Notes under the pieces: generated by a model
What the model was told of the DNA's origin: nothing
Database searches by the model: none
The model's input: only the letters and a program-made list of their open reading frames with translations
Shown here: one piece after another, positions 1 to 64,000 of the stretch
How positions within the stretch are numbered: position 1 is the first letter of the stretch
Layout of the letters: each line of letters starts with the position of its first letter
Position numbers and translations under genes: made by a program
Assembly (NCBI GenBank): GCA_964017185.1
Contig: OZ024870.1
Span: 55,306,312 to 55,370,311, forward strand
Length of the DNA: 64,000 nt
Source of the DNA: Rugalucina vietnamica
Lineage: Eukaryota > Mollusca > Bivalvia > Lucinida > Lucinidae
Direction: 5' to 3'

Positions 1-760
1 CCTGTATGGACCCCAGGGGCACCGTTGGCAGCATTTATAAAGGAGAGTATTATACATTGGTCCACACAACATATGAAAGCTCTGGACCATATGATTTCGG
101 AGAAGAAGATTTTTTTGTTTCTCCCATGACGCCCCTCTGAGCCTTATGATTTCGGAGAAGAAGATTTTCTTTATGTTTTTCCCATGACACCCCCAGGGCG
201 GGGCCAGTATGGACCCCAGGGGCACGGTAAGCAGGATTTATATAAAGAGTACCATTATACATTGCTACACACAAAATATGAAAGCTTTGGGCCTTGTGGT
301 TTCGGAGAAGAAGATTTTTTTATGTTTTTCCCATTGTAAGCATCTAATTGTACATGTAAGTGTATGGGAGCTAATGACCCCCGGGGCAGGGCCATTTTTG
401 ACCCCAGGGGCATGATTGGCAGGATTTATATAGAAGACCACTAAACATTGCTACATGTATACAAAATATGAAAGCTTTGGGCCTTGTGGTTTTGGAGAAG
501 AAGATTTTTTTATGTTTTTCCCATGACGCCCCTGGGGCAGGGCCCATATGGACCCCAGGGGCACGGTTGGCAGGATTTATGAAGAGGACCACTATACATT
601 GCTACACACAAAATATGAAAGCTATGGGCCTTGTGGTTTCGGAGAAGAAGATTTTTTATATGTTTTTCCCATTGTAAGTCTATGGGAGCTATCTGTTGCC
701 ATGGAAACCAGAGTTCTGATCCGACCTGGCCCAAAAACTATTACAACCTTTACCCGTCCT
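1..760. repeat. Degenerate tandem repeat, about 4 units
   Basis: At least four diverged units follow each other. The shared block gaccccaggggca occurs near 9, 212, 400 and 550, so spacing is about 203, 188 and 150 bp. Each unit also carries a TATGAAAGCT...GGAGAAGAAGATTTTTT stretch. Short open frames here are by-products of the repeat. The same vocabulary (ttggagaagaag, tcatgtgacc) recurs at 27060-28365 and, inverted, at 55355-56165, so this is probably the body of one dispersed element ending at the hairpin near 879-910. Confidence 0.75.
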
Positions 761-877
761 CAATGATGCTTTAGATAAAATTTGGTCACGATTGGCCTTG
801 TTGTCTTAGAGATATTCGCGTTTGAAAATGTGGATGCACGCACGCACGGACGCCGGCTCGACTACTATACTATAAGG

Positions 878-910
878 TCACCTTGTGAGCCTTCGGCTCA
901 GGTGAGCTAA
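878..910 (+). repeat. TTCG-loop hairpin at the end of a dispersed element
   Basis: GAGCC-TTCG-GGCTC-like hairpin inside a wider inverted pair (tcaccttgtgagcc / ggctcaggtgagct). Related ends occur at 28325-28368 (plus), 55355-55390 (minus) and, shorter, near 35922-35942 and 37115-37160. The recurrence after the same kind of upstream sequence suggests the 3' terminus of one repeat family. Confidence 0.65.
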
Positions 911-1240
911 AAAGCAGCATGACCTGTATGTCAATAACTTGGTAGGGGATGTTAAGGCTAATCCCAAGGATTTTTATAGGTATATCAAGTCAGAGGAAAG
1001 ATACCCAAGGCATTCCCCCTTTGTATTCACCAAAACGGTACACTACCAAGTCCCACTTCTGGATATGTCGGCTCCATTCATGGATGAAATTGTTAGTAAC
1101 AAAACTCCTTAAAGGTCTGAACCCTTCTAAAGCCTTAGAACCTGATGAGCTCCATCCTAGAGTCCTAAAAGAATTGGCAAAAGAATTAGGACTGGTATTT
1201 GCACATCTCTTCCAGTTATCAATCAAGGCCAAAATTAAAA

Positions 1241-1570
1241 TTATATTTGTTTCCCCTTACCCAACCGACCCTAAAAAAATGCCCCTACCCAAAAAATTTT
1301 ATTGCAATTTTTCATACAAAATTATTTTTTCTATTATTGTTTATTACAGAGAGGCAAAAATTTCATGTTTTAGAAGGATACATTGTCTGATAATGCTTTC
1401 AATGATAGCCTTCTAGGTAAGTATTATTTCTGCAATGAACTGAATGAAGTTTTAGCTATATTTGAACAACTTTCAATCTATATAAAACCTGAGAAAATAA
1501 AAATAAAATATTCCGACCGACCGACCCACACCCGAGAAACAGGGTCGGGTAAGGTGAAACAAAAATATTT
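1241..1570. mobile_element. TIR element (MITE-like) inside the LINE relic
   Basis: The left end (atatttgtttccccttaccc) and the inverted right end (atatttttgtttcaccttac) match over about 27 bp and are followed by accgaccc-type sequence on both sides. The flanking RT reading resumes directly after it, which fixes the approximate borders. There is no coding potential. The target duplication is not clear. Confidence 0.6.
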
Positions 1571-1847
1571 CTAAGGTTAGCCCAATACGTGGTCACTTGC
1601 TAATATTTGTCCACTTTTCAAGAAAGGTGACAGGTCCCTTGCTTGTAAAATTTACCGCCCAGTTTCTTTGACTTGTATTCCATGCAAACTTCTAGAACAT
1701 ATTGTCTGCTCAAATATCATGGATCATCTTGACCAATATAATCTTTTGTTGGACAAACAGCATGCATTCAGGAAATGGCATAGTTGTGAAACTCAGCTGA
1801 TTACAGTAATAAATGATTGTGCAAAAATATTCAATACTGGACAATAA

Positions 1848-2648
1848 GAGCTGTCGCAGGACAGCGTAGCTCGCCTGACTTGTGCTTTGCCACTAAATTT
1901 ATCAAAATCTATGACCCATGACATTGACCTCAAGGTCGCTCAGGTGGGTAGTAAAAGCATAAAATTTCAGACCAATATCTACAAACATGCAAAGTATCAA
2001 CTTGATCCATCAACATGTTCAAGAGATATAGACTTCTAACAACGAAAAACTTCAACAAAAAATTTCTAAATCTGTGACCTTGACCTCACGGTCACCCAGG
2101 GTGGGTCATGATGGTACTCCATAAAACTTCGGACCAATATCTTCAAACATGCGAAGTACATGTATCAACTTGATCCATCAACATGTTCAAGAGATATAGA
2201 CTTCTTAACTCTTTAATGAAAAACTTTAACATAAAATTTCTAAGTCCGTGACCTTGACCTCTGACAAGGTCACCCAGGGTGGACCACGATGGTACTGCTG
2301 CTACTGCATAAAACTTCAGACCAATATCTACCAACATGCAAAGTATCAACTTGATCCATCAACATGTTCAAGAGATATAGACTTCTAAAAACTTCAACAT
2401 AAAATTTCTAAGTCTGTGACCTTGACCTCAAGGTCACCCAGGATGGGTCATGACATGATGGTACTGCATAAAACTTCAGACCAATATCTACCAATAAGCA
2501 AAGAGTATCAACTTGATACGTAGATCTACATGTTCAAGAGATATAGACTTCTAAAAACTTTAACCGAAAGTTTGACGCGGACACACACGTAAACGCGGAC
2601 GACTGAGTGACAACAATAGCTCTGTGCACTTCGTGCAGGCAAGCTAAA
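1848..2648. mobile_element. Repeat element inserted in the LINE relic, with 4 internal tandem units
   Basis: It splits the RT frame. The ends are hairpin-prone (gctgtcgcaggacagc on the left, gtgcacttcgtgca on the right) with loosely inverted TAGCTCGCCTG / CAGGCAAGCTA. Inside are four tandem units, anchored by accaatatct at 1971, 2133, 2319 and 2479. Each carries atgttcaagagatatagactt and a gtgaccttgacct block. Confidence 0.7.
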
Positions 2649-3120
2649 AACGGTCAGGTTGACACTTTCATTTTGGACTGAAAAAGCTTTTGACACCCCT
2701 CCACACGAATGAATAAATGCTTTTTTGTGCTTCAGACATCAAAGGGTAGTAGATTGTAGTAGTTAATGGTGTTAAATCTGACTGGGCACCTGTTCTGTCT
2801 GGTGTCCCACAGGGCACCATTCTCGGTCCATTGTTGTTCTTGAACATAAATGACATACCCGTTGGCATTGACTCTCAAATCAGGCTTTTTGCTGATGACT
2901 GAGTTTGTTATCGTGAAACAGGTGAGTCAGTGGCTGTCAAGTTCTAAATTTCTAAAGAAACCTTCAACATATTATATGTGAAGTGCACAGGTACGCACAT
3001 GCACAGAAATGAGCACAACCGAGGTGACACTGCACTTAATTAAGTACAACTAAAAAGAAAGTGACAACACCAGGGCAGTTTTTTTTATCAGAACAAAGCA
3101 ATAACCATGTTTGTGGGTCA

Positions 3121-3703
3121 TACGACTACTGTCTGCACACCATCTTTCAGAAACTGCATTTTTCAAAATCTCACTTTTCTGTAACACCACAAGAAAAATA
3201 TGACCATGTCATTGTTTTGCAACCCAAAAGTCCTAAAAAGTGCTGCAAAAATTTTGAAAATCGGTTCACGAATAAAATAATTATGCCCAAAAATTATTTT
3301 GAATAGGCCTTTTGCATGCGCAAGGGAGGTAATCCAAACACCTTAAAAATGAAAATCAAGCAAATCTGTGGAACAATTTTAAGAGTTTGGCACTCAGCTA
3401 TCCATACAATAAGATTTTGTATTGGTTTGGTGCATTTTTAATGAAAAATAACCAATTTAGATTTTTTTCCGGGAAAATAGTTACTTCCCTTGCTGACATT
3501 TTTACAATGGAAAAAGCCCTTTCAAAACTATTTTGCGGCATAGAATTTTTATTTTTTAACCGATTTTCAAAATTTTTGTGGCACTTTTTAAGACTTTTGG
3601 AATGCAAAATGGTGATGTGGTAATATTTTTCTTGAGGTCTTTCAGAAAAGTGAGATTTTGAAAAATGCAGTTTCTGGAAGATGCTGTGCAGACAGTAATC
3701 TGC
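3121..3703. repeat. Foldback repeat, arms about 190 bp
   Basis: The left arm 3121-3316 and right arm about 3520-3702 are imperfect reverse complements. Examples are ctgtctgcac / gtgcagacag, and aaactgcatttttcaaaatc with its inverse. The open frames at 3061-3306 (plus) and 3398-3742 (minus) are the two arms read outward and give similar peptides; they are not genes. No autonomous partner is visible. Confidence 0.7.
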
Positions 3704-4573
3704 AAAAAACACTAATCTGTCAAGAAATACATAGACCTGCAAAGACTACAGCAAGACTGACAGGGTTGTTGTACAGATTCACCATACGTTAACTTAATTT
3801 CATGATATATTCTATCCTGTACATAGTTTTTCCAAAAGCTAATACTTGTTATTCAAGAGCGATAAATCTGGCGTCTTTTGACCTCGAGACCCTGTTTTGT
3901 TACAAGCAGATCAAGAATTTTAACTTACAGCTGTTAAATTTTACGTCCATCCTTCCTTTTATTGAATAATTAAACTAACAATCACTAAATAGAAATACAC
4001 AAGCTGACAAACAAAACTGTTGCTCGCCAATCAAGTTTTGTCATGTCAACAATCGCTGCGCATCACGTCTCGCCTTACAAAGTTACATTCCTCATGCATA
4101 ATTTGCTGAGAAAGCTATATTAGTGTATATAATATCAACTGTTCGTCATCAACAACAACTATATCAATTAAACTATTGCCCATTATGTGTTCAAAACAAT
4201 CTGAATTAATAGAAAAAGTGTACAAATCTAGTTAAAATTTAGGGGTCACAAAAATCAACACTGCACGCTCCGGTCGGCTAAAATATGTAGTGACGTCACA
4301 CACTCTATATATTAAAACCGATAGGATATATGATATGAGATCCGAAAGCAAAGCAAAAATCCGAAAAGCAAGATGAAAAAAAATAAACACCGCATAACTG
4401 TGATTATCATATTCCCTTTGTAAAATCTATATATGATGTTAATTGTATTTACACATGCACTTTCATGACCTCCTACGATATTCGGCCATTTATGACTGCC
4501 CTTCCGTTTGATTGCACTCTCGGGGGAGGGAGTGGGATGGAGGGCGCGTGGGGGGGGGTAACTACCTATATAA
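3704..4573. other. Intergenic, no gene seen
   Basis: AT-rich unique-looking sequence without convincing exons, motifs or repeats apart from a short G-run at 4522-4558. Confidence 0.5.
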
Positions 4574-4934
4574 AGGATCAGTCAGACCAGAGAACGGGTT
4601 CCAACGGATGCCGAACGGATGCCGAACGGACAGAAAATATGCAAAAAATACTTGTCCGTTGATATCCGTTCCCAAAAGTCGTCTCGAGGGCGGTGAAGAC
4701 CATCGCGGAAGATTTCAGGAACGTGTAAACCGGACGAGAACCGCATTTGTAACGGACAAGGAACGGTTAACCAACGGACAGAACGGACAAGGAACGTTTA
4801 ACTAACGGATATTACCGGATGAGGAACGGATGTATACCGGACAGAACGAACATGAACCGCACGAGAAACGGGCAAAACGGTCGTCTAACGGTTAACGAAC
4901 GTGTTTAAACGGTCACGTGACGGATGAAACGGGT

Positions 4935-5065
4935 ATAAATACTCAGGCAAGAAAAATTGTGCTCAGAACGTCACGATGCCGCCATTGCACTAATATTTTA
5001 TTCAACTAATATTCTATATTCCTGAATGTCCTAACACACAAAGTGATAGAAATAAAATGAGTGTA
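4935..5065 (+). promoter_or_regulatory. Possible TATA box, ATG and splice donor inside the AACGG element
   Basis: A tataaata box at about 4936 is followed about 40 bp later by an ATG (4977) and, further on, ATGAGTGTAGGATTGG before gtaagt (about 5057-5078). The arrangement resembles a promoter with a short first exon, but each part is short enough to arise by chance. Confidence 0.25.
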
Positions 5066-6047
5066 GGATTGGGTAAGTCGCATCTTTTAAGATTGAGGTA
5101 ATTGGTTCGATCACATGAAACAGAGCTTATATTCGTTACTTGAACGTTCTCTGTCCGTTGTTATCCGTTTAGCAAACGGTCCCCGTCCGTTCCAGACCGT
5201 TTTAACCGTTACATGAGGGTCTGGATGGGGGGTCCTGGTATTCACTAATCATTAAAAATTTAGCCATTTATTCACTGTCATTAAAAATTTGGCTTATTCA
5301 TTAAAATTGGCTCGATTATTCATTAAAATATGATGATTACTAGTCACGGAATCTTCACCCAACTTATATCCATAAGCATAAAGGTGTTCCCCACCTAAGT
5401 GTTCCCATATTTCAAGCCACAAGGGCTAGTTCCATGATCTCAAACTACAGACTGCTGAGAGCAACCTTGATTTTTACATCTTGAGAGAAGCGTATATACT
5501 CTGCTAGACCAAAAAGTTTCATAGAGACTTTCGGAAATACTGATTTTTTTAGCAAATCCCCTTTTAAATCGGTTGGGCGTATAATCCCCTCCATCTTAAA
5601 AACTGAATACGCTCTAAGTTATGAATATCAAAGGTTATTTAAGATAAAATTGTTACTTCAGGGGTAAATCTTGAGCTCCATCGTCGGGAGACTAAAAAAT
5701 ACACCAATCAAAGACGAGGACTCAAAAGATTTAGTGAGCTACCCGACGATGGAGATCATTTGGTTGTTTATATTTAGTGAAGTAGTTAGTATTGGAGTAA
5801 GTATGTGATGTATGGATTTGTGATGTACAGATTTGTGCTCATGCTTTATTGTACAACACCTTTTTGATGTCTTAAATATCGAGCGAGCGAAGCGAGCGAG
5901 GAAAAAAATATGTAGAGCCATATAAATTGCCAGATAGCTTTGCATTAACGTTTGTATCTGATTTCAAAATACACTTTAATTATGTTCTGTCATATTAAAA
6001 GCAAGATGATGCCCATCCAAAGAAAAGATTATCATTATAGAAACTTA

Positions 6048-6152
6048 CATGATGTCCTTGGATCTAATTGTATGCCTGATTGAACAGTAACTTTTCGAAT
6101 TGTTTTCTGCAGTAGCCAGCCAACAAAGCAAGCTATGAAAACTATAATTGTG
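6048..6152 (-). CDS. Possible captured exon with a hydrophobic segment
   Basis: On the minus strand a pyrimidine-rich tract ending in ttatag (about 6153) precedes an open stretch reading FIACFVGWLLQKTIRK and then GIQLDPRTS, ending at a good gtaagttt donor (about 6047). The first part is hydrophobic and the second basic, as at the cytoplasmic edge of a membrane helix. A second minus-strand stretch (6575-6675) also starts after tatttcag. They could be exons captured by the transposon or chance. I recognise no family. Confidence 0.25.
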
Positions 6153-6211
6153 ACACACAGAAAATGTAAGGAAAACATTCTCAACACCCTTAGTACAGAT
6201 TGCGCTGTACA

Positions 6212-6522
6212 TTTAATATCGTAAAGTACTAAGTGACTGAGCAAGGACAAAAAAGAAAATTTCCATAAGAAAATGTCAGAAAACATTACCTATACCTTAT
6301 GTTCAAAGGACAATGTGGGGTAATAGAATAAAAGAAAATACATTTACATAAGCAAACAAAACAGTGATTTAATATCGTAAAGTACTAAGTGACTGAGCAA
6401 GGACAAAAATGAAAATTTCCATACGAAAATGTCAGAAAACATTACCTATACCTTATGTTCAAACGACAATGTGGGGTAATAGAATAAAAAGAAAATACAT
6501 ATACATAAGCAAACAAAACAGT
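6212..6522. repeat. 156-bp tandem duplication
   Basis: The block starting tttaatatcgtaaagtacta at 6212 is repeated from 6368 with only a few differences. The near identity indicates a recent event within the TIR element. Confidence 0.9.
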
Positions 6523-7338
6523 GAAATACTATCTGGCTCAGTAAACATCCAGAATTTTTTCATTATTTTTCTCTGCCTGCAAATGGCACATTTATTTTGC
6601 GATTGGTCCATGAGGTGAGCCCCAACAGGCTTGGCTACAAGACATATGTCTTTCCAAATATTCAAGGATTTCTGAAATATGAACACAACATAAGAACTAA
6701 ATCGGGTCTGGGGGGCTCGTCCCCCAGACCCCAGAAAAAATGAAATTCTGGAATGTCAAGGAGGCCATCTACGAAAAAAATTCCATAGCCAAATTTTAGC
6801 ATATTCATTATTCTTTAAAATGTTATTATTCACTATTCATTAAATTATTCTGCTATTCATTAAAAATTAACATTTATTCATTATTCTTTAGGACCTCATT
6901 ATTCACTAATCATTATTTCTTTTGCTCATTATTCACTCTCATTAAAAATTTTAGGCCATTATTCACTAATCATTATACCCCATCCAGACCCTCTTACATG
7001 TCCGTTAGTCGTCCGTTGGCCACCACTTTCGACCTGACGTGAACGGGTATCTACCGGATGACTACCGAATGTAGAACGGATATGTACCGGGCAAACCGGA
7101 TACCAACGCACAGCTAACGGACAACCAACGGACGCCCAACGGATTCATTTATCCGGTCTAACCCGTTGGAACCCGTTCCAAGTTTTGAACATGCACAAAA
7201 CTTGTCAACGGACACCAACGGGTAAAACGGACATCAACGGACACGGAACGGGTTCACCGGATAAGGAACGGATGCCAACGGACACCAACGGACACCAACG
7301 GACTTAACCCGTTTGACGTCCGTTCGCCTGGTGTGACT

Positions 7339-8132
7339 GATACTTAAGGCATAGTAGGGATGTGCCGCCCGAATAGCCCCATTTCAGCCACGCCAGTATA
7401 TGAATAGGCTTCAATTTTCAAGTAAACGTATACGAATGGCGCCCTAGATTTCCTTCTGGCAACCCTGTATGTTAGGGCCTGTATATTGGTATTTGCAATC
7501 TAAGATCATCTAAGCTCTAATACAAGATATGCTTAAAGTATACCCATGATCCTGCATCTGTTGCCAATTCATTATTTAAAGCATATCTGTAACCACTGGT
7601 GAAATTGTTGGGCACCTTTATTATTATGTTTGTTTGTTGCTGCTGTTGTTGTTCCGTTGTTTTTCACCAGATTGCACTAGCATGACTCCAGAATCCAATG
7701 ATCATTGATGCCACTTTAGCTTCTTTAGAATCTACATGTTAGAGATGCATGCATAATTTACCTCTTACTTTTTCCAGTGCTTTCTGATTGATTACGGACT
7801 TTGATCATATTTTACAACAATATGATTTTCAAAGATTTCATTCACCTTTTTTGATTTTTAAGTGAAATGTTCATTTTCAGACGTGAATATGGTGGTAATA
7901 GATTATCAGAATCCATAGTCAGTATGGCGACACGTGCCGGTAATTCAATTAAATCAATAATCTAATTAAAGCGCTCGTCGAGTAATGGTCGATAACATGT
8001 TTAATAAGCACGCGGCAGCGTCAATAATAGGATTAAATCCGACCTAAAAATCCGCGATGGCTGTCGCGTATAAACAGAAAGATGTTAAATGTTTAGTGCT
8101 GGATATTTATCAGATAAACTATTTTATATAAT
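7339..8132. other. Intergenic, no gene seen
   Basis: No supported exon, RNA gene or repeat in about 790 bp. Confidence 0.5.
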
Positions 8133-8282
8133 AAAACAATTGTTGACTATTGAGTCATTGAATATAATGTGATATCCAACAGAGACTACCAATATTGATC
8201 TCGGCTTCGCCTCGGTCAATATTGGTAGTCTCTGTTGGATATAACATCATATTCAATGACTCAGTAGTCAATAATTGTATAG
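8133..8282. repeat. Foldback element, arms about 66 bp
   Basis: The arm 8133-8198 and its inverse 8216-8282 pair with a few mismatches (for example agagactaccaatattga / tcaatattggtagtctct). They enclose a short tcggcttcgcctcgg spacer. No gene lies within. Confidence 0.85.
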
Positions 8283-9059
8283 TTTTTTGTACATTTATTT
8301 GACAGGCCCTATTATAATAAGCAAACATTGACAGTAAACGAACAATAAATGCACGAGAAATCCTCTGAGCAAAACTGCTCTCATCCGGTCGCCTTTTGTC
8401 GTTCCTGAATCTTTTTTAGTAAAACCTGGCCGACATTTTTTTTCTCTATTTATGTATACATATACACGTAAACAAGAAAAACTATAACATGTGTTACATG
8501 TTATATACGGCGTTGTTTTTGACTGAATGGTAATAGTGAGGAATCGGTGTTGAATGGTAATAAAAAATGAGTTCCATTGAACCGATAAATTTTCTGGGTA
8601 TATTTGATAAATGTATTGCAATATAATTGTTAGAAGGTTGTTTGTTTGAGTGAACAGATTTTGTAATGGTGGATCGTTGCCTCTTTTTTTTTATTTGTAT
8701 TAACTTTGGATGCCCGTAATGGTTAACCAGTAATCTGATGGTAAGTGAATATGTGGTTTTGCAGTTATATATAAGCAGTTAACCTCTTTCTCATAATGGT
8801 AATGGGTTGGGCCAAACCGTTTTGTGGACTTTAAATGCATAACAATACAAATAATATGTTTTATATTTTATTTCAGTGTAACATGCATGAGTGATCCAAT
8901 TGCTGCAAAAACTGTACTTAAGTAATTTATGACCTCACGAGGTATTAAAAATGCATTTCATGCACACGAGCATCATGGCTTTGTAAAAATGCATGTCAAA
9001 AATGCATGCACATGAACAATCTTCTAAATATTGTAAAAGTAATGAAAAAACCTTACAAT
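8283..9059. other. Intergenic, no gene seen
   Basis: No supported gene. The minus-strand open frame at 8295-8621 has no recognisable domain. Confidence 0.5.
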
Positions 9060-9300
9060 AGCAATTGAATAACATGGATACATATATTCTGCAGAAGATG
9101 TTTAGCTGTTAAAAACTATGAACTGACAATGCGTCAGTGTTTCTGTTAAAATGTCATTGCACTGGCATGAGTAGTATACATATGAATGTAAGCATAAATG
9201 GTAAATGTTGACTCAAAGACCATATAACAGCCAATGTAGGTGTTCTTCGTGAACATGGCACTCATGGGCATAAATTATGTATTCTGCATGGAACTTAAGC
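9060..9300 (-). repeat. Partial third copy of the Helitron 3' flank
   Basis: A gcgtcagtgtttctgtt stretch is followed by gtgttcttcgtgaacatggc and actcatgggcataaat. It parallels 9905-10050 and 12980-13145, where the same order of words is found. It is the most diverged of the three copies. Confidence 0.6.
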
Positions 9301-10249
9301 ATAGTTACATGGAAAAGGTAGGGATCAAAATTTCTGGAGTGTATTTTTTGGCAATTCTATATAATTGATTAACTTTTGGTTTACATGAAGTATTAGAATT
9401 TTTATTGAACGTTTATATGCCATCAATTTAGAAAAGCTGCATACAGTTGTTCTTAGACCTACACACCGTTTAGAATGGAAGTGATAAAAAATATGCAAAA
9501 ACAGTATTAAAAATATTGCAAAATTATCAATTCATGTAAATAATGAAAAATTCCACATTTGTCTCGTTAAGGTTAATGATTTCTAAGGTAAAGCAGACGA
9601 AAGTAATTTGAAATTCCTTACCATTTTAACACTTTTGCATGAGCCATGTAACACACCATCTATTCATGGTGTGAATTTAATACCATTTTCAATTTTAGTG
9701 TAGTTTGACTTAATGTCTAGCCTTGTTGAAGGCATGTACTGTGGTTTCGATCTTCAAGTGTTATTGTGGGCAAAATGAATCCCCTTGTGTCACCTTCATG
9801 ATATACATGCTTCATTTTATCAGCAGTATAATACATGTAGTTGCTAATAATTGTAAAGTGGATGTTCGATTCCTGACTTTGTAAATGGAACAATGTTTAT
9901 AGCAAAAATGACAAAACATCAGTGTCTGTAATTTGCATCATATATGATACCAATATGGCAAGCGTTAACTAATCAATGACAAAATACTCAACAAGGTATG
10001 ACATATATAGGGTGTTCATCATGAACATGACACTCATGAGCATAAATGAAAAATTTCTATTGTACCTCATCATACCGACAATATAGACAATAAAATACAT
10101 GATGCAAAAACATAAAGGGAAAACATGCATAATCATCAATATAAGTGGTAAAACAATTGAACTTAAAATAAACATGATATTCATACTACATGTAATTTTG
10201 TTTGCTAGTACACATTTTACATAGACTTTCAAAGAATAATTGCATACTA

Positions 10250-10825
10250 TACTCCTCCGCAAAAAAAAAAATCTGATCACCCAAAGTCATAAGAATTGAA
10301 AATCGTTTTTTCGCATTCTGTATACTTTGTTATAAACTTGTTTGGTGAGATGATACCCTTTACTATCCTATTCCTAACTCAAAACTGTGATTAATTTTGT
10401 TTTTATGCCTATTACTATGCTATGTCATATGGAGATGAAGTATGCTGAAAATGTTATCCGAAGGGCTGTAGGGGCCCTTAACCGAAACCACGACCCCTGA
10501 ATACACAAAAGCGGCTAGAAGTTTTACTATTAGACACCACAGAGGTTTCTACACTATTTTTGTATCCTGAGGAAGCTAGCATGGGCTAGTCGCTAGAATG
10601 GAGTGACCCTCCTGATTCCTTGCCCTTTTGTACCGAATAACTACCATGTAACATTTACTTTTTAAACTGAGCATGCGTAATAGGCTTACACTGCATGTGA
10701 AATGGCTGTTTACACACTCAATTTTGTCCAGTGTTTTAAATTTACTAGCATTGGAACACAATTTTCATTTATTTGTTGAGTGGTTGCAACACAATTGGGT
10801 GATCGGATGTTTTTGAGGAGGAGTA
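10250..10825. mobile_element. TA-flanked TIR element (Tc1/mariner-like MITE)
   Basis: The left end TACTCCTCC, then gatcacccaa about 20 bp inward, is matched by the right end ttgggtgatc and GGAGGAGTA. TA lies outside both ends. The inverted arms are about 35 bp. It interrupts the Helitron 3' copy and is absent from the paralogous position near 13510. No transposase frame. Confidence 0.75.
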
Positions 10826-11164
10826 TATATTAAAATATTATGTTGTATGCATGTTTCCATAAGAATAAGGTACACAACAGCTACATGTATATACTGTTAG
10901 TTCGGAAATGTTCATGGTTAATTTTTTGCGAGTACTTGTAAACATGTACAAGTTGTTGATGATCAGGAAGTGAGTTTGTTGCCTTTTTAAATTCAATGTT
11001 CTAATGAAAAAAAATTATGAGCCAGAAAGACTTCACTAACATGTTTGTGAATTCAAAACATTGATATTATTCAGATTAATAAAATTTGGAAATGAAATAA
11101 AATTTTATAGTTGCTCAAAAATGTCCGAATTTACAGTACTACTAGGTACTTTTTGTACTCTAAG

Positions 11165-11390
11165 ATATAAGAGCCGCTGAATGGGAAAACCAACAATCTG
11201 CATAGGCAAAAACAAAGACGCAGATCAGCTATGCAGATACTGCACAGCTGATCAGCGCCTTTGTTTTTGCTACACAGATAGCACAATTCCTCTTTTACTT
11301 ATATCCAAAGTTTCAAGCTTCTAGCTTCATTCCGTGACTGTACAATCTGGTTTGTGTTGGACCTGGTCAGAAACCCAAATTGTTCGTTTT
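11165..11390 (-). repeat. Dispersed repeat family with aacaaaggcgc core
   Basis: On the minus strand it reads gaccaggtccaacacaaacc, then aaaacaaaggcgctgatcag, then gttggttttcccat and gcggctc. Copies of the same order lie at 46020-46148 plus 47836-47930, 59330-59540 and 62205-62415, all plus strand. No coding potential. Confidence 0.8.
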
Positions 11391-12432
11391 CTCATGCACT
11401 GGCTTATAACTAATATGACATGTAAAAAAAAATTACAAACATAAACAAACACAATGATAATATTTGTCTCAATGCATGATGAGAACATTCTTTAAACAAG
11501 AATTCTTATCCCATGTTATCACTGTTTTCCCTTTTCTAATGTCTCACTACTTGAAGCTTTGAGGGACAAGGGATTTTTGTTAAACTGGGTATTAAATTGT
11601 CCCTTCTCTGGACAGGTTTGGGTGTCATTTGAGACCTACTGGATTTGTAATGCATATTTTTGTTTGGGCAGGGAAACTTTTGCTGTAATGCATATATTAT
11701 TCTTTTACAGTATTAGCAAGAAGCCTCAAAACAGTACTTCAGTTGCAGTTCATTTTTTTAGAGAATGTTCTCATCATGGTATGTTTGAGATATAAACTGG
11801 TCAAAATAAATTAAGCCTCATGTCAAGTTTTCTTCATAGGCTTAATGTTAAATTACCTGATTTTATCTGTTTATTTTAAAAATTTCAAAAGCAATTGAAA
11901 ACACGTACAAATTCCAAGTTAGACAACAACATCTAAAGCATAATTGCACAAAGGCTCAAGTTGAAATACAGACTGTCTTTCAATATGTGCTTTATTATCC
12001 AAGAGTGTCCAGGTTTTGAGCAATTTTACTATAGAAATGATAGGGAGCTTTTCTTGACTTCTAAAACAAGTGTCACTCTATACAAGACGAAAATCAAGCC
12101 ATCATAAGAAAAATGATTCATGCTTAATTGCTGAAAAATGCATGCAGAATCGTTTATTTACTCAAAAGTTATAAATAAAAAAAAATGGAAGTTTTTGCAG
12201 TAAGTCTATGGAAAAATTATCTAGGGCTTCATTTACTTTGACCAGTTTAGAAGAACATGTAAACAAGCATGGCATTTTAAAACAACAATCAGACTAGTTT
12301 CAAATGATTAAAGATATTGCTGAATAACAGGCTTTCATAATAAATCTTGGGTACTTTTTAAATAATTATCAGACAAAAGCTGATAATGGTGTGACACTAT
12401 GTACCCTCACAAAATACTTGTATGTTAGCAGC

Positions 12433-12896
12433 TTCTGGTACTGTACATAGAGGATCTTACACAGGTGGTCATTTTATATGAAATTTATTAAACGAGCCTT
12501 TGGCGAGTTTAATAAATTTCATATGAAATGACCACGAGTGTAAGATTCGTTTTATCATATGACTTTTAAAAATAAGATTTTATCGCCTTCGAAGTGGACG
12601 TATTTTTCATGAAAATTTACATTGTTGTTACGGACGTCGTCAATGACGTTACGTATTCCCGCAAAAGTGTTAATACACGTGTGGTCATACGATTTTTATG
12701 ACATGACGTTATCCACTCGAAAACAGCGACGTCATATGATAAAGCCTGGTACTTTGTGTACAGTAATAGCATATGACACTTTGAATGGGAATTGTGTGTG
12801 TGTCATTAGGTAATGATGTATTGATTAAAAGTTGACACCAATGGGTCCTATTATTGGGGATATGTGTGTATTTACATCAAAGACAATACCCACTAA
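12433..12896 (-). pseudogene. Fragment of a second Helitron helicase (motif VI region)
   Basis: Outside the insertion at 12446-12743, this matches 14490-14680 of the intact Rep/helicase gene closely, including the sequence coding for the SYAVTIHKVQG motif (agcatatgacactttgaatg is identical in both). Only about 60 codons remain, with changes that break the frame. It joins directly to a copy of the 3' flank, so sequence equivalent to 14290-14485 has been deleted. Confidence 0.85.
12446..12743. mobile_element. MITE with internal hairpin, inserted in a Helitron helicase relic
   Basis: Two structures lie side by side. One is a hairpin of about 45-bp arms (12454-12498 and 12500-12545; tttatatgaaatttattaaa and its inverse). 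The other is a TIR segment bounded by tttatcatatgac (12551) and gtcatatgataaa (ending 12743). Helicase-derived sequence lies on both sides (gcagcttctggtactgt before, agcctggtactttgtgta after) and is continuous in the intact gene at 14489-14530. Confidence 0.75.
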
Positions 12897-14315
12897 CAAA
12901 TCAATGAACAGAATGCATTACAGTAATATACACAACAACATACATATTCTAAAATAAAAATGGTAAAACTAGAGCAGAAATGACAACACTTCAGTGTCTG
13001 TAATTGTTATAATGCAATGGCATTATATGTAACAGATCATTGAAATGGCAAGTGTTAACTAAACCATAACAAGAAATATTCAAGAAGGTATTACATATAT
13101 TGGGTGTTCATCATGAACATGGCACTCATGAGCATAAATGAAGCTATCTTCATTGGACCTCATCATAGCAACAAGGTAGTAAGACAATAAAATATGTGAT
13201 GTAAAAACATAATGGTGAAACCAGCAAAATCATCTGAAATACAACACAAAGGAACTAGAATATTAGGAAAAAACTGTCCACTTCAATCGTATCATGGACA
13301 GGCAAAGTTCATAAGTGGAAATAGCAGCTTTTTAAGACTAGTTCCAAATACATTTAGTACAGCTGCTGAACAGCAACATTCTAGTTTCATAATATAAGTG
13401 TGTTAAAAGTAAATGAACATGAAAATAAAAATGATATCCATAAAACAATCATAATAGTAGGGTTGACTTGTGCACAAGTAAAATATAAAGACTTGAATGA
13501 TTGCATAGTTGTATAAAATATTATGTTTAATAATATGCTTCAATAAGAACAAGGCACACATCAGCTACATGTATATACTGTTAGTTGGGAAATTTTCGCC
13601 AGTACTTATTTTATTTTTTTTTTTTTGACTATTCATGAGTTTGTTGCCTCGTGAATTTAATGTTGTTGCTAATAAAGATATTCTATGATCCATAAAGACC
13701 ACACACGCACATGTTCACCTAGTCAATACATCACAAATTATTTTGATAAAGAAAAATGAAGCAAAAAATTCCGAAATGACAGTACTACAAGGTACTTAAT
13801 GTACTCTAGCAAAAAACTAGTATAATATGTAAATAAAAGTTACATACAATGTACATAGACAACAGCCATGGAAATAGTTGTCTTATTACATGATGAGAAC
13901 ATCTCTTATAAACGTAAACAAGAATTCTTATCTTTCTGTTATCACTGTTTACCCTTCATACTATGACCTACACAGCAATTTTTTGCGATAATTGCTACAG
14001 GTTGAATCAAAGCTTCCTCAATCTTGTTGCTGTATCAGCAGGAAGGCTCAAAACCATACTTCAAATGCAGTTAATCTATATGAGATGTCCTCAACATGTT
14101 ATATTTGAGAAAATATAAAAAACATGTCAACAAGCATGGCATTTAAATATAACAATAAGACTAGCTTCAAATGAATGAACATATTGTACAATGTAGTAGC
14201 TAAATAACTATCAGATAAAAACTGGCAGGACTCTGTGTACCCTGACAAAACATCTATTTATTTCACTTGCAATGTTGTCTTATCTCCTCTTTATAGCACC
14301 TTAATGAATGGCAAG

Positions 14316-17300
14316 TCAGTCTTTAAACATTAATTTTGTTTGTAGTCTTTCCATTTCCTGTAATGCACTTTTTGATGGATATATTCTTTCTGGGCAAAAG
14401 TTAATGATAGAGAGCCCATTGGATGATGGTAGGCGACTTAAAGCTACATAAGCCATACCAGCACGAAATATATTTGGACCTATATCTACTGCAGCTTCTG
14501 GCACTGTTAAGCCTTGTACTTTGTGTATAGTAACAGCATATGACACTTTGAATGGGAATTGTGTACGTGTCATAAGGTGATGATCTTTTGAGTGAAAGTT
14601 GACAGTAATGGGTTTTATTGTTATAGGTGTGTGTTTATTCTCATCAAAGACATTACCTATTGATGGGTCAAAGAATAGGATGTCTACTGAACTGGGTAGT
14701 TGTCCTGGAAACTCTTGACTATGTCCATTGGCCCAGGTTATATTTGTTATGATGCCTTGAGCTCCATTTACTAAGCCTTTGCTTGTTTCTATATTGCGTA
14801 AGAGCATGACTTGCGCTCCAATACAAATATCAATTTGTTTTGGAATGCCTCCGCAAAGGTCATCATCATTTTCTGCCACTCCATCGCCCTCATCTATGGC
14901 ATTTAATCGATAAATTGTATTGTTATCAAATGCACTTTGATTCCGCAGTCTGAGTTGATTGTGAATATTACACAATTCTTTAGTTGGGTACATATGTTGG
15001 ATGTTCATTTGAGGGTGGCTTTTAGGAAGCAGCTTAGACCTTAAGAATTTGATGTCTGAAATGGTTTGCTGACCAATCCTTATTCTGTTTAAGATCCTAG
15101 CATATGCTGTATCACCCTTCTGTCTTACATTTTCTTCAAGCTCAACACATTTGAACAAATCTCTCCACAGGTGCAACACAGGTAAGTCATCATGGTCTTT
15201 GTAAATTGCACTGCCAAACACTGGTGGTAGTTGTAAAAGATCACCAAATGCCAAGATATTTATGTTACCAAAGAAAGTGTTTGGTATACTTTGAGTGTCT
15301 TTGATTTCTTGAAGCCTTTTGTGAATGTGTATAAGTGTATTGATGCTTACCATGCTGATTTCATCTATTATGAGCATTGACACATTGCAGAAAAGCCTTC
15401 TTAATTTTTGTAGCATTCGTGGTGACAGTGGATGGTATGTGGCATTGTTTTTGTTTTGTACATTTAAATGTAGCAATCGGTGAAGAGTCCAACCCTTGAC
15501 ATTATAAGCAGCAACTCCGGTAGGTGCTGCAATCAACACATTAGGAAACGTTCCACGATTGTGGCGTAACATGTGTTCTCGTATCAATTTCAATACGAAA
15601 GATTTCCCAGTTCCAGCACCCCCTGTTACAAACAGCTGTATTGCTTCTTGTTGATTATTGATTATGCTTTCATCTATAAAACTGATGATTTGTTTTTGCT
15701 TGGTAGTGCATTGTTTTAATGATTCAATATACTGTGTATCTGTCATATTGAATTGGGCCAATAACTTAAAATCATCAGATGAAAAGCATGTTTGTTCAGT
15801 GTCTTTACGTTGGTTTATAGTTTCTGTGCCTTGAAATGCAAACGTATTTGGTATATCCGTTTCATTTTCCTGTTCTAGCTCTTCTGACATGAAAGCTGGG
15901 GTTATCTTGCAGTAAATGTCTTGCTGTGTTTGTTCACGTAATGCTCTTATTTGTTGCACAGCTTTTGTTAGTTTTTCATGGTAATGGAAGGCTGTCAAAG
16001 ACTCATGATCTAACTGCTCCAGTTGCCCATGATAGGCATGTTCATATGTATCAAATGAGTCTTTAATATTTGCATAAGTTCTCCATGGTAAGAAAAGAGT
16101 CAAGACACATGAGAAGTATTTTTCTGAATCCTTGGTGATATTTGGAATGTAAGTTCGAAAACAGCTTTGAGTACGCTTTTCTCTAATCCATTGCTTAGGC
16201 TCACCTATCAGACAATGCCTTTGCAGTTTTGATTTTGCAACTATTTTTTCATTTTTTCTCAGCAGGACATAGGTAGTTGCAAATTTGACTAGGGACATTT
16301 GATCGAACTGCTTGTTTTTTGGGCGCCTCATGTACAAGTCATGGATATTTTGTGCAAATACATCTGTGGAATCTGCTGGTAACTCTTTTAATGCAGCTTT
16401 AGGTTTTACAATCTTAAACTGCTCTTCAAGAGGAAAGGCACTAATGTATATACAATCCTTTGATGAATATACAAGGTTGAGGTTAAGAATTCTAAATGCT
16501 GCTTCTTGTGCACTTATAAGTCTGTGTGTAAGTAAAATGTTACCAATTTTAGAAAGTCTTTTTCTAATACTTGCACTTGATGGGAGACTTTTAATGGTAT
16601 TTGAAAGTGCAGCTTTTAGGTCATCTGGTTCATTTTTGCATACATAGGTGCAAACATATGCAGCAGCTGCATATTTGCAGCCAACAACCTGCACATCCAT
16701 ATTTGCATTCCAGGTTTTGAGTATCTGCTCATTGTATGGATTAACCCAGATGCTATCGACAGATCGGGAGAGTTTGTAAAATCTGCCGGTTGTATTTGTT
16801 ATGTTTGACAACTGTATTTGTGTTGTCTCTGAAGGGTCTCTTGGAAAGTCAAATCTACACACATTGTTTTTGTTTCGTTTGAAACAAGTATGTGTATGGT
16901 GATGTATTTGTAGTTTGCTCACTAACGGGTACATGTCACTGTTTTCAGCAGGTAGCTGAGCAGATATGTATTTGTCTATGAAAACTGCAGCTTTTTGTCT
17001 GCCTTCTATGGTTTCCATATCAGGAGCATCAGGATTCCAAAAGAAGGCATGAACATGGGGGCTGCCTCTATTCTGAAACTCTATCCTAGCAAAATAATCA
17101 GTTATTTTACCTAGAGGTTCCATTGGACCAAGTATGAACTTGAATAAGAAGTGTTCCCAGCGCTTGGAAAAATAAATTGCACATCTCACTGGATTTTTTT
17201 TCACCATGTTTCTTTTCTGTGTTTGTGAAAGGGCCATTATATCACTCTCAGATAAACTGCAATCTAAGAACTGGTACAAATCTGTCCAATTTGAATCATT

Positions 17301-19418
17301 ACAGCTGAGAGATAGGAAGAAGGTTGGTGGGCCTAACATTTGAATTTTGGCCATCAGATTTTGCAACTGGCAGCGCCAGTATGCAGATGTTCCTTTTATT
17401 TGTTTCATAAAACGAAAATCCTCTGTTACTTGTTGTTTGTATGAATCTTCAAGAATATGATGAGCTTGTAATTTTGCATTTCCAATGCGAACAGCTATTG
17501 ATATAGCTGACTGTAGGATATTCTGTTCATATATATTCAGTGCCCAGAATATATACTGTAAACATGTTGCCCATCTTTTGTCACAGTTAAGAAGCCTGCA
17601 TGTAAAGTATTGCTTTAGTGTAACAAGACCAGATACTTTAGCATATGCATTGATACCATATGGATATAACTGTGGAAATGCTAGCTCTTCTGTGTTAGGT
17701 TCTCTGAATATATTTACTGGCTCATTTGTAAGTACTGGCAGTTTAATTTTTGGGAGGTCCTTGACTTCTGCCTTTTCATCAACTCTTGGAAGAGTGTAAT
17801 CATTCAATATGACAGAAATCTCATCCATTCTTTCTTCTCTATTGTCTAAGTCTGAGAATTCATTTGGTATGGGAAAAGAACAATCCATGTTTTTGATTTT
17901 TACATCTTTGTAAAATGGGTTATGTTCAGTTAGCCATTGTAACGCAGTGAACACCTGTTGTGTGTTGATCTGATATGAAAAGCCATTAGCAGACTCAACA
18001 AGTACTTGATACTCATTTTGTGGAGTTCTTGGTAGAAGTGAGCAAATCTCATGAGTTTGCATTGGTATGTTAATAACTTGTCCCTTCTGTGCATATTGGC
18101 CACCTACTGGCAACTTTGCAAGTTTCATGTAGGGGTGTACAAGCTGAATCATATGAAGTTCTGTTTCATTCAAGCTCTGTATTTCAGTGGGAGTCTCTCC
18201 TGGATCAATATTTTTTTTATGTATTGGAGACTCGGACATTCTGTGTGCAAAACAGAAGGCACAACAAAATTTTTCTTTTGTACCATCATGAATACCTTTA
18301 GGGGATCCAACTAAAATGAGCTGACCACAATAGAAGCAGGAGTGAGAGGGCAAATAACCTTCCAATGTTGGTAAAGGACTAATATGAATGATTGTGTGTT
18401 TGATTGACTGAACTTTTTCAGTGTTGTTTGTTCTGTCTGGCTTTGTCTTGTTTATTTGTGGCACACTGGAAAATGTCTTGTTAATTTGCATTTCAATGGA
18501 TTTTGTGTTATTGATTAGTGATCCAACGAAATCGGTCTTGTTAATTTGTGTTTCAACAGAATTTGTCTTGTTAACTTGTGGTTTAGTGGCATTTGTCTTG
18601 TTAATTTGTAATTCCATGTAATCTGTTTTGCTGATTTGTGATCCAGTGCCATTGTTCAGACAAGATGTTATTCGACTTCTGTCAACAAGAGGGACAAAGT
18701 GGTTGGGCTTAAATTGGTTCTTTGATGTGTAGTTGCCAGACCATAAAATGGGAATACATGGTATATTACCCTCATACGGAAGTAATGGAGTAACAATCCT
18801 GTTAAATAAATGCCTGATATTTCTGTTTGCATCCGGATAAACTGAAAGAACAGACACTTGAAGTGCTGTGCAGAGGGCTTGTATTTGCCACATTCCAGAC
18901 CATGATGTATTATTAAGTGTTGATACAACTTCATTTTGCAAAACCATACGTATTTCATCTCTAGTAAGTGTGTTTTTTCTTAGTTGGTAGTCAGTAATGG
19001 CAAAGCAGTCATAAAGCAGTATTTGTTCTGATAATAATTCTTGTACCATTTCATTACCATCTTGATATATGATATTTTCTAACTGCATCAGAGCTAAAGC
19101 AGTCCTTAATCTTAGTTCAGATGACATCGACTCATCACCAACTAATAACAAACTTATAGCATTGTATAAACAATTTCCATTTGGTGTTGTCCATAGTGGT
19201 ACTAAATTATCACTGATATCAGCAGGTAACAATGTCTTGGCATAATTGTCAATAGATGAGGTTGGAAAGACTTTAACACATGGGACTGGTAAATGATGTT
19301 GTTCAATGGTATTTGCCAACTGTGTTGCCTCATGTTGTAGGGCTGCATAATTATGTGTGGCTGTTGAGTGCAGCAACTGCAAGGCTGTTGCGAAGAATAA
19401 TGCCCGTTCACCAATCAT
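14316..19418 (-). CDS. Helitron Rep/helicase with N-terminal OTU domain
   Basis: The reading frame is uninterrupted over 1700 codons. It should encode a nuclear protein that nicks and unwinds DNA for rolling-circle transposition. Domains numbered from this ATG: an OTU cysteine-protease-like domain with Cys83 in PNGNCLYN and His240 in NHFVPL; a run of 12-residue repeats (xQINKTxxxxx, about 270-330); a CFYC...FCCAFC cluster (about 360-395); a Helitron N domain; the Rep HUH motif GSPHVHAFFW with His788 and His790; the two-tyrosine motif with Tyr921 and Tyr925 (YVCTYVCK); and a PIF1-type helicase with Walker A GGAGTGKS (Lys1272), Walker B LIIDE (Asp1352) and a motif VI block SYAVTIHKVQG. The frame is open up to an ATG at 19526, but gttttgcag directly precedes the ATG at 19418, so those 36 codons are probably intron or leader. 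Catalytic residues all look intact. No endonuclease domain follows the helicase. Confidence 0.95.
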   Translation of the reverse strand: MIGERALFFATALQLLHSTATHNYAALQHEATQLANTIEQHHLPVPCVKVFPTSSIDNYAKTLLPADISDNLVPLWTTPNGNCLYNAISLLLVGDESMSSELRLRTALALMQLENIIYQDGNEMVQELLSEQILLYDCFAITDYQLRKNTLTRDEIRMVLQNEVVSTLNNTSWSGMWQIQALCTALQVSVLSVYPDANRNIRHLFNRIVTPLLPYEGNIPCIPILWSGNYTSKNQFKPNHFVPLVDRSRITSCLNNGTGSQISKTDYMELQINKTNATKPQVNKTNSVETQINKTDFVGSLINNTKSIEMQINKTFSSVPQINKTKPDRTNNTEKVQSIKHTIIHISPLPTLEGYLPSHSCFYCGQLILVGSPKGIHDGTKEKFCCAFCFAHRMSESPIHKKNIDPGETPTEIQSLNETELHMIQLVHPYMKLAKLPVGGQYAQKGQVINIPMQTHEICSLLPRTPQNEYQVLVESANGFSYQINTQQVFTALQWLTEHNPFYKDVKIKNMDCSFPIPNEFSDLDNREERMDEISVILNDYTLPRVDEKAEVKDLPKIKLPVLTNEPVNIFREPNTEELAFPQLYPYGINAYAKVSGLVTLKQYFTCRLLNCDKRWATCLQYIFWALNIYEQNILQSAISIAVRIGNAKLQAHHILEDSYKQQVTEDFRFMKQIKGTSAYWRCQLQNLMAKIQMLGPPTFFLSLSCNDSNWTDLYQFLDCSLSESDIMALSQTQKRNMVKKNPVRCAIYFSKRWEHFLFKFILGPMEPLGKITDYFARIEFQNRGSPHVHAFFWNPDAPDMETIEGRQKAAVFIDKYISAQLPAENSDMYPLVSKLQIHHHTHTCFKRNKNNVCRFDFPRDPSETTQIQLSNITNTTGRFYKLSRSVDSIWVNPYNEQILKTWNANMDVQVVGCKYAAAAYVCTYVCKNEPDDLKAALSNTIKSLPSSASIRKRLSKIGNILLTHRLISAQEAAFRILNLNLVYSSKDCIYISAFPLEEQFKIVKPKAALKELPADSTDVFAQNIHDLYMRRPKNKQFDQMSLVKFATTYVLLRKNEKIVAKSKLQRHCLIGEPKQWIREKRTQSCFRTYIPNITKDSEKYFSCVLTLFLPWRTYANIKDSFDTYEHAYHGQLEQLDHESLTAFHYHEKLTKAVQQIRALREQTQQDIYCKITPAFMSEELEQENETDIPNTFAFQGTETINQRKDTEQTCFSSDDFKLLAQFNMTDTQYIESLKQCTTKQKQIISFIDESIINNQQEAIQLFVTGGAGTGKSFVLKLIREHMLRHNRGTFPNVLIAAPTGVAAYNVKGWTLHRLLHLNVQNKNNATYHPLSPRMLQKLRRLFCNVSMLIIDEISMVSINTLIHIHKRLQEIKDTQSIPNTFFGNINILAFGDLLQLPPVFGSAIYKDHDDLPVLHLWRDLFKCVELEENVRQKGDTAYARILNRIRIGQQTISDIKFLRSKLLPKSHPQMNIQHMYPTKELCNIHNQLRLRNQSAFDNNTIYRLNAIDEGDGVAENDDDLCGGIPKQIDICIGAQVMLLRNIETSKGLVNGAQGIITNITWANGHSQEFPGQLPSSVDILFFDPSIGNVFDENKHTPITIKPITVNFHSKDHHLMTRTQFPFKVSYAVTIHKVQGLTVPEAAVDIGPNIFRAGMAYVALSRLPSSNGLSIINFCPERIYPSKSALQEMERLQTKLMFKD
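18421..18650 (-). repeat. Minisatellite-like repeat inside the Rep/helicase gene
   Basis: In-frame units of 36 bp (or close to it) encode variants of xQINKTxxxxx. Six or so copies link the OTU domain to the rest of the protein. On the plus strand the recurring word is cttgttaatttg. It probably encodes a flexible linker. Confidence 0.85.
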
Positions 19419-22079
19419 CTGCAAAACATTGATTCTGTATGTGTATTGAAATAAATTTAACACACACCCTAAAACATTACAATAACATACATATTCACAT
19501 GAAAAAATAAAGAAGTTTGCCTGCACCAGTTGTTTTGTGTTTTTTGTTTACTTATAAGTTTCAAGCACATGGATTTTTTTTTCTAAATGCTTATTTGATA
19601 TAATACATGTGCAAATACATATAAGTATTTAATATAGTAATCCTTGATGCATGTAACACAAAAATTAAATGAATGAAATTGAATGCTAAATAATTGATCA
19701 AATACTCAGATGTTGGTTCAATACTTCTAATCTATGGTCATTAGTCATGTGCTTTCCTATCCTTTTAATGCTGAACTTACAGGTGCTAGTGTGTTATTGT
19801 AGGCTGTGTGAGATAAAACATTATCAGTGGCCTCACAGAGAGCATGTGCATATGATTCTTTCAGGATATGTGAATCCCGATCAAATATTAAATCCTTATC
19901 TTGTTATTAGAGTAGAAACTAAGAATCTGCATTTTCGCTTAATGTTGATTTTAATGCCTTTTTTATCCATTTATATTGGCAGAGTATATTTGCTTTATTT
20001 CAGTATAGGTATTGCTATTAAAATGTGCAATTGAACAATGTGCTATTTGTTATACAAAGTGAATGATTGCCAACTTGGTACATATTGAAGTTTGTGCTTT
20101 CATTAGAGTAAATTTGGTAAAGATCTATGTCCAATGTACAAGCCACACCTAGTTGATATGGTGCATATAACATTAAATGTAGCCTCTCAATATTGTTTCT
20201 GCCAAATGGTATGCAGTGTTTAAGTTTATTTTAGTGCCAACAGACTTAAATTCAAGTGAAATAGTGATTTAATAAACAAATAATGCATTTGCTTTGTTTT
20301 AAAGTTGTAAATACGCATATTTTTAGAAGATCTAACTAAAACACAGAAAGTAAGCAATGGCACAGCTGAAAAAAGATTTCCAGTCTCATTCAGCATTTGC
20401 TGTTCAATACATGTAATACCATGGTATGTTTTAATCAATTAGTCCTAAAACAAGTGAAGCATACTTCTCCAAGGGACATTGGTGCTAATTCATACATTTT
20501 CTCTTATTATTGGCCTTTTTTTTCATTGAAATATGCATGAGGTTTTAATGCAAATACCTGCATAATTAATTAATTATTTGACTATGGTATATGAAGTCAA
20601 ATGCCATAGCCTAGGATACATATATGTATACTATTATTGCGACAGTATCCGATATTCTGGGTCTTGTGGAGCCAAAGTCAAAAATTTAGTTTTTAACAAA
20701 TTTGCAATTTTTATTACGTTGATAATCCATGTCCAAAAGCTATAATAAATAGGGCTAATGATTAATAAGAAAAATAGAGAAAACAGGCACCACACACAGT
20801 TTGCATCTTTGGGTTTTTAATTGATAAAAAAATTAATTGGCCTTGGAAAAATGTTTGTAACACTGAGCTACAGAGTTATGTTCTGTTGACCTTCACAGTG
20901 AATGTTGTCTAAATACATGTATTATAAAATCAGAAATAGCATAGGACTTGCTATAGATTTCCAATTGTCTTCTATTGGGGCGTTTTGAAACTAGTAAGTC
21001 CAAATAACATCGCATGCAGTTTTGTGATGTCAACTTTAGTTCACGTTTTGTGACGCCAACTACCTCCACAAGATCGAAAATCTCAGAGAATGTCACATAT
21101 AAGCTGATGAGTTAAGGTTAACAATTTTTACCTTTCTCCATATACACTAAACAAAAAAATAAACGCAACAATGATACATCACTCAAATTTGAGCCAACTA
21201 TGATGTTATCAGAAATCATTGCATTCTCTACTTTCGCACAAGATGTCAGACTTTCAAATGCAACATAATGAATTTTCATTTTAATAAGCATTTCTAAAGT
21301 TATTCGATGGTGAGCATAAAAATGGTGAATTTAGTGAAACATACATGTACAAATAATGGCATAATTAAAATTGGCTTTAAATCCCCATTCAAAATCACCA
21401 TGTTCTGTTCAGCAGAAACTGATAACTCGTATATGTTATAGAATAAAAATGAATAAAATAAAAAGTACCCCACTTTCTTTTCTAGTTTTAATTCATGCTT
21501 GTTTGTTGTAGAATTTATTTCTTTTTTATTAATTTTAGGGATGGAGCGCAGCTGACATTGCTTCTTAATGATTTGGAGTGCCTCCAAAAGTGTGCGCATG
21601 TGCATTTGCATTATTTAAGAAAACAAAAGATTCTCATGCAATTTTAATTGAAATGAATTAGTTTTTTTTTTCCACTTTATACCCTGATAACCCATGAATA
21701 GGAAGTATACAGCAACAAACCTGAAATTGTCATTGATTTACCCCTAAACTTGAAAATCCTTGGTGGCCTATTGTTGCAATTCTGTTTTGTACACCTAAAC
21801 CTGAAGATCCTCGGTGGCCTATTGTTGCGTTTCTTTTTTTTGTTTAGTATACATTGTACAAGTTCCTTATACACTTCAACATCATTATAACCCACCTAAT
21901 TATAATACAGTTTTTAATATAACATAACCATGTCATGGCTCTCAAATTAATAATCTTAATACATGTCTCTAGCAAGTAACCTCATCATAAAATGATACAT
22001 TTTTAACAAAGTCCGTTGTTATAGATCTTATACAGATAGTGTTATTATGAGGTTGGTATGTACTTTGTGATTTCATTCC
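19419..22079. other. Spacer between the two Helitron genes
   Basis: About 2.6 kb without a supported exon. It contains a TA-flanked TIR element (21145-21849). Other open frames here lack recognisable domains. The promoter and any 5' exon of the Rep/helicase gene probably lie here, since an acceptor-like gttttgcag abuts the ATG at 19418. Confidence 0.5.
21145..21849. mobile_element. TA-flanked TIR element (Tc1/mariner-like MITE) inside the Helitron
   Basis: The left end CACTAAACAAAAAAATAAAC continues to gcaac. The right end, inverted, reads TACTAAACAAAAAAAAGAAA and also continues to gcaac. TA flanks both ends. AAAAATAAACGCA-type ends are familiar in Tc1/mariner elements. A duplicated word, atccttggtggcctattgtt at 21756 and its variant at 21808, lies near the right end. 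The minus-strand open frame at 21300-21611 has no motif I recognise. Confidence 0.7.
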
Positions 22080-24036
22080 TTAAGATAGAATATCAGTAAT
22101 ACTGAATGTCTTTCTCTTTTTTGGACAGTTTTGCTCACTCACAGCTTCAGTATTTCTGCTCATAGTATCAGCAACTTGCACATTCAAAAATGTAGACTGA
22201 TGACTTCTGTATATTGGCTTATATACAGGCTCTCGAAATAATGGAGTATTTTGACATCCAAACTGAGGAACTGGGTCTTGAGAGAGTCTCAAGTCTGATG
22301 AAAACATAGGCTGATGTTTTTGACGAAGCACAGAAGAACTTTGTTGAGTTTCAACTCTGGTCTCTGAATCAAACTGAGGGACTGGGTCTCGAGAGAGTCT
22401 CAAGTCTGATGAAAACATAGGCTGATGTTTTTGACGAAGCACAGAAGAACTTTGTTGAGTTTCATATTTGGTCTCCAAATCAAACAGAGGGACTGGGTCT
22501 TGAGAGGGTCTCAAGTCTTGTGTTAACATAGGCTGACATATTTGATGAAGCACTGTAGAACTTTGAGTTTCATTTCTGCTTTCAGAATCAAACATAGGCT
22601 GATGTTTTTGACGAAGCACAGAAGAACTTTGTTGAGTGTCCTTTCTGGCCTCCGAGTCAAACTGAGGGACTGGGTCTTGAGAGAGTCTCAAGTCTTTTGA
22701 CAACACAGGTTGGCGTATTTGATGAGGCACAGTAGAATTTTGTTGATTGTCACTTGTGGTATCTGAATCAAAACCAGTGGTGCTCAATAAGCGTTTAATG
22801 GATGTCTTCACTCTATTTCTATGATGGCTTGGATCTTTCATTGTGTTTGTTTCTTGCCCTTGTTGAACCACTCTAGGCTCACTTTGTGCCGCCTTGTTCT
22901 CTGCATCACAAATTTCAACTTTTCGGAATTTACTCACTAAAAATTCATTCTCTTTCCTACCTCCAGTTACAGTGAACATATACTGACTCTGTACTCTCTC
23001 TAAAAGTTTCTCACATGTTATTCCCTGAGACATAATGTCATTACCACTAATGTTAAAGAACTTTTCCGCATTTTCATTGAACATAGTGAATGTTTTCATT
23101 GTATTGTCTGCACTCACCATTATCTTAGCACATAGCCCAGTTGCACTTGCAATATATATTTTGTTGCACTTGTCACATGCAAATGTTTTGCTTTTTTCAT
23201 TTTCCTTCATTTTCTTTCTACACCCTAAGGCAGGGCAACAGTGATAACAATCAATTATAACTTCTACGGGTTCTGCCAATACTTCTTGAAGTGAATTTCT
23301 TTCCATTAAACAATCCAAGGATCGAATTTGTGTTGCTTTCTTCTTATCAGGTGATAAGTTGATGTTTATATGCGACTCTTGCCGTATATCGTATAGAAAT
23401 TTTAAGTGTTCACCTTTAGGGTTCACTGCATACATACAGTTTGTGCCATTGATAAGATAACAAGCACCATAATTTTTCACCACCACATTTTCAAAAACAA
23501 CAACATCTCCCACGTGCCCACTAAATGTATTTCCAGCTGCAGCATACAAAGAAATTTTGATAGAAGAGTCTTCATCTCTCAATACAACCGTAGTTTTGTC
23601 ATTTGAATCTTCATCCTTATAGATGTCGGTAATTTTGCCAGCAATGTTCAGGTTGACCAAAGTATTCTGTGGCAAGTCTTTAAGGGGTGTTAATTCTACA
23701 ACATCTTCAAAGGGCTTCACATTAAGTCTTTCAACATTTGTGTCATTAGTGAATGTCACTTGCAACAAACTAGGTGTATGACAGAATCTGGCTATACATG
23801 AATTAACTTTCAAAGGGTGTAGTCTATAAGTCTCCCCAACTGTTAGGAGTCCCTTTATTTTTGAAGCATTTGGTCCCCAAGCAACAAAATCAATTTTCCC
23901 AGTTCCATCCTTCAACATTCCTATTACTCTTTCCCCTTTGTTTGTTTTCAAAATGTCACTTATGTCATGAACTGTTGCCTCTATACCCATCATTCTGCCA
24001 ACACATGCTTGGCTAATCTCGCCAATTGGAGAAAAC
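22080..24036 (-). CDS. RPA-like single-stranded DNA-binding protein of the Helitron (5' incomplete)
   Basis: Single-stranded DNA-binding factor probably used during Helitron replication. The N-terminal part reads as consecutive OB folds in the style of RPA70. The first runs through VIGMLKDGTGKIDFVAWGP (about 1-100 from the ATG at 23993) and the second through GKITDIYKDED and VVLRDEDSSIKISLYA (about 108-195). The third holds a zinc ribbon (CYHC...CDKC, about 250-277) like DNA-binding domain C. A C-terminal tail has repeats and ends near a basic PKKRKTF, a plausible nuclear signal. The frame stays open upstream of the ATG (FSPIGEISQACVGR) to a tttgcag acceptor at about 24037, so at least one 5' exon is missing from this call. 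Same strand as, and 5' of, the Rep/helicase gene. Confidence 0.85.
22255..22725 (-). repeat. Coding tandem repeats in the RPA-like gene tail
   Basis: About five partial units encode variants of SSVLRQKHQPMFSSDLRLSQ and QDPVPQFDSET. The DNA blocks ctggtctt/cgagagagtctcaagt and tgatgtttttgacgaagcac recur with little change, so the expansion is recent. The frame is kept. Confidence 0.85.
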
Positions 24037-24190
24037 CTGCAAAGACATGTTGGTTTTGTGTTTTAATTTGTCATTTTTAGTTGTATGAGGATCGGTCAAA
24101 AAGTTCTGTCACTCCATATGTTTCTTGGCATCTGTCATTGCAAACAATTTTAAATAGCGACATCTGAAAGACCACTTCTCTAGCTATTAC
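24037..24190. other. Probable intron 5' of the RPA exon
   Basis: It begins (minus strand) with the catgtctttgcag acceptor. The upstream RPA exon was not found. Confidence 0.4.
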
Positions 24191-24194
24191 TTGT

Positions 24195-24500
24195 GATAAA
24201 CAGGAACAAGTAGGCAACAATCAGGAAAAGGCGCGATCAGAAAAAGATTCCCACTCCAAAAACTAACAATAAGGTACTAAGACCATAAATACATTTAGTA
24301 AAATGAATGAGCAGCTATTTTCCAATAGGTGGCCACTCAGTTACCTAAACTTAATTAAAATATGATAACATACATAAGCATGATAAGGCGCTAACAGCAC
24401 AAAATAAATTAAACACCAAGACATAAAACAATAAGAACACAACAGAAGTATGGCCTTGGAATGATCAGTAATGTAAAATTGTTTGTGGCTCTGCATGAAT
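24195..24500. repeat. Dispersed repeat shared with 62584-62890
   Basis: Long collinear similarity to 62584-62890, including caggaaaaggcgc, agattcccactccaaaaac, gaatgagcagctattttcc, ggtggccactcagttacct and gaagtatggccttggaa. Same orientation. No protein was recognised. Confidence 0.85.
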
Positions 24501-27059
24501 GAAATGTAATAAATCACTTTTAAAGCGGTGACACCCTGACACTGGCATGGTTTAAAGAAAACAATGCAAAAATATTTAGTAAAATGATTTCGAAAAAAAT
24601 TAAAAGTGCAATATATTCTTCGAATATGAGTGATTATATCCTGTAAAACTCAAACTTGTTCAAATTAATTTCATTGTTTTATAGCACAACGAAATGTTGA
24701 AATCGGCCTGTCCTGTTTTTTTTTTTTTTCTTTTTAAACTGCAGTTTAAATTCAAAGAAAAAATGACAGCTAGGCATGAACTTCAAAGCTTAAAGTGCAT
24801 TTAACCATTTAACTGTGTCATCTTAGTCTGCTCTGAAGTGAAACCATAATAATGCCAGCAATTATAATGACACAGTATTATTGAACATTTACAGGGGTAC
24901 TGTTCATATTCCAATGACGTCATCTTTATCGCTTCATTATACAGTCAGTAGCGCACTCTGCCGGATTGCTTTTCTAAATATAACAGAATTCATCACTTAA
25001 AATTTGAAGAAATCATGACCAGTAGTTATAAATATACAACACATGAAGGACACAATACAAGGTACACAATTTCAAGAGAACATGCCAGTGGTCTTTCAAG
25101 GAAGGTAATTTAAACTATTTACTTCTTTCGGACATGGGTTTGGTATCATTATAAAGTAGAAATGTTGCCCTTTCTAACAATGTATAATTTAGCACCCTAT
25201 GATGTGCATTTATCTTAATATAACACCTATGACAGAACTTCCTGACCCACCCTCATTATAGTAATCAATATACAGCCTAGTCAAAAGAAAAAAAAATATA
25301 CAGCCTAGTCAAAAGAAAAAAAAAAAGAAAAACAACAAACTAGAAATGTATGTTTGTAAAATGCTTTGCCCTCAACTACAGTACATGCCTGCACCCAATT
25401 ATAACCTGGCACAGTTTAATTATTGCCTTTGAATAGAGTAAAATTTAATATTTCCTGATAAAAGATGCTAGGTTGCCTCGTGTAGACCTCAATCCATAAG
25501 CAGACTGCACTGAGTCTGTTTTCAAAAAAAAGTGGGAAAAAAAATTTGTAATTCTGTAAAAATTTGAAAAAATCTTCTAAAAAGTTAATCATGTAATCTA
25601 CCCATCAATCCCTATCAGAATACCAAATATAAATGTAAACTTTTTCATTTTAATTTTTTTGTTTTAAAATCAGTTTGCTATACTTCAGTTTCAAAAACTT
25701 AACACCAGTGTCTGTAATTATAACCAGTATTTTTTCAAGTGTGATCCAAATTTAAACATAATTAACTGCATAATAGGTTAATGAATATGAAAATATTTCT
25801 TCAAGTCAAACATGATTTCTGGATAGAAACACCAAAACCCATAATCTAATGCTGTTGGTTGGTTTTCATTTGCATTAAAAATGTGGTATTTAAGCCAATT
25901 TAACTTTTACCTAGATTTTTTTTGCATGTTTAATTGAAAAAAAAAAAAAAAAAAAAAAAATCGTAGACATTATTTTGGCTTGGGAAAAGGGTGAAAGTAT
26001 ATACACTATTTGATACTCTAGTGGAATGCCAGTGTGTTTTGAGCACTTTATATTCGAGTAAAAGAAGGCTTGCACCTGAAACGAATTGAAAGAAAGAGCA
26101 AAATGTTGATTTGCTCTTTCTCGTTGTTTATGTTGTTACCCATCTTAGATGCTTTTCTTACACACGAGCCTTTATTTATAGGGGGTCCACACCCATTGGG
26201 ATTTAAACCAGATGGTCCATGGTCCTGATAACACTCACCGAGATCTGTGATATGCACTAATCAATAAACTTGTTTGACTGTAAAGGTCATATACATGTTT
26301 ATTTCATACTGTACATTGAAAACCAATGTATATCAAAACTTGATAAAATTGGAATTTCATTGATATGAAATTTCACTGATATCAAATCTCACTGATATGA
26401 AAAGTCACTAGTGACTGATATCAGCCTATATCTTCACTATAGATTTTGGATTACTTCTGACCCTTCCATTTACTTGACGTCATTAAATGTGTCCCACTTC
26501 AGATATTCAAATTGTATAACTCCGTTATTTATGAACGAAAACATAAAGTGTGGGTATTCATTTTCTTAGTAGGAACGTAAGGAACAATATGGTACCAAAA
26601 TTATTTGTTTTCAAAAAATTTTTGGTTTTTGCATTTTCACCACCAGCCTCGTGAATTGGAAAATGCTCGTGTATTGTATAAAATAAAAAGAAAATTTGCT
26701 TTTTTTTTCGGTGAACAACAAATATATATATCATCTCGTGAGTTGAAAACATAAAAATTTTCACTCGTGCTGCACACTGGTGAACAACTCACTCGAAAAA
26801 GTATATTTGGTATTCACCTCAAAAAAGCAAATATCCTATATATATAGCCCAGGACAGGGTCATATTACTGCCTGGGGGTAATTTATTTTTCAAATTTATA
26901 AATATTCAGTCCACTTGCCCACTTCTTCAGTGTCATTTTAACAGTTATCTGCATATGTAACCTATGTTGAATTTGCCATAAAATCTGTCAAGGTCATCAC
27001 AGGATGATGATTTATACACACATTGTAGTAGTATAGAAGAAGATTTTTGAAAGGCTTTA
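24501..27059. other. Repeat-rich intergenic DNA, no gene seen
   Basis: It holds a duplicated tatacagcctagtcaaaaga (25263 and 25298), a poly-A run (25937-25960), a 17-bp triplet of atttcactgatatcaa-type units followed by palindromes (26356-26422), and AT-rich sequence. The minus-strand frame at 26048-26257 has no recognisable domain. Confidence 0.5.
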
Positions 27060-28368
27060 CCATATATGGACATGGTGGCCATCTTGGTCATGTGACCCAG
27101 TTTATTTAAAATCAGTGTTCCCCCTTCATACAGATGCTTCCTATAAAATTGACTCTGATTGGCCGAACAGCTTTAAAGAAGAGGATCTCTGAATATTATG
27201 ATTATGTAATGTATAATGTCCAAAAGGAGGGGCAAACCCACACCTGGGATCCAAATTCTTTTCAGAATCTTCAATCTCCAGTACTTTTACTAATTTCTAG
27301 CAAGTATTGCCTTTCAAATTCCAATTTAACTATTTTCCTCATTCAAATGAATAGGCCACCTATGATGTCCTTGCCATAAACTTGCAATAATAAGTTAAAG
27401 TCATCTGAGGATCATAATTTATACAAAATTTGCAGAGCTTCGTTGCCTTATGCTTCATGGCATCACGAAATTATGTCTGTGAAATGTATACCCCTTGAAC
27501 CCCTCTTTTATATAGCAAAACTGGGGTAGGCAGGGGTATGATACCTATTTTTTCGTAAAGGCGGTTCTAACGTGTACCCATAATCTATGTTTTGAGTAAA
27601 AATTAGAAAAATGTAAAAAAAAAAAAAAAATTGCTCCTAAAATTATCGATTTTTGACCTATAAAATTACTGTATATCATATGGGCATGTTTTCGTAATGC
27701 CAAGTTTCAAAATCATCGGCCTTCTGGTTCTGGATAAGATTTTCGAAGTTTTTTGTATTTGTTTTTTTTCTATTTATAGCCATGGCAGCTATTTTTGGTC
27801 ATGCGACCTTTACCATTTATGTAAGATTTCATTCCACCTACTTAATATACTACACATAAAGTTTGGCTTTGATTGGCCAAGTGATTTCAGAGATGTTTGA
27901 ATATTATGGTCAGATGACTGTATATAGCAGACTGTAAGTTTTGCCCTTCAAATTACATTTCAACAAGTTTCCCCATTCTAATGCATGGGCGACATATGTT
28001 GACCTTGTCATAAAAATAGGTCAAGGTCATCCCAGGGTCATAATTTATGCAAGCTTTGTAGAGCTCCATTGTCTGATGCTCCATGCCAAGTTTCAAAATC
28101 ATAGGCCTTCTGGTTTTGGAAAGAAGAAAATTTTTAAAGGTTTTTGCTATTTATAGCCATGATGGCCATCATGGTCATGTGACCTTGACGATTTTATTAA
28201 CATTTTGTTCTCCACATGAAGTTAGGCTTTGATTGGCCCAGCAGTTTCAGAGGAGATGACTTTTGAAATATTGTGGACAACAATGACTACAACGACAAAA
28301 ACCAACAACAGTGCATGTGTATACTATAAGCTCACCTTGTGAACCTAACGGCTCAGGTAAGCTAATAA
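27060..28368 (+). repeat. Dispersed element with about 3 long internal units and a terminal hairpin
   Basis: Units share ggtggccat...ggtcatgtgacc, ttgattggcc and ccttctggtt words (starts near 27065, 27780 and 28150), and the element ends in a ctcaccttgtgaacc...ggctcaggtaagct hairpin (28325-28368). An inverted relative occupies 55355-56165. A half palindrome (27559-27596) of the family at 60572-60648 lies inside. Confidence 0.7.
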
Positions 28369-28973
28369 ATGGGCTGCTTGTGTTCCAGGCAAAGCTTATA
28401 CACGTCTACATTTGATTACAGGCTAACTGCTCAGGCATGGGCATGCAAAGGAGTGGTTATAGGTCCAACCATCCATACTAAGCTTTAATGGCTTAATTGA
28501 GAGAGTATAATTAAGTATGGGTAAAAAGTCCCATTAAGTTAATGCAATGTCTAGGCATGATATTGGCTGTTGAATGGGACCTAAAGCAACAATGCAAACA
28601 AACAAACAAATTTTCTTGTAGCCACTAATAATAGTAAACTTTATAGATGCAAATTTATTTTTATGGATAAATATTGTGTGTGTTAAGATTCAGAATATTA
28701 GCTCCGGATGATTGGAGTAGACTTGATTGGAGTAGACTTGCGTCACTGGTTAACCATTGTATATGAATAAAATGAATGCATTTGACCTATAGGAACAGGT
28801 GTGTCTTTAATATTTATAACCATAAGTCTGTGACGAAAGTCTACTATGATCTTCCAGGAACTATACAGTTGTATATTAATTTTATGTTTCTGCTCAACTT
28901 AAAATAGTTTTAAGCGAATGATTACTGATGTAGAGTGTTGTGTTATTCAACCTTGTTAGAATATGTTCTTCTA
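28369..28973. other. Intergenic, no gene seen
   Basis: No supported feature apart from a duplicated attggagtagactt at 28712-28740. Confidence 0.5.
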
Positions 28974-30195
28974 CAGAGTTGCCACACTCAGGCGGGAAGA
29001 AAATTCCTGACAGAATTTCAGATTTCTCTGACAATGACATCTTTGTGCACGGTCTCTGCGGACAGCTAAATAAAACTTTAAAAAGTCATTGATTATACTG
29101 CTCTCCCATATACCGAATTTCCCTTGCGAATGTCCTTCTGAATGCAATTTTGAGCAAATTGGCATTAATCGCTAAAAATTTGGAAGCATTCGATAACATT
29201 TGTAAGCATTCGGAAGTATTCGGTGAAAAAATTTGAGATGTTGTGAAAATTAGGAGCATGCTCCTAAAATTCGCAAGAAAATAATATTCTTAACTTATTA
29301 GTAAAGAATTCGTAAACTATTCGAATTGATTGCTAGACATTTGTAACCCTTGCAAGCCATTTGTGAGGATTCTGTAGCATTAAATTCTATTGAGTTTTGA
29401 TGTCCGTAAAGAATTGCTAGTGAATCGCAACATTTACACATTCAAGACGCAATTTTTAGCATAGTTTATTTATTCTGGCCCTATCCTTCAAGTAAAGGCA
29501 ATTATTTATGGTGTTTAGCTTTAAGCTATCCATCAATGTATGACAGACAAACTAAAGTCCCACAAAATTTTTATTTGCCCAGTAATATTGTCGTTTTATT
29601 GTGTAAATCGCAATTTGAGTGAAACAACCAAAAGGTGTGTGTTTCAAGAGAAGACTTGGGTCAATAATGACATATTTTTTTCCATGCCCCTTGGCTGTGT
29701 GGGTGATTTTGTTATACTTTGATATTATTGGCTACAATGTTTGCGAATGAGTAAAAAATGAAAAGAATTCAACAAGCATTTGCTACACATTCGCTTCATT
29801 TGTAAAGGTGTTTGCAAGACGTTCATATTATTTGTAACAACATTTGTAAGCGTTCGAAACATTTGTAAGGCATTTTCAAGAATTCGGTAGTGTGGATGGC
29901 AATCAATCAAAACATTCTTAAGACATTTGTAAGGATCGCAAGCATTCTTAAGGCTTTCGCAAAGACCCGCCCCGTACATTCCCATCATATTCTGTAATAT
30001 CAGCGTGAATTTCAAATTTTAGCATTCGCAAGGGATATTCGGTATATGGGAGAGCAGCATTAGTAAAACATACCATTCAGAACTTAATTCAATATAAAAC
30101 TCACTTCTTGATACAATCTGCTTTATTACTGCACCAAAGACATTGATGGGATGATGGAAAAATCACTCAGTAACCAGGTAACTGAACTTAAACCT

Positions 30196-30231
<36 letters not shown>

Positions 30232-30378
30232 CAAAATTCCTGGACTATCTCCTCCCCCCCCCCTGACATTTACCCAAAAACCCAAATTTCCCTGACAGTT
30301 TGCAAAATTTCCTGACAATTCCCTAACCTTGAAAAACATAAAATTTCCCTGACTTTTCCCTGACACGTGGCAACCCTG
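28974..30378. mobile_element. TIR element with CAGRGTTGCCAC ends (hAT-like), host of a nested element
   Basis: The left end CAGAGTTGCCACACTCAGG and the right end, inverted CAGGGTTGCCACGTGTCAGG, are followed by repeated CCTGACA words (29008, and 30262-30361). CAGGGTTGCCA-type ends are common in hAT-like elements. The 8 bases outside each end do not match, so the target duplication is lost. A poly-T tract lies at 30197-30231. A second TIR element (29098-30057) occupies most of the interior. Confidence 0.6.
29098..30057. mobile_element. TIR element with CATTYGTAAG motif array, nested
   Basis: 35-bp terminal inverted repeats (CTGCTCTCCCATATACCGAA then tttcccttgcgaatg) match with one difference. 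The interior holds many degenerate CATTTGTAAG, CATTCGTAAG and TTCGCAAG words in both orientations, dense near each end. No protein was recognised. No target duplication is clear. Confidence 0.8.
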
Positions 30379-31157
30379 TAAAACCTGTGACCTCATAGTG
30401 GAATTAATGAATAGTCATGAGATAAAATGCAACATTTCAATTCAAGTTAGTTTGGAACCAGTCATGATAATATCAGTTCCTTTCTATTATGGTGGTTATC
30501 ATGATTTATATGTTTGTCCTTGATCATCCATCGAAGAGTTAGAGATTCACCATGAAGATCGAAACACTAACTAAATGTTGTAAACGACTGCAGAAGCTAT
30601 GGGCCTGTAAAACTAGTGAAACCCTGCCAGTAATTTTATATTACTGATCGTACCAAGGCAATACTTCTGTGGTGGTTCTTATTGTTTTATATCTTCATGT
30701 TGATTTTTTGTGGTGTTTAATATGTACTTTTTCATATTTTTAAGTACACTTGGATTTACAACAGAGATATTATGGGAATATTATGTTGCATTGAACAAGT
30801 GTCTTTTGACAGAATGCCATGCACCAAAATCATCTTACAGCATTTACCATTATTGTATAGTACAGTACAATCTTAATATTATAATGCTATTTTTGAAGTC
30901 CATAGAAGCAGATTAAGTTGTAAGTGAAACCATCCTATGATGAGGTTACTTACCATAGACATATTTAGCAGAATAATCAATTTGGGAGCCATGACATCAT
31001 TGACATGGTAGTGTTATACTGACAGATCACTATAATGAGGTGTGTTACTGTTATAATGAATTGAAGTGTATGTTATTGTTTATTAATTCTTAATTCAAGC
31101 TTATGACTTTCAGTATTATCAAAGTACAGCACTATGGTTAATTGTATTTAAAACACT
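30379..31157. other. Intergenic, no gene seen
   Basis: AT-rich sequence without a supported exon or repeat. Confidence 0.5.
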
Positions 31158-31640
31158 TACAGCACCTTTTATTCCAGTTTGCCATTTGAGCATTTAAGTT
31201 AATGTACTTTTTTTTTGTAAATAATGTCACTTTTTATTCTATTGTGGAACTGAAACTTTAAAACATGTCCAAGGTGCTAGGTGCTCTTAAAATCTACTCA
31301 GCATTTACCTTTAGGTAATAATATCACAAGTACTGATAAAAACATTGTGTTTGTTTGGCTAAGGGTTTCATGGGTTTTTATTTCTTCAAAATTATTTGCA
31401 CAAGATATACAATGCATACTGAAAACACACATTTGAAATAGGATAGCGACAAAAGCAGAATTTTATCAATTTTAGCCGTTACTTTAGTATTTGTATCTAC
31501 ATAGCCCAAATACCACTTAATAAGATAAATTCACTTGAGTTTGCCGTTTTAAAGATCATTTAGTTTGAAACTGTCATTCAAATCAGCAGATCAATCAATC
31601 TAGATGTCTTTGTGGACAACATGAAAAGAAACGCTGAACG
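31158..31640 (+). repeat. Direct repeat, copy 1 (partner 33890-34378)
   Basis: Collinear with 33890-34378 over about 480 bp. Shared stretches include actgataaaaacattg, aaagcagaattttatcaatt, gagtttgccgttttaaa and ggacaacatgaaaagaaac. Non-coding. It is probably part of the same segmental duplication that copied the exon-like pieces at 33738 and 35426. Confidence 0.8.
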
Positions 31641-32119
31641 TAATTTTTACTGCATTGAACATTTAAATACTCTATCAGTTTGTTATTTTTCAATGCTACT
31701 TTATGCAATCATATATATGGCGATAAATATATATACACAAAACAACAGGTGCTGGCATCATTTGTTAACTTTGTTTGAAAAGCAAATCAACTTGTCCTGA
31801 TGTGTTATGAACCAGTTTGGCTCTGCATATTACAACAAAATTCATTTCCAAATACATCTACACTCATTAGCATCTTCTGAATAAAAGCTTATGTGCATGT
31901 ACTGTGAATTCACTGAGTATGTTTATTATAAATGAATTCTTTCTTCTTTCATATAAAACATATCAGAATAATTGGTTGTTTACCACAAGAAATTAAACTT
32001 GGTACATCAGTCTTCACAAAATCTTATGTCTGCTACTGGACAGCTGTCTGGCCGATTTACTATTTCATGTTGGACGATAGCTTATTGTGCATAACAGTGC
32101 CTATACATTAATATCATAC
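31641..32119. other. Intergenic, no gene seen
   Basis: AT-rich sequence without supported features. Confidence 0.5.
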
Positions 32120-32375
32120 CAGGGCTTTTTCTGACCTTTTGGGGAAATATTTGGTACCAGTGAAATTGGGGAAAAAATTGTGATTTTGAGAAAAAATACG
32201 GCAATTTTGGGAAAAAATACGACAATTTTTAGCAAAACTGGGAAAGTTTACCTCCTAAATTTGGATTTGTCTGCTAATTGGGAATGTTCCAGGTCAATTG
32301 GGAATTTTTTCAGCCAATTGGGAAAAAAATTGGTACCGGAAACCGGGCCCAGTTTTGTATAGAGAAAAAGCCCTG
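32120..32375. mobile_element. Short TIR element with 5-bp target duplication
   Basis: The ends CAGGGCTTTTTCT and AGAAAAAGCCCTG are a perfect 13-bp inverted pair, with CATAC immediately outside both. The 256-bp interior is repeats of attgggaa and gggaaaaaat words. The superfamily cannot be fixed; CAGGGCTTTTTCT resembles several cut-and-paste groups. Confidence 0.8.
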
Positions 32376-32539
32376 CATACTATTGAAAATTTTGCCTGAC
32401 ATTTGTCTAACAGAACCAAATTTTTGCTGGACAGAGTGAAATTGTGTTGGTTGTGTCTGGAAGAATGGCACTATTCGTAAAGACTGGTACCCATCAGTTA
32501 AGCATTTGATAAATGCTGATACAAAAAAATGTCACTTAC

Positions 32540-32592
32540 GTTTGTGATGCCATAATTTGCTTCAGCAATAAATACTCTGCATGACACTCAAC
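32540..32592 (-). CDS. Possible small exon of an unrecognised minus-strand gene
   Basis: 53 bp bounded by acatttcag and gtaagtga. One frame is open throughout (VECHAEYLLLKQIMASQ). If joined in phase to the exon-like pieces upstream (which end in AG), the reading runs LSVMQSIYC and stops, so it could be a terminal exon. Too short to identify. Confidence 0.3.
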
Positions 32593-33123
32593 CTGAAATG
32601 TAAGTGCAAAGTATACTAAAATATAATTACATAGTACGAAAGGATAAAGGCAAAACCACTTGACAGTTTGGCATACATTTAACCTCATAAGAAGCAAAAC
32701 ATCTCTTTATTGTCTATGTAATGATCGGTTACACCACCTATTTGGACAATCAAAATGACTTGCATCTACATCAACCTGTTACCACATGATGATTATATTC
32801 TTGTGAATGTGAGCATGTGTCTCTTTTTCAAAGCCAGTTTATAGAGCCACTGATGCCAGAACTGTTCATTACAACCTTCCTGCCCTTGAATGTATTTATC
32901 GTTTACTGCTTTTATATGTATGTATAGAATCTGTTATATTTTCTTCTATTATTAACCATTTTAAACATGTCATCAAATATGAATACATTAACAAAACAAT
33001 ATAGATTGTTGGCATTTGTTGCTCTTTCAGAGACGAATATTTTCTGGTCAGCTTAGAATTCCCCCCCCCCCAAAAAAAAAGTTATCAAAATCAATATATG
33101 ATTTAAAATCAGTATATATTCAG

Positions 33124-33713
33124 TAGTGATGGGCCGATGATCAATTATAATCGAAAGCTAGTTGGTTTGGCCTTCCTATTGCAATAATCGATAGTAAAAA
33201 TGCAGCAATCGATTGTAATCCGTTTCATCACTCATGGTGTAGAAAATTTTATTTTGTGCATTTTATATTTGACACAGTTTTAGGTTAGTTAAAAATTTCA
33301 GAGTTTGATGTAGATCTCACTAATCACAACTTGTACTTGCCTATTTAACTACTTTGTAGCAATTTGTCTTTTTCATTTTATTCAAAATATCAGAACAGAA
33401 AGGTGAAAATTTCGAAGTGCATGTCATCTTATGTTCATGTAAGTTGAATTGTTCTAAATAAACAGCCATATCTAACAGAGACTTAATGGCTCTCTCCTTG
33501 ACCCCTCAGTCTGGACATAAACATCTCACCATGGTGATGACACGTTTGCTGGGCAATGCTAATTGAACCGATTACACAATCGATAGCTAGTTGGTTTAGT
33601 CCTTTTGATTATAAACCGATGATCGATTGCAATTTCAAACTGATGGCTTGGTTTATTCCTTACGATTATAAACCGACAATCGATTACAATTTCAAACTAA
33701 TGGCCCAACACTA
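33124..33713. mobile_element. hAT-type MITE with perfect 8-bp target duplication
   Basis: The ends TAGTGATGGGCC and GGCCCAACACTA form the inverted pair. ATATTCAG lies immediately outside both (33116-33123 and 33714-33721). Inside are repeated gattgcaatttcaaactgat and taaaccgatgatcgat words. The duplicated sequence near 35400 lacks the insertion and serves as the empty site (tatattca followed by ctgatcatg). Confidence 0.92.
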
Positions 33714-33737
33714 ATATTCAGTTGATCATGTAATTAC

Positions 33738-33838
33738 CTTTCATATGATCCTATGCTGGTAGACTCTGATGACCTCATTATCAATTGATTTACTGATGTG
33801 TTGCTTTTTACCCAGACTGTTGGAGTAGTCCAATAATT
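33738..33838 (-). CDS. Possible exon, copy 1 of a duplicated pair
   Basis: Minus strand, 101 bp, after caatttcag and before gtaattac. One frame is open, running through NYWTTPTVWVKSNTS and ending SYER. It is similar in DNA to 35426-35525, whose borders coincide. Ser/Thr-rich with no recognised domain. It may be alternative or duplicated exons of one host gene, or part of a repeat. Confidence 0.35.
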
Positions 33839-33889
33839 CTGAAATTGTAAATGACTAAAATTGTCAACAACTTGTAACGATGATAAATT

Positions 33890-34378
33890 ACAGCCCCTTT
33901 CACTCGAGTTTGCCGTTTGAGCATTTAGGTCAATCAAATTCGTTCACTCGAGTTTGCCTTCTGTTTGTAAATCAGGTAACTTTTTATTCTATTTTAATGA
34001 AACAGTGTCCCAGGTGCCAGGTGTACTTAAAAATATTTAGCATTTGTCTTTAGGTAATGATGTCACCTCTTCTGATAAAAACATTGTAATTGCTTGGTTA
34101 ACATGGTTAAAGCATTTTACATTTTTATTTAAAAATTCTTTGCACAACATAAACAATGCATATTAAGGATATACATTTGCAACAGGATAGAGAGAAAAGC
34201 AGAATTTTATCAATTTAAGCAGTATCTGATCAGTATCTACATGGCAAAAATTCCACATAGTAAATTAAAAATCTCACTCGAGTTTGCCGTTTTTAAAGGT
34301 CATTTAGTTTGAAGCTGTCACTCAAATCAGCAGGTCAATCAATCCAGATGTCTTTCAGGACAACATGAAAAGAAACTC
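33890..34378 (+). repeat. Direct repeat, copy 2 (partner 31158-31640)
   Basis: See 31158. This copy also carries three cactcgagtttgcc words (33901, 33943 and 34265). Confidence 0.8.
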
Positions 34379-35425
34379 AGATCTTCGGAACACATGGTCT
34401 TCTTGTGTGATGCAAATACTCAAACAACAAACTCTAGTGAAAGGGGCTGTATTAGTCATAACAGTTTGTTTGCTGTCAAGTGATGTGATGTGAGACCAAG
34501 TTTTGTCGTAATCTGTCAACAGCTTAAATTCTATTGGTCATAATATTATTTAGTTCAGATATTTTGTGTTTAAAGAAAGTTTTTTTAGTCACAAAATGAC
34601 ATTCTATGTTGTGTGTACGTGGATTTCTAAGTACTTTTGATACAAGTATCAAGTCATAACAATTAGATATTGACATTCAGTGATTGTGAACTTCACTTAC
34701 ATCTATATTAGCATTGTTCCCAGACTAATAGGGCATTATAGCCAGGAAAAGAAGTCTGGTGTACAAGTACACACTAAGGTTCTATTTTGACTGTAATGTG
34801 TGAGCTTGTCCTCTTTCATTATTTTGCATGTAACATGTACAGTACAGCATCTTTTTTGTCGAATTGTTTAGTTCTGCACCTGTTAGAAATAGCCTTAATT
34901 TCTATATTCTTAGTATTTAACAATTTTAACCATATCAATATCAAAAAATGAAAGGATAATCAATCGATAATTTTGGAAGAGGCCATGGGCACAATGCCAC
35001 AATGCCCTCTCATTTTCAAAATGGCCCCTACATTTTGCAAGTATGGGCCATTTTTACAATGTAAGCAGATGTAAGAGTTTTTTCTCCAAATGGCACTTTC
35101 CAATTGCAAGCCAACAATTTCCCTGATGATCAACAAAATATGAATTGTTTACATTTCTTGCACTACAAAATATTCTTTTGACTAACCACTGAATATAATT
35201 AAAGTCTTAGATTTGTGGTTTGTCTTTGTAGAAAACTAGAATCAGGCTGATCATTTGTCACCAAAATGACAGACATATGTAGTTATGTACCATCGGCAAG
35301 GAATCGAACATACAACCTCTTGATTGCTTAGCGAATACAAGTTATCCATTACACCACAACAACTATACGTAACATTTATTAAAATCAATATATATCAGTA
35401 TATATTCAACTGATCATGTAAATAC
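34379..35425. other. Intergenic or intronic, no exon seen
   Basis: No supported exon. The part around 35370-35425 is the paralogue of the site into which the hAT MITE at 33124 inserted. Confidence 0.45.
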
Positions 35426-35525
35426 CTCTCATGTGGGTAGACTCTGATGACTCCATTCTCTATTGATTGACTGCTTGATGTGGAGTATTCTTTGTTCTTG
35501 ACTGCTGGTGTAGTTATAAATACCT
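35426..35525 (-). CDS. Possible exon, copy 2 of a duplicated pair
   Basis: Minus strand, 100 bp between an aatttcag acceptor and a gtatttac donor. Open in one frame (VFITTPAVKNKEYSTSSSQ, then SIENGVIRVYPHE). Ser/Thr-rich and hydrophilic, so it would suit a cytoplasmic or linker segment. No family recognised. Confidence 0.35.
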
Positions 35526-36004
35526 CTGAAATTATAAATTACTAACTAGTATCATGTCAACAATATGTATTTAAACAATCGAGAATATCTTTTTTCTATG
35601 CAGAAATTAAGCTATATTGGTTTCCAAACTTTAAAAGTGTAAACGAAACTATTATACAGGTTTGGCAAATCAAGAAGAAAATTCAATGAATGTTGCAAAA
35701 TATAACACTACAGTATTTTTATTTGAAGAAAAGAAGACCATAATATTTTTTCGATTTTTTTTCATAGTCCTGATTAGGCATAGGACGGATAAAAAAATCA
35801 AAGAAACTTGCACTTTTTGCTTCTTGAAAAAAATCTCTTTATATTGCAAGGGCATGTTTTCATAATGTAACCGTCAATACTTTTTACATGGGCAAAGCGA
35901 TTTAATAAAGATATTAGGCTTAGCTCCGGTGAGCTAACAAGACTTTACTCTTGTGAGCTGACAATGATCGAACATTTTTGTGTTTCATTACATTGTGTGT
36001 ATAA

Positions 36005-36915
36005 TAGTGATGGGACGATGATCGAAAGAAATCGAAAATCGATCGATTTTACCCAGATTTCGATTAATCGATCTGAATCTCAGAAATTTCGATTAATCAA
36101 AATACAGAAAGTGCTAAGATTAGCCATAGTATTTTCACTTTCGTTTCCATAAAACCATAATCTTATTACAAAATCATGCTTTTTACTGCCTCAAAAAGGT
36201 CAGTTTATGGAATTGGAGTAACAGAGTAAAGAATAAATTGTGATTTTTTGTGTCTGAACAAAGTGTTACTGTTTATAGCATCATATAAAGCTTGACAAAA
36301 ATATTTAAATTTTTATGTTACCTTTACAGTGGCTGACAAATACCCATCTAGGCCCCCCCAACGAATAATTAACAACGAAGTATAGCTGTGTGCCTGAATG
36401 ATCAAATATATGACACATTATGCGTGCAAAAACACAAGGAGTAGCATCAAAGCACTACTCCAAAATATAGAATTTGTGCCCAGGAAAAGTCTAAAGAGTA
36501 ATTAACAAGAAAAAACAAAACTGTATAGATTTTAAAGAATGACAAACAGCACAGCAACCTGCTGCTCTCCATATTAAGGATGAGTCTACACTGAAGCAAG
36601 CAGACTCTCACCTGTCAGAATAGGCTGACAGATTTTAACATTCAAAGCTTATGATCAAGTATCACAAATTCACAAGTAATGGTTAAGATTGCAACCCATT
36701 TTTGCCAGTTTATTTGCATCATTGTTTACAGAAGTACAAAACAAAATGTCAAAGCAAAACTATAACAACTAAAGTCAAGGATGTAAGATAATGAATAAAG
36801 GCTGTAAAGATGCACTGTTAATATATATACTTTACCAACCGATTTCGATTCGATAATTAGTCACTTGCTATGAACTGATGATCCATTATGAAAATTCAGC
36901 CGATTCCCATCACTA
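36005..36915. mobile_element. hAT-like TIR element
   Basis: The ends TAGTGATGGGACGATGATCG and CGATTCCCATCACTA are inverted. Outside are GTGTATAA (left) and GTGTAATC (right), a possible decayed 8-bp duplication. Ends are of the same type as the element at 33124. Interior has atcgatt words near both ends and no transposase. Confidence 0.65.
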
Positions 36916-37463
36916 GTGTAATCAGTGAGATTATTACTTATTTACAAAAGAAACCTGATGTATTTCATCAAGTTGACAGTATCATTGGGTATTATATTGG
37001 CTATTCAAATGGTAAATTTGCCATAACATTGTCTAATCAGATGTCTTGCTTTATGAGCAAATTATTCATAAGAATTATGACTTGTTTTCTTATAATCCAT
37101 CTTTCATAAGCTCATGTTTTGCCTCTTCAGCTCAGGTGAGCTAACAAGCATTTGCTCAGGTGAGTTAACATTGACAAAAATGCTGCTTTTCAATACATGG
37201 TGTAAATTATTATCATGGAAAGTAATACCTGGTGTAAAAAAAATTTCATATTAGGCAACTTTCTCCCCTTTGACAATGATCTCTTCACACCTCCTATTGT
37301 AAACTTGTACACTAGGAATATATTATTGGGGAATTATCTCTAGACCAATTCAATTGATTTACCAACTCCTCAGGTCAAGTTGTGAAAGGGACACCTGATG
37401 TATTCATGAACTTGACAAGGTAATTGCCAATTATATTGGCAACCCTTATTGTGAAATAGCCAT
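36916..37463. other. Intergenic, terminal hairpin words only
   Basis: It contains gctcaggtgagctaac and tgctcaggtgagttaac (37129-37168), related to the hairpin-ended repeat family, and otherwise nothing supported. Confidence 0.5.
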
Positions 37464-37520
37464 AAAAGCTGTTAAATATCAATGGCGATAGTGATAAAAT
37501 GTTCCTTTCGTACAAAAATC
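37464..37520 (+). repeat. 57-bp inverted repeat, copy 1 (partner 40872-40928)
   Basis: aaaagctgttaaatatcaat through gttcctttcgtacaaaaatc is the reverse complement of 40872-40928 with one difference. It is followed at once by cttcctttcgcgaaaggaa, which has a direct copy at 41463. Confidence 0.9.
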
Positions 37521-37575
37521 TTCCTTTCGCGAAAGGAACCTTCCTTTCGCTGTTTAGCTATACCCTGACAAAACG
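37515..37575 (+). repeat. TTCCTTTCGC motif repeat (direct partner 41459-41510)
   Basis: Contains the palindrome ttcctttcgcgaaaggaa followed by ttcctttcgct and tagctatacc. It is repeated at 41459-41510. Single cgaaaggaa words also occur at 41068, 41276 and 41299. Confidence 0.85.
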
Positions 37576-40233
37576 CGTAATTGAGAGAGAGCAGTCGATC
37601 ATGGGTAGATCTAGAATTTTCTTCATACTCAAAGTAAACACTGTGGAAAAGGGACCTTTTCCAATAAGACGAGACAATGTTTTCACGGAACCGTAAATAT
37701 CGGAAAACTAATCTATTCTCTGAACCAATATATTCTATAATGTCATACCAGTAAACAATAAAACTGAGATGGTTCGATTTTCATTATTTTCAACTTTTTC
37801 ATGGAATTATTTAAAAGAACTATCAACTTCCCCCCATGGATCTCATTTTGATTTTAAACAAAATTCATCATATAAATATAAAAAATATATAAACTTGAGA
37901 TTTTATTTGTGTCGAAACAAACCACATTGCACAGACTTAAAGCATAGCACAGACTTAAAGCATAACTATTTACAACTCGTGTAAACCGAATCCGGGCAGA
38001 AATTACAACTATCTCCAGCCCCAGTCCGAATCTCACATATTCAAAGTTTTATAAAACATTATGATATTAAAAGATCAATTTGATTCCATATTCTGCAGCA
38101 CTCTTATGCACTTTTGAATACTATTTAAAACAGCAAGACTTTCCAGTCAAATTTTCACTGTTATGAATGCGTCATCGGCTTTAAATAGGCAAAACGAGTG
38201 CCATACCAAACACCCGCACACTATGCCATCCAATCTTATCCAAATCAATACCCCTACAAAACTAAACAAGTCAGATTCATACAATTACACAGACATGTTA
38301 ACTTAAAACCATCTAAAAATCGAAAATATATTATTTATTTATTTGTTTGCTTTTAAAAATGTAGACTATTAACTACAAATTAAGTACATGTATCACCAAA
38401 TCTAAAGCTCGGCCTCTTCTCCGGAAAAACATTTTTGCATTTCACACTGCGCTATTTCTCACATTTACATGGCATACGACATTAAATTAGTTTTAAACGA
38501 AGATTCGTAGCAAGGTTATCGAATGGAAGGAAGTAATTTAACAATCAAAACGTTCTTTTTCACATTTACATGGCGTTCGAATGGACATTACTTACGACAT
38601 TAAAATAGATTAACGAAGATTCGTATCAAGGTTATCGAATGGAAGGAAATATTAAGGGACCATGCCGGTCACAAGAATAGTATCATCACAAAATGAAACA
38701 ACATGTTCGTGTAAAGTTCGGCTTAATGTGAGCAGTATATAAGGTATATATATAAGGCACGCATATCAATAGATTAAAGTGTTTCTAAATAACCGAAGTC
38801 ATTTTTCATAAAATACTATATAGCGAAACAACATTTTTGTGAAAATCAAACAAATTCTGCATAATCTACGCATTCCTTAAGACTAACGAGTATCAATGCT
38901 TCCTAACAAACTAAGATATTGATCTCTAAAGTAGTCTCCCTTATTTAAGCGTTTTAACTATCAAGTAATAATTTTTTAAAAATATCTCCTTTCTGCATAC
39001 ACAAAGTACTATCCATCGACCACAGCCCACAGAAAACGCCTGATACATGTACTAAAAAAACAGATAATTTCCAGATAATATCTAAACTTTCATTAAAGGC
39101 AAATAACCACCCACATGAACAGAATCTTTATTTTACTTTAAACAGTGACAAGAAATAAACAATGATTTTAACTCGATATGATTTCAAAGCTGTCTGCCGC
39201 ACTTTGGCCTCAGGAGTAAAAATTTAACAAGCGATTGAAACGATGCTTCCCCAATGCCCACACAAAACGCACCAACGGCCACAAACCATCTGCACCTCAG
39301 CTTGCCAAAACCATCCAACCGAATGGTCTAAAAAATACGTAAACTGTTTCACACAAGCCACCAAGTAACCCGTCCTCACTACACCCTCGGCCCCCGGCCC
39401 AACCTTTACGCACCCACAGACCGCTTCCACCAAAAAATACCATTGGAAATTCAGAGATATGATGACAAATAGATAACTATTTTAAAAGATTATGCAAATC
39501 TCAATTTCATCTTGAATTAAAACTGTTTACCCAAATATTTGAAATACACAAAAACCTTATTCGCCTTGATCTAACAGCAAAACATCGAATATCTATTTTT
39601 TCACAAACCTAGATTTATATTGACTTGAAAGAATAAATCCTAATAATAAGCCTTCTGGCCAACCTACAAACAATTCGGTACTTTAATATGATCCATATAT
39701 AATGCACTATTTTATATATAAACTAAAAAATTATCGTCGTAAACGGTCATGGCTGATAATTCTTCAAATATCGGCCTTTGATACAAAGTCAAAACTGAAC
39801 AAATAAGTATGTACTTATCTTAATAGTCGCGGATACGCTGGTAAAGGATCTATGAAAAGCTATATACTTGTACACTGTACCCAAATCATCACATCAGCTC
39901 CAATACATCGAAACTCGATAACAACTGAAACTCAAAAGGAAAAACGGTTAATTTACGAACATTCCATTGTGAGCAATAATTTATACATGTATATGCAGGC
40001 TTAATAAAACTAAATTATACAAGGACCCGACATGTTTCTTTTGCCACAACAAAAGCTTTTAATCTAAATTCTTAAATCATCTCTCATGAAACAGCAAATC
40101 GCAATGAAAACCAAACCTAAAAATCTTTCATTATTTATAGAAATCGTAAATATACTTATGATACTAATATCTCTGTGTATCACACGCATCCTCGTCGTAG
40201 ATATCCGATTTTCCTCCTCTTTTCCGCAAACAA
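37576..40233. other. AT-rich non-coding, one tandem duplication
   Basis: No supported exon. Two units of about 110 bp (cacatttacatggc, gaagattcgta, aaggttatcgaatggaagga) lie at 38459-38545 and 38569-38655. Open frames at 39224-39433 and elsewhere have no domain. Confidence 0.5.
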
Positions 40234-40442
40234 GAAAATTTGACGAACAAACGAAACGGTACCAAACTTGCGAAGCAACGAGCGTCGATGATTTTTCAAA
40301 TTTCTAAAATCCTTATATACAGGCTACTGAGAAATGCTCACTCACAATTGCACCATTTTTACGAAATCCTCGAGATAATACATGAACTCGAATACCAACC
40401 ATATTCAGCTGAAAGACGACCGACCGAAAAGAAGTGCATTTA
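40234..40442 (+). repeat. 209-bp inverted repeat, copy 1 (partner 43566-43774)
   Basis: Reverse complement of 43566-43774 with no difference seen by eye. The two copies therefore share an identical 67-codon open frame, which is not evidence of a gene. Together they may be the terminal inverted repeats of a 3.5-kb element. Confidence 0.9.
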
Positions 40443-40871
40443 ATTTATGAGACAGACATTATAAAATGTTCGTGAGAATTTGTAATTTTAGACAGTGCTC
40501 TTTGTACATGTTTTCGATACTGATTGGAAAGAAAAGACTGTGACAATAATTCAATCACGATAATAAATAAAGTGAAAAATCAGACTATTTATCGTTCTAC
40601 AACCACGCGAAAGAATACGGTATTGAAGACATCATTGATGTTGTCGAGTGCCCAGCTTTTAATATTATCACAATAATTTATGATTGACGATTAAAAACTA
40701 TTACATTGCATGTTATATCGTCAGGCAAACAGAACGCGCGTCCCATCTGGGGCAATTCTGTTTGCTTAGAGAATTTTTATCGAAAAATTGAATAAAAATC
40801 ACTGATGTCCCTAAAAATGACAGTGGACTGACCAAAATGATAATGTTTGGAAAATCAATTCGTTAAATGGG

Positions 40872-40928
40872 GATTTTTGTACGAAAGGAACATTTTATCA
40901 TTATCGCCATTGATATTTAACAGCTTTT
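40872..40928 (-). repeat. 57-bp inverted repeat, copy 2
   Basis: Partner of 37464-37520; see there. Confidence 0.9.
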
Positions 40929-41510
40929 AATTGTTTTTTTAAACATGTTGTAATAAAACAATATCAAGTAAAATGTGTAAAATGTAAAAAAAAAAAAAAA
41001 AAAAAAAGTTATTTGGGGCAAAAAGCGGAACTTATAAATAAAGAAACCTCGATCACTAAATTTAGGCGACGAAAGGAAGTTTGCCTATGAAATGAACGCC
41101 GTATACTATTATCATCATTGCTGCATATCCCCCCCCCCCCCCACTTTTTTTTCTTTTTATACATTCAGCAATAAAATAATAAGAAGATAAAGTAAAATAC
41201 AATTTTACTATTAAGAAAATTTGGTCGAAATGGGGGACAGCAAATGAAATTTGACACTAACCGTTGGCGCACTGGCGAAAGGAAGATTTTCCACTACGAA
41301 AGGAAGGTTTATCGCTGCCTTACGGTTTTATAAAATCAATTTAAAGTGAAGTGAACTTCATACAAAAACTATTACTTATTTCCTTTACCCGTTTAAAACT
41401 AAAAACATGCACAATTATAGTCAATGAGTTCAAAATTTTGAAATGAAATCTTCGTGTGAAAATCTTCCTTTCGCGAAAGGAACGTTCCTTTCGCTATATA
41501 GCTATACCGG

Positions 41511-42699
41511 TTTTGTCACATAAAGCGCTTAGTAAAAACTAGTGAACCCGTCTATACTGACTAGACAGTTAACTGCAATCAATAAAATTTATCCATTTTT
41601 GACACTCCCCGTCAAATAGCGGTAAAAAGCTAGCAAGCAGTCTCGATCGTGGTGACTGCTTATCATAGCGCATTTAGGTTTAGATCGTAGATACCCTGAC
41701 AAGGGGTACAGAAACTATAGAAACTCTATATGGCTGACTTTTAGTCAATCACATCGGTCCCATGGGTCTGTTTCTGGTAGTGTGGCTGCAGGTCAAAATT
41801 CAGAACTCTGTCACAAATTGACTGCACTGCAAAATGGTTTTCTACACATCGTCATATTGATTGTAATCGTGTTCCCTTTAGTATTGGCTTTGGTTCCATA
41901 ACATCAGAAAAATTTTGGTCAATGCCTTGAGTGACAGATACACACACTGGTCAAGCGTTCATAACAAGAAACGACATTCATGTATAGGAAACGAAACTGA
42001 AATGTATGAGAATCGAAATTAATGACAAACCAGAGAATCAACAACACTGAAATCTAGAGTAAAAGGAATCTCTTATACAAACAAACGGCTGCTGACCTTT
42101 TCATTGGTTTCTTTTTAAAGAAGCCAACTTGTTATCATGCATTTTTGCTTTGACTGTGTTATTTTTGAGAATTCACTTGGTGCAGGGGCTTTATTGTGGT
42201 TGTTTTGTTGGACAGGGCTTGAATCTCGACATTTCATGTGTTAGAGTATATCTGTCATAGAAATCTGTTATTTGTCGTTATTTATCTGTAAGTGTGAAAG
42301 CATGATATAGACTCAGTACCGTTAGTTTGAAACTAAAATATTTAAATGGTTGAATAACGGATTTCGTTCTCGATCACATATGGTGTTTGGCAATGTGGTC
42401 ATTTCGGGGCGTGAATAATTAAAAATAGGTACAACGTTTAATGAAGAATCATTGGTAATAGGCAGTTGTAGAAATATTGGTACACAAATTTATGTATCTG
42501 TGTGGTTGAATGGTTTTGCTGGTTCTGTGGCTGTTGGTTGGGTTGAACATGTTGTATTTTGAGTTGCTTAATACAAGGACAAATTTTAATGATTTTTAAC
42601 AAAGCTTTAGATACGGTACTTGGGTACATAACGTCGATGGATTGAAGGTTGGAGTTAGCAAAAGTAAAGATGAGTAAAGTTCTGTCGTGTTTTAAATGG
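41511..42699. other. Non-coding, no gene seen
   Basis: No supported exon or repeat. Confidence 0.45.
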
Positions 42700-42705
42700 T
42701 GCACG

Positions 42706-42740
<35 letters not shown>

Positions 42741-42838
42741 GGTTTTTAAAGGCTTAAGATAATATGTTAAGGAATTGGCAATGGGTGCCTTAGAAAGTTG
42801 AAAAGAATATTGTTCGTTGTTGCCATTTGTTGTTTAGA

Positions 42839-42869
<31 letters not shown>

Positions 42870-42930
42870 GTTAAAGATATATGAATGAGATGTGGCTTGG
42901 GCCTTTAAAAAAAAAAAAAAAAAAAAAGAG

Positions 42931-42966
<36 letters not shown>

Positions 42967-42979
42967 ATGTGGCTTGGGC

Positions 42980-43016
<37 letters not shown>

Positions 43017-43050
43017 AGATGTGGCTTGGGCCTAAAAAAAAAAAAAGTCA
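42700..43050. repeat. Poly-A blocks alternating with a gagatgtggcttgggcct unit
   Basis: Long A-runs are separated by the 18-bp word gagatgtggcttgggcct (42887, 42964 and 43016) and by gagagtaaaa-type spacers. The lysine-rich open frame is an artefact. Run lengths may be unreliable in the assembly. Confidence 0.85.
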
Positions 43051-43401
43051 AGGAATGAGACCGCCTGGGCGGCTAAAAATGCGAAAATGACAAATGAGAT
43101 ATGGAGAAAGCCTGGTAATGAGTTTGTTTTCTGCTTACTCTATTCAAAATGTATTTTATTGGCATCAGTGTACGATAATATTATGGATGCACATATATAT
43201 TCAGTCTACAATATTTATTACGAGGAATAGACAAGGCGTGGATATAAATGAAGAGATGGTAAACTAAAGGAAGGAATAGAAGATGGGGAGTATTTCAGAA
43301 TCTTTTACATTTTAAGGAATTTTGTTTTCGAAATATTTAAACATGAAAGAGCGGAGGGCATATAAATCATTACTGGTATGTTTCCACTTCTTTGTTTGAT
43401 C

Positions 43402-43568
43402 GAAAAATGAAGCAACAGCGGCATTTCAAAATATTGTGTTATGTTCTTTATTACTCTACAGAAGGGTTCTTGAATTGTGATTAGTTTTGCAAGGCAAGAC
43501 CTTATATTAAGACCGATAGAGAAAAGACTTTATTTATTTGCGGACGAACGAAGTGAGGGAGAAAATAA
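43402..43568 (+). repeat. 167-bp direct repeat, copy 1 (partner 44655-44821)
   Basis: Appears identical to 44655-44821, 1253 bp downstream. It directly adjoins the inverted-repeat copy at 43566-43774. It could be a pair of short long-terminal repeats of a non-coding element or a recent local duplication. No matching target duplication was found. Confidence 0.9.
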
Positions 43569-43774
43569 ATGCACTTCTTTTCGGTCGGTCGTCTTTCAGC
43601 TGAATATGGTTGGTATTCGAGTTCATGTATTATCTCGAGGATTTCGTAAAAATGGTGCAATTGTGAGTGAGCATTTCTCAGTAGCCTGTATATAAGGATT
43701 TTAGAAATTTGAAAAATCATCGACGCTCGTTGCTTCGCAAGTTTGGTACCGTTTCGTTTGTTCGTCAAATTTTC
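43566..43774 (-). repeat. 209-bp inverted repeat, copy 2
   Basis: Partner of 40234-40442; see there. Confidence 0.9.
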
Positions 43775-44654
43775 CCATATAATTTAGAGTAAAAATGTTC
43801 AAATATGTTTGGTCATAATAGCTGGATTGACACAATTACACTTAATGTTAGATTACATTTGTAGATATTTTGCAAACAAGATCGGATAAATGAACAAAAC
43901 TATCACATGTTGCAAATAAGATCGGCTAAATGAACAAAACAATTACATGCATGCTTGCTTAAAGAAATTATAGTAAAATGGTATTTGGCGTTGTCTCCAG
44001 TAAAAATGGTAAGCGACGTCCCAGGGAAAGTGGTTTTATGTTCATGATACGACTGTTTATTGTGGCTGTCCTTTTTCGTGCCCGTTTTCCATACTTTTGG
44101 TTGAAACTTAGCCTACTTGTTACTTTGACGAGAGAGAACACGTTATTCTGCTCCTCGAACTTGTTGCCGGGGGAAAAATGTTTTGTTATGTATTATGTAT
44201 TTTTTCCGGTGTCTACGTTGGGACTTCAAATTTAATTGCATTGATTTCTGGTTCCTATATTCTTACTCTATAACGCAAACCACGAAATTACGGGCTTTAT
44301 GGGTATTTTAGAATCTTGTCGTACATTTATTTGACAAATGTCGGTTCAAGTTTGAGATTTTACGGTAATTGTAACTTCGTTTTAAGTAGAACTTTGTTTT
44401 TAAAAATAGTAAGTTTGATTTATATATATGTATTCAGTTTTGCTGTTTTAAAATGCAATGTTGTTGTGCTGTGTTTAATAAAGTATTCTAAGTTTCAGGC
44501 TGTTCAGAGATTAGAGATGTTACAGAGATGGCTGGCTATAATCCGAAACTGTAGCTGTGAAATGGGATGGAAACAGGATGCGTTTTTGTAGAATAATAAA
44601 CATATATGTAGACAGTTTTAAACTGCTGAAATTGAGTGTGTTGTTATTGAGTTG
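43775..44654. other. Sequence between the 167-bp direct repeats
   Basis: No recognisable gene. Frames at 43978-44235 and 44316-44591 have no known domain. A near-duplicate of aataagatcggctaaatgaacaaaac occurs at 43877 and 43914. Confidence 0.45.
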
Positions 44655-44821
44655 GAAAAATGAAGCAACAGCGGCATTTCAAAATATTGTGTTATGTTCT
44701 TTATTACTCTACAGAAGGGTTCTTGAATTGTGATTAGTTTTGCAAGGCAAGACCTTATATTAAGACCGATAGAGAAAAGACTTTATTTATTTGCGGACGA
44801 ACGAAGTGAGGGAGAAAATAA
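44655..44821 (+). repeat. 167-bp direct repeat, copy 2
   Basis: Partner of 43402-43568; see there. Confidence 0.9.
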
Positions 44822-44996
44822 CTTAATATACTTATTGGCATAATGATTTTATACTTCCTTCATTCGACACCAGAGACCATTGAAAACCCATTTGTTTAGT
44901 TTTGCTCATTGGGATAACAAGTCCGTGTATTGAATACCTTGTTTTAAAAGTAAATCTGGGGTTTGCCGGAGTGATCATTTTTTCTCTTATTTTGAT

Positions 44997-45076
44997 CCAA
45001 AACATAGATTGTGGGTACTCGTTAAAACCGCCTCGCCAAGACAGTTCTAATGTGTAACCACAATCAATGATTTGAG
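44997..45076. repeat. Dispersed palindrome, copy with decayed centre
   Basis: Left arm caaaacatagattgtgggta and inverted right arm, of the family best preserved at 60572-60648. The centre reads accgcctcgccaagacagtt. It lies about 140 bp before the first coding exon of the EMI-CCP-EGF gene. Confidence 0.8.
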
Positions 45077-45213
45077 CAAAAAAGTAAAAATTCAATCCTT
45101 TTCAATTTTTTTTTTTTTTTTTTTTTTTTTCTCAATTTTACAGATTCAGAAATTCTATATATTGAATGGACATAATGTCGTAATGTGCTTGAATCAAATG
45201 GAATAAGGAGAAA

Positions 45214-45266
45214 ATGTTCAAACATATAGTTTGTTTATCGTTGGCTGTTTTGCTGGATTCTGTCAG
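45214..45266 (+). CDS. Exon 1: start codon and signal peptide
   Basis: ATG at 45214 opens MFKHIVCLSLAVLLDSV: a short basic start, a hydrophobic core, then a polar end. The exon ends ..GTC AG at a gtaatg donor, leaving phase 2, which joins to the A opening exon 2 to make Arg. Any 5' UTR exon is not visible. Confidence 0.75.
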
Positions 45267-46564
45267 GTAATGCACTAGTCATTTGTAACGACGGCCCAAA
45301 CAGCGGGGTACTTTGACCTTTGATCCACCAAAGTCCCCACAAAACCCCCGCACTGCGAGAACAGCTTTTTGGTAAAACCAATGCTCTTTTCCCCCCAAAT
45401 CTGCTACGTTTCCATTTCATTTCGATTTATCAAGCAAACACCGGGTCTTTCCCTGTACAACCCCCCCCCCCCCAGCAGGCACATGCCGTCAAAATGACGT
45501 CAGATCGACGTCGATGCGACGTCGATATGACATCATTCTGACGGCATGTGCCTGCTGGGCCGGCTCATTCCATGCATCCCTTGCTTGCCCTCTTAGCGGT
45601 TTTGAGAGCGCGGTTACAAATGACTGGTTCATATTACTAACATTTCTGTTGCAAAGTCTGAATGAATCTATAGAATTGAAATGCGATTCATAGTTCCATG
45701 AACAACATCGTGTCGCGCGACGTCACATGATTGGATGTTTTAAACGTCATGGCGTCATCGATGCCGTTCCGCCGTTTGAACACACACACTACATGTATAA
45801 ATTCTCTATTTGCTTGTACATGTGATCGCCTTGATATTTTTTCAACAAGCGATAGAAAGAAATGAATATAAATATAAGCAATAAGTTTATTTTTTCTGAT
45901 GTTCCTGGAGCTATGAACTACAGAGGGTCGCTAACAAAGGTTACAATCATTCATTTTGCACGCGACCCACTGTGTTTCATAGCTCCATGAACATCAGGAA
46001 AATGAGATGAGCCTTCGCACGAGAAAACCAACGGCTCCAAATAGGCCCGACGCAAACCGGCCTGTACAGTCACAGAAGCAGGCCAAAAGCTTGAAATATT
46101 GGATTTAAGAAGAAAAGTGATTGTTCTCTCCTTGTAGCGAAAACAAAGAATCCGGGTCGTTTCGCCCGTGGGTCGTTTCGCCGGGTCGTTTCGCCCTGAG
46201 TCGTTTCGCCCTCGTTTTATGGGTGGGTCGTTTCGCCCTTATTAGGCGGGTCGTTTCGCCCGTGGGTTGTTTCGCCCGTGAGTTGTTTCGCCCGTGAGTT
46301 TTTTCGCCTATTATTATTATCATTATTATTATTATCATTATAGTTTTTGTTGTTGATATTGCTATTGATGATGATGCTGATAGTTAGGGTAGGTAGGTAG
46401 GTAGGTAGGTAGGTTGGTAGGTATGTAGGTTTGGTTAAAATGAGTATCTTGACGTATTTTGTTAATATAATATTTATTCAAACATTTTAGCGCTTCCGCT
46501 TCTGTGGCTTTTAATGTTGTAGAAAGATAAAGACAAGAAGGAAGAAAGGAAGGAAGGATGGATG

Positions 46565-46663
<99 letters not shown>

Positions 46664-46972
46664 GTGGTATTTCTGGTATTTCGATAGTCAGCAAAACCAA
46701 TTTTTAAAAATAATTAACAGAAGTGTGATTTTTGTCCAATTCAATTGACTAATGCGATAATCCATTAATATGTTTATGCCTTTAATCACACATACGGTGA
46801 CAATATAATCGTGTTTGTCAATTAAAGGCTATGTGTGAATGCTACAAATGTTTTTCGCGGTGACCGATGGCCGACATTCTTGAAATGTTCAATGGAACTG
46901 ATGATAGCGTGCAATCATAAATCAACATTTTTTTTCTGTACAGCATACTCATTGTGTTACGGTTTTAAGCAC

Positions 46973-47022
<50 letters not shown>

Positions 47023-50000
47023 TAATAAATAATAAAAATGACTTTCGTTTTTCGCTGACGTCAAGCGTTAAAGTGGTCAAAACACACAAACATGTATACG
47101 ATTACAGCGCCATTAACGCAAGTCCGTGCCCATTTATTGTGTTTGAAAAGTTTCGAACTCGTTTCATTTTACACGCAAAAATGAAAGTTTTCTTTATACG
47201 CATTCAAGTGACATAATTACCATGTAGTTTTGGTGCAATTGAAAGTCAACTAACAGCATTTGCTTGGCTTTTGGTGTTTCTTTCCAGAAATCATGTTGGA
47301 CCTGGTGAATATTTTTCGTCCTCATAATTTGTTTCTGTATGATTAACGATTGAAATCATAATATATGAAGTAAATCACTGGCGTTGACGTTCCTTTTTTG
47401 TATGAAATTTAAGCAGGCTGATTGTATTTTCTGTTCGAAATTATTTTTGCCAAAATATTCTGTTTTCTAAAGGAAATAATCATTATCGCAACCAATTTAT
47501 AGTGAGGCGTTTTCAAAGTCCTTTAGTATATAGTACACAAAAGACAGTTATGAATGGTCAGCCCTAGACATATCTTTAAGTTAAAAATAACAAATAATAC
47601 ACCAGATTACACGTTTGGGCATGGTAGAAAAATTAGGGCGAAACGACTCACCAAACAGGGGCAAAACGACTCACGGGCGAAACGACCCATGGCGAAACGA
47701 CCCAGGGCGAAACGACTCACGGGTGAAACGACTCAGGGGCGAAACGACTCACGGGCGAAACGACCCAGGGCGAAACGACTCACGGGCGAAACGACTCACG
47801 GGCGAAACAACTCACGGGCGAAACGACCCGGGACCAAAACAAAGGCGCTTGCACAGCTGATCTGCGACTTTGTTTTCGCACGTGCAGATTGTCGGTTTTG
47901 TTGTTTGATGGCTCAAATGAAATTCATTTCTTAAATACAACATTTTTTGGCATATCCAAAAAAATTTTGGAGTAAAATTTGCACACCAGCTGAGTATATT
48001 TACACGTGTGTATTTTGGCGCATGCGAATTGGACTTAAGTGTTCTTCACAGTGGGATAGAAAAGTGATTAGATTACCCGTTTTATGATTATGCTAAACCC
48101 TTTTGTATTTATTCATTTAATTATTTTTAAATTCTGATTAACATCGTTTAGAGGCAACATTCGTAACTTTGAAATTTACAGGTTTAAAGCTTAAGACAGT
48201 AGAAGTGGATATAAAACATTCAGCCTCTGTCCAAATGGCCATTTCACTCTTTCATGGTTTCTTTTTAATATAGAGGTGATGTATGTTCCTACCAGAAAGT
48301 CCGACAGATCAGAACCAGCACAGACTGTGGATTGTTCGGCTGGGCTAGCTGCACCAAGTACAGGTAAGTTGTGCAGCATTAATTGTTTTATTATTGTGCG
48401 CGAAAAGCACTTTGGGCTTCGAAAAAATAAACTCAGCTATGCTTTCTCGTGCATATAAATTCTAGTTTACCCGTATGTTTTTTTTTTATAAACATATTTT
48501 TTTTTAATTTTCATATTTAATATTTTATTTTTTTTCGTGTGTGTTGGTGAGTTCTTCATGGCTGAAAAAGCCAATTCTTGCTCTAAACTGTCGGTTGTAA
48601 GTACAAGTCAATGTCATGGAAATTGGTCTTGGCATTGCTTTCTCTGTGCTGTCTTTCAACTTTATAAATTCTCTTTTCTTCATGGAGAGCTGCCCCTTTG
48701 ATGAGACCTTGCCACTTTGATCATGTTGATCGTTCCTGTGAAGTCTATTGGTATGCCGAAATTGTATAGAGCACAGGCGCTCGACGACTGGATCGAGTTT
48801 TTTTTTTTATTTATATTTTTTTTTTTTTTTTTTTTTTATTTTTTATTTTTTTTTTTTTTTTTTTGCATTTGCACCCGTTTGCAGACCCTAACGATATGTT
48901 TGCACGTATGCAATGATTTTACCTTTAAACCTTTTTTTATCAATCCTCAATCAACCCTCTGGCCACATTGAAAGCGCTTTCCCTCTTGTAATTCTCCGAT
49001 GAAAACTTTCTTTGGAAGTCGCTCCTTAGCATTCTTATAACATGGCAAGGTCGTTCTGTATAAGCTTTAAGACTGTATGCATGCTTTGCATCTCTGCTTT
49101 CTTCAAGAACCTTGACTTGCCACGTGATTTTGGAATCTTGTCTAGCCATTTGATTTTAACAGCTTTCTCAAACAAAATGAAAATTGTTGTCTCTTTGCAT
49201 GACGTTGGTATACTATCCAGGTCTCACATTCATATAAAAGAGTTGGCAGTAAAACAACTTCGTAGTTTGGTGTCAAGCTTGATTCCATTTCGCTCCCGCA
49301 CATTTGCACGGAGTCTCTCGACTGCCACACTGGCTTTTGCAATTCTGGCAGTAACCCCATCATCAATGTACGCTGCTCTGGAGAGAGTGCTTCCAAGGTT
49401 GGTGAATATATCAATAACTTTCAGTGTTTGTCCATTCACAGTGATGGTTGGTTCATTGTTTTCCAGGTGCTTGTTGGTGTATAACCTCTGTCGTTTTTGT
49501 GCTGATTTTGAGATCATAGTTATCACATGACTGTGAAACTTTATCCATGTCTCTTTGCATTTTTGCCTCTGAGCTGGCATTCTTATCCATATCATCTGCA
49601 TAGAGGAGCTCATCTAGAACATCAGTCTGCACCTTAGATTTGGCAAGCAACTTTTTAAGGTTCAATATTTGCCATCAAAACGGTACCTCGTTGGAAAACC
49701 ATTAGGGTATCACTGTCCTGAAAGCATCCATGACCTCGTCAGGAATTGCAGATCTGCACCTGGAGCTTTACCAGATGACAGTTGTTGAACTGCTTTTCTT
49801 GTTTCCATGGCGATTGAAAATGTATATTGAACATTGCACTCTGTCGACGCACTGTTATTGTCGTTCGTCTATCACACACTGGTAAATGTAAAAGTACTGG
49901 AGCTGGTTGTACCATCCGTTTTACTAGAAAACGTGGAGTCTAAGGTTCACGGGCAAAATTTTATTAGGCATTTTCTTGCTTTATTTTCTATGTTTTCAAA

Positions 50001-52373
50001 GCTAGATCCCTCTTTATCGTCTCTCAATCAGTCAGAATAGAATAATATGGCTGTAAAAGCTTTAACATATACTGAAATTTGGTTATAGCACTATTCTCAT
50101 CTTAAAGAATATGTACGTATATTAATAAAAGTAAAGCAATCGGAGCATCTGCAGACCAACAAAATTCCCCAAAAGAAAGAGCTATTTGTAAGAATTAAAA
50201 TAGCAAGGCACAGTCTTTGCCATATCCAGCTAAACAAACTCATTAAAAACTTAGATGGACCCATTTTAAAAAATAGGACATAAATGAATTTGTACGTTCT
50301 CGTACCTTTCTTTTTTGGTTGATCGGATGCACGGGTTGATGAGATGATAAGCGGGATCTAGGTCTGCAACATGAAAAGTAATGCAAGAAAATGCCTCATA
50401 ACAATTATGTTCATGAACCTTAGACCCTATATTATTTAGCAAAACGGGTGGTACATGGGTGGACTTTTTTTCTTATTGTTGCTCGACATATAGAGTCTGC
50501 GTACTCTAAGAATCAGCTCTAACGTATAACCACCATCTATGTTTGTAGCAAAAATAGGACAAAAATCAACTTTCCCCTCAATTTTGGCACAAAAACACAT
50601 GTCACCGGTCATGCTGGTAGAACTGTATCGGCTTTGGCTTCTAACCCATGAAATAAATCGCATATTGCGTGATTAAATCATAAACGGCAAGGCTTCCGCC
50701 CTTTTCTGCGCTAGGTGACATGACAAACAAAATACAGACAAATTTATATGGAAATATTGAAAAGAGGTACATGTATAAGTTTTATTCACCTTTTCCGCCA
50801 TTTCAATCTTACTCCAGTGCGTAATTAGACATTTTTCACTTTTGAACGGAAATGCTGCTGGCGCTTGCGGTTATGACATTCCGTGTGATGGGGGACGACT
50901 CGTGAGGGCATATTTGAGACGAAGACGAGGGACGATATGAAGAATTACTTAGTCAAAACTACCAATAGCCCGACGAAGACGAATTAAATAAGGAAGTCAA
51001 AAAATGAAATAGTCTAGGACGTGTAGCTGTGTAGCTCAGTAGGTAGCGTCCTTGGAATTGAAAGCGAAAGCTCCTGGGTTCAAGTCCCGGACGGATCACC
51101 ATTTGTCTCTCTAGCGTTGGAAATAAAACATATATTATCAGCTGATTATATTTTTTGGCAAATGCAAGAATTATGAAATGCCCTACTACATTAAATTCTT
51201 AAATCGTAAAGGAATTGAAGTTTGAGACGGCAGCCCACATGTATGTTTTCTCTTGTATTGGGAGCTCGATCGTATTTTTGGTATAAGAGCTGATCTTTCC
51301 TCACGTCAATATTTCTTTCTGGGAGACATGAAAATATGAATATACTGAAGGTTTGTACAGGCATAATGTGGCTAGGATAAGTTAGCCACCCTGAACGACT
51401 TAAAAATGTTTTCTGCGGACGTAGGCACTAACTCAAATAGTTCACTGTATAGTGTACATGTAAAGATATATGTATATTTATTAGGTGTAAGACCTACACT
51501 TCCACGTGCTGTCTCGTGAGAGAACATTATTTATTTTGGCATGTTTATACATGTATTTCAAAACAGATACTCGAAATCGTGATGTTATTTATTTGGTTGA
51601 TGTTTCGTTTTGAGTCCATTAGACAATCATCTGCAAGTCATAAGTGCGATATCCTAGCTACATTTTGCATAGCCATACAAATAAGTTGAGGTTTTGTAGA
51701 CCTTCCACAGTATTTCAGCAATTACGATTTTTGGGATGTTTTTTTCCAAGTCAAAGGCTTTCTTTCTGATCCTCATTTATTATCTTGAATTACGCGTGAT
51801 GTTTATCTGGTTGAATTTAAATACATATAATTATACTTCAAACTAAAACAATATTATTTTCAAGAAAATACAGTTCGTTTTTTTCATAACGTGTCGCGTA
51901 CCTTGCTTAACCCTAAAACAGGATGACAATATTCTTTACGCGAGCACACACACACACACACACGTACGCACGCGCGCACGCACGCAAGTTCCGTAGATGA
52001 CTTCATGTCACAGTGGTTCAGTCAGTCGCTTCGTAAAATCACATGTCGAGAATAAATACGTACATGTAGTTGATATAAGACTGGTACAAAATTATTTTTA
52101 GGGAGCGCGGTGGCTTAGTGGTAGGGCGTCTGACTCCGAATCGAGAGGTCCTGGGTTCGATCCCCACAGGCACCACCGTGTTGTTAGCAAGACACATTAT
52201 CTCCTTACTAACTGGTTAAACCCAGGAAGCGTTGGCTCCGTCCCGACATGACCGAAAAAAAGCCTTAATAAAAATGATTTTGATAAGAGCGCTCAAGAGG
52301 TTGACTCCTATTTTTATTGGAATTATTATTTTTATCTTTTTTTCGCATCTTTGACAATATTCTTGCGTAGAAA

Positions 52374-52426
<53 letters not shown>

Positions 52427-55400
52427 CTTAAAACCTATATGCACTGGTAAAATGCAAAAATAAAGAAATCCAGACAGCAATTAAACATACTTAAGGAATT
52501 AAAATACGCAACACACTAAATTTCAACTTTTACGTATGTATTTGACGTTTTGATAAAATCCTTTTATGAAATGACCTACTGACTGCTTTTTGCATGTGAT
52601 GAAATGAGAAAACGTCATTTTATTGACAAAATTAACGACAAAACGTCAAAAACTATGAAAAACGCAAATTGTGACGTACACGTCGGGGCGAAGGGTAAGG
52701 TGACAAATTCTTTGCATGTGGGTTACGTGACGTCGACTAGATAATGTGCAATAAAGACTTGGATCATTGTATACTTAGGTGCCGTCCCATGTTGCGTTAA
52801 ATCTTGTTAACGCAATGCTGAAGTTTACAATAAAGAAAAATGAGTAATTAACGTCATTTAAATTATTCGATTTTGGCTATTTGTACCTAAACGGTATATA
52901 TCGAACCAACATATGACAATACATGTTTTTTAATCAACAGTGACGTCATAGGTACCGTAGAAATGGATCATCGGAACGTTTGATTTGACTGTCTTTAGAC
53001 AGAGTATCTCGTTATGTAAAGAAGCGAAACGGATTATATGCTTTGAGTAAACACTCGATTTACGCACTGTAATCAAACGTTTGGTAATTGATCATTTTTT
53101 AAATCAGAAAATTTGAAAAGCATGATGAGAGTCTTTAAAATGCAGGATGTTGAATTTCGACGTTATAATGGACGTTTTATGGACGTCTGAAGTATAAAGG
53201 TCATAATGTTTACGTAAATAAACATTTTATTGAATATAACGCATGCCGAAGGAATTTTTCTGGCTTTTGACTCATTTTTTCGATTGACGTTGGTGACGTT
53301 AAACGTCCCATAACATACCCAAATGTTACCAACTGATCAATGGTTACATCTGCAATCACTTTTAGGGGTTTTGGAAACAAAATATTGGTTTTGGTTTCAA
53401 ATTTGACATTTACTGATCATGGTTACAGGGTTTGCTACTGTAGGTCAGTGTGGTTACGCGTACGCCATTAAGCATACATAACCGACAGTGTGGCTCAACC
53501 GGTTGCAATTTGACGTTTAGATATTGTTTTCATATAAGATGCTCAGTTACACCACAGACTTGCATTACAAAGCATGTTTTTAGTAACCCAAAGTATCTGT
53601 TGCGTTTCTTTATTCCTTAAGTATATAAACCGTAAACAATGTTATCATATGCAATGGTAACAATGATTATTGTTGTCTTCCCGTTTAACTGTCTGATTCT
53701 AATGGAACAATGAACTAGAAGTGGCCTTTGACACGACATGTTTACAAAATCGCATCATCAACCGTCATGTTTGCCATTAAAGATACATTACGCGTAGTCG
53801 GCCTTACAAATGCTTGGCGCGAATAAAACAGCTTCCAGTGCAGAAAATTATTTTTAGACACTCGTGTGTATAACTAGGGATCGCTAGTTCAATTCTGAGC
53901 TGCCCATGGCTTTATGGTGACACTATAAAACGAAATCCCGTCTGCATATGATGATAACTGTTGGTGGGAAAACAACTATCAACTATACTCATCAAAAGAA
54001 GTTTTGCACCATTTAGATTTTTTCATATTTTTAAGTGACATTTTAACTAACACATTTTAAAGTTAGCTTTTTGAATTTGCACAGTCTGAAAAAGTTTGAT
54101 AATGTGTGTGATAAGACCAAAAGTTGTTGCGGAAACGATTTGAGGAAAAATTGAAAATTCCAATTTTCTGTATATGCTGAAAATTGGAAAATCGAAAAAA
54201 TTCCACAAAAAATGCCACAGCATCAAGAACACATTTTTGTTTCCAAATTTACACACAAGAGCTCCAAAGCTAATGATTAAGCCTAAAAACAATTTAAAAA
54301 ATCTCAAAATTTTAGTAAAAATTCATTTTTTGACAAAATTGCAATTTTTGAGAAAAAAATGATAAATATTGGTAAAAATGAGTAAAATCGAAATTCATTT
54401 CAATTTTTGATTGTTATGAGATGTTTTGACACCAAAAGTTGCCGCCTGTTTTCTTTCTGTTAAAGGCAATCTCATGTCAAAGATGTTGCATGAGGACTTT
54501 TTTGACATGCAGCTTTTTAAAAATTTTGAATTTGGATGAGTTGAAAACCAGTACTTTCAGTTAAACAATAATGGGTGCTGCATGCTGTGTTTGAAAGAAA
54601 AACAACCCATTTTATTGGAGAGATGAGTTACTAAGCTTTATCTGAGAATTTAAACAAAATCTCAAAAATCGTTATTTTTGGTCAAAAATAGTGTTTTTGT
54701 CAAAAAAATTCAATTTTTAGTTTTTTTGCTTTAAATGATTGCTTTCAGTATCCCGAATGAGGATGTGAAACGAATTCGGGGTTGGAAGCCCAGAAATAAA
54801 GATATGGGCTTTTTGCTGCATCCCAAATTTTGGTGTTTTAAAAAACATGCATTTTTGCACATTTTTATTTAATCTTTTTTAGAAGAAATATTGTTTTGTC
54901 ATTCAGGAAGTCCAGCCCTTTAAGATGGTATTCAGTTTTAAAAGTTTATTTGAAAAATGTCTATACTAGACATTATTTTAAAATGAGAAAAATATTAACT
55001 GGTGCAAAACTTCTTTTGATGAGTATATTTGTTATCGCCATGTGACTTTTAACATACTGGTGCATGTATATACGTACATTGTTTCTGTTAAGCTACATTT
55101 CACGTGTTTTTCGTGAACACACAGAATTTTTTTTATATGTAAACATGGCAAGATTTACGATTTGAAACATTTAGTTGATCTTTAATTTTATGTGCAGTTT
55201 ATTTTTATTCTACGCCTTACAACGTTTTGACACATTTCAAGTAATATCGAGCATGGTCTGTTATCCTCATCAGGATATGTCCGTGACATGTTTACCCCCA
55301 TTGAACAACACTTTTATAAAGCAAAACTTCAGTATGCAGGGGTTTACCTAGTTTTAGCTCACATGAGCCCTTCGGCTCAAAAGGTGAGCTTATAAGATGG

Positions 55401-58400
55401 CCATGCCCCGTCGTCCGTCCGTCATCGTATGTCAACAATTTCCATGATCTTCTTCTCTGAAACAGCTTGGCCAATCAAAGTTAAAACTGTTTGCGGAGCA
55501 TTCTTAGGAAGGGGGAACGAAATTTGCATAAATGGACCAGGTCACATGACCGAGATGGCCGCCTTGGCTATAAATAGCAAAAACCGTTAAAATGTTTCTT
55601 CTCCAGAAGCAGAAGGCCTATGATTTTGTAACTTGGCATGAAGCATCAAACAATATTAAAAGCACTACAAAGTTTGTATTAATCATTTCGCTGGGATGAC
55701 CTTGACCTATTTTACGGAAAGATCAACTTACATGTAGGTCGCCCATGCATTTAAATGAGGAAATTAGTTAAATGTAATTAAATGGGTGGAAACTTGCTAT
55801 GATAATACAAATGGGCAGATTTATTTTTATGAAAACATTAAGACCCAGGTGGTTGTCTGCTCCTGCCTGGGGGATATATACATGTATATGACTATAATAT
55901 TTAAACATCTTCTCTGCAACCACATGGCCGATCAAAGCCAAACTTCGTGGAAGGGGAACGAAAGTTTGTATTAATGGTCAAGGTAACTTACTTGACAATA
56001 ATGGCCGCCATGGCTATAAATTGAAAAACCTTTAAAAGTGTTCTTCTTCAGAACCAGTAGGCCTATGATTTTGAAACTTGGCATGAAGCATCTACAAAGT
56101 CTATATATGACCCAGGGATGACATTAACCTATTATAGGACAAGGTCAACTTAGGTTGCCTATGCTTCTGAAAACATAGATCGTGAGTATTCGTTCTATCA
56201 TGTGTCCACAATCTATGTTTTGAACAAATAAGAAAATATCAAAACTGTTGAACTGAAAATTTTCATTTTTTTTTTTCAACTTAAAAACACACTGTATTTT
56301 GCTTGTTAAGGTTTTGTAATGATATCGTCATGATACAGGGTACCGTTTTAGTGCACATGTATTACACATGCTGATGACAGATCTACAACATTTGATCATT
56401 CTTAACCTTACTCATTAGGGCCCATCTTTGCGTCCGGAATCGGGCAAGCATATAAGCACATAAGCTTCTTACTCAATCTGAATTTAAATAAATAATAAAT
56501 TGAATCGGTTTGTTGATTTGAGCGTTAATCCAACAGCAAAGGTCATATGGAAACGAGACCTCAGTTTATAGTCTCATCCGACAGACTCAAGAAGACCCGG
56601 ATCAAACCTGCGATCTCTGGTTTATAAGGCACGTGAAATATCCACTGCACCATGGAGGCTTGCTTAATAGGTTCAGTATAAACTTTAATCATGATATACA
56701 ATTTTGACTATTACCAGAATTTCAATAGTTTGGCTATTGAAATTTTGGGCCCTATGACAAAATTTCAATAGCCAAACACAACACAATTAAATTTCCCCTG
56801 TTACATGTATATTAGAATCATGAATGGCGGTTCGTTTGTTTACATATAAAAGGTCGGTAAATGGACACGTGAAATGTCTGCGTGGTATACTGTACATGAA
56901 TATGTGTATTCGGGTATTGTCTATCAGTGTCAGCACCATCGTATATGCTTGCGATACAATCAAAGTCCTTAGACCAAATCCAAAGATTGATGCAACACCA
57001 CACAACATGTGATAAAATGGATTAAAACAACCTTCAGCGCAGCAATATCGCTTTGGCAACTACCAACACCAAGACAATGAACTCTTCGCCGTAGGTTGCT
57101 GCCCAATTGATCAGTCTTACAATCACGGGTGACACAAACCAAGTTCTGCTTGTGGGTGTGCAAGTTCGTTTTCTCAGGGTTCTCCCCTCCCCTTTTTCCC
57201 CCTGTTACTGATTTACCCGTCTCATATGAACTAAAATAATCTTGAACGGGCCGAAAATTGTATAAAAAAGGCATCATTATGATAAAAAATAAGCACAATC
57301 AGACCCTTATCTGTAATCAAGTAACAATAGAATGACCAAGAATCTATACAATTAAATTTCCCATCCTAACATAGACACCAGGCGGGAGAGACATGGCGGT
57401 GCAACACATCACAAGCAATTTAACAACACGCATAAAAAAAACAAAATTACTAGCTCTTTCCAAACAAGACCAGCGTCCATTCTGTTTAAAGGGACAATAC
57501 ACGAGGCAATAATCTTAAGAAAACACATGTGTCAATGTGAAGACTGTAAACAAAATTATTTGTGAAACATATGAATAATTTGTGCACTTTGACAGAATAT
57601 GTAGTGTCCAAAATTGCTTCTACGTGTATTTGAAAATGGCGAACATCAAAAGTAAACTGCGGCGAAGTGACGCGCGACCCGCTTTACGGGGCGACTGAAA
57701 CACTATGTGTCCTCCACGTCCTCCACTTTAGAAACTCATGAAAATAATATAATTGTGTTAGTTTGATTTTAATTTATTTATTTGAATTCAACCAGGTGAA
57801 ACAGCACGCATACTATCACACAGAATAAATGAGGATCAGAACGAAAGCTTATGTCTTGCCAAATTGATTTTCTACATCGTAACCATCGGTCTCGATATGG
57901 CAGAATACTGTTGAAAGTCTACAATAAACAAAAACAGTTGTGTGGCTAGGCATATTGTAGCTACATGTATCGCTCTTCCTACTGTCGAATGAACTCAAAA
58001 CGAGACATCGACAAAATAAACATCGTTCGCTCACGAGATAGCACGTGAAACTGTAGTTTTACATCTAATAATACACATATATCTGAACATGTACACTATA
58101 CTTTTTTGATTTGGTGTCTTGTGTATTTGTTAAAATTCAGTTTTACGTCCCTTTCAAGATTATTTCAGCTCATATGAAAAACATCAAACAGTAGGTGGGG
58201 CGAAAACGGGAGTACTCCGAGAAAAACCGCCTGACACACCCGCAAGCAGAACTTGGCCTGTCTCACATGTGGTCATTGTGGGTCTCGAACTCACACCAGA
58301 CACAACGGTGAGATGATTAAGTGATTATGAAACAGCGCTCTTAACTGCTCGGCCACGGGGGACGCTTGTGGATTTTTTTAGTCATTAGAGGCGGTCAGCT

Positions 58401-61400
58401 TATCCTAGCCACATTATCTGTACCAGCCAGTCAGGAAATAAATGTTGACGTTAGGATCGGTCACTGATCCGTTCTTCTGTCGAAAATGACGATCGAGTTC
58501 TCGGCTTCAATAGGTGAAAAATCAACAAGACCTATAAAAAACCTATACATGCGGTCTGCCTTCTCACAAGACAGTTTAATCCAGAAACTTACGATTTTAT
58601 TATTAAATGCAGCAGTGAATTTTGTGATTCTTGCATTTGCCAATAGATAAAATATTATTTTCTTTTTTCCTTTTTTTCATTTCTTTTTAATTTTCTAAAC
58701 TTTATTGTCACAGGTGCGAAAAAAGGAAGAAACAATGAAAAGGAAAAATAATTTTTGTCCTACCCGGACTAGAACCCAGGACCTTTCGATTCTATGTCTT
58801 ACCCTCTACCTACTGAACTATTCAGCTAGGCGTCCTGGACAGTTTCGTTTTTGCGTGTCTCATTTAATACACCTCAGGTGGGCTGTTGGTAGTTTTGACT
58901 AAGTAATTCTTCATATCGCCCCTCGCCTTCGTCTCAAATATGCCCTCACGAGTCGTCGCCCATCACACACAAAGTCGTAACCGCAAGCGCCAGCAAAATT
59001 TACGTTCAAAAGTGAAAAATGTCTATTTAGACTTCACCAGTTCGTTGCAACCAGCTCCAGTAATTTTACATTTACCAGTTAAGAAATACTTTCAATTATT
59101 TCTTGAAATAGGTTATTGTACTCTAGTATAAGAAGACATTAATTGTTTGCTTCACGTATCTGCATGTTATTTTGTAGGAGCCAGGTAGTGACAGTATCAG
59201 AGTGCTGTCATCTCTTCAACGGGACTGACTGTGACGAAGGTTGGTTTTATCACGACGTAATTACTATGCTTACATTTTAATTTGAAACCTGACTGTATAT
59301 ACATTTGAGCCCTGTCATAAGAAAAAAATCAATGTGGTTTCCGATCAGATCCGAAACAAACCAAGCTGTACAAGCACAGAAGATGACTAGAGGCTAGAAA
59401 TTTGGATTTAGAAAGTGGAAGAATTGTATTATCCGTGTAGCAAGAACAAAGGCGCTGATCACCTTCGTAGTTACCGCGAAGCTGATCTGCCTCTTTGTGT
59501 TTATGCATATACAAAATGTCGTTTTGTATAAAATAATGCAATAATTTATTTCTCAGCATATCCGTAAGATTATCGAATTACATTATAATAAATAATGCTT
59601 AAGATTTTAATATCTTTTTCTTTTTAAAAGCATTCGAACTGCGTTCATATCTTAACTCAGAAAGATACATTAACCACCATTATGTATAGATGTATAGTGA
59701 AAATAGTCAAGTTTTAACGAGCTAGAATGCCTAAATCGCATCAGGAAAACATGTCCGTGAAATGTATACCCCCTCATACCCCACTTTTATCATAGTAAAA
59801 ATGGGGTTTAAGCCCCTATCTCACTGGAATGCGACAACTGGAGACTAGTTCGCGAATAGTTCGCGACTATTTCGCGACAAAGATAAACGATATAAACACA
59901 ACTTTCACGTTGCAGTCTCATTGAATAGACATTTTTGCGACAAATTCGCGAATTTCGGTCTAATTTTGAAAATATATCGCGCGACTGTATAGTCGCGCTA
60001 CTGTCGCACGACAGTCGCGCGACATTCGTGAGAGTGTCTCACGACTTACCCGCGAATGTAACTTATTTTCATTTAAATTCGTACGACAGTCGCGCGACAT
60101 TCGTGCGAGTGTCGCACGACTGTCGTACGAATGTCGCTTAGTTTTATTTTCTCGCCAGATAGTCGCGAGGTTTTCGCAAGACTGTCGCGCGACCGTCGTG
60201 CGACACTCGCGCGACATTCGTTCGAGTGTCGCGAAAATTTCGCATTGTAAATTCGCCAAAATTTCGCGGCGACAAGTTCGCGACACTCGCACGAACGTCG
60301 CGCGACCGTCGCACGACTGTCGCGCGACAGTCTTGCGAAATATTTTGGAGAAAAAATTCGCATAGAAATTTTCAACATGTTGAAAAACTTCGCGACCAGT
60401 TCGCGACTAGTTCGCGACACAAAAAATTCTCACGACACTCGCGCGACACTCGCACGAATGTCGTGCGAAAGTCCCGCGACAAAATTCGCAAAACAGTCGC
60501 GAGAAATTCGCATGCCAGTGAGATACTAGCTTAAATTACACGGGTATACCTATCTTTTCTTATTTTTAATCCAAAACATAGATTGTGGGTACTCGTTAGA
60601 ACCGCCTCGGTGAGGCGGTTCTAACGTGTACCCACAATCAATGTTTTGAGCAAAAATATCAAAAACATAGAAATTTTTCCTATGAAATTTTCAATATATA
60701 ATTGAAAAAAAAATCTCTGTATATTGCATGGGCATGTTTTTATAATCGTTTTAGTTATTTGTGGAATACCAAGCCTTTCCAACGGCCAGGCAGAGTTAAA
60801 TGGAACTCAAGCTAATTATTCCTGTAACGAAACTTATCAGCTGACAAGTGGCGATTCTACAAGGTATTGTACGGAGAATGGCACTTGGGACGGAGAGCAG
60901 CCGTACTGTGCATGTATGTTAGTTTGCTATTCAACTTTGCTATATAGATTAGATATTCATGTACGTTACCCAATAAATGCATATTTTATTCATCAGTTAT
61001 TTTTGCATTATCGATTAAGGAGTTATTAAATCGAAGCTTCGAATACATGTACAATGTACGTCTAGCACGTTCGCGGTAGAGAAAGGTGCTTTATGCATAA
61101 AAGTGAAAAAAAGTTGTAAGCAATAATCAGAAACAGACAGTATCTTAATTTTATTAAACAGAAACTTATCCACAACGAAAATAACTTAAAACAACGAATC
61201 TCACATGATTTAAACCTTACTGTGCCATCAATAGAACAGGTCTTCCGCCATAGAACAGTCAGTAATAAAATACTGGGTGCATTTAGTGGTTTGGCGGACC
61301 AGCTGTCAATCATAGCTTGTGATGTGGTTGGAGTTTTGGATCGCAAACAGCCAATGAACGCTCAAATTAAAGAAATAAAACAATAAAACAAAGGCGAGTG

Positions 61401-62191
61401 CGATTTTATAAACAAAAAGAAAATGAGAATAAAAAGTAATGCGATGCAAACTGTTTGCTGTATTGCTTTATATATTCAGACATGGAATCATGTAGCAGCA
61501 GTCCATGTGAGAATGGGGGTGTATGTTCCAATGAACCAGATGGGTATCATTGTGAGTGCACGGTGGCGTGGAGTGGAGCACGGTGTGAAATAAGTAAGCA
61601 AACTTGTCGGCTCTTTACATAATTACCACTGCCTTTCACTTCTTAGGCTTATGTTTAATCTTTAAATCGTTTTAGACGACAAACGTTTATTCCCTGGCCT
61701 CTGTGACGGCAACACAATATCGTATTACGTGAAAACGCCCATGCATCATTGAGAGATTTATCTTACTTTGAAATTGAAAATGTTTAGTCAACAAGAAATC
61801 TTTTTTTTTCTTTATATTTGCTCAAAACGTTGTGGGTACACATTAGAACCGCCTGGGTAAGGAGGATCTAACGAGTATCCACAATCTATGTCTTGGATCA
61901 AAAATAAGAAAAAACTGTATATCCCTTCAAACCTCAATTTGGGATTCAAGGGGATATTATTTTCTTGACGTTTGAAGTAACAAGTTGTGTGTTTTATTTG
62001 TTTGCATTTAGATATAGTCGACTGTGGCGATCCTGGGGTTATTGAACACGGGTCGTTGTTGGTTCCCAGTACAAAATACAATGAGAAAGCCGTATATACT
62101 TGTAATGAGCATTACAATATGACAGCTGCTGACTCAGAGATAACATGTCAGATGGATTTCACTTGGAGTGGAACTAAGCCAACATGTACAC
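45214..62191 (+). CDS. Secreted EMI-CCP-EGF-CCP protein (spliced, 3' incomplete)
   Basis: Six exons join in frame: 45214-45266, 48274-48363, 59178-59239, 60755-60913, 61480-61593 and 62012-62191, with junction phases 2, 2, 1, 1 and 1. The partial product of about 219 residues has a signal peptide (1-17), an EMI-like domain (about 22-67, Cys pattern C-C-C-CC-C), a CCP/sushi module (69-121, four Cys and the conserved Trp), an EGF-like module (about 123-159, six Cys) and a second CCP (160-219). Such secreted proteins act in adhesion, matrix or pattern recognition; the specific role is not known. Exon borders coincide with module borders. The gene continues past 62191, and no later exon was found before the window ends. 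The second intron (48364-59177) is 10.8 kb and mostly transposons. The domain calls are by eye from motifs. Confidence 0.82.
45471..45559. mobile_element. 89-bp palindromic MITE with GACGTC core
   Basis: Perfect 21-bp ends: cccagcaggcacatgccgtc (plus a) and its inverse tgacggcatgtgcctgctgg (plus g). The 47-bp centre is a run of ATGACGTCA- and GACGTCGA-type palindromes. A C-run of 14 precedes it. Very short TIR elements with ACGTC cores occur in several marine invertebrates. The family name is not certain. Confidence 0.85.
45896..45997. repeat. Hairpin with CTGATGTTC / GAACATCAG ends
   Basis: Arms 45896-45934 and 45961-45997 (ctggagctatgaa and its inverse, gagggtcgc / gcgaccc) with a 26-bp loop. 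The atagttccatgaac word at 45690 is a related fragment. Confidence 0.8.
46020..46148 (+). repeat. Dispersed aacaaaggcgc repeat, left part
   Basis: Collinear with 59330-59450 and 62220-62345 (caaaccggcctgtacagtca, cagaagc, gaaat..ttggattta, gtagcgaaaacaa). It is interrupted at 46148 by the foldback element and resumes at 47836. Confidence 0.8.
46149..47835. mobile_element. Foldback element with tandem-array inverted ends and 9-bp target duplication
   Basis: AAAACAAAG lies directly outside both ends (46140-46148 and 47836-47844). The left end is an array of about nine gggtcgtttcgcccgt-type units (46152-46310). The right end is about twelve units of the inverse, gggcgaaacgactcac (47635-47830). 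The outermost bases are inverted, tcccgggtcgtttcgcc on the right against tccgggtcgtttcgccc on the left. The interior is non-coding with TTA, GGTA, GATA and AAT microsatellites. The design and 9-bp duplication recall Drosophila FB/Galileo foldback elements. No transposase. Confidence 0.9.
46557..46664. repeat. GATA microsatellite
   Basis: About 25 uninterrupted GATA (tagatagatag) units after ggaaggatgg. Other simple repeats in the same element are TAGG at 46388-46412 and AAT at 46974-47022. Confidence 0.95.
47836..47930 (+). repeat. Dispersed aacaaaggcgc repeat, right part
   Basis: aaaacaaaggcgc, acagctgatctgcg, tttgttttcgc, gcagattgt and gatggctca continue the copy interrupted at 46148. Confidence 0.8.
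48274..48363 (+). CDS. Exon 2: first half of the EMI-like domain
   Basis: Acceptor ctttttaatatag and donor gtaagtt. It reads GDVCSYQKVRQIRTSTDCGL, then FGWASCTKYR, which matches the opening CSY...C...GW..C.. pattern of EMI domains. Phase 2 on both sides (A at the start, AG at the end), so all three first junctions agree. Confidence 0.8.
48945..49820 (-). pseudogene. RTE-like LINE reverse-transcriptase relic
   Basis: On the minus strand, from 49800 downwards: AVQQLSSGKAPGAD (early RT block), then a jump to KVQTDVLDELLYADDMD with the YADD catalytic motif, TITVNGQTLKVIDIFTNLGS, DDGVTARIAKASVA, and a C-terminal part with YECETWIVYQRHAKR and PCHVIRM. The middle of RT is deleted (around 49670-49720), and there are several frameshifts, so it is inactive. 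The assignment rests on remembered consensus for this common RTE-like group. The 3' end lies near 48945. Confidence 0.85.
50509..50552. repeat. Dispersed palindrome, one decayed arm
   Basis: gctctaacgtataaccacca then tctatgttt is a diverged right arm of the 60572-60648 family. Confidence 0.5.
50812..51835 (+). mobile_element. Dispersed element with internal tRNA-like module (inverted partner 57770-59035)
   Basis: Long collinear similarity to the reverse complement of 57770-59035. Shared words include agacatttttcacttttgaa, gcgcttgcggtta, actcgtgagggcatatttga, ttacttagtcaaaactacca, ttggcaaatgcaagaat, aatgtggctaggataag, tagtgtacatgt and gttttgagt. A tRNA-like segment (51028-51102) sits inside, not at the end. 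No protein was recognised, so it is a composite SINE-like or non-autonomous element. Confidence 0.8.
51028..51102 (+). repeat. tRNA-derived segment with A and B boxes
   Basis: tagctcagtaggtag (A box) and gggttcaagtcccgg (B box and T stem) are present at normal spacing, but the 5' and 3' ends do not form an acceptor stem. This is a tRNA-derived part of a repeat, not a working tRNA gene. The matching segment at 58750-58830 (minus) supports this. Confidence 0.75.
52103..52270 (+). mobile_element. tRNA-derived SINE
   Basis: gcggtggcttagtggtaggg (A box) and gggttcgatccccac (B box) head the element. The tail passes through aggaagcgttggctccgtcc to an A-rich ttaataaaaat end. The acceptor stem does not pair, so it is not a functional tRNA. 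No target duplication identified. Confidence 0.8.
52375..52423. repeat. AAT microsatellite
   Basis: About 16 uninterrupted ATA/AAT triplets shortly after the SINE at 52103-52270. The Leu-rich minus-strand open frame is an artefact of it. Confidence 0.95.
53996..55025. mobile_element. TA-flanked TIR element, 1.03 kb (Tc1/mariner-like)
   Basis: The ends TACTCATCAAAAGAAGTTTT continue to gcacca and match the inverted right end over 26 bp without difference. TA lies outside both. The interior is strongly AT-rich with many aatttt / aaaatt words and no intact transposase. Frames at 54047-54307 and 54174-54362 are low complexity. Confidence 0.88.
55355..56165 (-). repeat. Dispersed hairpin-ended element, inverted copy
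   Basis: It starts at the agctcacatgagccc-ttcg-ggctc hairpin and runs with two to three units of tggccgccatggctataaat, aggcctatgattttg, aaacttggcatgaagcat and gatgaccttgacct. Opposite orientation to 27060-28368. Confidence 0.75.
56169..56223. repeat. Dispersed palindrome, short copy
   Basis: gaaaacatagatcgtgagta and the inverse tgtccacaatctatgttttg survive; the CCGCC centre is lost. Confidence 0.65.
56500..56657 (-). mobile_element. tRNA-derived SINE with conserved core
   Basis: On the minus strand it reads tggtgcagtggatatttcac (A box region), gcaggtttgatccgg (B box), then ggatgagactataaactgag and gtctcgt, a stretch I associate with conserved SINE cores in invertebrates. The tail is not defined. 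Confidence 0.7.
56724..56777. repeat. Small hairpin
   Basis: aatttcaatag, ttggctattgaaattt and a third atttcaatagccaaac pair with each other around gggccctatgac. Confidence 0.6.
57110..57290 (+). mobile_element. 5'-truncated SINE copy
   Basis: Shares ccaagttctgcttg, ggtgtg, gttttctc and the tail atgaactaaaataatcttga with the SINE at 58135-58370 (minus). It lacks the tRNA-like head. Confidence 0.65.
57770..59035 (-). mobile_element. Dispersed element with internal tRNA-like module, inverted copy with nested SINE
   Basis: Partner of 50812-51835. A SINE (58135-58370) interrupts it where the partner is continuous (around 51400-51435). The tRNA-like segment is at about 58750-58830. The end lies only about 140 bp before exon 3 of the EMI-CCP-EGF gene. 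Confidence 0.8.
58135..58370 (-). mobile_element. tRNA-derived SINE (Leu/Ser-type head)
   Basis: Minus strand: cccgtggccgagcagttaag (A box of the long-variable-arm type), gtgtgagttcgagacccac (B box), then agttctgcttgcgggtgtgt, cggtttttctcggagtactc and a tail atgagctgaaataatcttga with acgtaaaac. The middle block is a conserved style in invertebrate SINEs. It appears full length. Confidence 0.85.
59178..59239 (+). CDS. Exon 3: second half of the EMI-like domain
   Basis: 62 bp from acceptor atgttattttgtag to donor gttggt. It reads SQVVTVSECCHLFNGTDCDE, with the adjacent-cysteine ECC...C ending of EMI domains. It begins with G to complete Arg and ends with G to open Val of exon 4. Confidence 0.75.
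59330..59540 (+). repeat. Dispersed aacaaaggcgc repeat
   Basis: Carries ccgatcagatccgaaacaaa, atttggatttagaaagt, gtagcaagaacaaaggcgct and gcgaagctgatctgc in the family order. Confidence 0.8.
59807..60535. mobile_element. TIR element with TCGCGCGAC motif array
   Basis: The left end TTTAAGCCCCTATCTCACTGG and the inverted right end TTTAAGCTAGTATCTCACTGG match at 18 of 21 positions. Between them are dozens of TCGCGAC, GTCGCGCGAC, TCGCACGA and TTCGCGA words, mostly self-complementary, so a single strand could fold in many ways. It inserted into an older repeat whose uninterrupted form is near 27480-27550. The Arg-rich open frames on both strands are artefacts. Locally CpG-rich in an AT-rich region. 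Confidence 0.85.
60572..60648. repeat. Dispersed palindrome, best-preserved copy
   Basis: Arms of 37 bp (60572-60608 and 60612-60648) pair with two mismatches. The centre is CCGCCTC-ggt-GAGGCGG, and the outer word is caaaacatagattgtgggta. Other copies are at 44997-45076, 61821-61896, 56169-56223, 27559-27596 and 50509-50552. Confidence 0.92.
60755..60913 (+). CDS. Exon 4: CCP (sushi) module 1
   Basis: 159 bp from acceptor aatcgttttag to donor gtatgt, phase 1 at both ends. It contains ICGIPSLSNGQAEL, NYSCNETYQL and YCTENGTWDGEQPYC. Four cysteines and the Trp have CCP spacing, and the length suits a single module. Confidence 0.93.
60914..61479. other. Intron 4, no other feature
   Basis: No repeat I can name. 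The minus-strand frame at 61062-61346 has no known domain. Confidence 0.5.
61480..61593 (+). CDS. Exon 5: EGF-like module
   Basis: 114 bp from acceptor tttatatattcag to donor gtaagc, phase 1 at both ends. It reads MESCSSSPCENGGVC, then SNEPDGYHCEC and SGARCEI, with six cysteines in EGF order and the typical CxNGGxC. No clear calcium-binding D-x-D/N-E signature at the start. Confidence 0.95.
   Translation, partial: TWNHVAAVHVRMGVYVPMNQMGIIVSARWRGVEHGVK
61821..61896. repeat. Dispersed palindrome, copy in intron 5
   Basis: ctcaaaacgttgtgggtaca, gttagaaccgcct-like centre, and the inverse gagtatccacaatctatgtc. More diverged than 60572-60648. Confidence 0.8.
62012..62191 (+). CDS. Exon 6: CCP (sushi) module 2
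   Basis: 180 bp from acceptor tttgcatttag to donor gtaagtg, phase 1 at both ends. It reads IVDCGDPGVIEHGSLL, YTCNEHYNMT, and TCQMDFTWSGTKPTC. Four cysteines and the Trp are in CCP order. The open donor shows that the gene goes on past here. Confidence 0.95.
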
Positions 62192-62204
62192 GTAAGTGAT
62201 CCTG

Positions 62205-62415
62205 TGCGTGAGAAAACATCCAATTTGTGTTCCGACCAGGTCCGACACAAACCGGGCTGTAAAGTCACAGAAGCTAGTTAGAGACTGGAAATTTTGGATT
62301 TAGAAAGTAGAGTAATTGTACTATACGTGTAGCGAAAACAACTGCGAAGCTGATCTGTGCCTTTGTTTTCGCCTTTGCATATTGTTGGTTTTCCCATGCG
62401 GCGGCTCAAGTGATA
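62205..62415 (+). repeat. Dispersed aacaaaggcgc repeat
   Basis: Fourth copy (gaccaggtccgacacaaacc, atttagaaagtagagtaatt, gcgaagctgatctgtgcc, ttggttttcccat) just 3' of exon 6. The ggcgctgatca part between the two halves is missing here. Confidence 0.8.
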
Positions 62416-62583
62416 AAAATAAGCACTTTAAAAGGCAGTATACTGTTTCCGAAGTTTGTTTTATTGATTTACAAAATTTTATTTTGTTAAGTATACGGGG
62501 AACCCATCGCCATTAATTGACCATAGATAGTAGTGATATTTAGCAAACCAAACGGTAAATAATACGCATATTCTGTTAAAAAG

Positions 62584-62890
62584 GTACAAGTAGGCAAAGA
62601 CCAGGAAAAGGCGCAATCAGAAAGAGATTCCCACTCCAAAAACCGAGGTGGGAAAAAAACAAACTAACAATCAGGCACTTATACCATGAAACATATCGTA
62701 AGCCGAATGAGCAGCTATTTTCCCAATAGGTGGCCACTCAGTTACCTTAACTTAATTAAAAATATGAAAACACACATAAGGCGCCAACAGCACAAAAAAA
62801 TTTTAAACACCAAGACAAAACAAAAAGAACCACCACAGAAGTATCGCCTTGGAACGATCAGTAACACAAAGTTACTGGCTGGCTTAAACC
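62584..62890. repeat. Dispersed repeat shared with 24195-24500
   Basis: See 24195-24500. Same orientation, 38 kb apart. Confidence 0.85.
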
Positions 62891-62989
62891 GTTTTACAGG
62901 ATCCTAACCTCACCCTCAGCTTCTGCAGTGGTTCACAACATTTAGTAAGTTCTTCGGTCCTCGTGGTGAATCTCTAACTAGTCAATGAA

Positions 62990-63260
62990 TCATCAAGAAC
63001 AAACAAATAAAGCATGATAAACATCCTGATGAATCAAAAACAAAGACTCACAGATTGAGTAAGCTGCCCGACGATGGAGATCCCTGGGCGCCGAATAACC
63101 TACTAACTCCGGAGCAAAAGAAAAACACCAGTTGGACCCCGGTGGGCCAAGCAACAGACAAGAAGCTCCGGCCCCAACCAACTAAAATGAATAGCTTTAA
63201 GTCGGGGCCATCATAGAGTCTGACGCCCGACCCACCGGCGTGCAATTAAGAGCAATTCTC
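62990..63260. repeat. GC-richer segment sharing cccgacgatggagat with 5665-5755
   Basis: About 60 bp (aatcaaaaacaaagactca to cccgacgatggagatc) parallels 5690-5757. The rest is GC-rich compared with its surroundings and uncharacterised; its open frames are not recognised. Confidence 0.45.
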
Positions 63261-64000
63261 TGTAACCACTTAAATTTTTACATAGGGCCGTGGCACGCAT
63301 AGTCACCGATTTTGCTGAAACTTTCCTATCTTGGTCATTTGAACACAAAACTAATTAATCAACACTCATTTGGTCCAATTTCATACCCGTTGCCATGGAA
63401 ACGGCAAATGAATATTTTGCCAAAAAGTGTGTCAAAAAATCACCTAAAATTGGGTATTTTCCAGCTGAAACTGTTACTTTATACAGATTCAGATCCAACT
63501 TATGGTCCACATATATGAATATATAACACATTCTGGTTAGAAATACAAAAACAAAAATTGATTTGGAAAACCTCTGATTTTATCATGACTCTGCAAAGTG
63601 GGTGGGGTTTCGAAGATTTGAAAAATGTGATTTTTAAGCATTTTCAGGGACAATTCTCATAGTGAGTGCGGTCGGTTGCAGGTATACGCGCATATTCACG
63701 ATATACAACAATTTTTTGTTAATCAATTCTGAAAAGACATGTTTGGGAAGTTAGGTCTGAATATGCGTAACCATAGCAACAATGAGGGTACTGTCGCAAA
63801 ACGCAAATTTATGAGTGTCTGTCCTTTTGGTCTCATAGAATTCTACTGTGAGGACATAATTGATTGTAAATTATGTGATATGTTGCAATTGAAACTAGTC
63901 TTCAGAAAATATGGCAATTAATTTACAGTGACCTTCTAAAGGTCAAGGTCAAGGTCACAGAATAGAGAAAAATGGCACAAAATTGGCTTTTTTTGCCCAT
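63261..64000. other. Window end, no exon found
   Basis: No further CCP or EGF exon is visible. 63930-63962 holds gtgaccttctaaaggtcaag and aaggtcaaggtcac, words shared with the tandem-repeat elements near 2075 and 28020. Confidence 0.5.

Follow-up and report, generated by a model that had tools for sequence, protein, structure and literature searches.

The question raised by this locus is whether six short exons, two of them separated by a long intron, belong to one gene, and what protein that gene encodes. In the window, the 64,000-base stretch of Rugalucina vietnamica DNA analysed here, a sequence-only reading had joined them into a single gene, with a signal-peptide exon, a cysteine-rich head assembled across a 10.8-kb intron, and CCP, EGF and CCP modules in that order. 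The single-gene claim was borne out, as was the join itself, with all AG/GT borders present and a single open frame running in phases 2, 2, 1, 1 and 1. The features concerned are as follows.

45214..45266, + strand: exon 1, containing the start codon and MFKHIVCLSLAVLLDSV, a hydrophobic signal peptide, and ending at the donor CAG/gtaatg in phase 2
48274..48363, + strand: exon 2, 90 nt, encoding RGDVCSYQKVRQIRTSTDCGLFGWASCTKY, the N-terminal half of the EMI-like six-cysteine head
48364..59177, + strand: intron 2, 10,814 bp, repeat-rich
59178..59239, + strand: exon 3, 62 nt, encoding RSQVVTVSECCHLFNGTDCDE, the C-terminal half of that head
60755..60913, + strand: exon 4, CCP/sushi module 1, covered by one of the two stretches that Pfam Sushi matches in the joined six-exon product
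61480..61593, + strand: exon 5, 114 nt, EGF 1, with Pfam EGF at residues 126-155
62012..62191, + strand: exon 6, CCP/sushi module 2, with Pfam Sushi at residues 164-218, ending at the donor CAC/gtaagt

Exon 1 is the sole frame within the 10,127-bp segment tested that combines an ATG, a hydrophobic stretch, a donor of at least 7/9 and phase 2. The exon order recurs downstream on the opposite strand, where five paralogues (P1-P5) are arranged as the window copy (P0) is. Exons 2, 3 and 5 keep their lengths of 90, 62 and 114 nt in all six copies, and sequence homologous to exon 4 is found in each. In-phase counterparts of exon 1 with the same combination of properties are present in P2, P4 and P5; the donor of exon 1 in P1 is weaker and falls below the threshold, and the P1 segment can be aligned to those of P3 and P5. 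These observations bear on the possibility that exons 1-3 come from another gene and were joined by accident to the CCP exons, an explanation encouraged by the big intron between exons 2 and 3 and by a head with no Pfam match above cut-off. The succession of exons 2 to 6, repeated in five more copies, and the short introns between exons 3 and 4 (434-1,451 bp in P1, P3, P4 and P5) speak strongly against it. Because the paralogues keep the identical order, a chance join of exons 1-3 was ruled out, and the accidental origin, to which scarcely any credence attaches, is refuted barring contrary transcripts. Exons read by eye across a 10.8-kb repeat-laden intron can prove correct, and where RNA is lacking, a chain of exons can be supported by comparing its copies within a single assembly.

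Intron 2 had been described as filled with transposons. Its repeat-rich character over 10,814 bp was upheld, including inverted repeats lying in pieces between 50822-51865 and 57736-59029 and an element with short inverted ends at about 53977-55034, but the filling was not, with 3,524 of the 10,814 bases (about one third) having a further copy in the 264 kb analysed, a count that takes in inverted copies internal to the intron. Since the five other copies have 342-1,824 bp at this place, intron 2 of the window copy probably grew by insertion. Three P0 introns compared with those of the other copies showed 44-56% identity across aligned columns, whereas the exons align; the three are read as unalignable with the other copies, a reading made without a shuffled control. 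Separately, a SECIS match at 63155-63222 was rejected as a selenoprotein signal, lying inside a repeat of which the 264 kb contain three more full-length copies of the match and one partial; L012, L022 and L025, in which those other copies lie, have no match that reaches the Rfam threshold.

The earlier description of the product as a short secreted protein did not hold for the whole gene. An end at exon 6 (62191) was excluded by the donor of that exon and by further exons downstream, and the gene continues through EGF, HYR, CCP and C-terminal modules, all beyond the window.

C2:55381255-55381368 (74944-75057 in the joined sequence): exon 7, EGF
C2:55381715-55381960 (75404-75649 in the joined sequence): exon 8, HYR
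C2:55382636-55382833 (76325-76522 in the joined sequence): exon 9, CCP3
C2:55398041-55398246 (91730-91935 in the joined sequence): exon 10, C-terminal module and stop

The ten-exon gene spans 46.7 kb (C2:55351525-55398246) and encodes 473 aa, with the frame open throughout to the stop codon, every splice site of the AG/GT type, and exons 4 to 9 forming symmetric phase-1 modules. Searched against Pfam, the joined 473 aa yielded Sushi three times, EGF twice and HYR, all exceeding the curated cut-offs; the three Sushi stretches scored 61.1 bits (cut-off 20.7), the second EGF lies at 224-253 and HYR at 257-338. As exons 1-6 account for just two Sushi stretches, the third was assigned to exon 9. 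Of the domains originally proposed for the joined exons, CCP and EGF were confirmed by this search and EMI found no Pfam match. Pfam also gave no family for the C-terminal 68 aa at E<=10, and the best PDB match of this module (E 0.12) is unconvincing; HYR and CCP retrieved nothing useful from the PDB, the joined six-exon protein had no NCBIfam match at E<=1, and none of six pattern matches in viral contigs was confirmed as a relative. The leader, as judged by hydropathy, the 11 N-glycosylation sequons of the 473-aa protein and the lack of any membrane-span-like stretch past the leader in the hydropathy profile together point to secretion into matrix or body fluid. The gene thus very probably encodes a secreted disulfide-rich glycoprotein consisting of a signal peptide, an EMI-like head, the modules CCP-EGF-CCP-EGF-HYR-CCP and a 68-aa C-terminal module, of which the window would hold the 5' half. 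On sequence grounds, the family is most likely one of matrix or body-fluid glycoproteins presenting a new arrangement of known modules.

Preservation differs among the six copies, with complete frames in three (P0, P1 and P4). P5 has a stop within exon 5, exon 1 of P3 is broken by a stop, and exon 4 of P2 has, by eye, an out-of-frame acceptor in the homologous position, the sole other one found being internal. Since P2, P3 and P5 each carry a lesion, the cluster is, as far as its reading frames indicate, partly decaying. These lesions in sister copies lend some weight to the idea that the window copy is itself a pseudogene swollen by repeats, as does its span of 46.7 kb against 7.5 kb in P1, 7.2 kb in P2, 6.8 kb in P3 (exons 2-10) and 4.9 kb in P4, although P5 reaches 22.3 kb. 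Ten open exons, AG/GT at every splice site and a complete frame make this explanation improbable.

The identity of the head required separate consideration. It comprises 51 aa with six cysteines in five of the six copies and seven in P1, stands singly at the N-terminus in exons 2-3 immediately past the leader, and carries in exon 3 the motif SECCHL(W/F)xGxxCD in five copies, with SQCC in P5. EMI domains are described as having six or seven cysteines (PMC8487547) and are said to be single-copy and N-terminal (PMC8487547, PMC11949838). The EMI label stands in so far as the cysteines are ordered as in the short type of TGFBI and periostin, with C1, C2, C3, the glutamine after C1 and the adjacent CC pair, itself present in the TGFBI and periostin sequences, all in register; the last cysteine of the head is unaligned with theirs. 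It fails with respect to profile similarity above chance. The Pfam EMI model (PF07546) matched none of the six copies at E<=10, but it equally missed the EMI domains of TGFBI and periostin and is therefore uninformative here; against Pfam as a whole, the head copies gave just sub-cut-off matches to DUF4956 and Colipase. Alignment of the six heads with a two-sequence template of TGFBI and periostin EMI by hhalign returned a score of 10.0, a probability of 0.33% and an E of 0.18, a score also reached by column shuffles, in 50 of 100 that preserved Cys and in 42 of 100 full ones, and hence no better than chance, and the head profile had no PDB match at E<=10. The chain sequences of the periostin and TGFBI structures 5YJG and 5NV6 include the EMI region; according to one review, there is no crystal structure of an EMI domain (PMC11990869). 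The hhalign result, the empty PDB profile search and a CC pair without a following PG favour the alternative that the head is a non-EMI, lineage-specific six-cysteine domain whose cysteine spacing converged. Weighed against the residues in register, the single N-terminal position that EMI domains are described as sharing, and the true short EMI domains that the Pfam model also misses, this alternative has a little under an even chance. EMI identity is consequently not established, while the cysteine order resembles that of a short EMI domain; in the open-access literature searched, no report of an EMI-CCP join was recognised.

Divergence is distributed unevenly along the protein. Between P0 and the other copies, dN amounts to 0.35-0.52 in exons 2+3, 0.013-0.040 in exon 9 and 0.061-0.073 in exon 10, so that the six copies offer a natural series in which head and rod are evolving at unequal rates. 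An immune-type family, with a common scaffold bearing a variable N-terminal head that recognises different foreign or self ligands, would accord with the tandem cluster, with a head dN several-fold higher than that of the 3' exons, and with the CCP modules, which are commonplace in complement-like recognition. The dN/dS of exons 2+3, at 0.12-0.64, is below 1 in every computable pair (10 of 15, dS being saturated in the other five), and the cluster numbers just six copies, rendering such a family unlikely. The matrix or body-fluid glycoprotein family preferred here would have originated through tandem duplication, with the fastest divergence falling in the head and the 3' modules remaining almost constant, a pattern which suggests that the copies share one rod and differ in the binding target of the head. 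By analogy, the head would link chains to one another or to the matrix in the fashion of EMI domains, and the CCP-EGF-CCP-EGF-HYR-CCP rod would bind ligands, like SRPX2 and polydom. More tentatively, the cluster could be a family combining a shortened, multimerising EMI-type head with this rod and a 68-aa four-cysteine cap that has no Pfam family. A more distant copy, 22 Mb off, has a CCP-EGF-HYR-CCP-cap core, with head, CCP1 and EGF1 absent among the matches listed. On that proposal, an older core may therefore have acquired the head, CCP1 and EGF1, unless the distant copy lost them, and the head would have diversified later.

Among known proteins, TGFBI and periostin resemble the product in their single N-terminal cysteine-rich head with the order C...C...C...CC. 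They carry FAS1 domains, which Pfam did not find in the 473 aa, and they differ further in a CCPG(Y) motif missing here, the profile comparison failing to recognise the head. The MEGF10-like architecture joins an N-terminal cysteine-rich head to EGF, as this protein does, whereas CCP and HYR are present here and no membrane-span-like stretch follows the leader. A sea-urchin EMI/Egf protein has been termed MEGF10-like (PMC5521101). Polydom/SVEP1, as described in PMC10281526, likewise unites CCP, EGF and HYR modules within one extracellular protein. The present protein, unlike Polydom, lacks by Pfam any vWA or pentraxin domain and a long array of CCPs in its 473 aa, and it ends at a stop codon after that length, Polydom exceeding 300 kD. 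In SRPX2, HYR precedes CCP, and in this protein HYR (257-338) is likewise followed directly by CCP. SRPX and SRPX2 are also alike in being secreted and in combining a single HYR with three CCP modules; SRPX2 is described with three sushi domains and one hyaline domain (PMC3252299). DUF4174, reported in SRPX2 (PMC11788884), is absent by Pfam from the 473 aa, and the gene adds to the SRPX/SRPX2 plan an EMI-like head, two EGFs and another C-terminal module, with which mosaic proteins found in the matrix and body fluids of animals would gain a new module order and an unnamed C-terminal module.

The six-exon chain proposed by the sequence-only reading holds: it reads as a single open frame coding for 219 residues, its junctions run in phases 2,2,1,1,1 with AG/GT borders throughout, and the gene continues beyond the window to a total of ten exons. 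Joined coordinates extend the window numbering through the next 200 kb of contig OZ024870.1 (C2), covering 264 kb altogether. The full frame of this copy (P0) measures 1,422 nt, encoding 473 aa across a gene extent of 46,722 bp (C2:55351525-55398246).

Exons of P0 (e1-e6 in window coordinates, e7-e10 beyond the window in joined coordinates)
45214-45266, + strand: e1, ATG open frame with hydrophobic leader
48274-48363, + strand: e2, head, AG/GT borders, 90 nt
59178-59239, + strand: e3, head, AG/GT borders, 62 nt
60755-60913, + strand: e4, first CCP, AG/GT borders, in frame
61480-61593, + strand: e5, first EGF, AG/GT borders, in frame
62012-62191, + strand: e6, second CCP, AG/GT borders, in frame
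joined 74944-75057: e7, EGF
joined 75404-75649: e8, HYR
joined 76325-76522: e9, third CCP
joined 91730-91935: e10, C-terminal module, ending in the stop codon

Within the 10,127-bp stretch from upstream through e2, e1 is the sole ATG open frame combining a hydrophobic stretch, a donor of 7 of 9 or better and phase 2, the leader itself being assessed from hydropathy alone. The 473-aa protein contains 39 cysteines and 11 N-glycosylation sequons, with no membrane-span-like stretch after the leader. The gene model and the secreted mosaic nature of its protein are considered very likely. Upstream, a pair of 167-bp, 100% identical direct repeats (43402-43568 and 44655-44821, starts 1,253 bp apart) ends 392 bp before e1; it resembles the two ends of a small insertion of recent date, although inspection by eye shows no clear target-site duplication.

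Pfam searches of the 473 residues identify Sushi (CCP) in three stretches (61.1 bits against a cut-off of 20.7), EGF in two (54.5 against 21.5) and HYR (38.1 against 21.7), while further EGF-type models also match, hEGF among them passing its cut-off. The second EGF carries CQNSATC, in agreement with the EGF O-fucose consensus of PMC11990869. For the C-terminal 68 residues Pfam has no match at E<=10, and comparison of this module with PDB returned nothing convincing.

The N-terminal head encoded by e2 and e3 had been read as an EMI domain. For the six joined exons, Pfam returned two Sushi and one EGF above cut-off, but no EMI match at E<=10, and the head alone matched only DUF4956 (E 0.16, sub-cut-off). 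The missing EMI match is uninformative, because the EMI domains of TGFBI and periostin give none either. The head is single and N-terminal, with six cysteines including a CC pair (seven in the copy P1), and PMC8487547 and PMC11949838 describe the EMI domain as single and N-terminal with six or seven cysteines. C1, C2, C3 and the CC pair line up with those of TGFBI and periostin, whose EMI domains are of the short type; PG is missing after the CC pair. Against these short domains, hhalign gave a probability of 0.33% and E 0.18, a result matched in score by 50 of 100 Cys-preserving and 42 of 100 full-column shuffles, and a six-head profile found nothing in PDB at E<=10, though TGFBI and periostin chains are present there. 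Since cysteine order and N-terminal place speak for EMI identity and the profile and shuffle results against it, the head is termed 'EMI-like', without placement in the family.

In this 1.09-Gb assembly of 47 contigs (window at C2:55306312-55370311), tblastn of exon peptides across the 264 kb revealed five more copies downstream (P1-P5), all on the minus strand and ordered e2-e3-e4-e5-e6. Lengths of e2 (90 nt), e3 (62 nt), e5, e6, e9 and e10 are constant in all six copies, those of e7 and e8 in five, P5 being 3 nt longer, and e4 measures 159 or 171 nt among the five copies modelled. Counterparts of e1 with the same properties occur in P2, P4 and P5 and in neither P1 nor P3; in P1 a phase-2 frame ends at a weaker donor, and the segment of P1 aligns with those of P3 and P5. 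An in-phase counterpart is thus present in four of the five other copies, the weak one of P1 included. All ten exons are open in P0 (473 aa), P1 (485 aa) and P4 (482 aa). In P2 the homologous place of e4 lacks an in-frame acceptor by eye, just an internal acceptor being found; a stop interrupts the e1 counterpart of P3, and another lies in e5 of P5. These lesions may be assembly errors. The terminal exon of P2 is doubled in tandem (joined 106058-106264 and 106417-106622; C2:55412369-55412933, minus strand; 90% alike in protein); the two could be used as mutually exclusive alternatives, or one could be a dead duplicate.

In a comparison covering three introns, 5-6 and 7-8 of P0 share 44-53% identity with the other five copies and 8-9 shares 44-56%, values that, judged by percent identity alone, are read as unalignable. 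Intron 2 spans 10,814 bp in P0, against 342, 523, 941, 355 and 1,824 bp in P1 to P5. It contains long inverted repeats (50822-51090 with 58763-59029, with more pieces out to 51865/57736), a nested element (near 53977-55034) bounded by short inverted ends, and two tRNA-like stretches recognised by eye. With these repeats, and with 3,524 of 10,814 bases having another copy in the 264 kb (the intron's own inverted copies counted), the description 'transposon-filled' is fair in kind and unproven in extent. Introns 6-7 (12,752 bp) and 9-10 (15,207 bp) of P0 are larger still.

Other repeats occur within and around the gene. Intron 1 holds two arrays of a GGGCGAAACGACTCAC-type 16-bp repeat (46152-46308 and 47629-47838) in opposite orientation, ~1.4 kb apart, and intron 3 has, before e4, a GC-rich tract (59843-60508) whose TCGCGCGACAG-like repeats have an 11-bp period and make up inverted repeats. 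On the minus strand, a 1,741-aa Helitron-type frame (14322-19544) matches Helitron_like_N and PIF1 helicase, with an OTU match just under cut-off; beside it, a second frame of 660 aa (22083-24062) matches RPA1-type OB folds, and together the two look like an intact transposon of Helitron type partnered by replication protein A. An Rfam SECIS_1 match (63155-63222, minus strand; 39 bits against a threshold of 35) lies within a repeat that recurs in the 264 kb as three other complete copies and an incomplete one. No match in those copies reaches the threshold, and the hit is probably due to chance.

Between P0 and the other copies, dN is 0.35-0.52 for exons 2+3, 0.013-0.040 for e9 and 0.061-0.073 for e10. 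Ten of the 15 pairs have a computable dS for exons 2+3, and in these dN/dS ranges from 0.12 to 0.64; dS is saturated in the remaining five. From these values the head looks constrained, yet several-fold faster evolving than the 3' modules. Synonymous sites diverge by 0.08-0.43 in e9 and e10 and by 0.22-2.8, or to saturation, in e4-e6; even so, the 3' flank and intron 8-9 of P0 are unalignable with other copies. Exon-limited gene conversion or synonymous-site constraint could each account for the low values, neither being preferred.

A whole-genome protein search with e9 and e10 yielded 15 matches. The cluster accounts for 13 of them, and the other two (C2:77756178-77760922) belong to a seventh copy 22 Mb off on the same contig. 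The listed matches of this copy span C2:77756178-77763526 on the minus strand, including HYR, EGF2 and CCP2 beside CCP3 and the C-terminal exons at 42-67% identity; CCP1 and EGF1 were not found among the matches listed. Such a search scores best candidates only, and diverged exons could escape it. Genome searches with P0 and P5-like heads found no head there: all eight P0 matches (E up to 2.6) fall in the cluster, as do the best 11 of 28 P5-like matches (E up to 0.27), while the remaining 17, at E 0.37 or worse, map outside it and away from the seventh copy.

A secreted glycoprotein is predicted from the leader, the sequons, the density of disulfides and the symmetric phase-1 modules. The head would plausibly link chains, because EMI heads are said to serve multimerisation (PMC8487547), and the CCP-EGF-CCP-EGF-HYR-CCP rod would bind ligands, as in SRPX2 (PMC3252299) or polydom (PMC10281526). 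Taken alone, these functional steps are a tentative analogy, possible and somewhat doubtful. No report of an EMI-CCP join was recognised among open-access paper listings and some of their passages, which does not imply absence from protein databases, and the gene may well be present already in automated annotation. The nearest named proteins are SRPX/SRPX2, which share CCPs and HYR with the P0 protein but carry DUF4174, which it lacks, and polydom, which shares CCP, EGF and HYR but carries vWA and pentraxin, both absent from P0. Because each comparison fails on one tested defining feature, the P0 protein is a member of neither.
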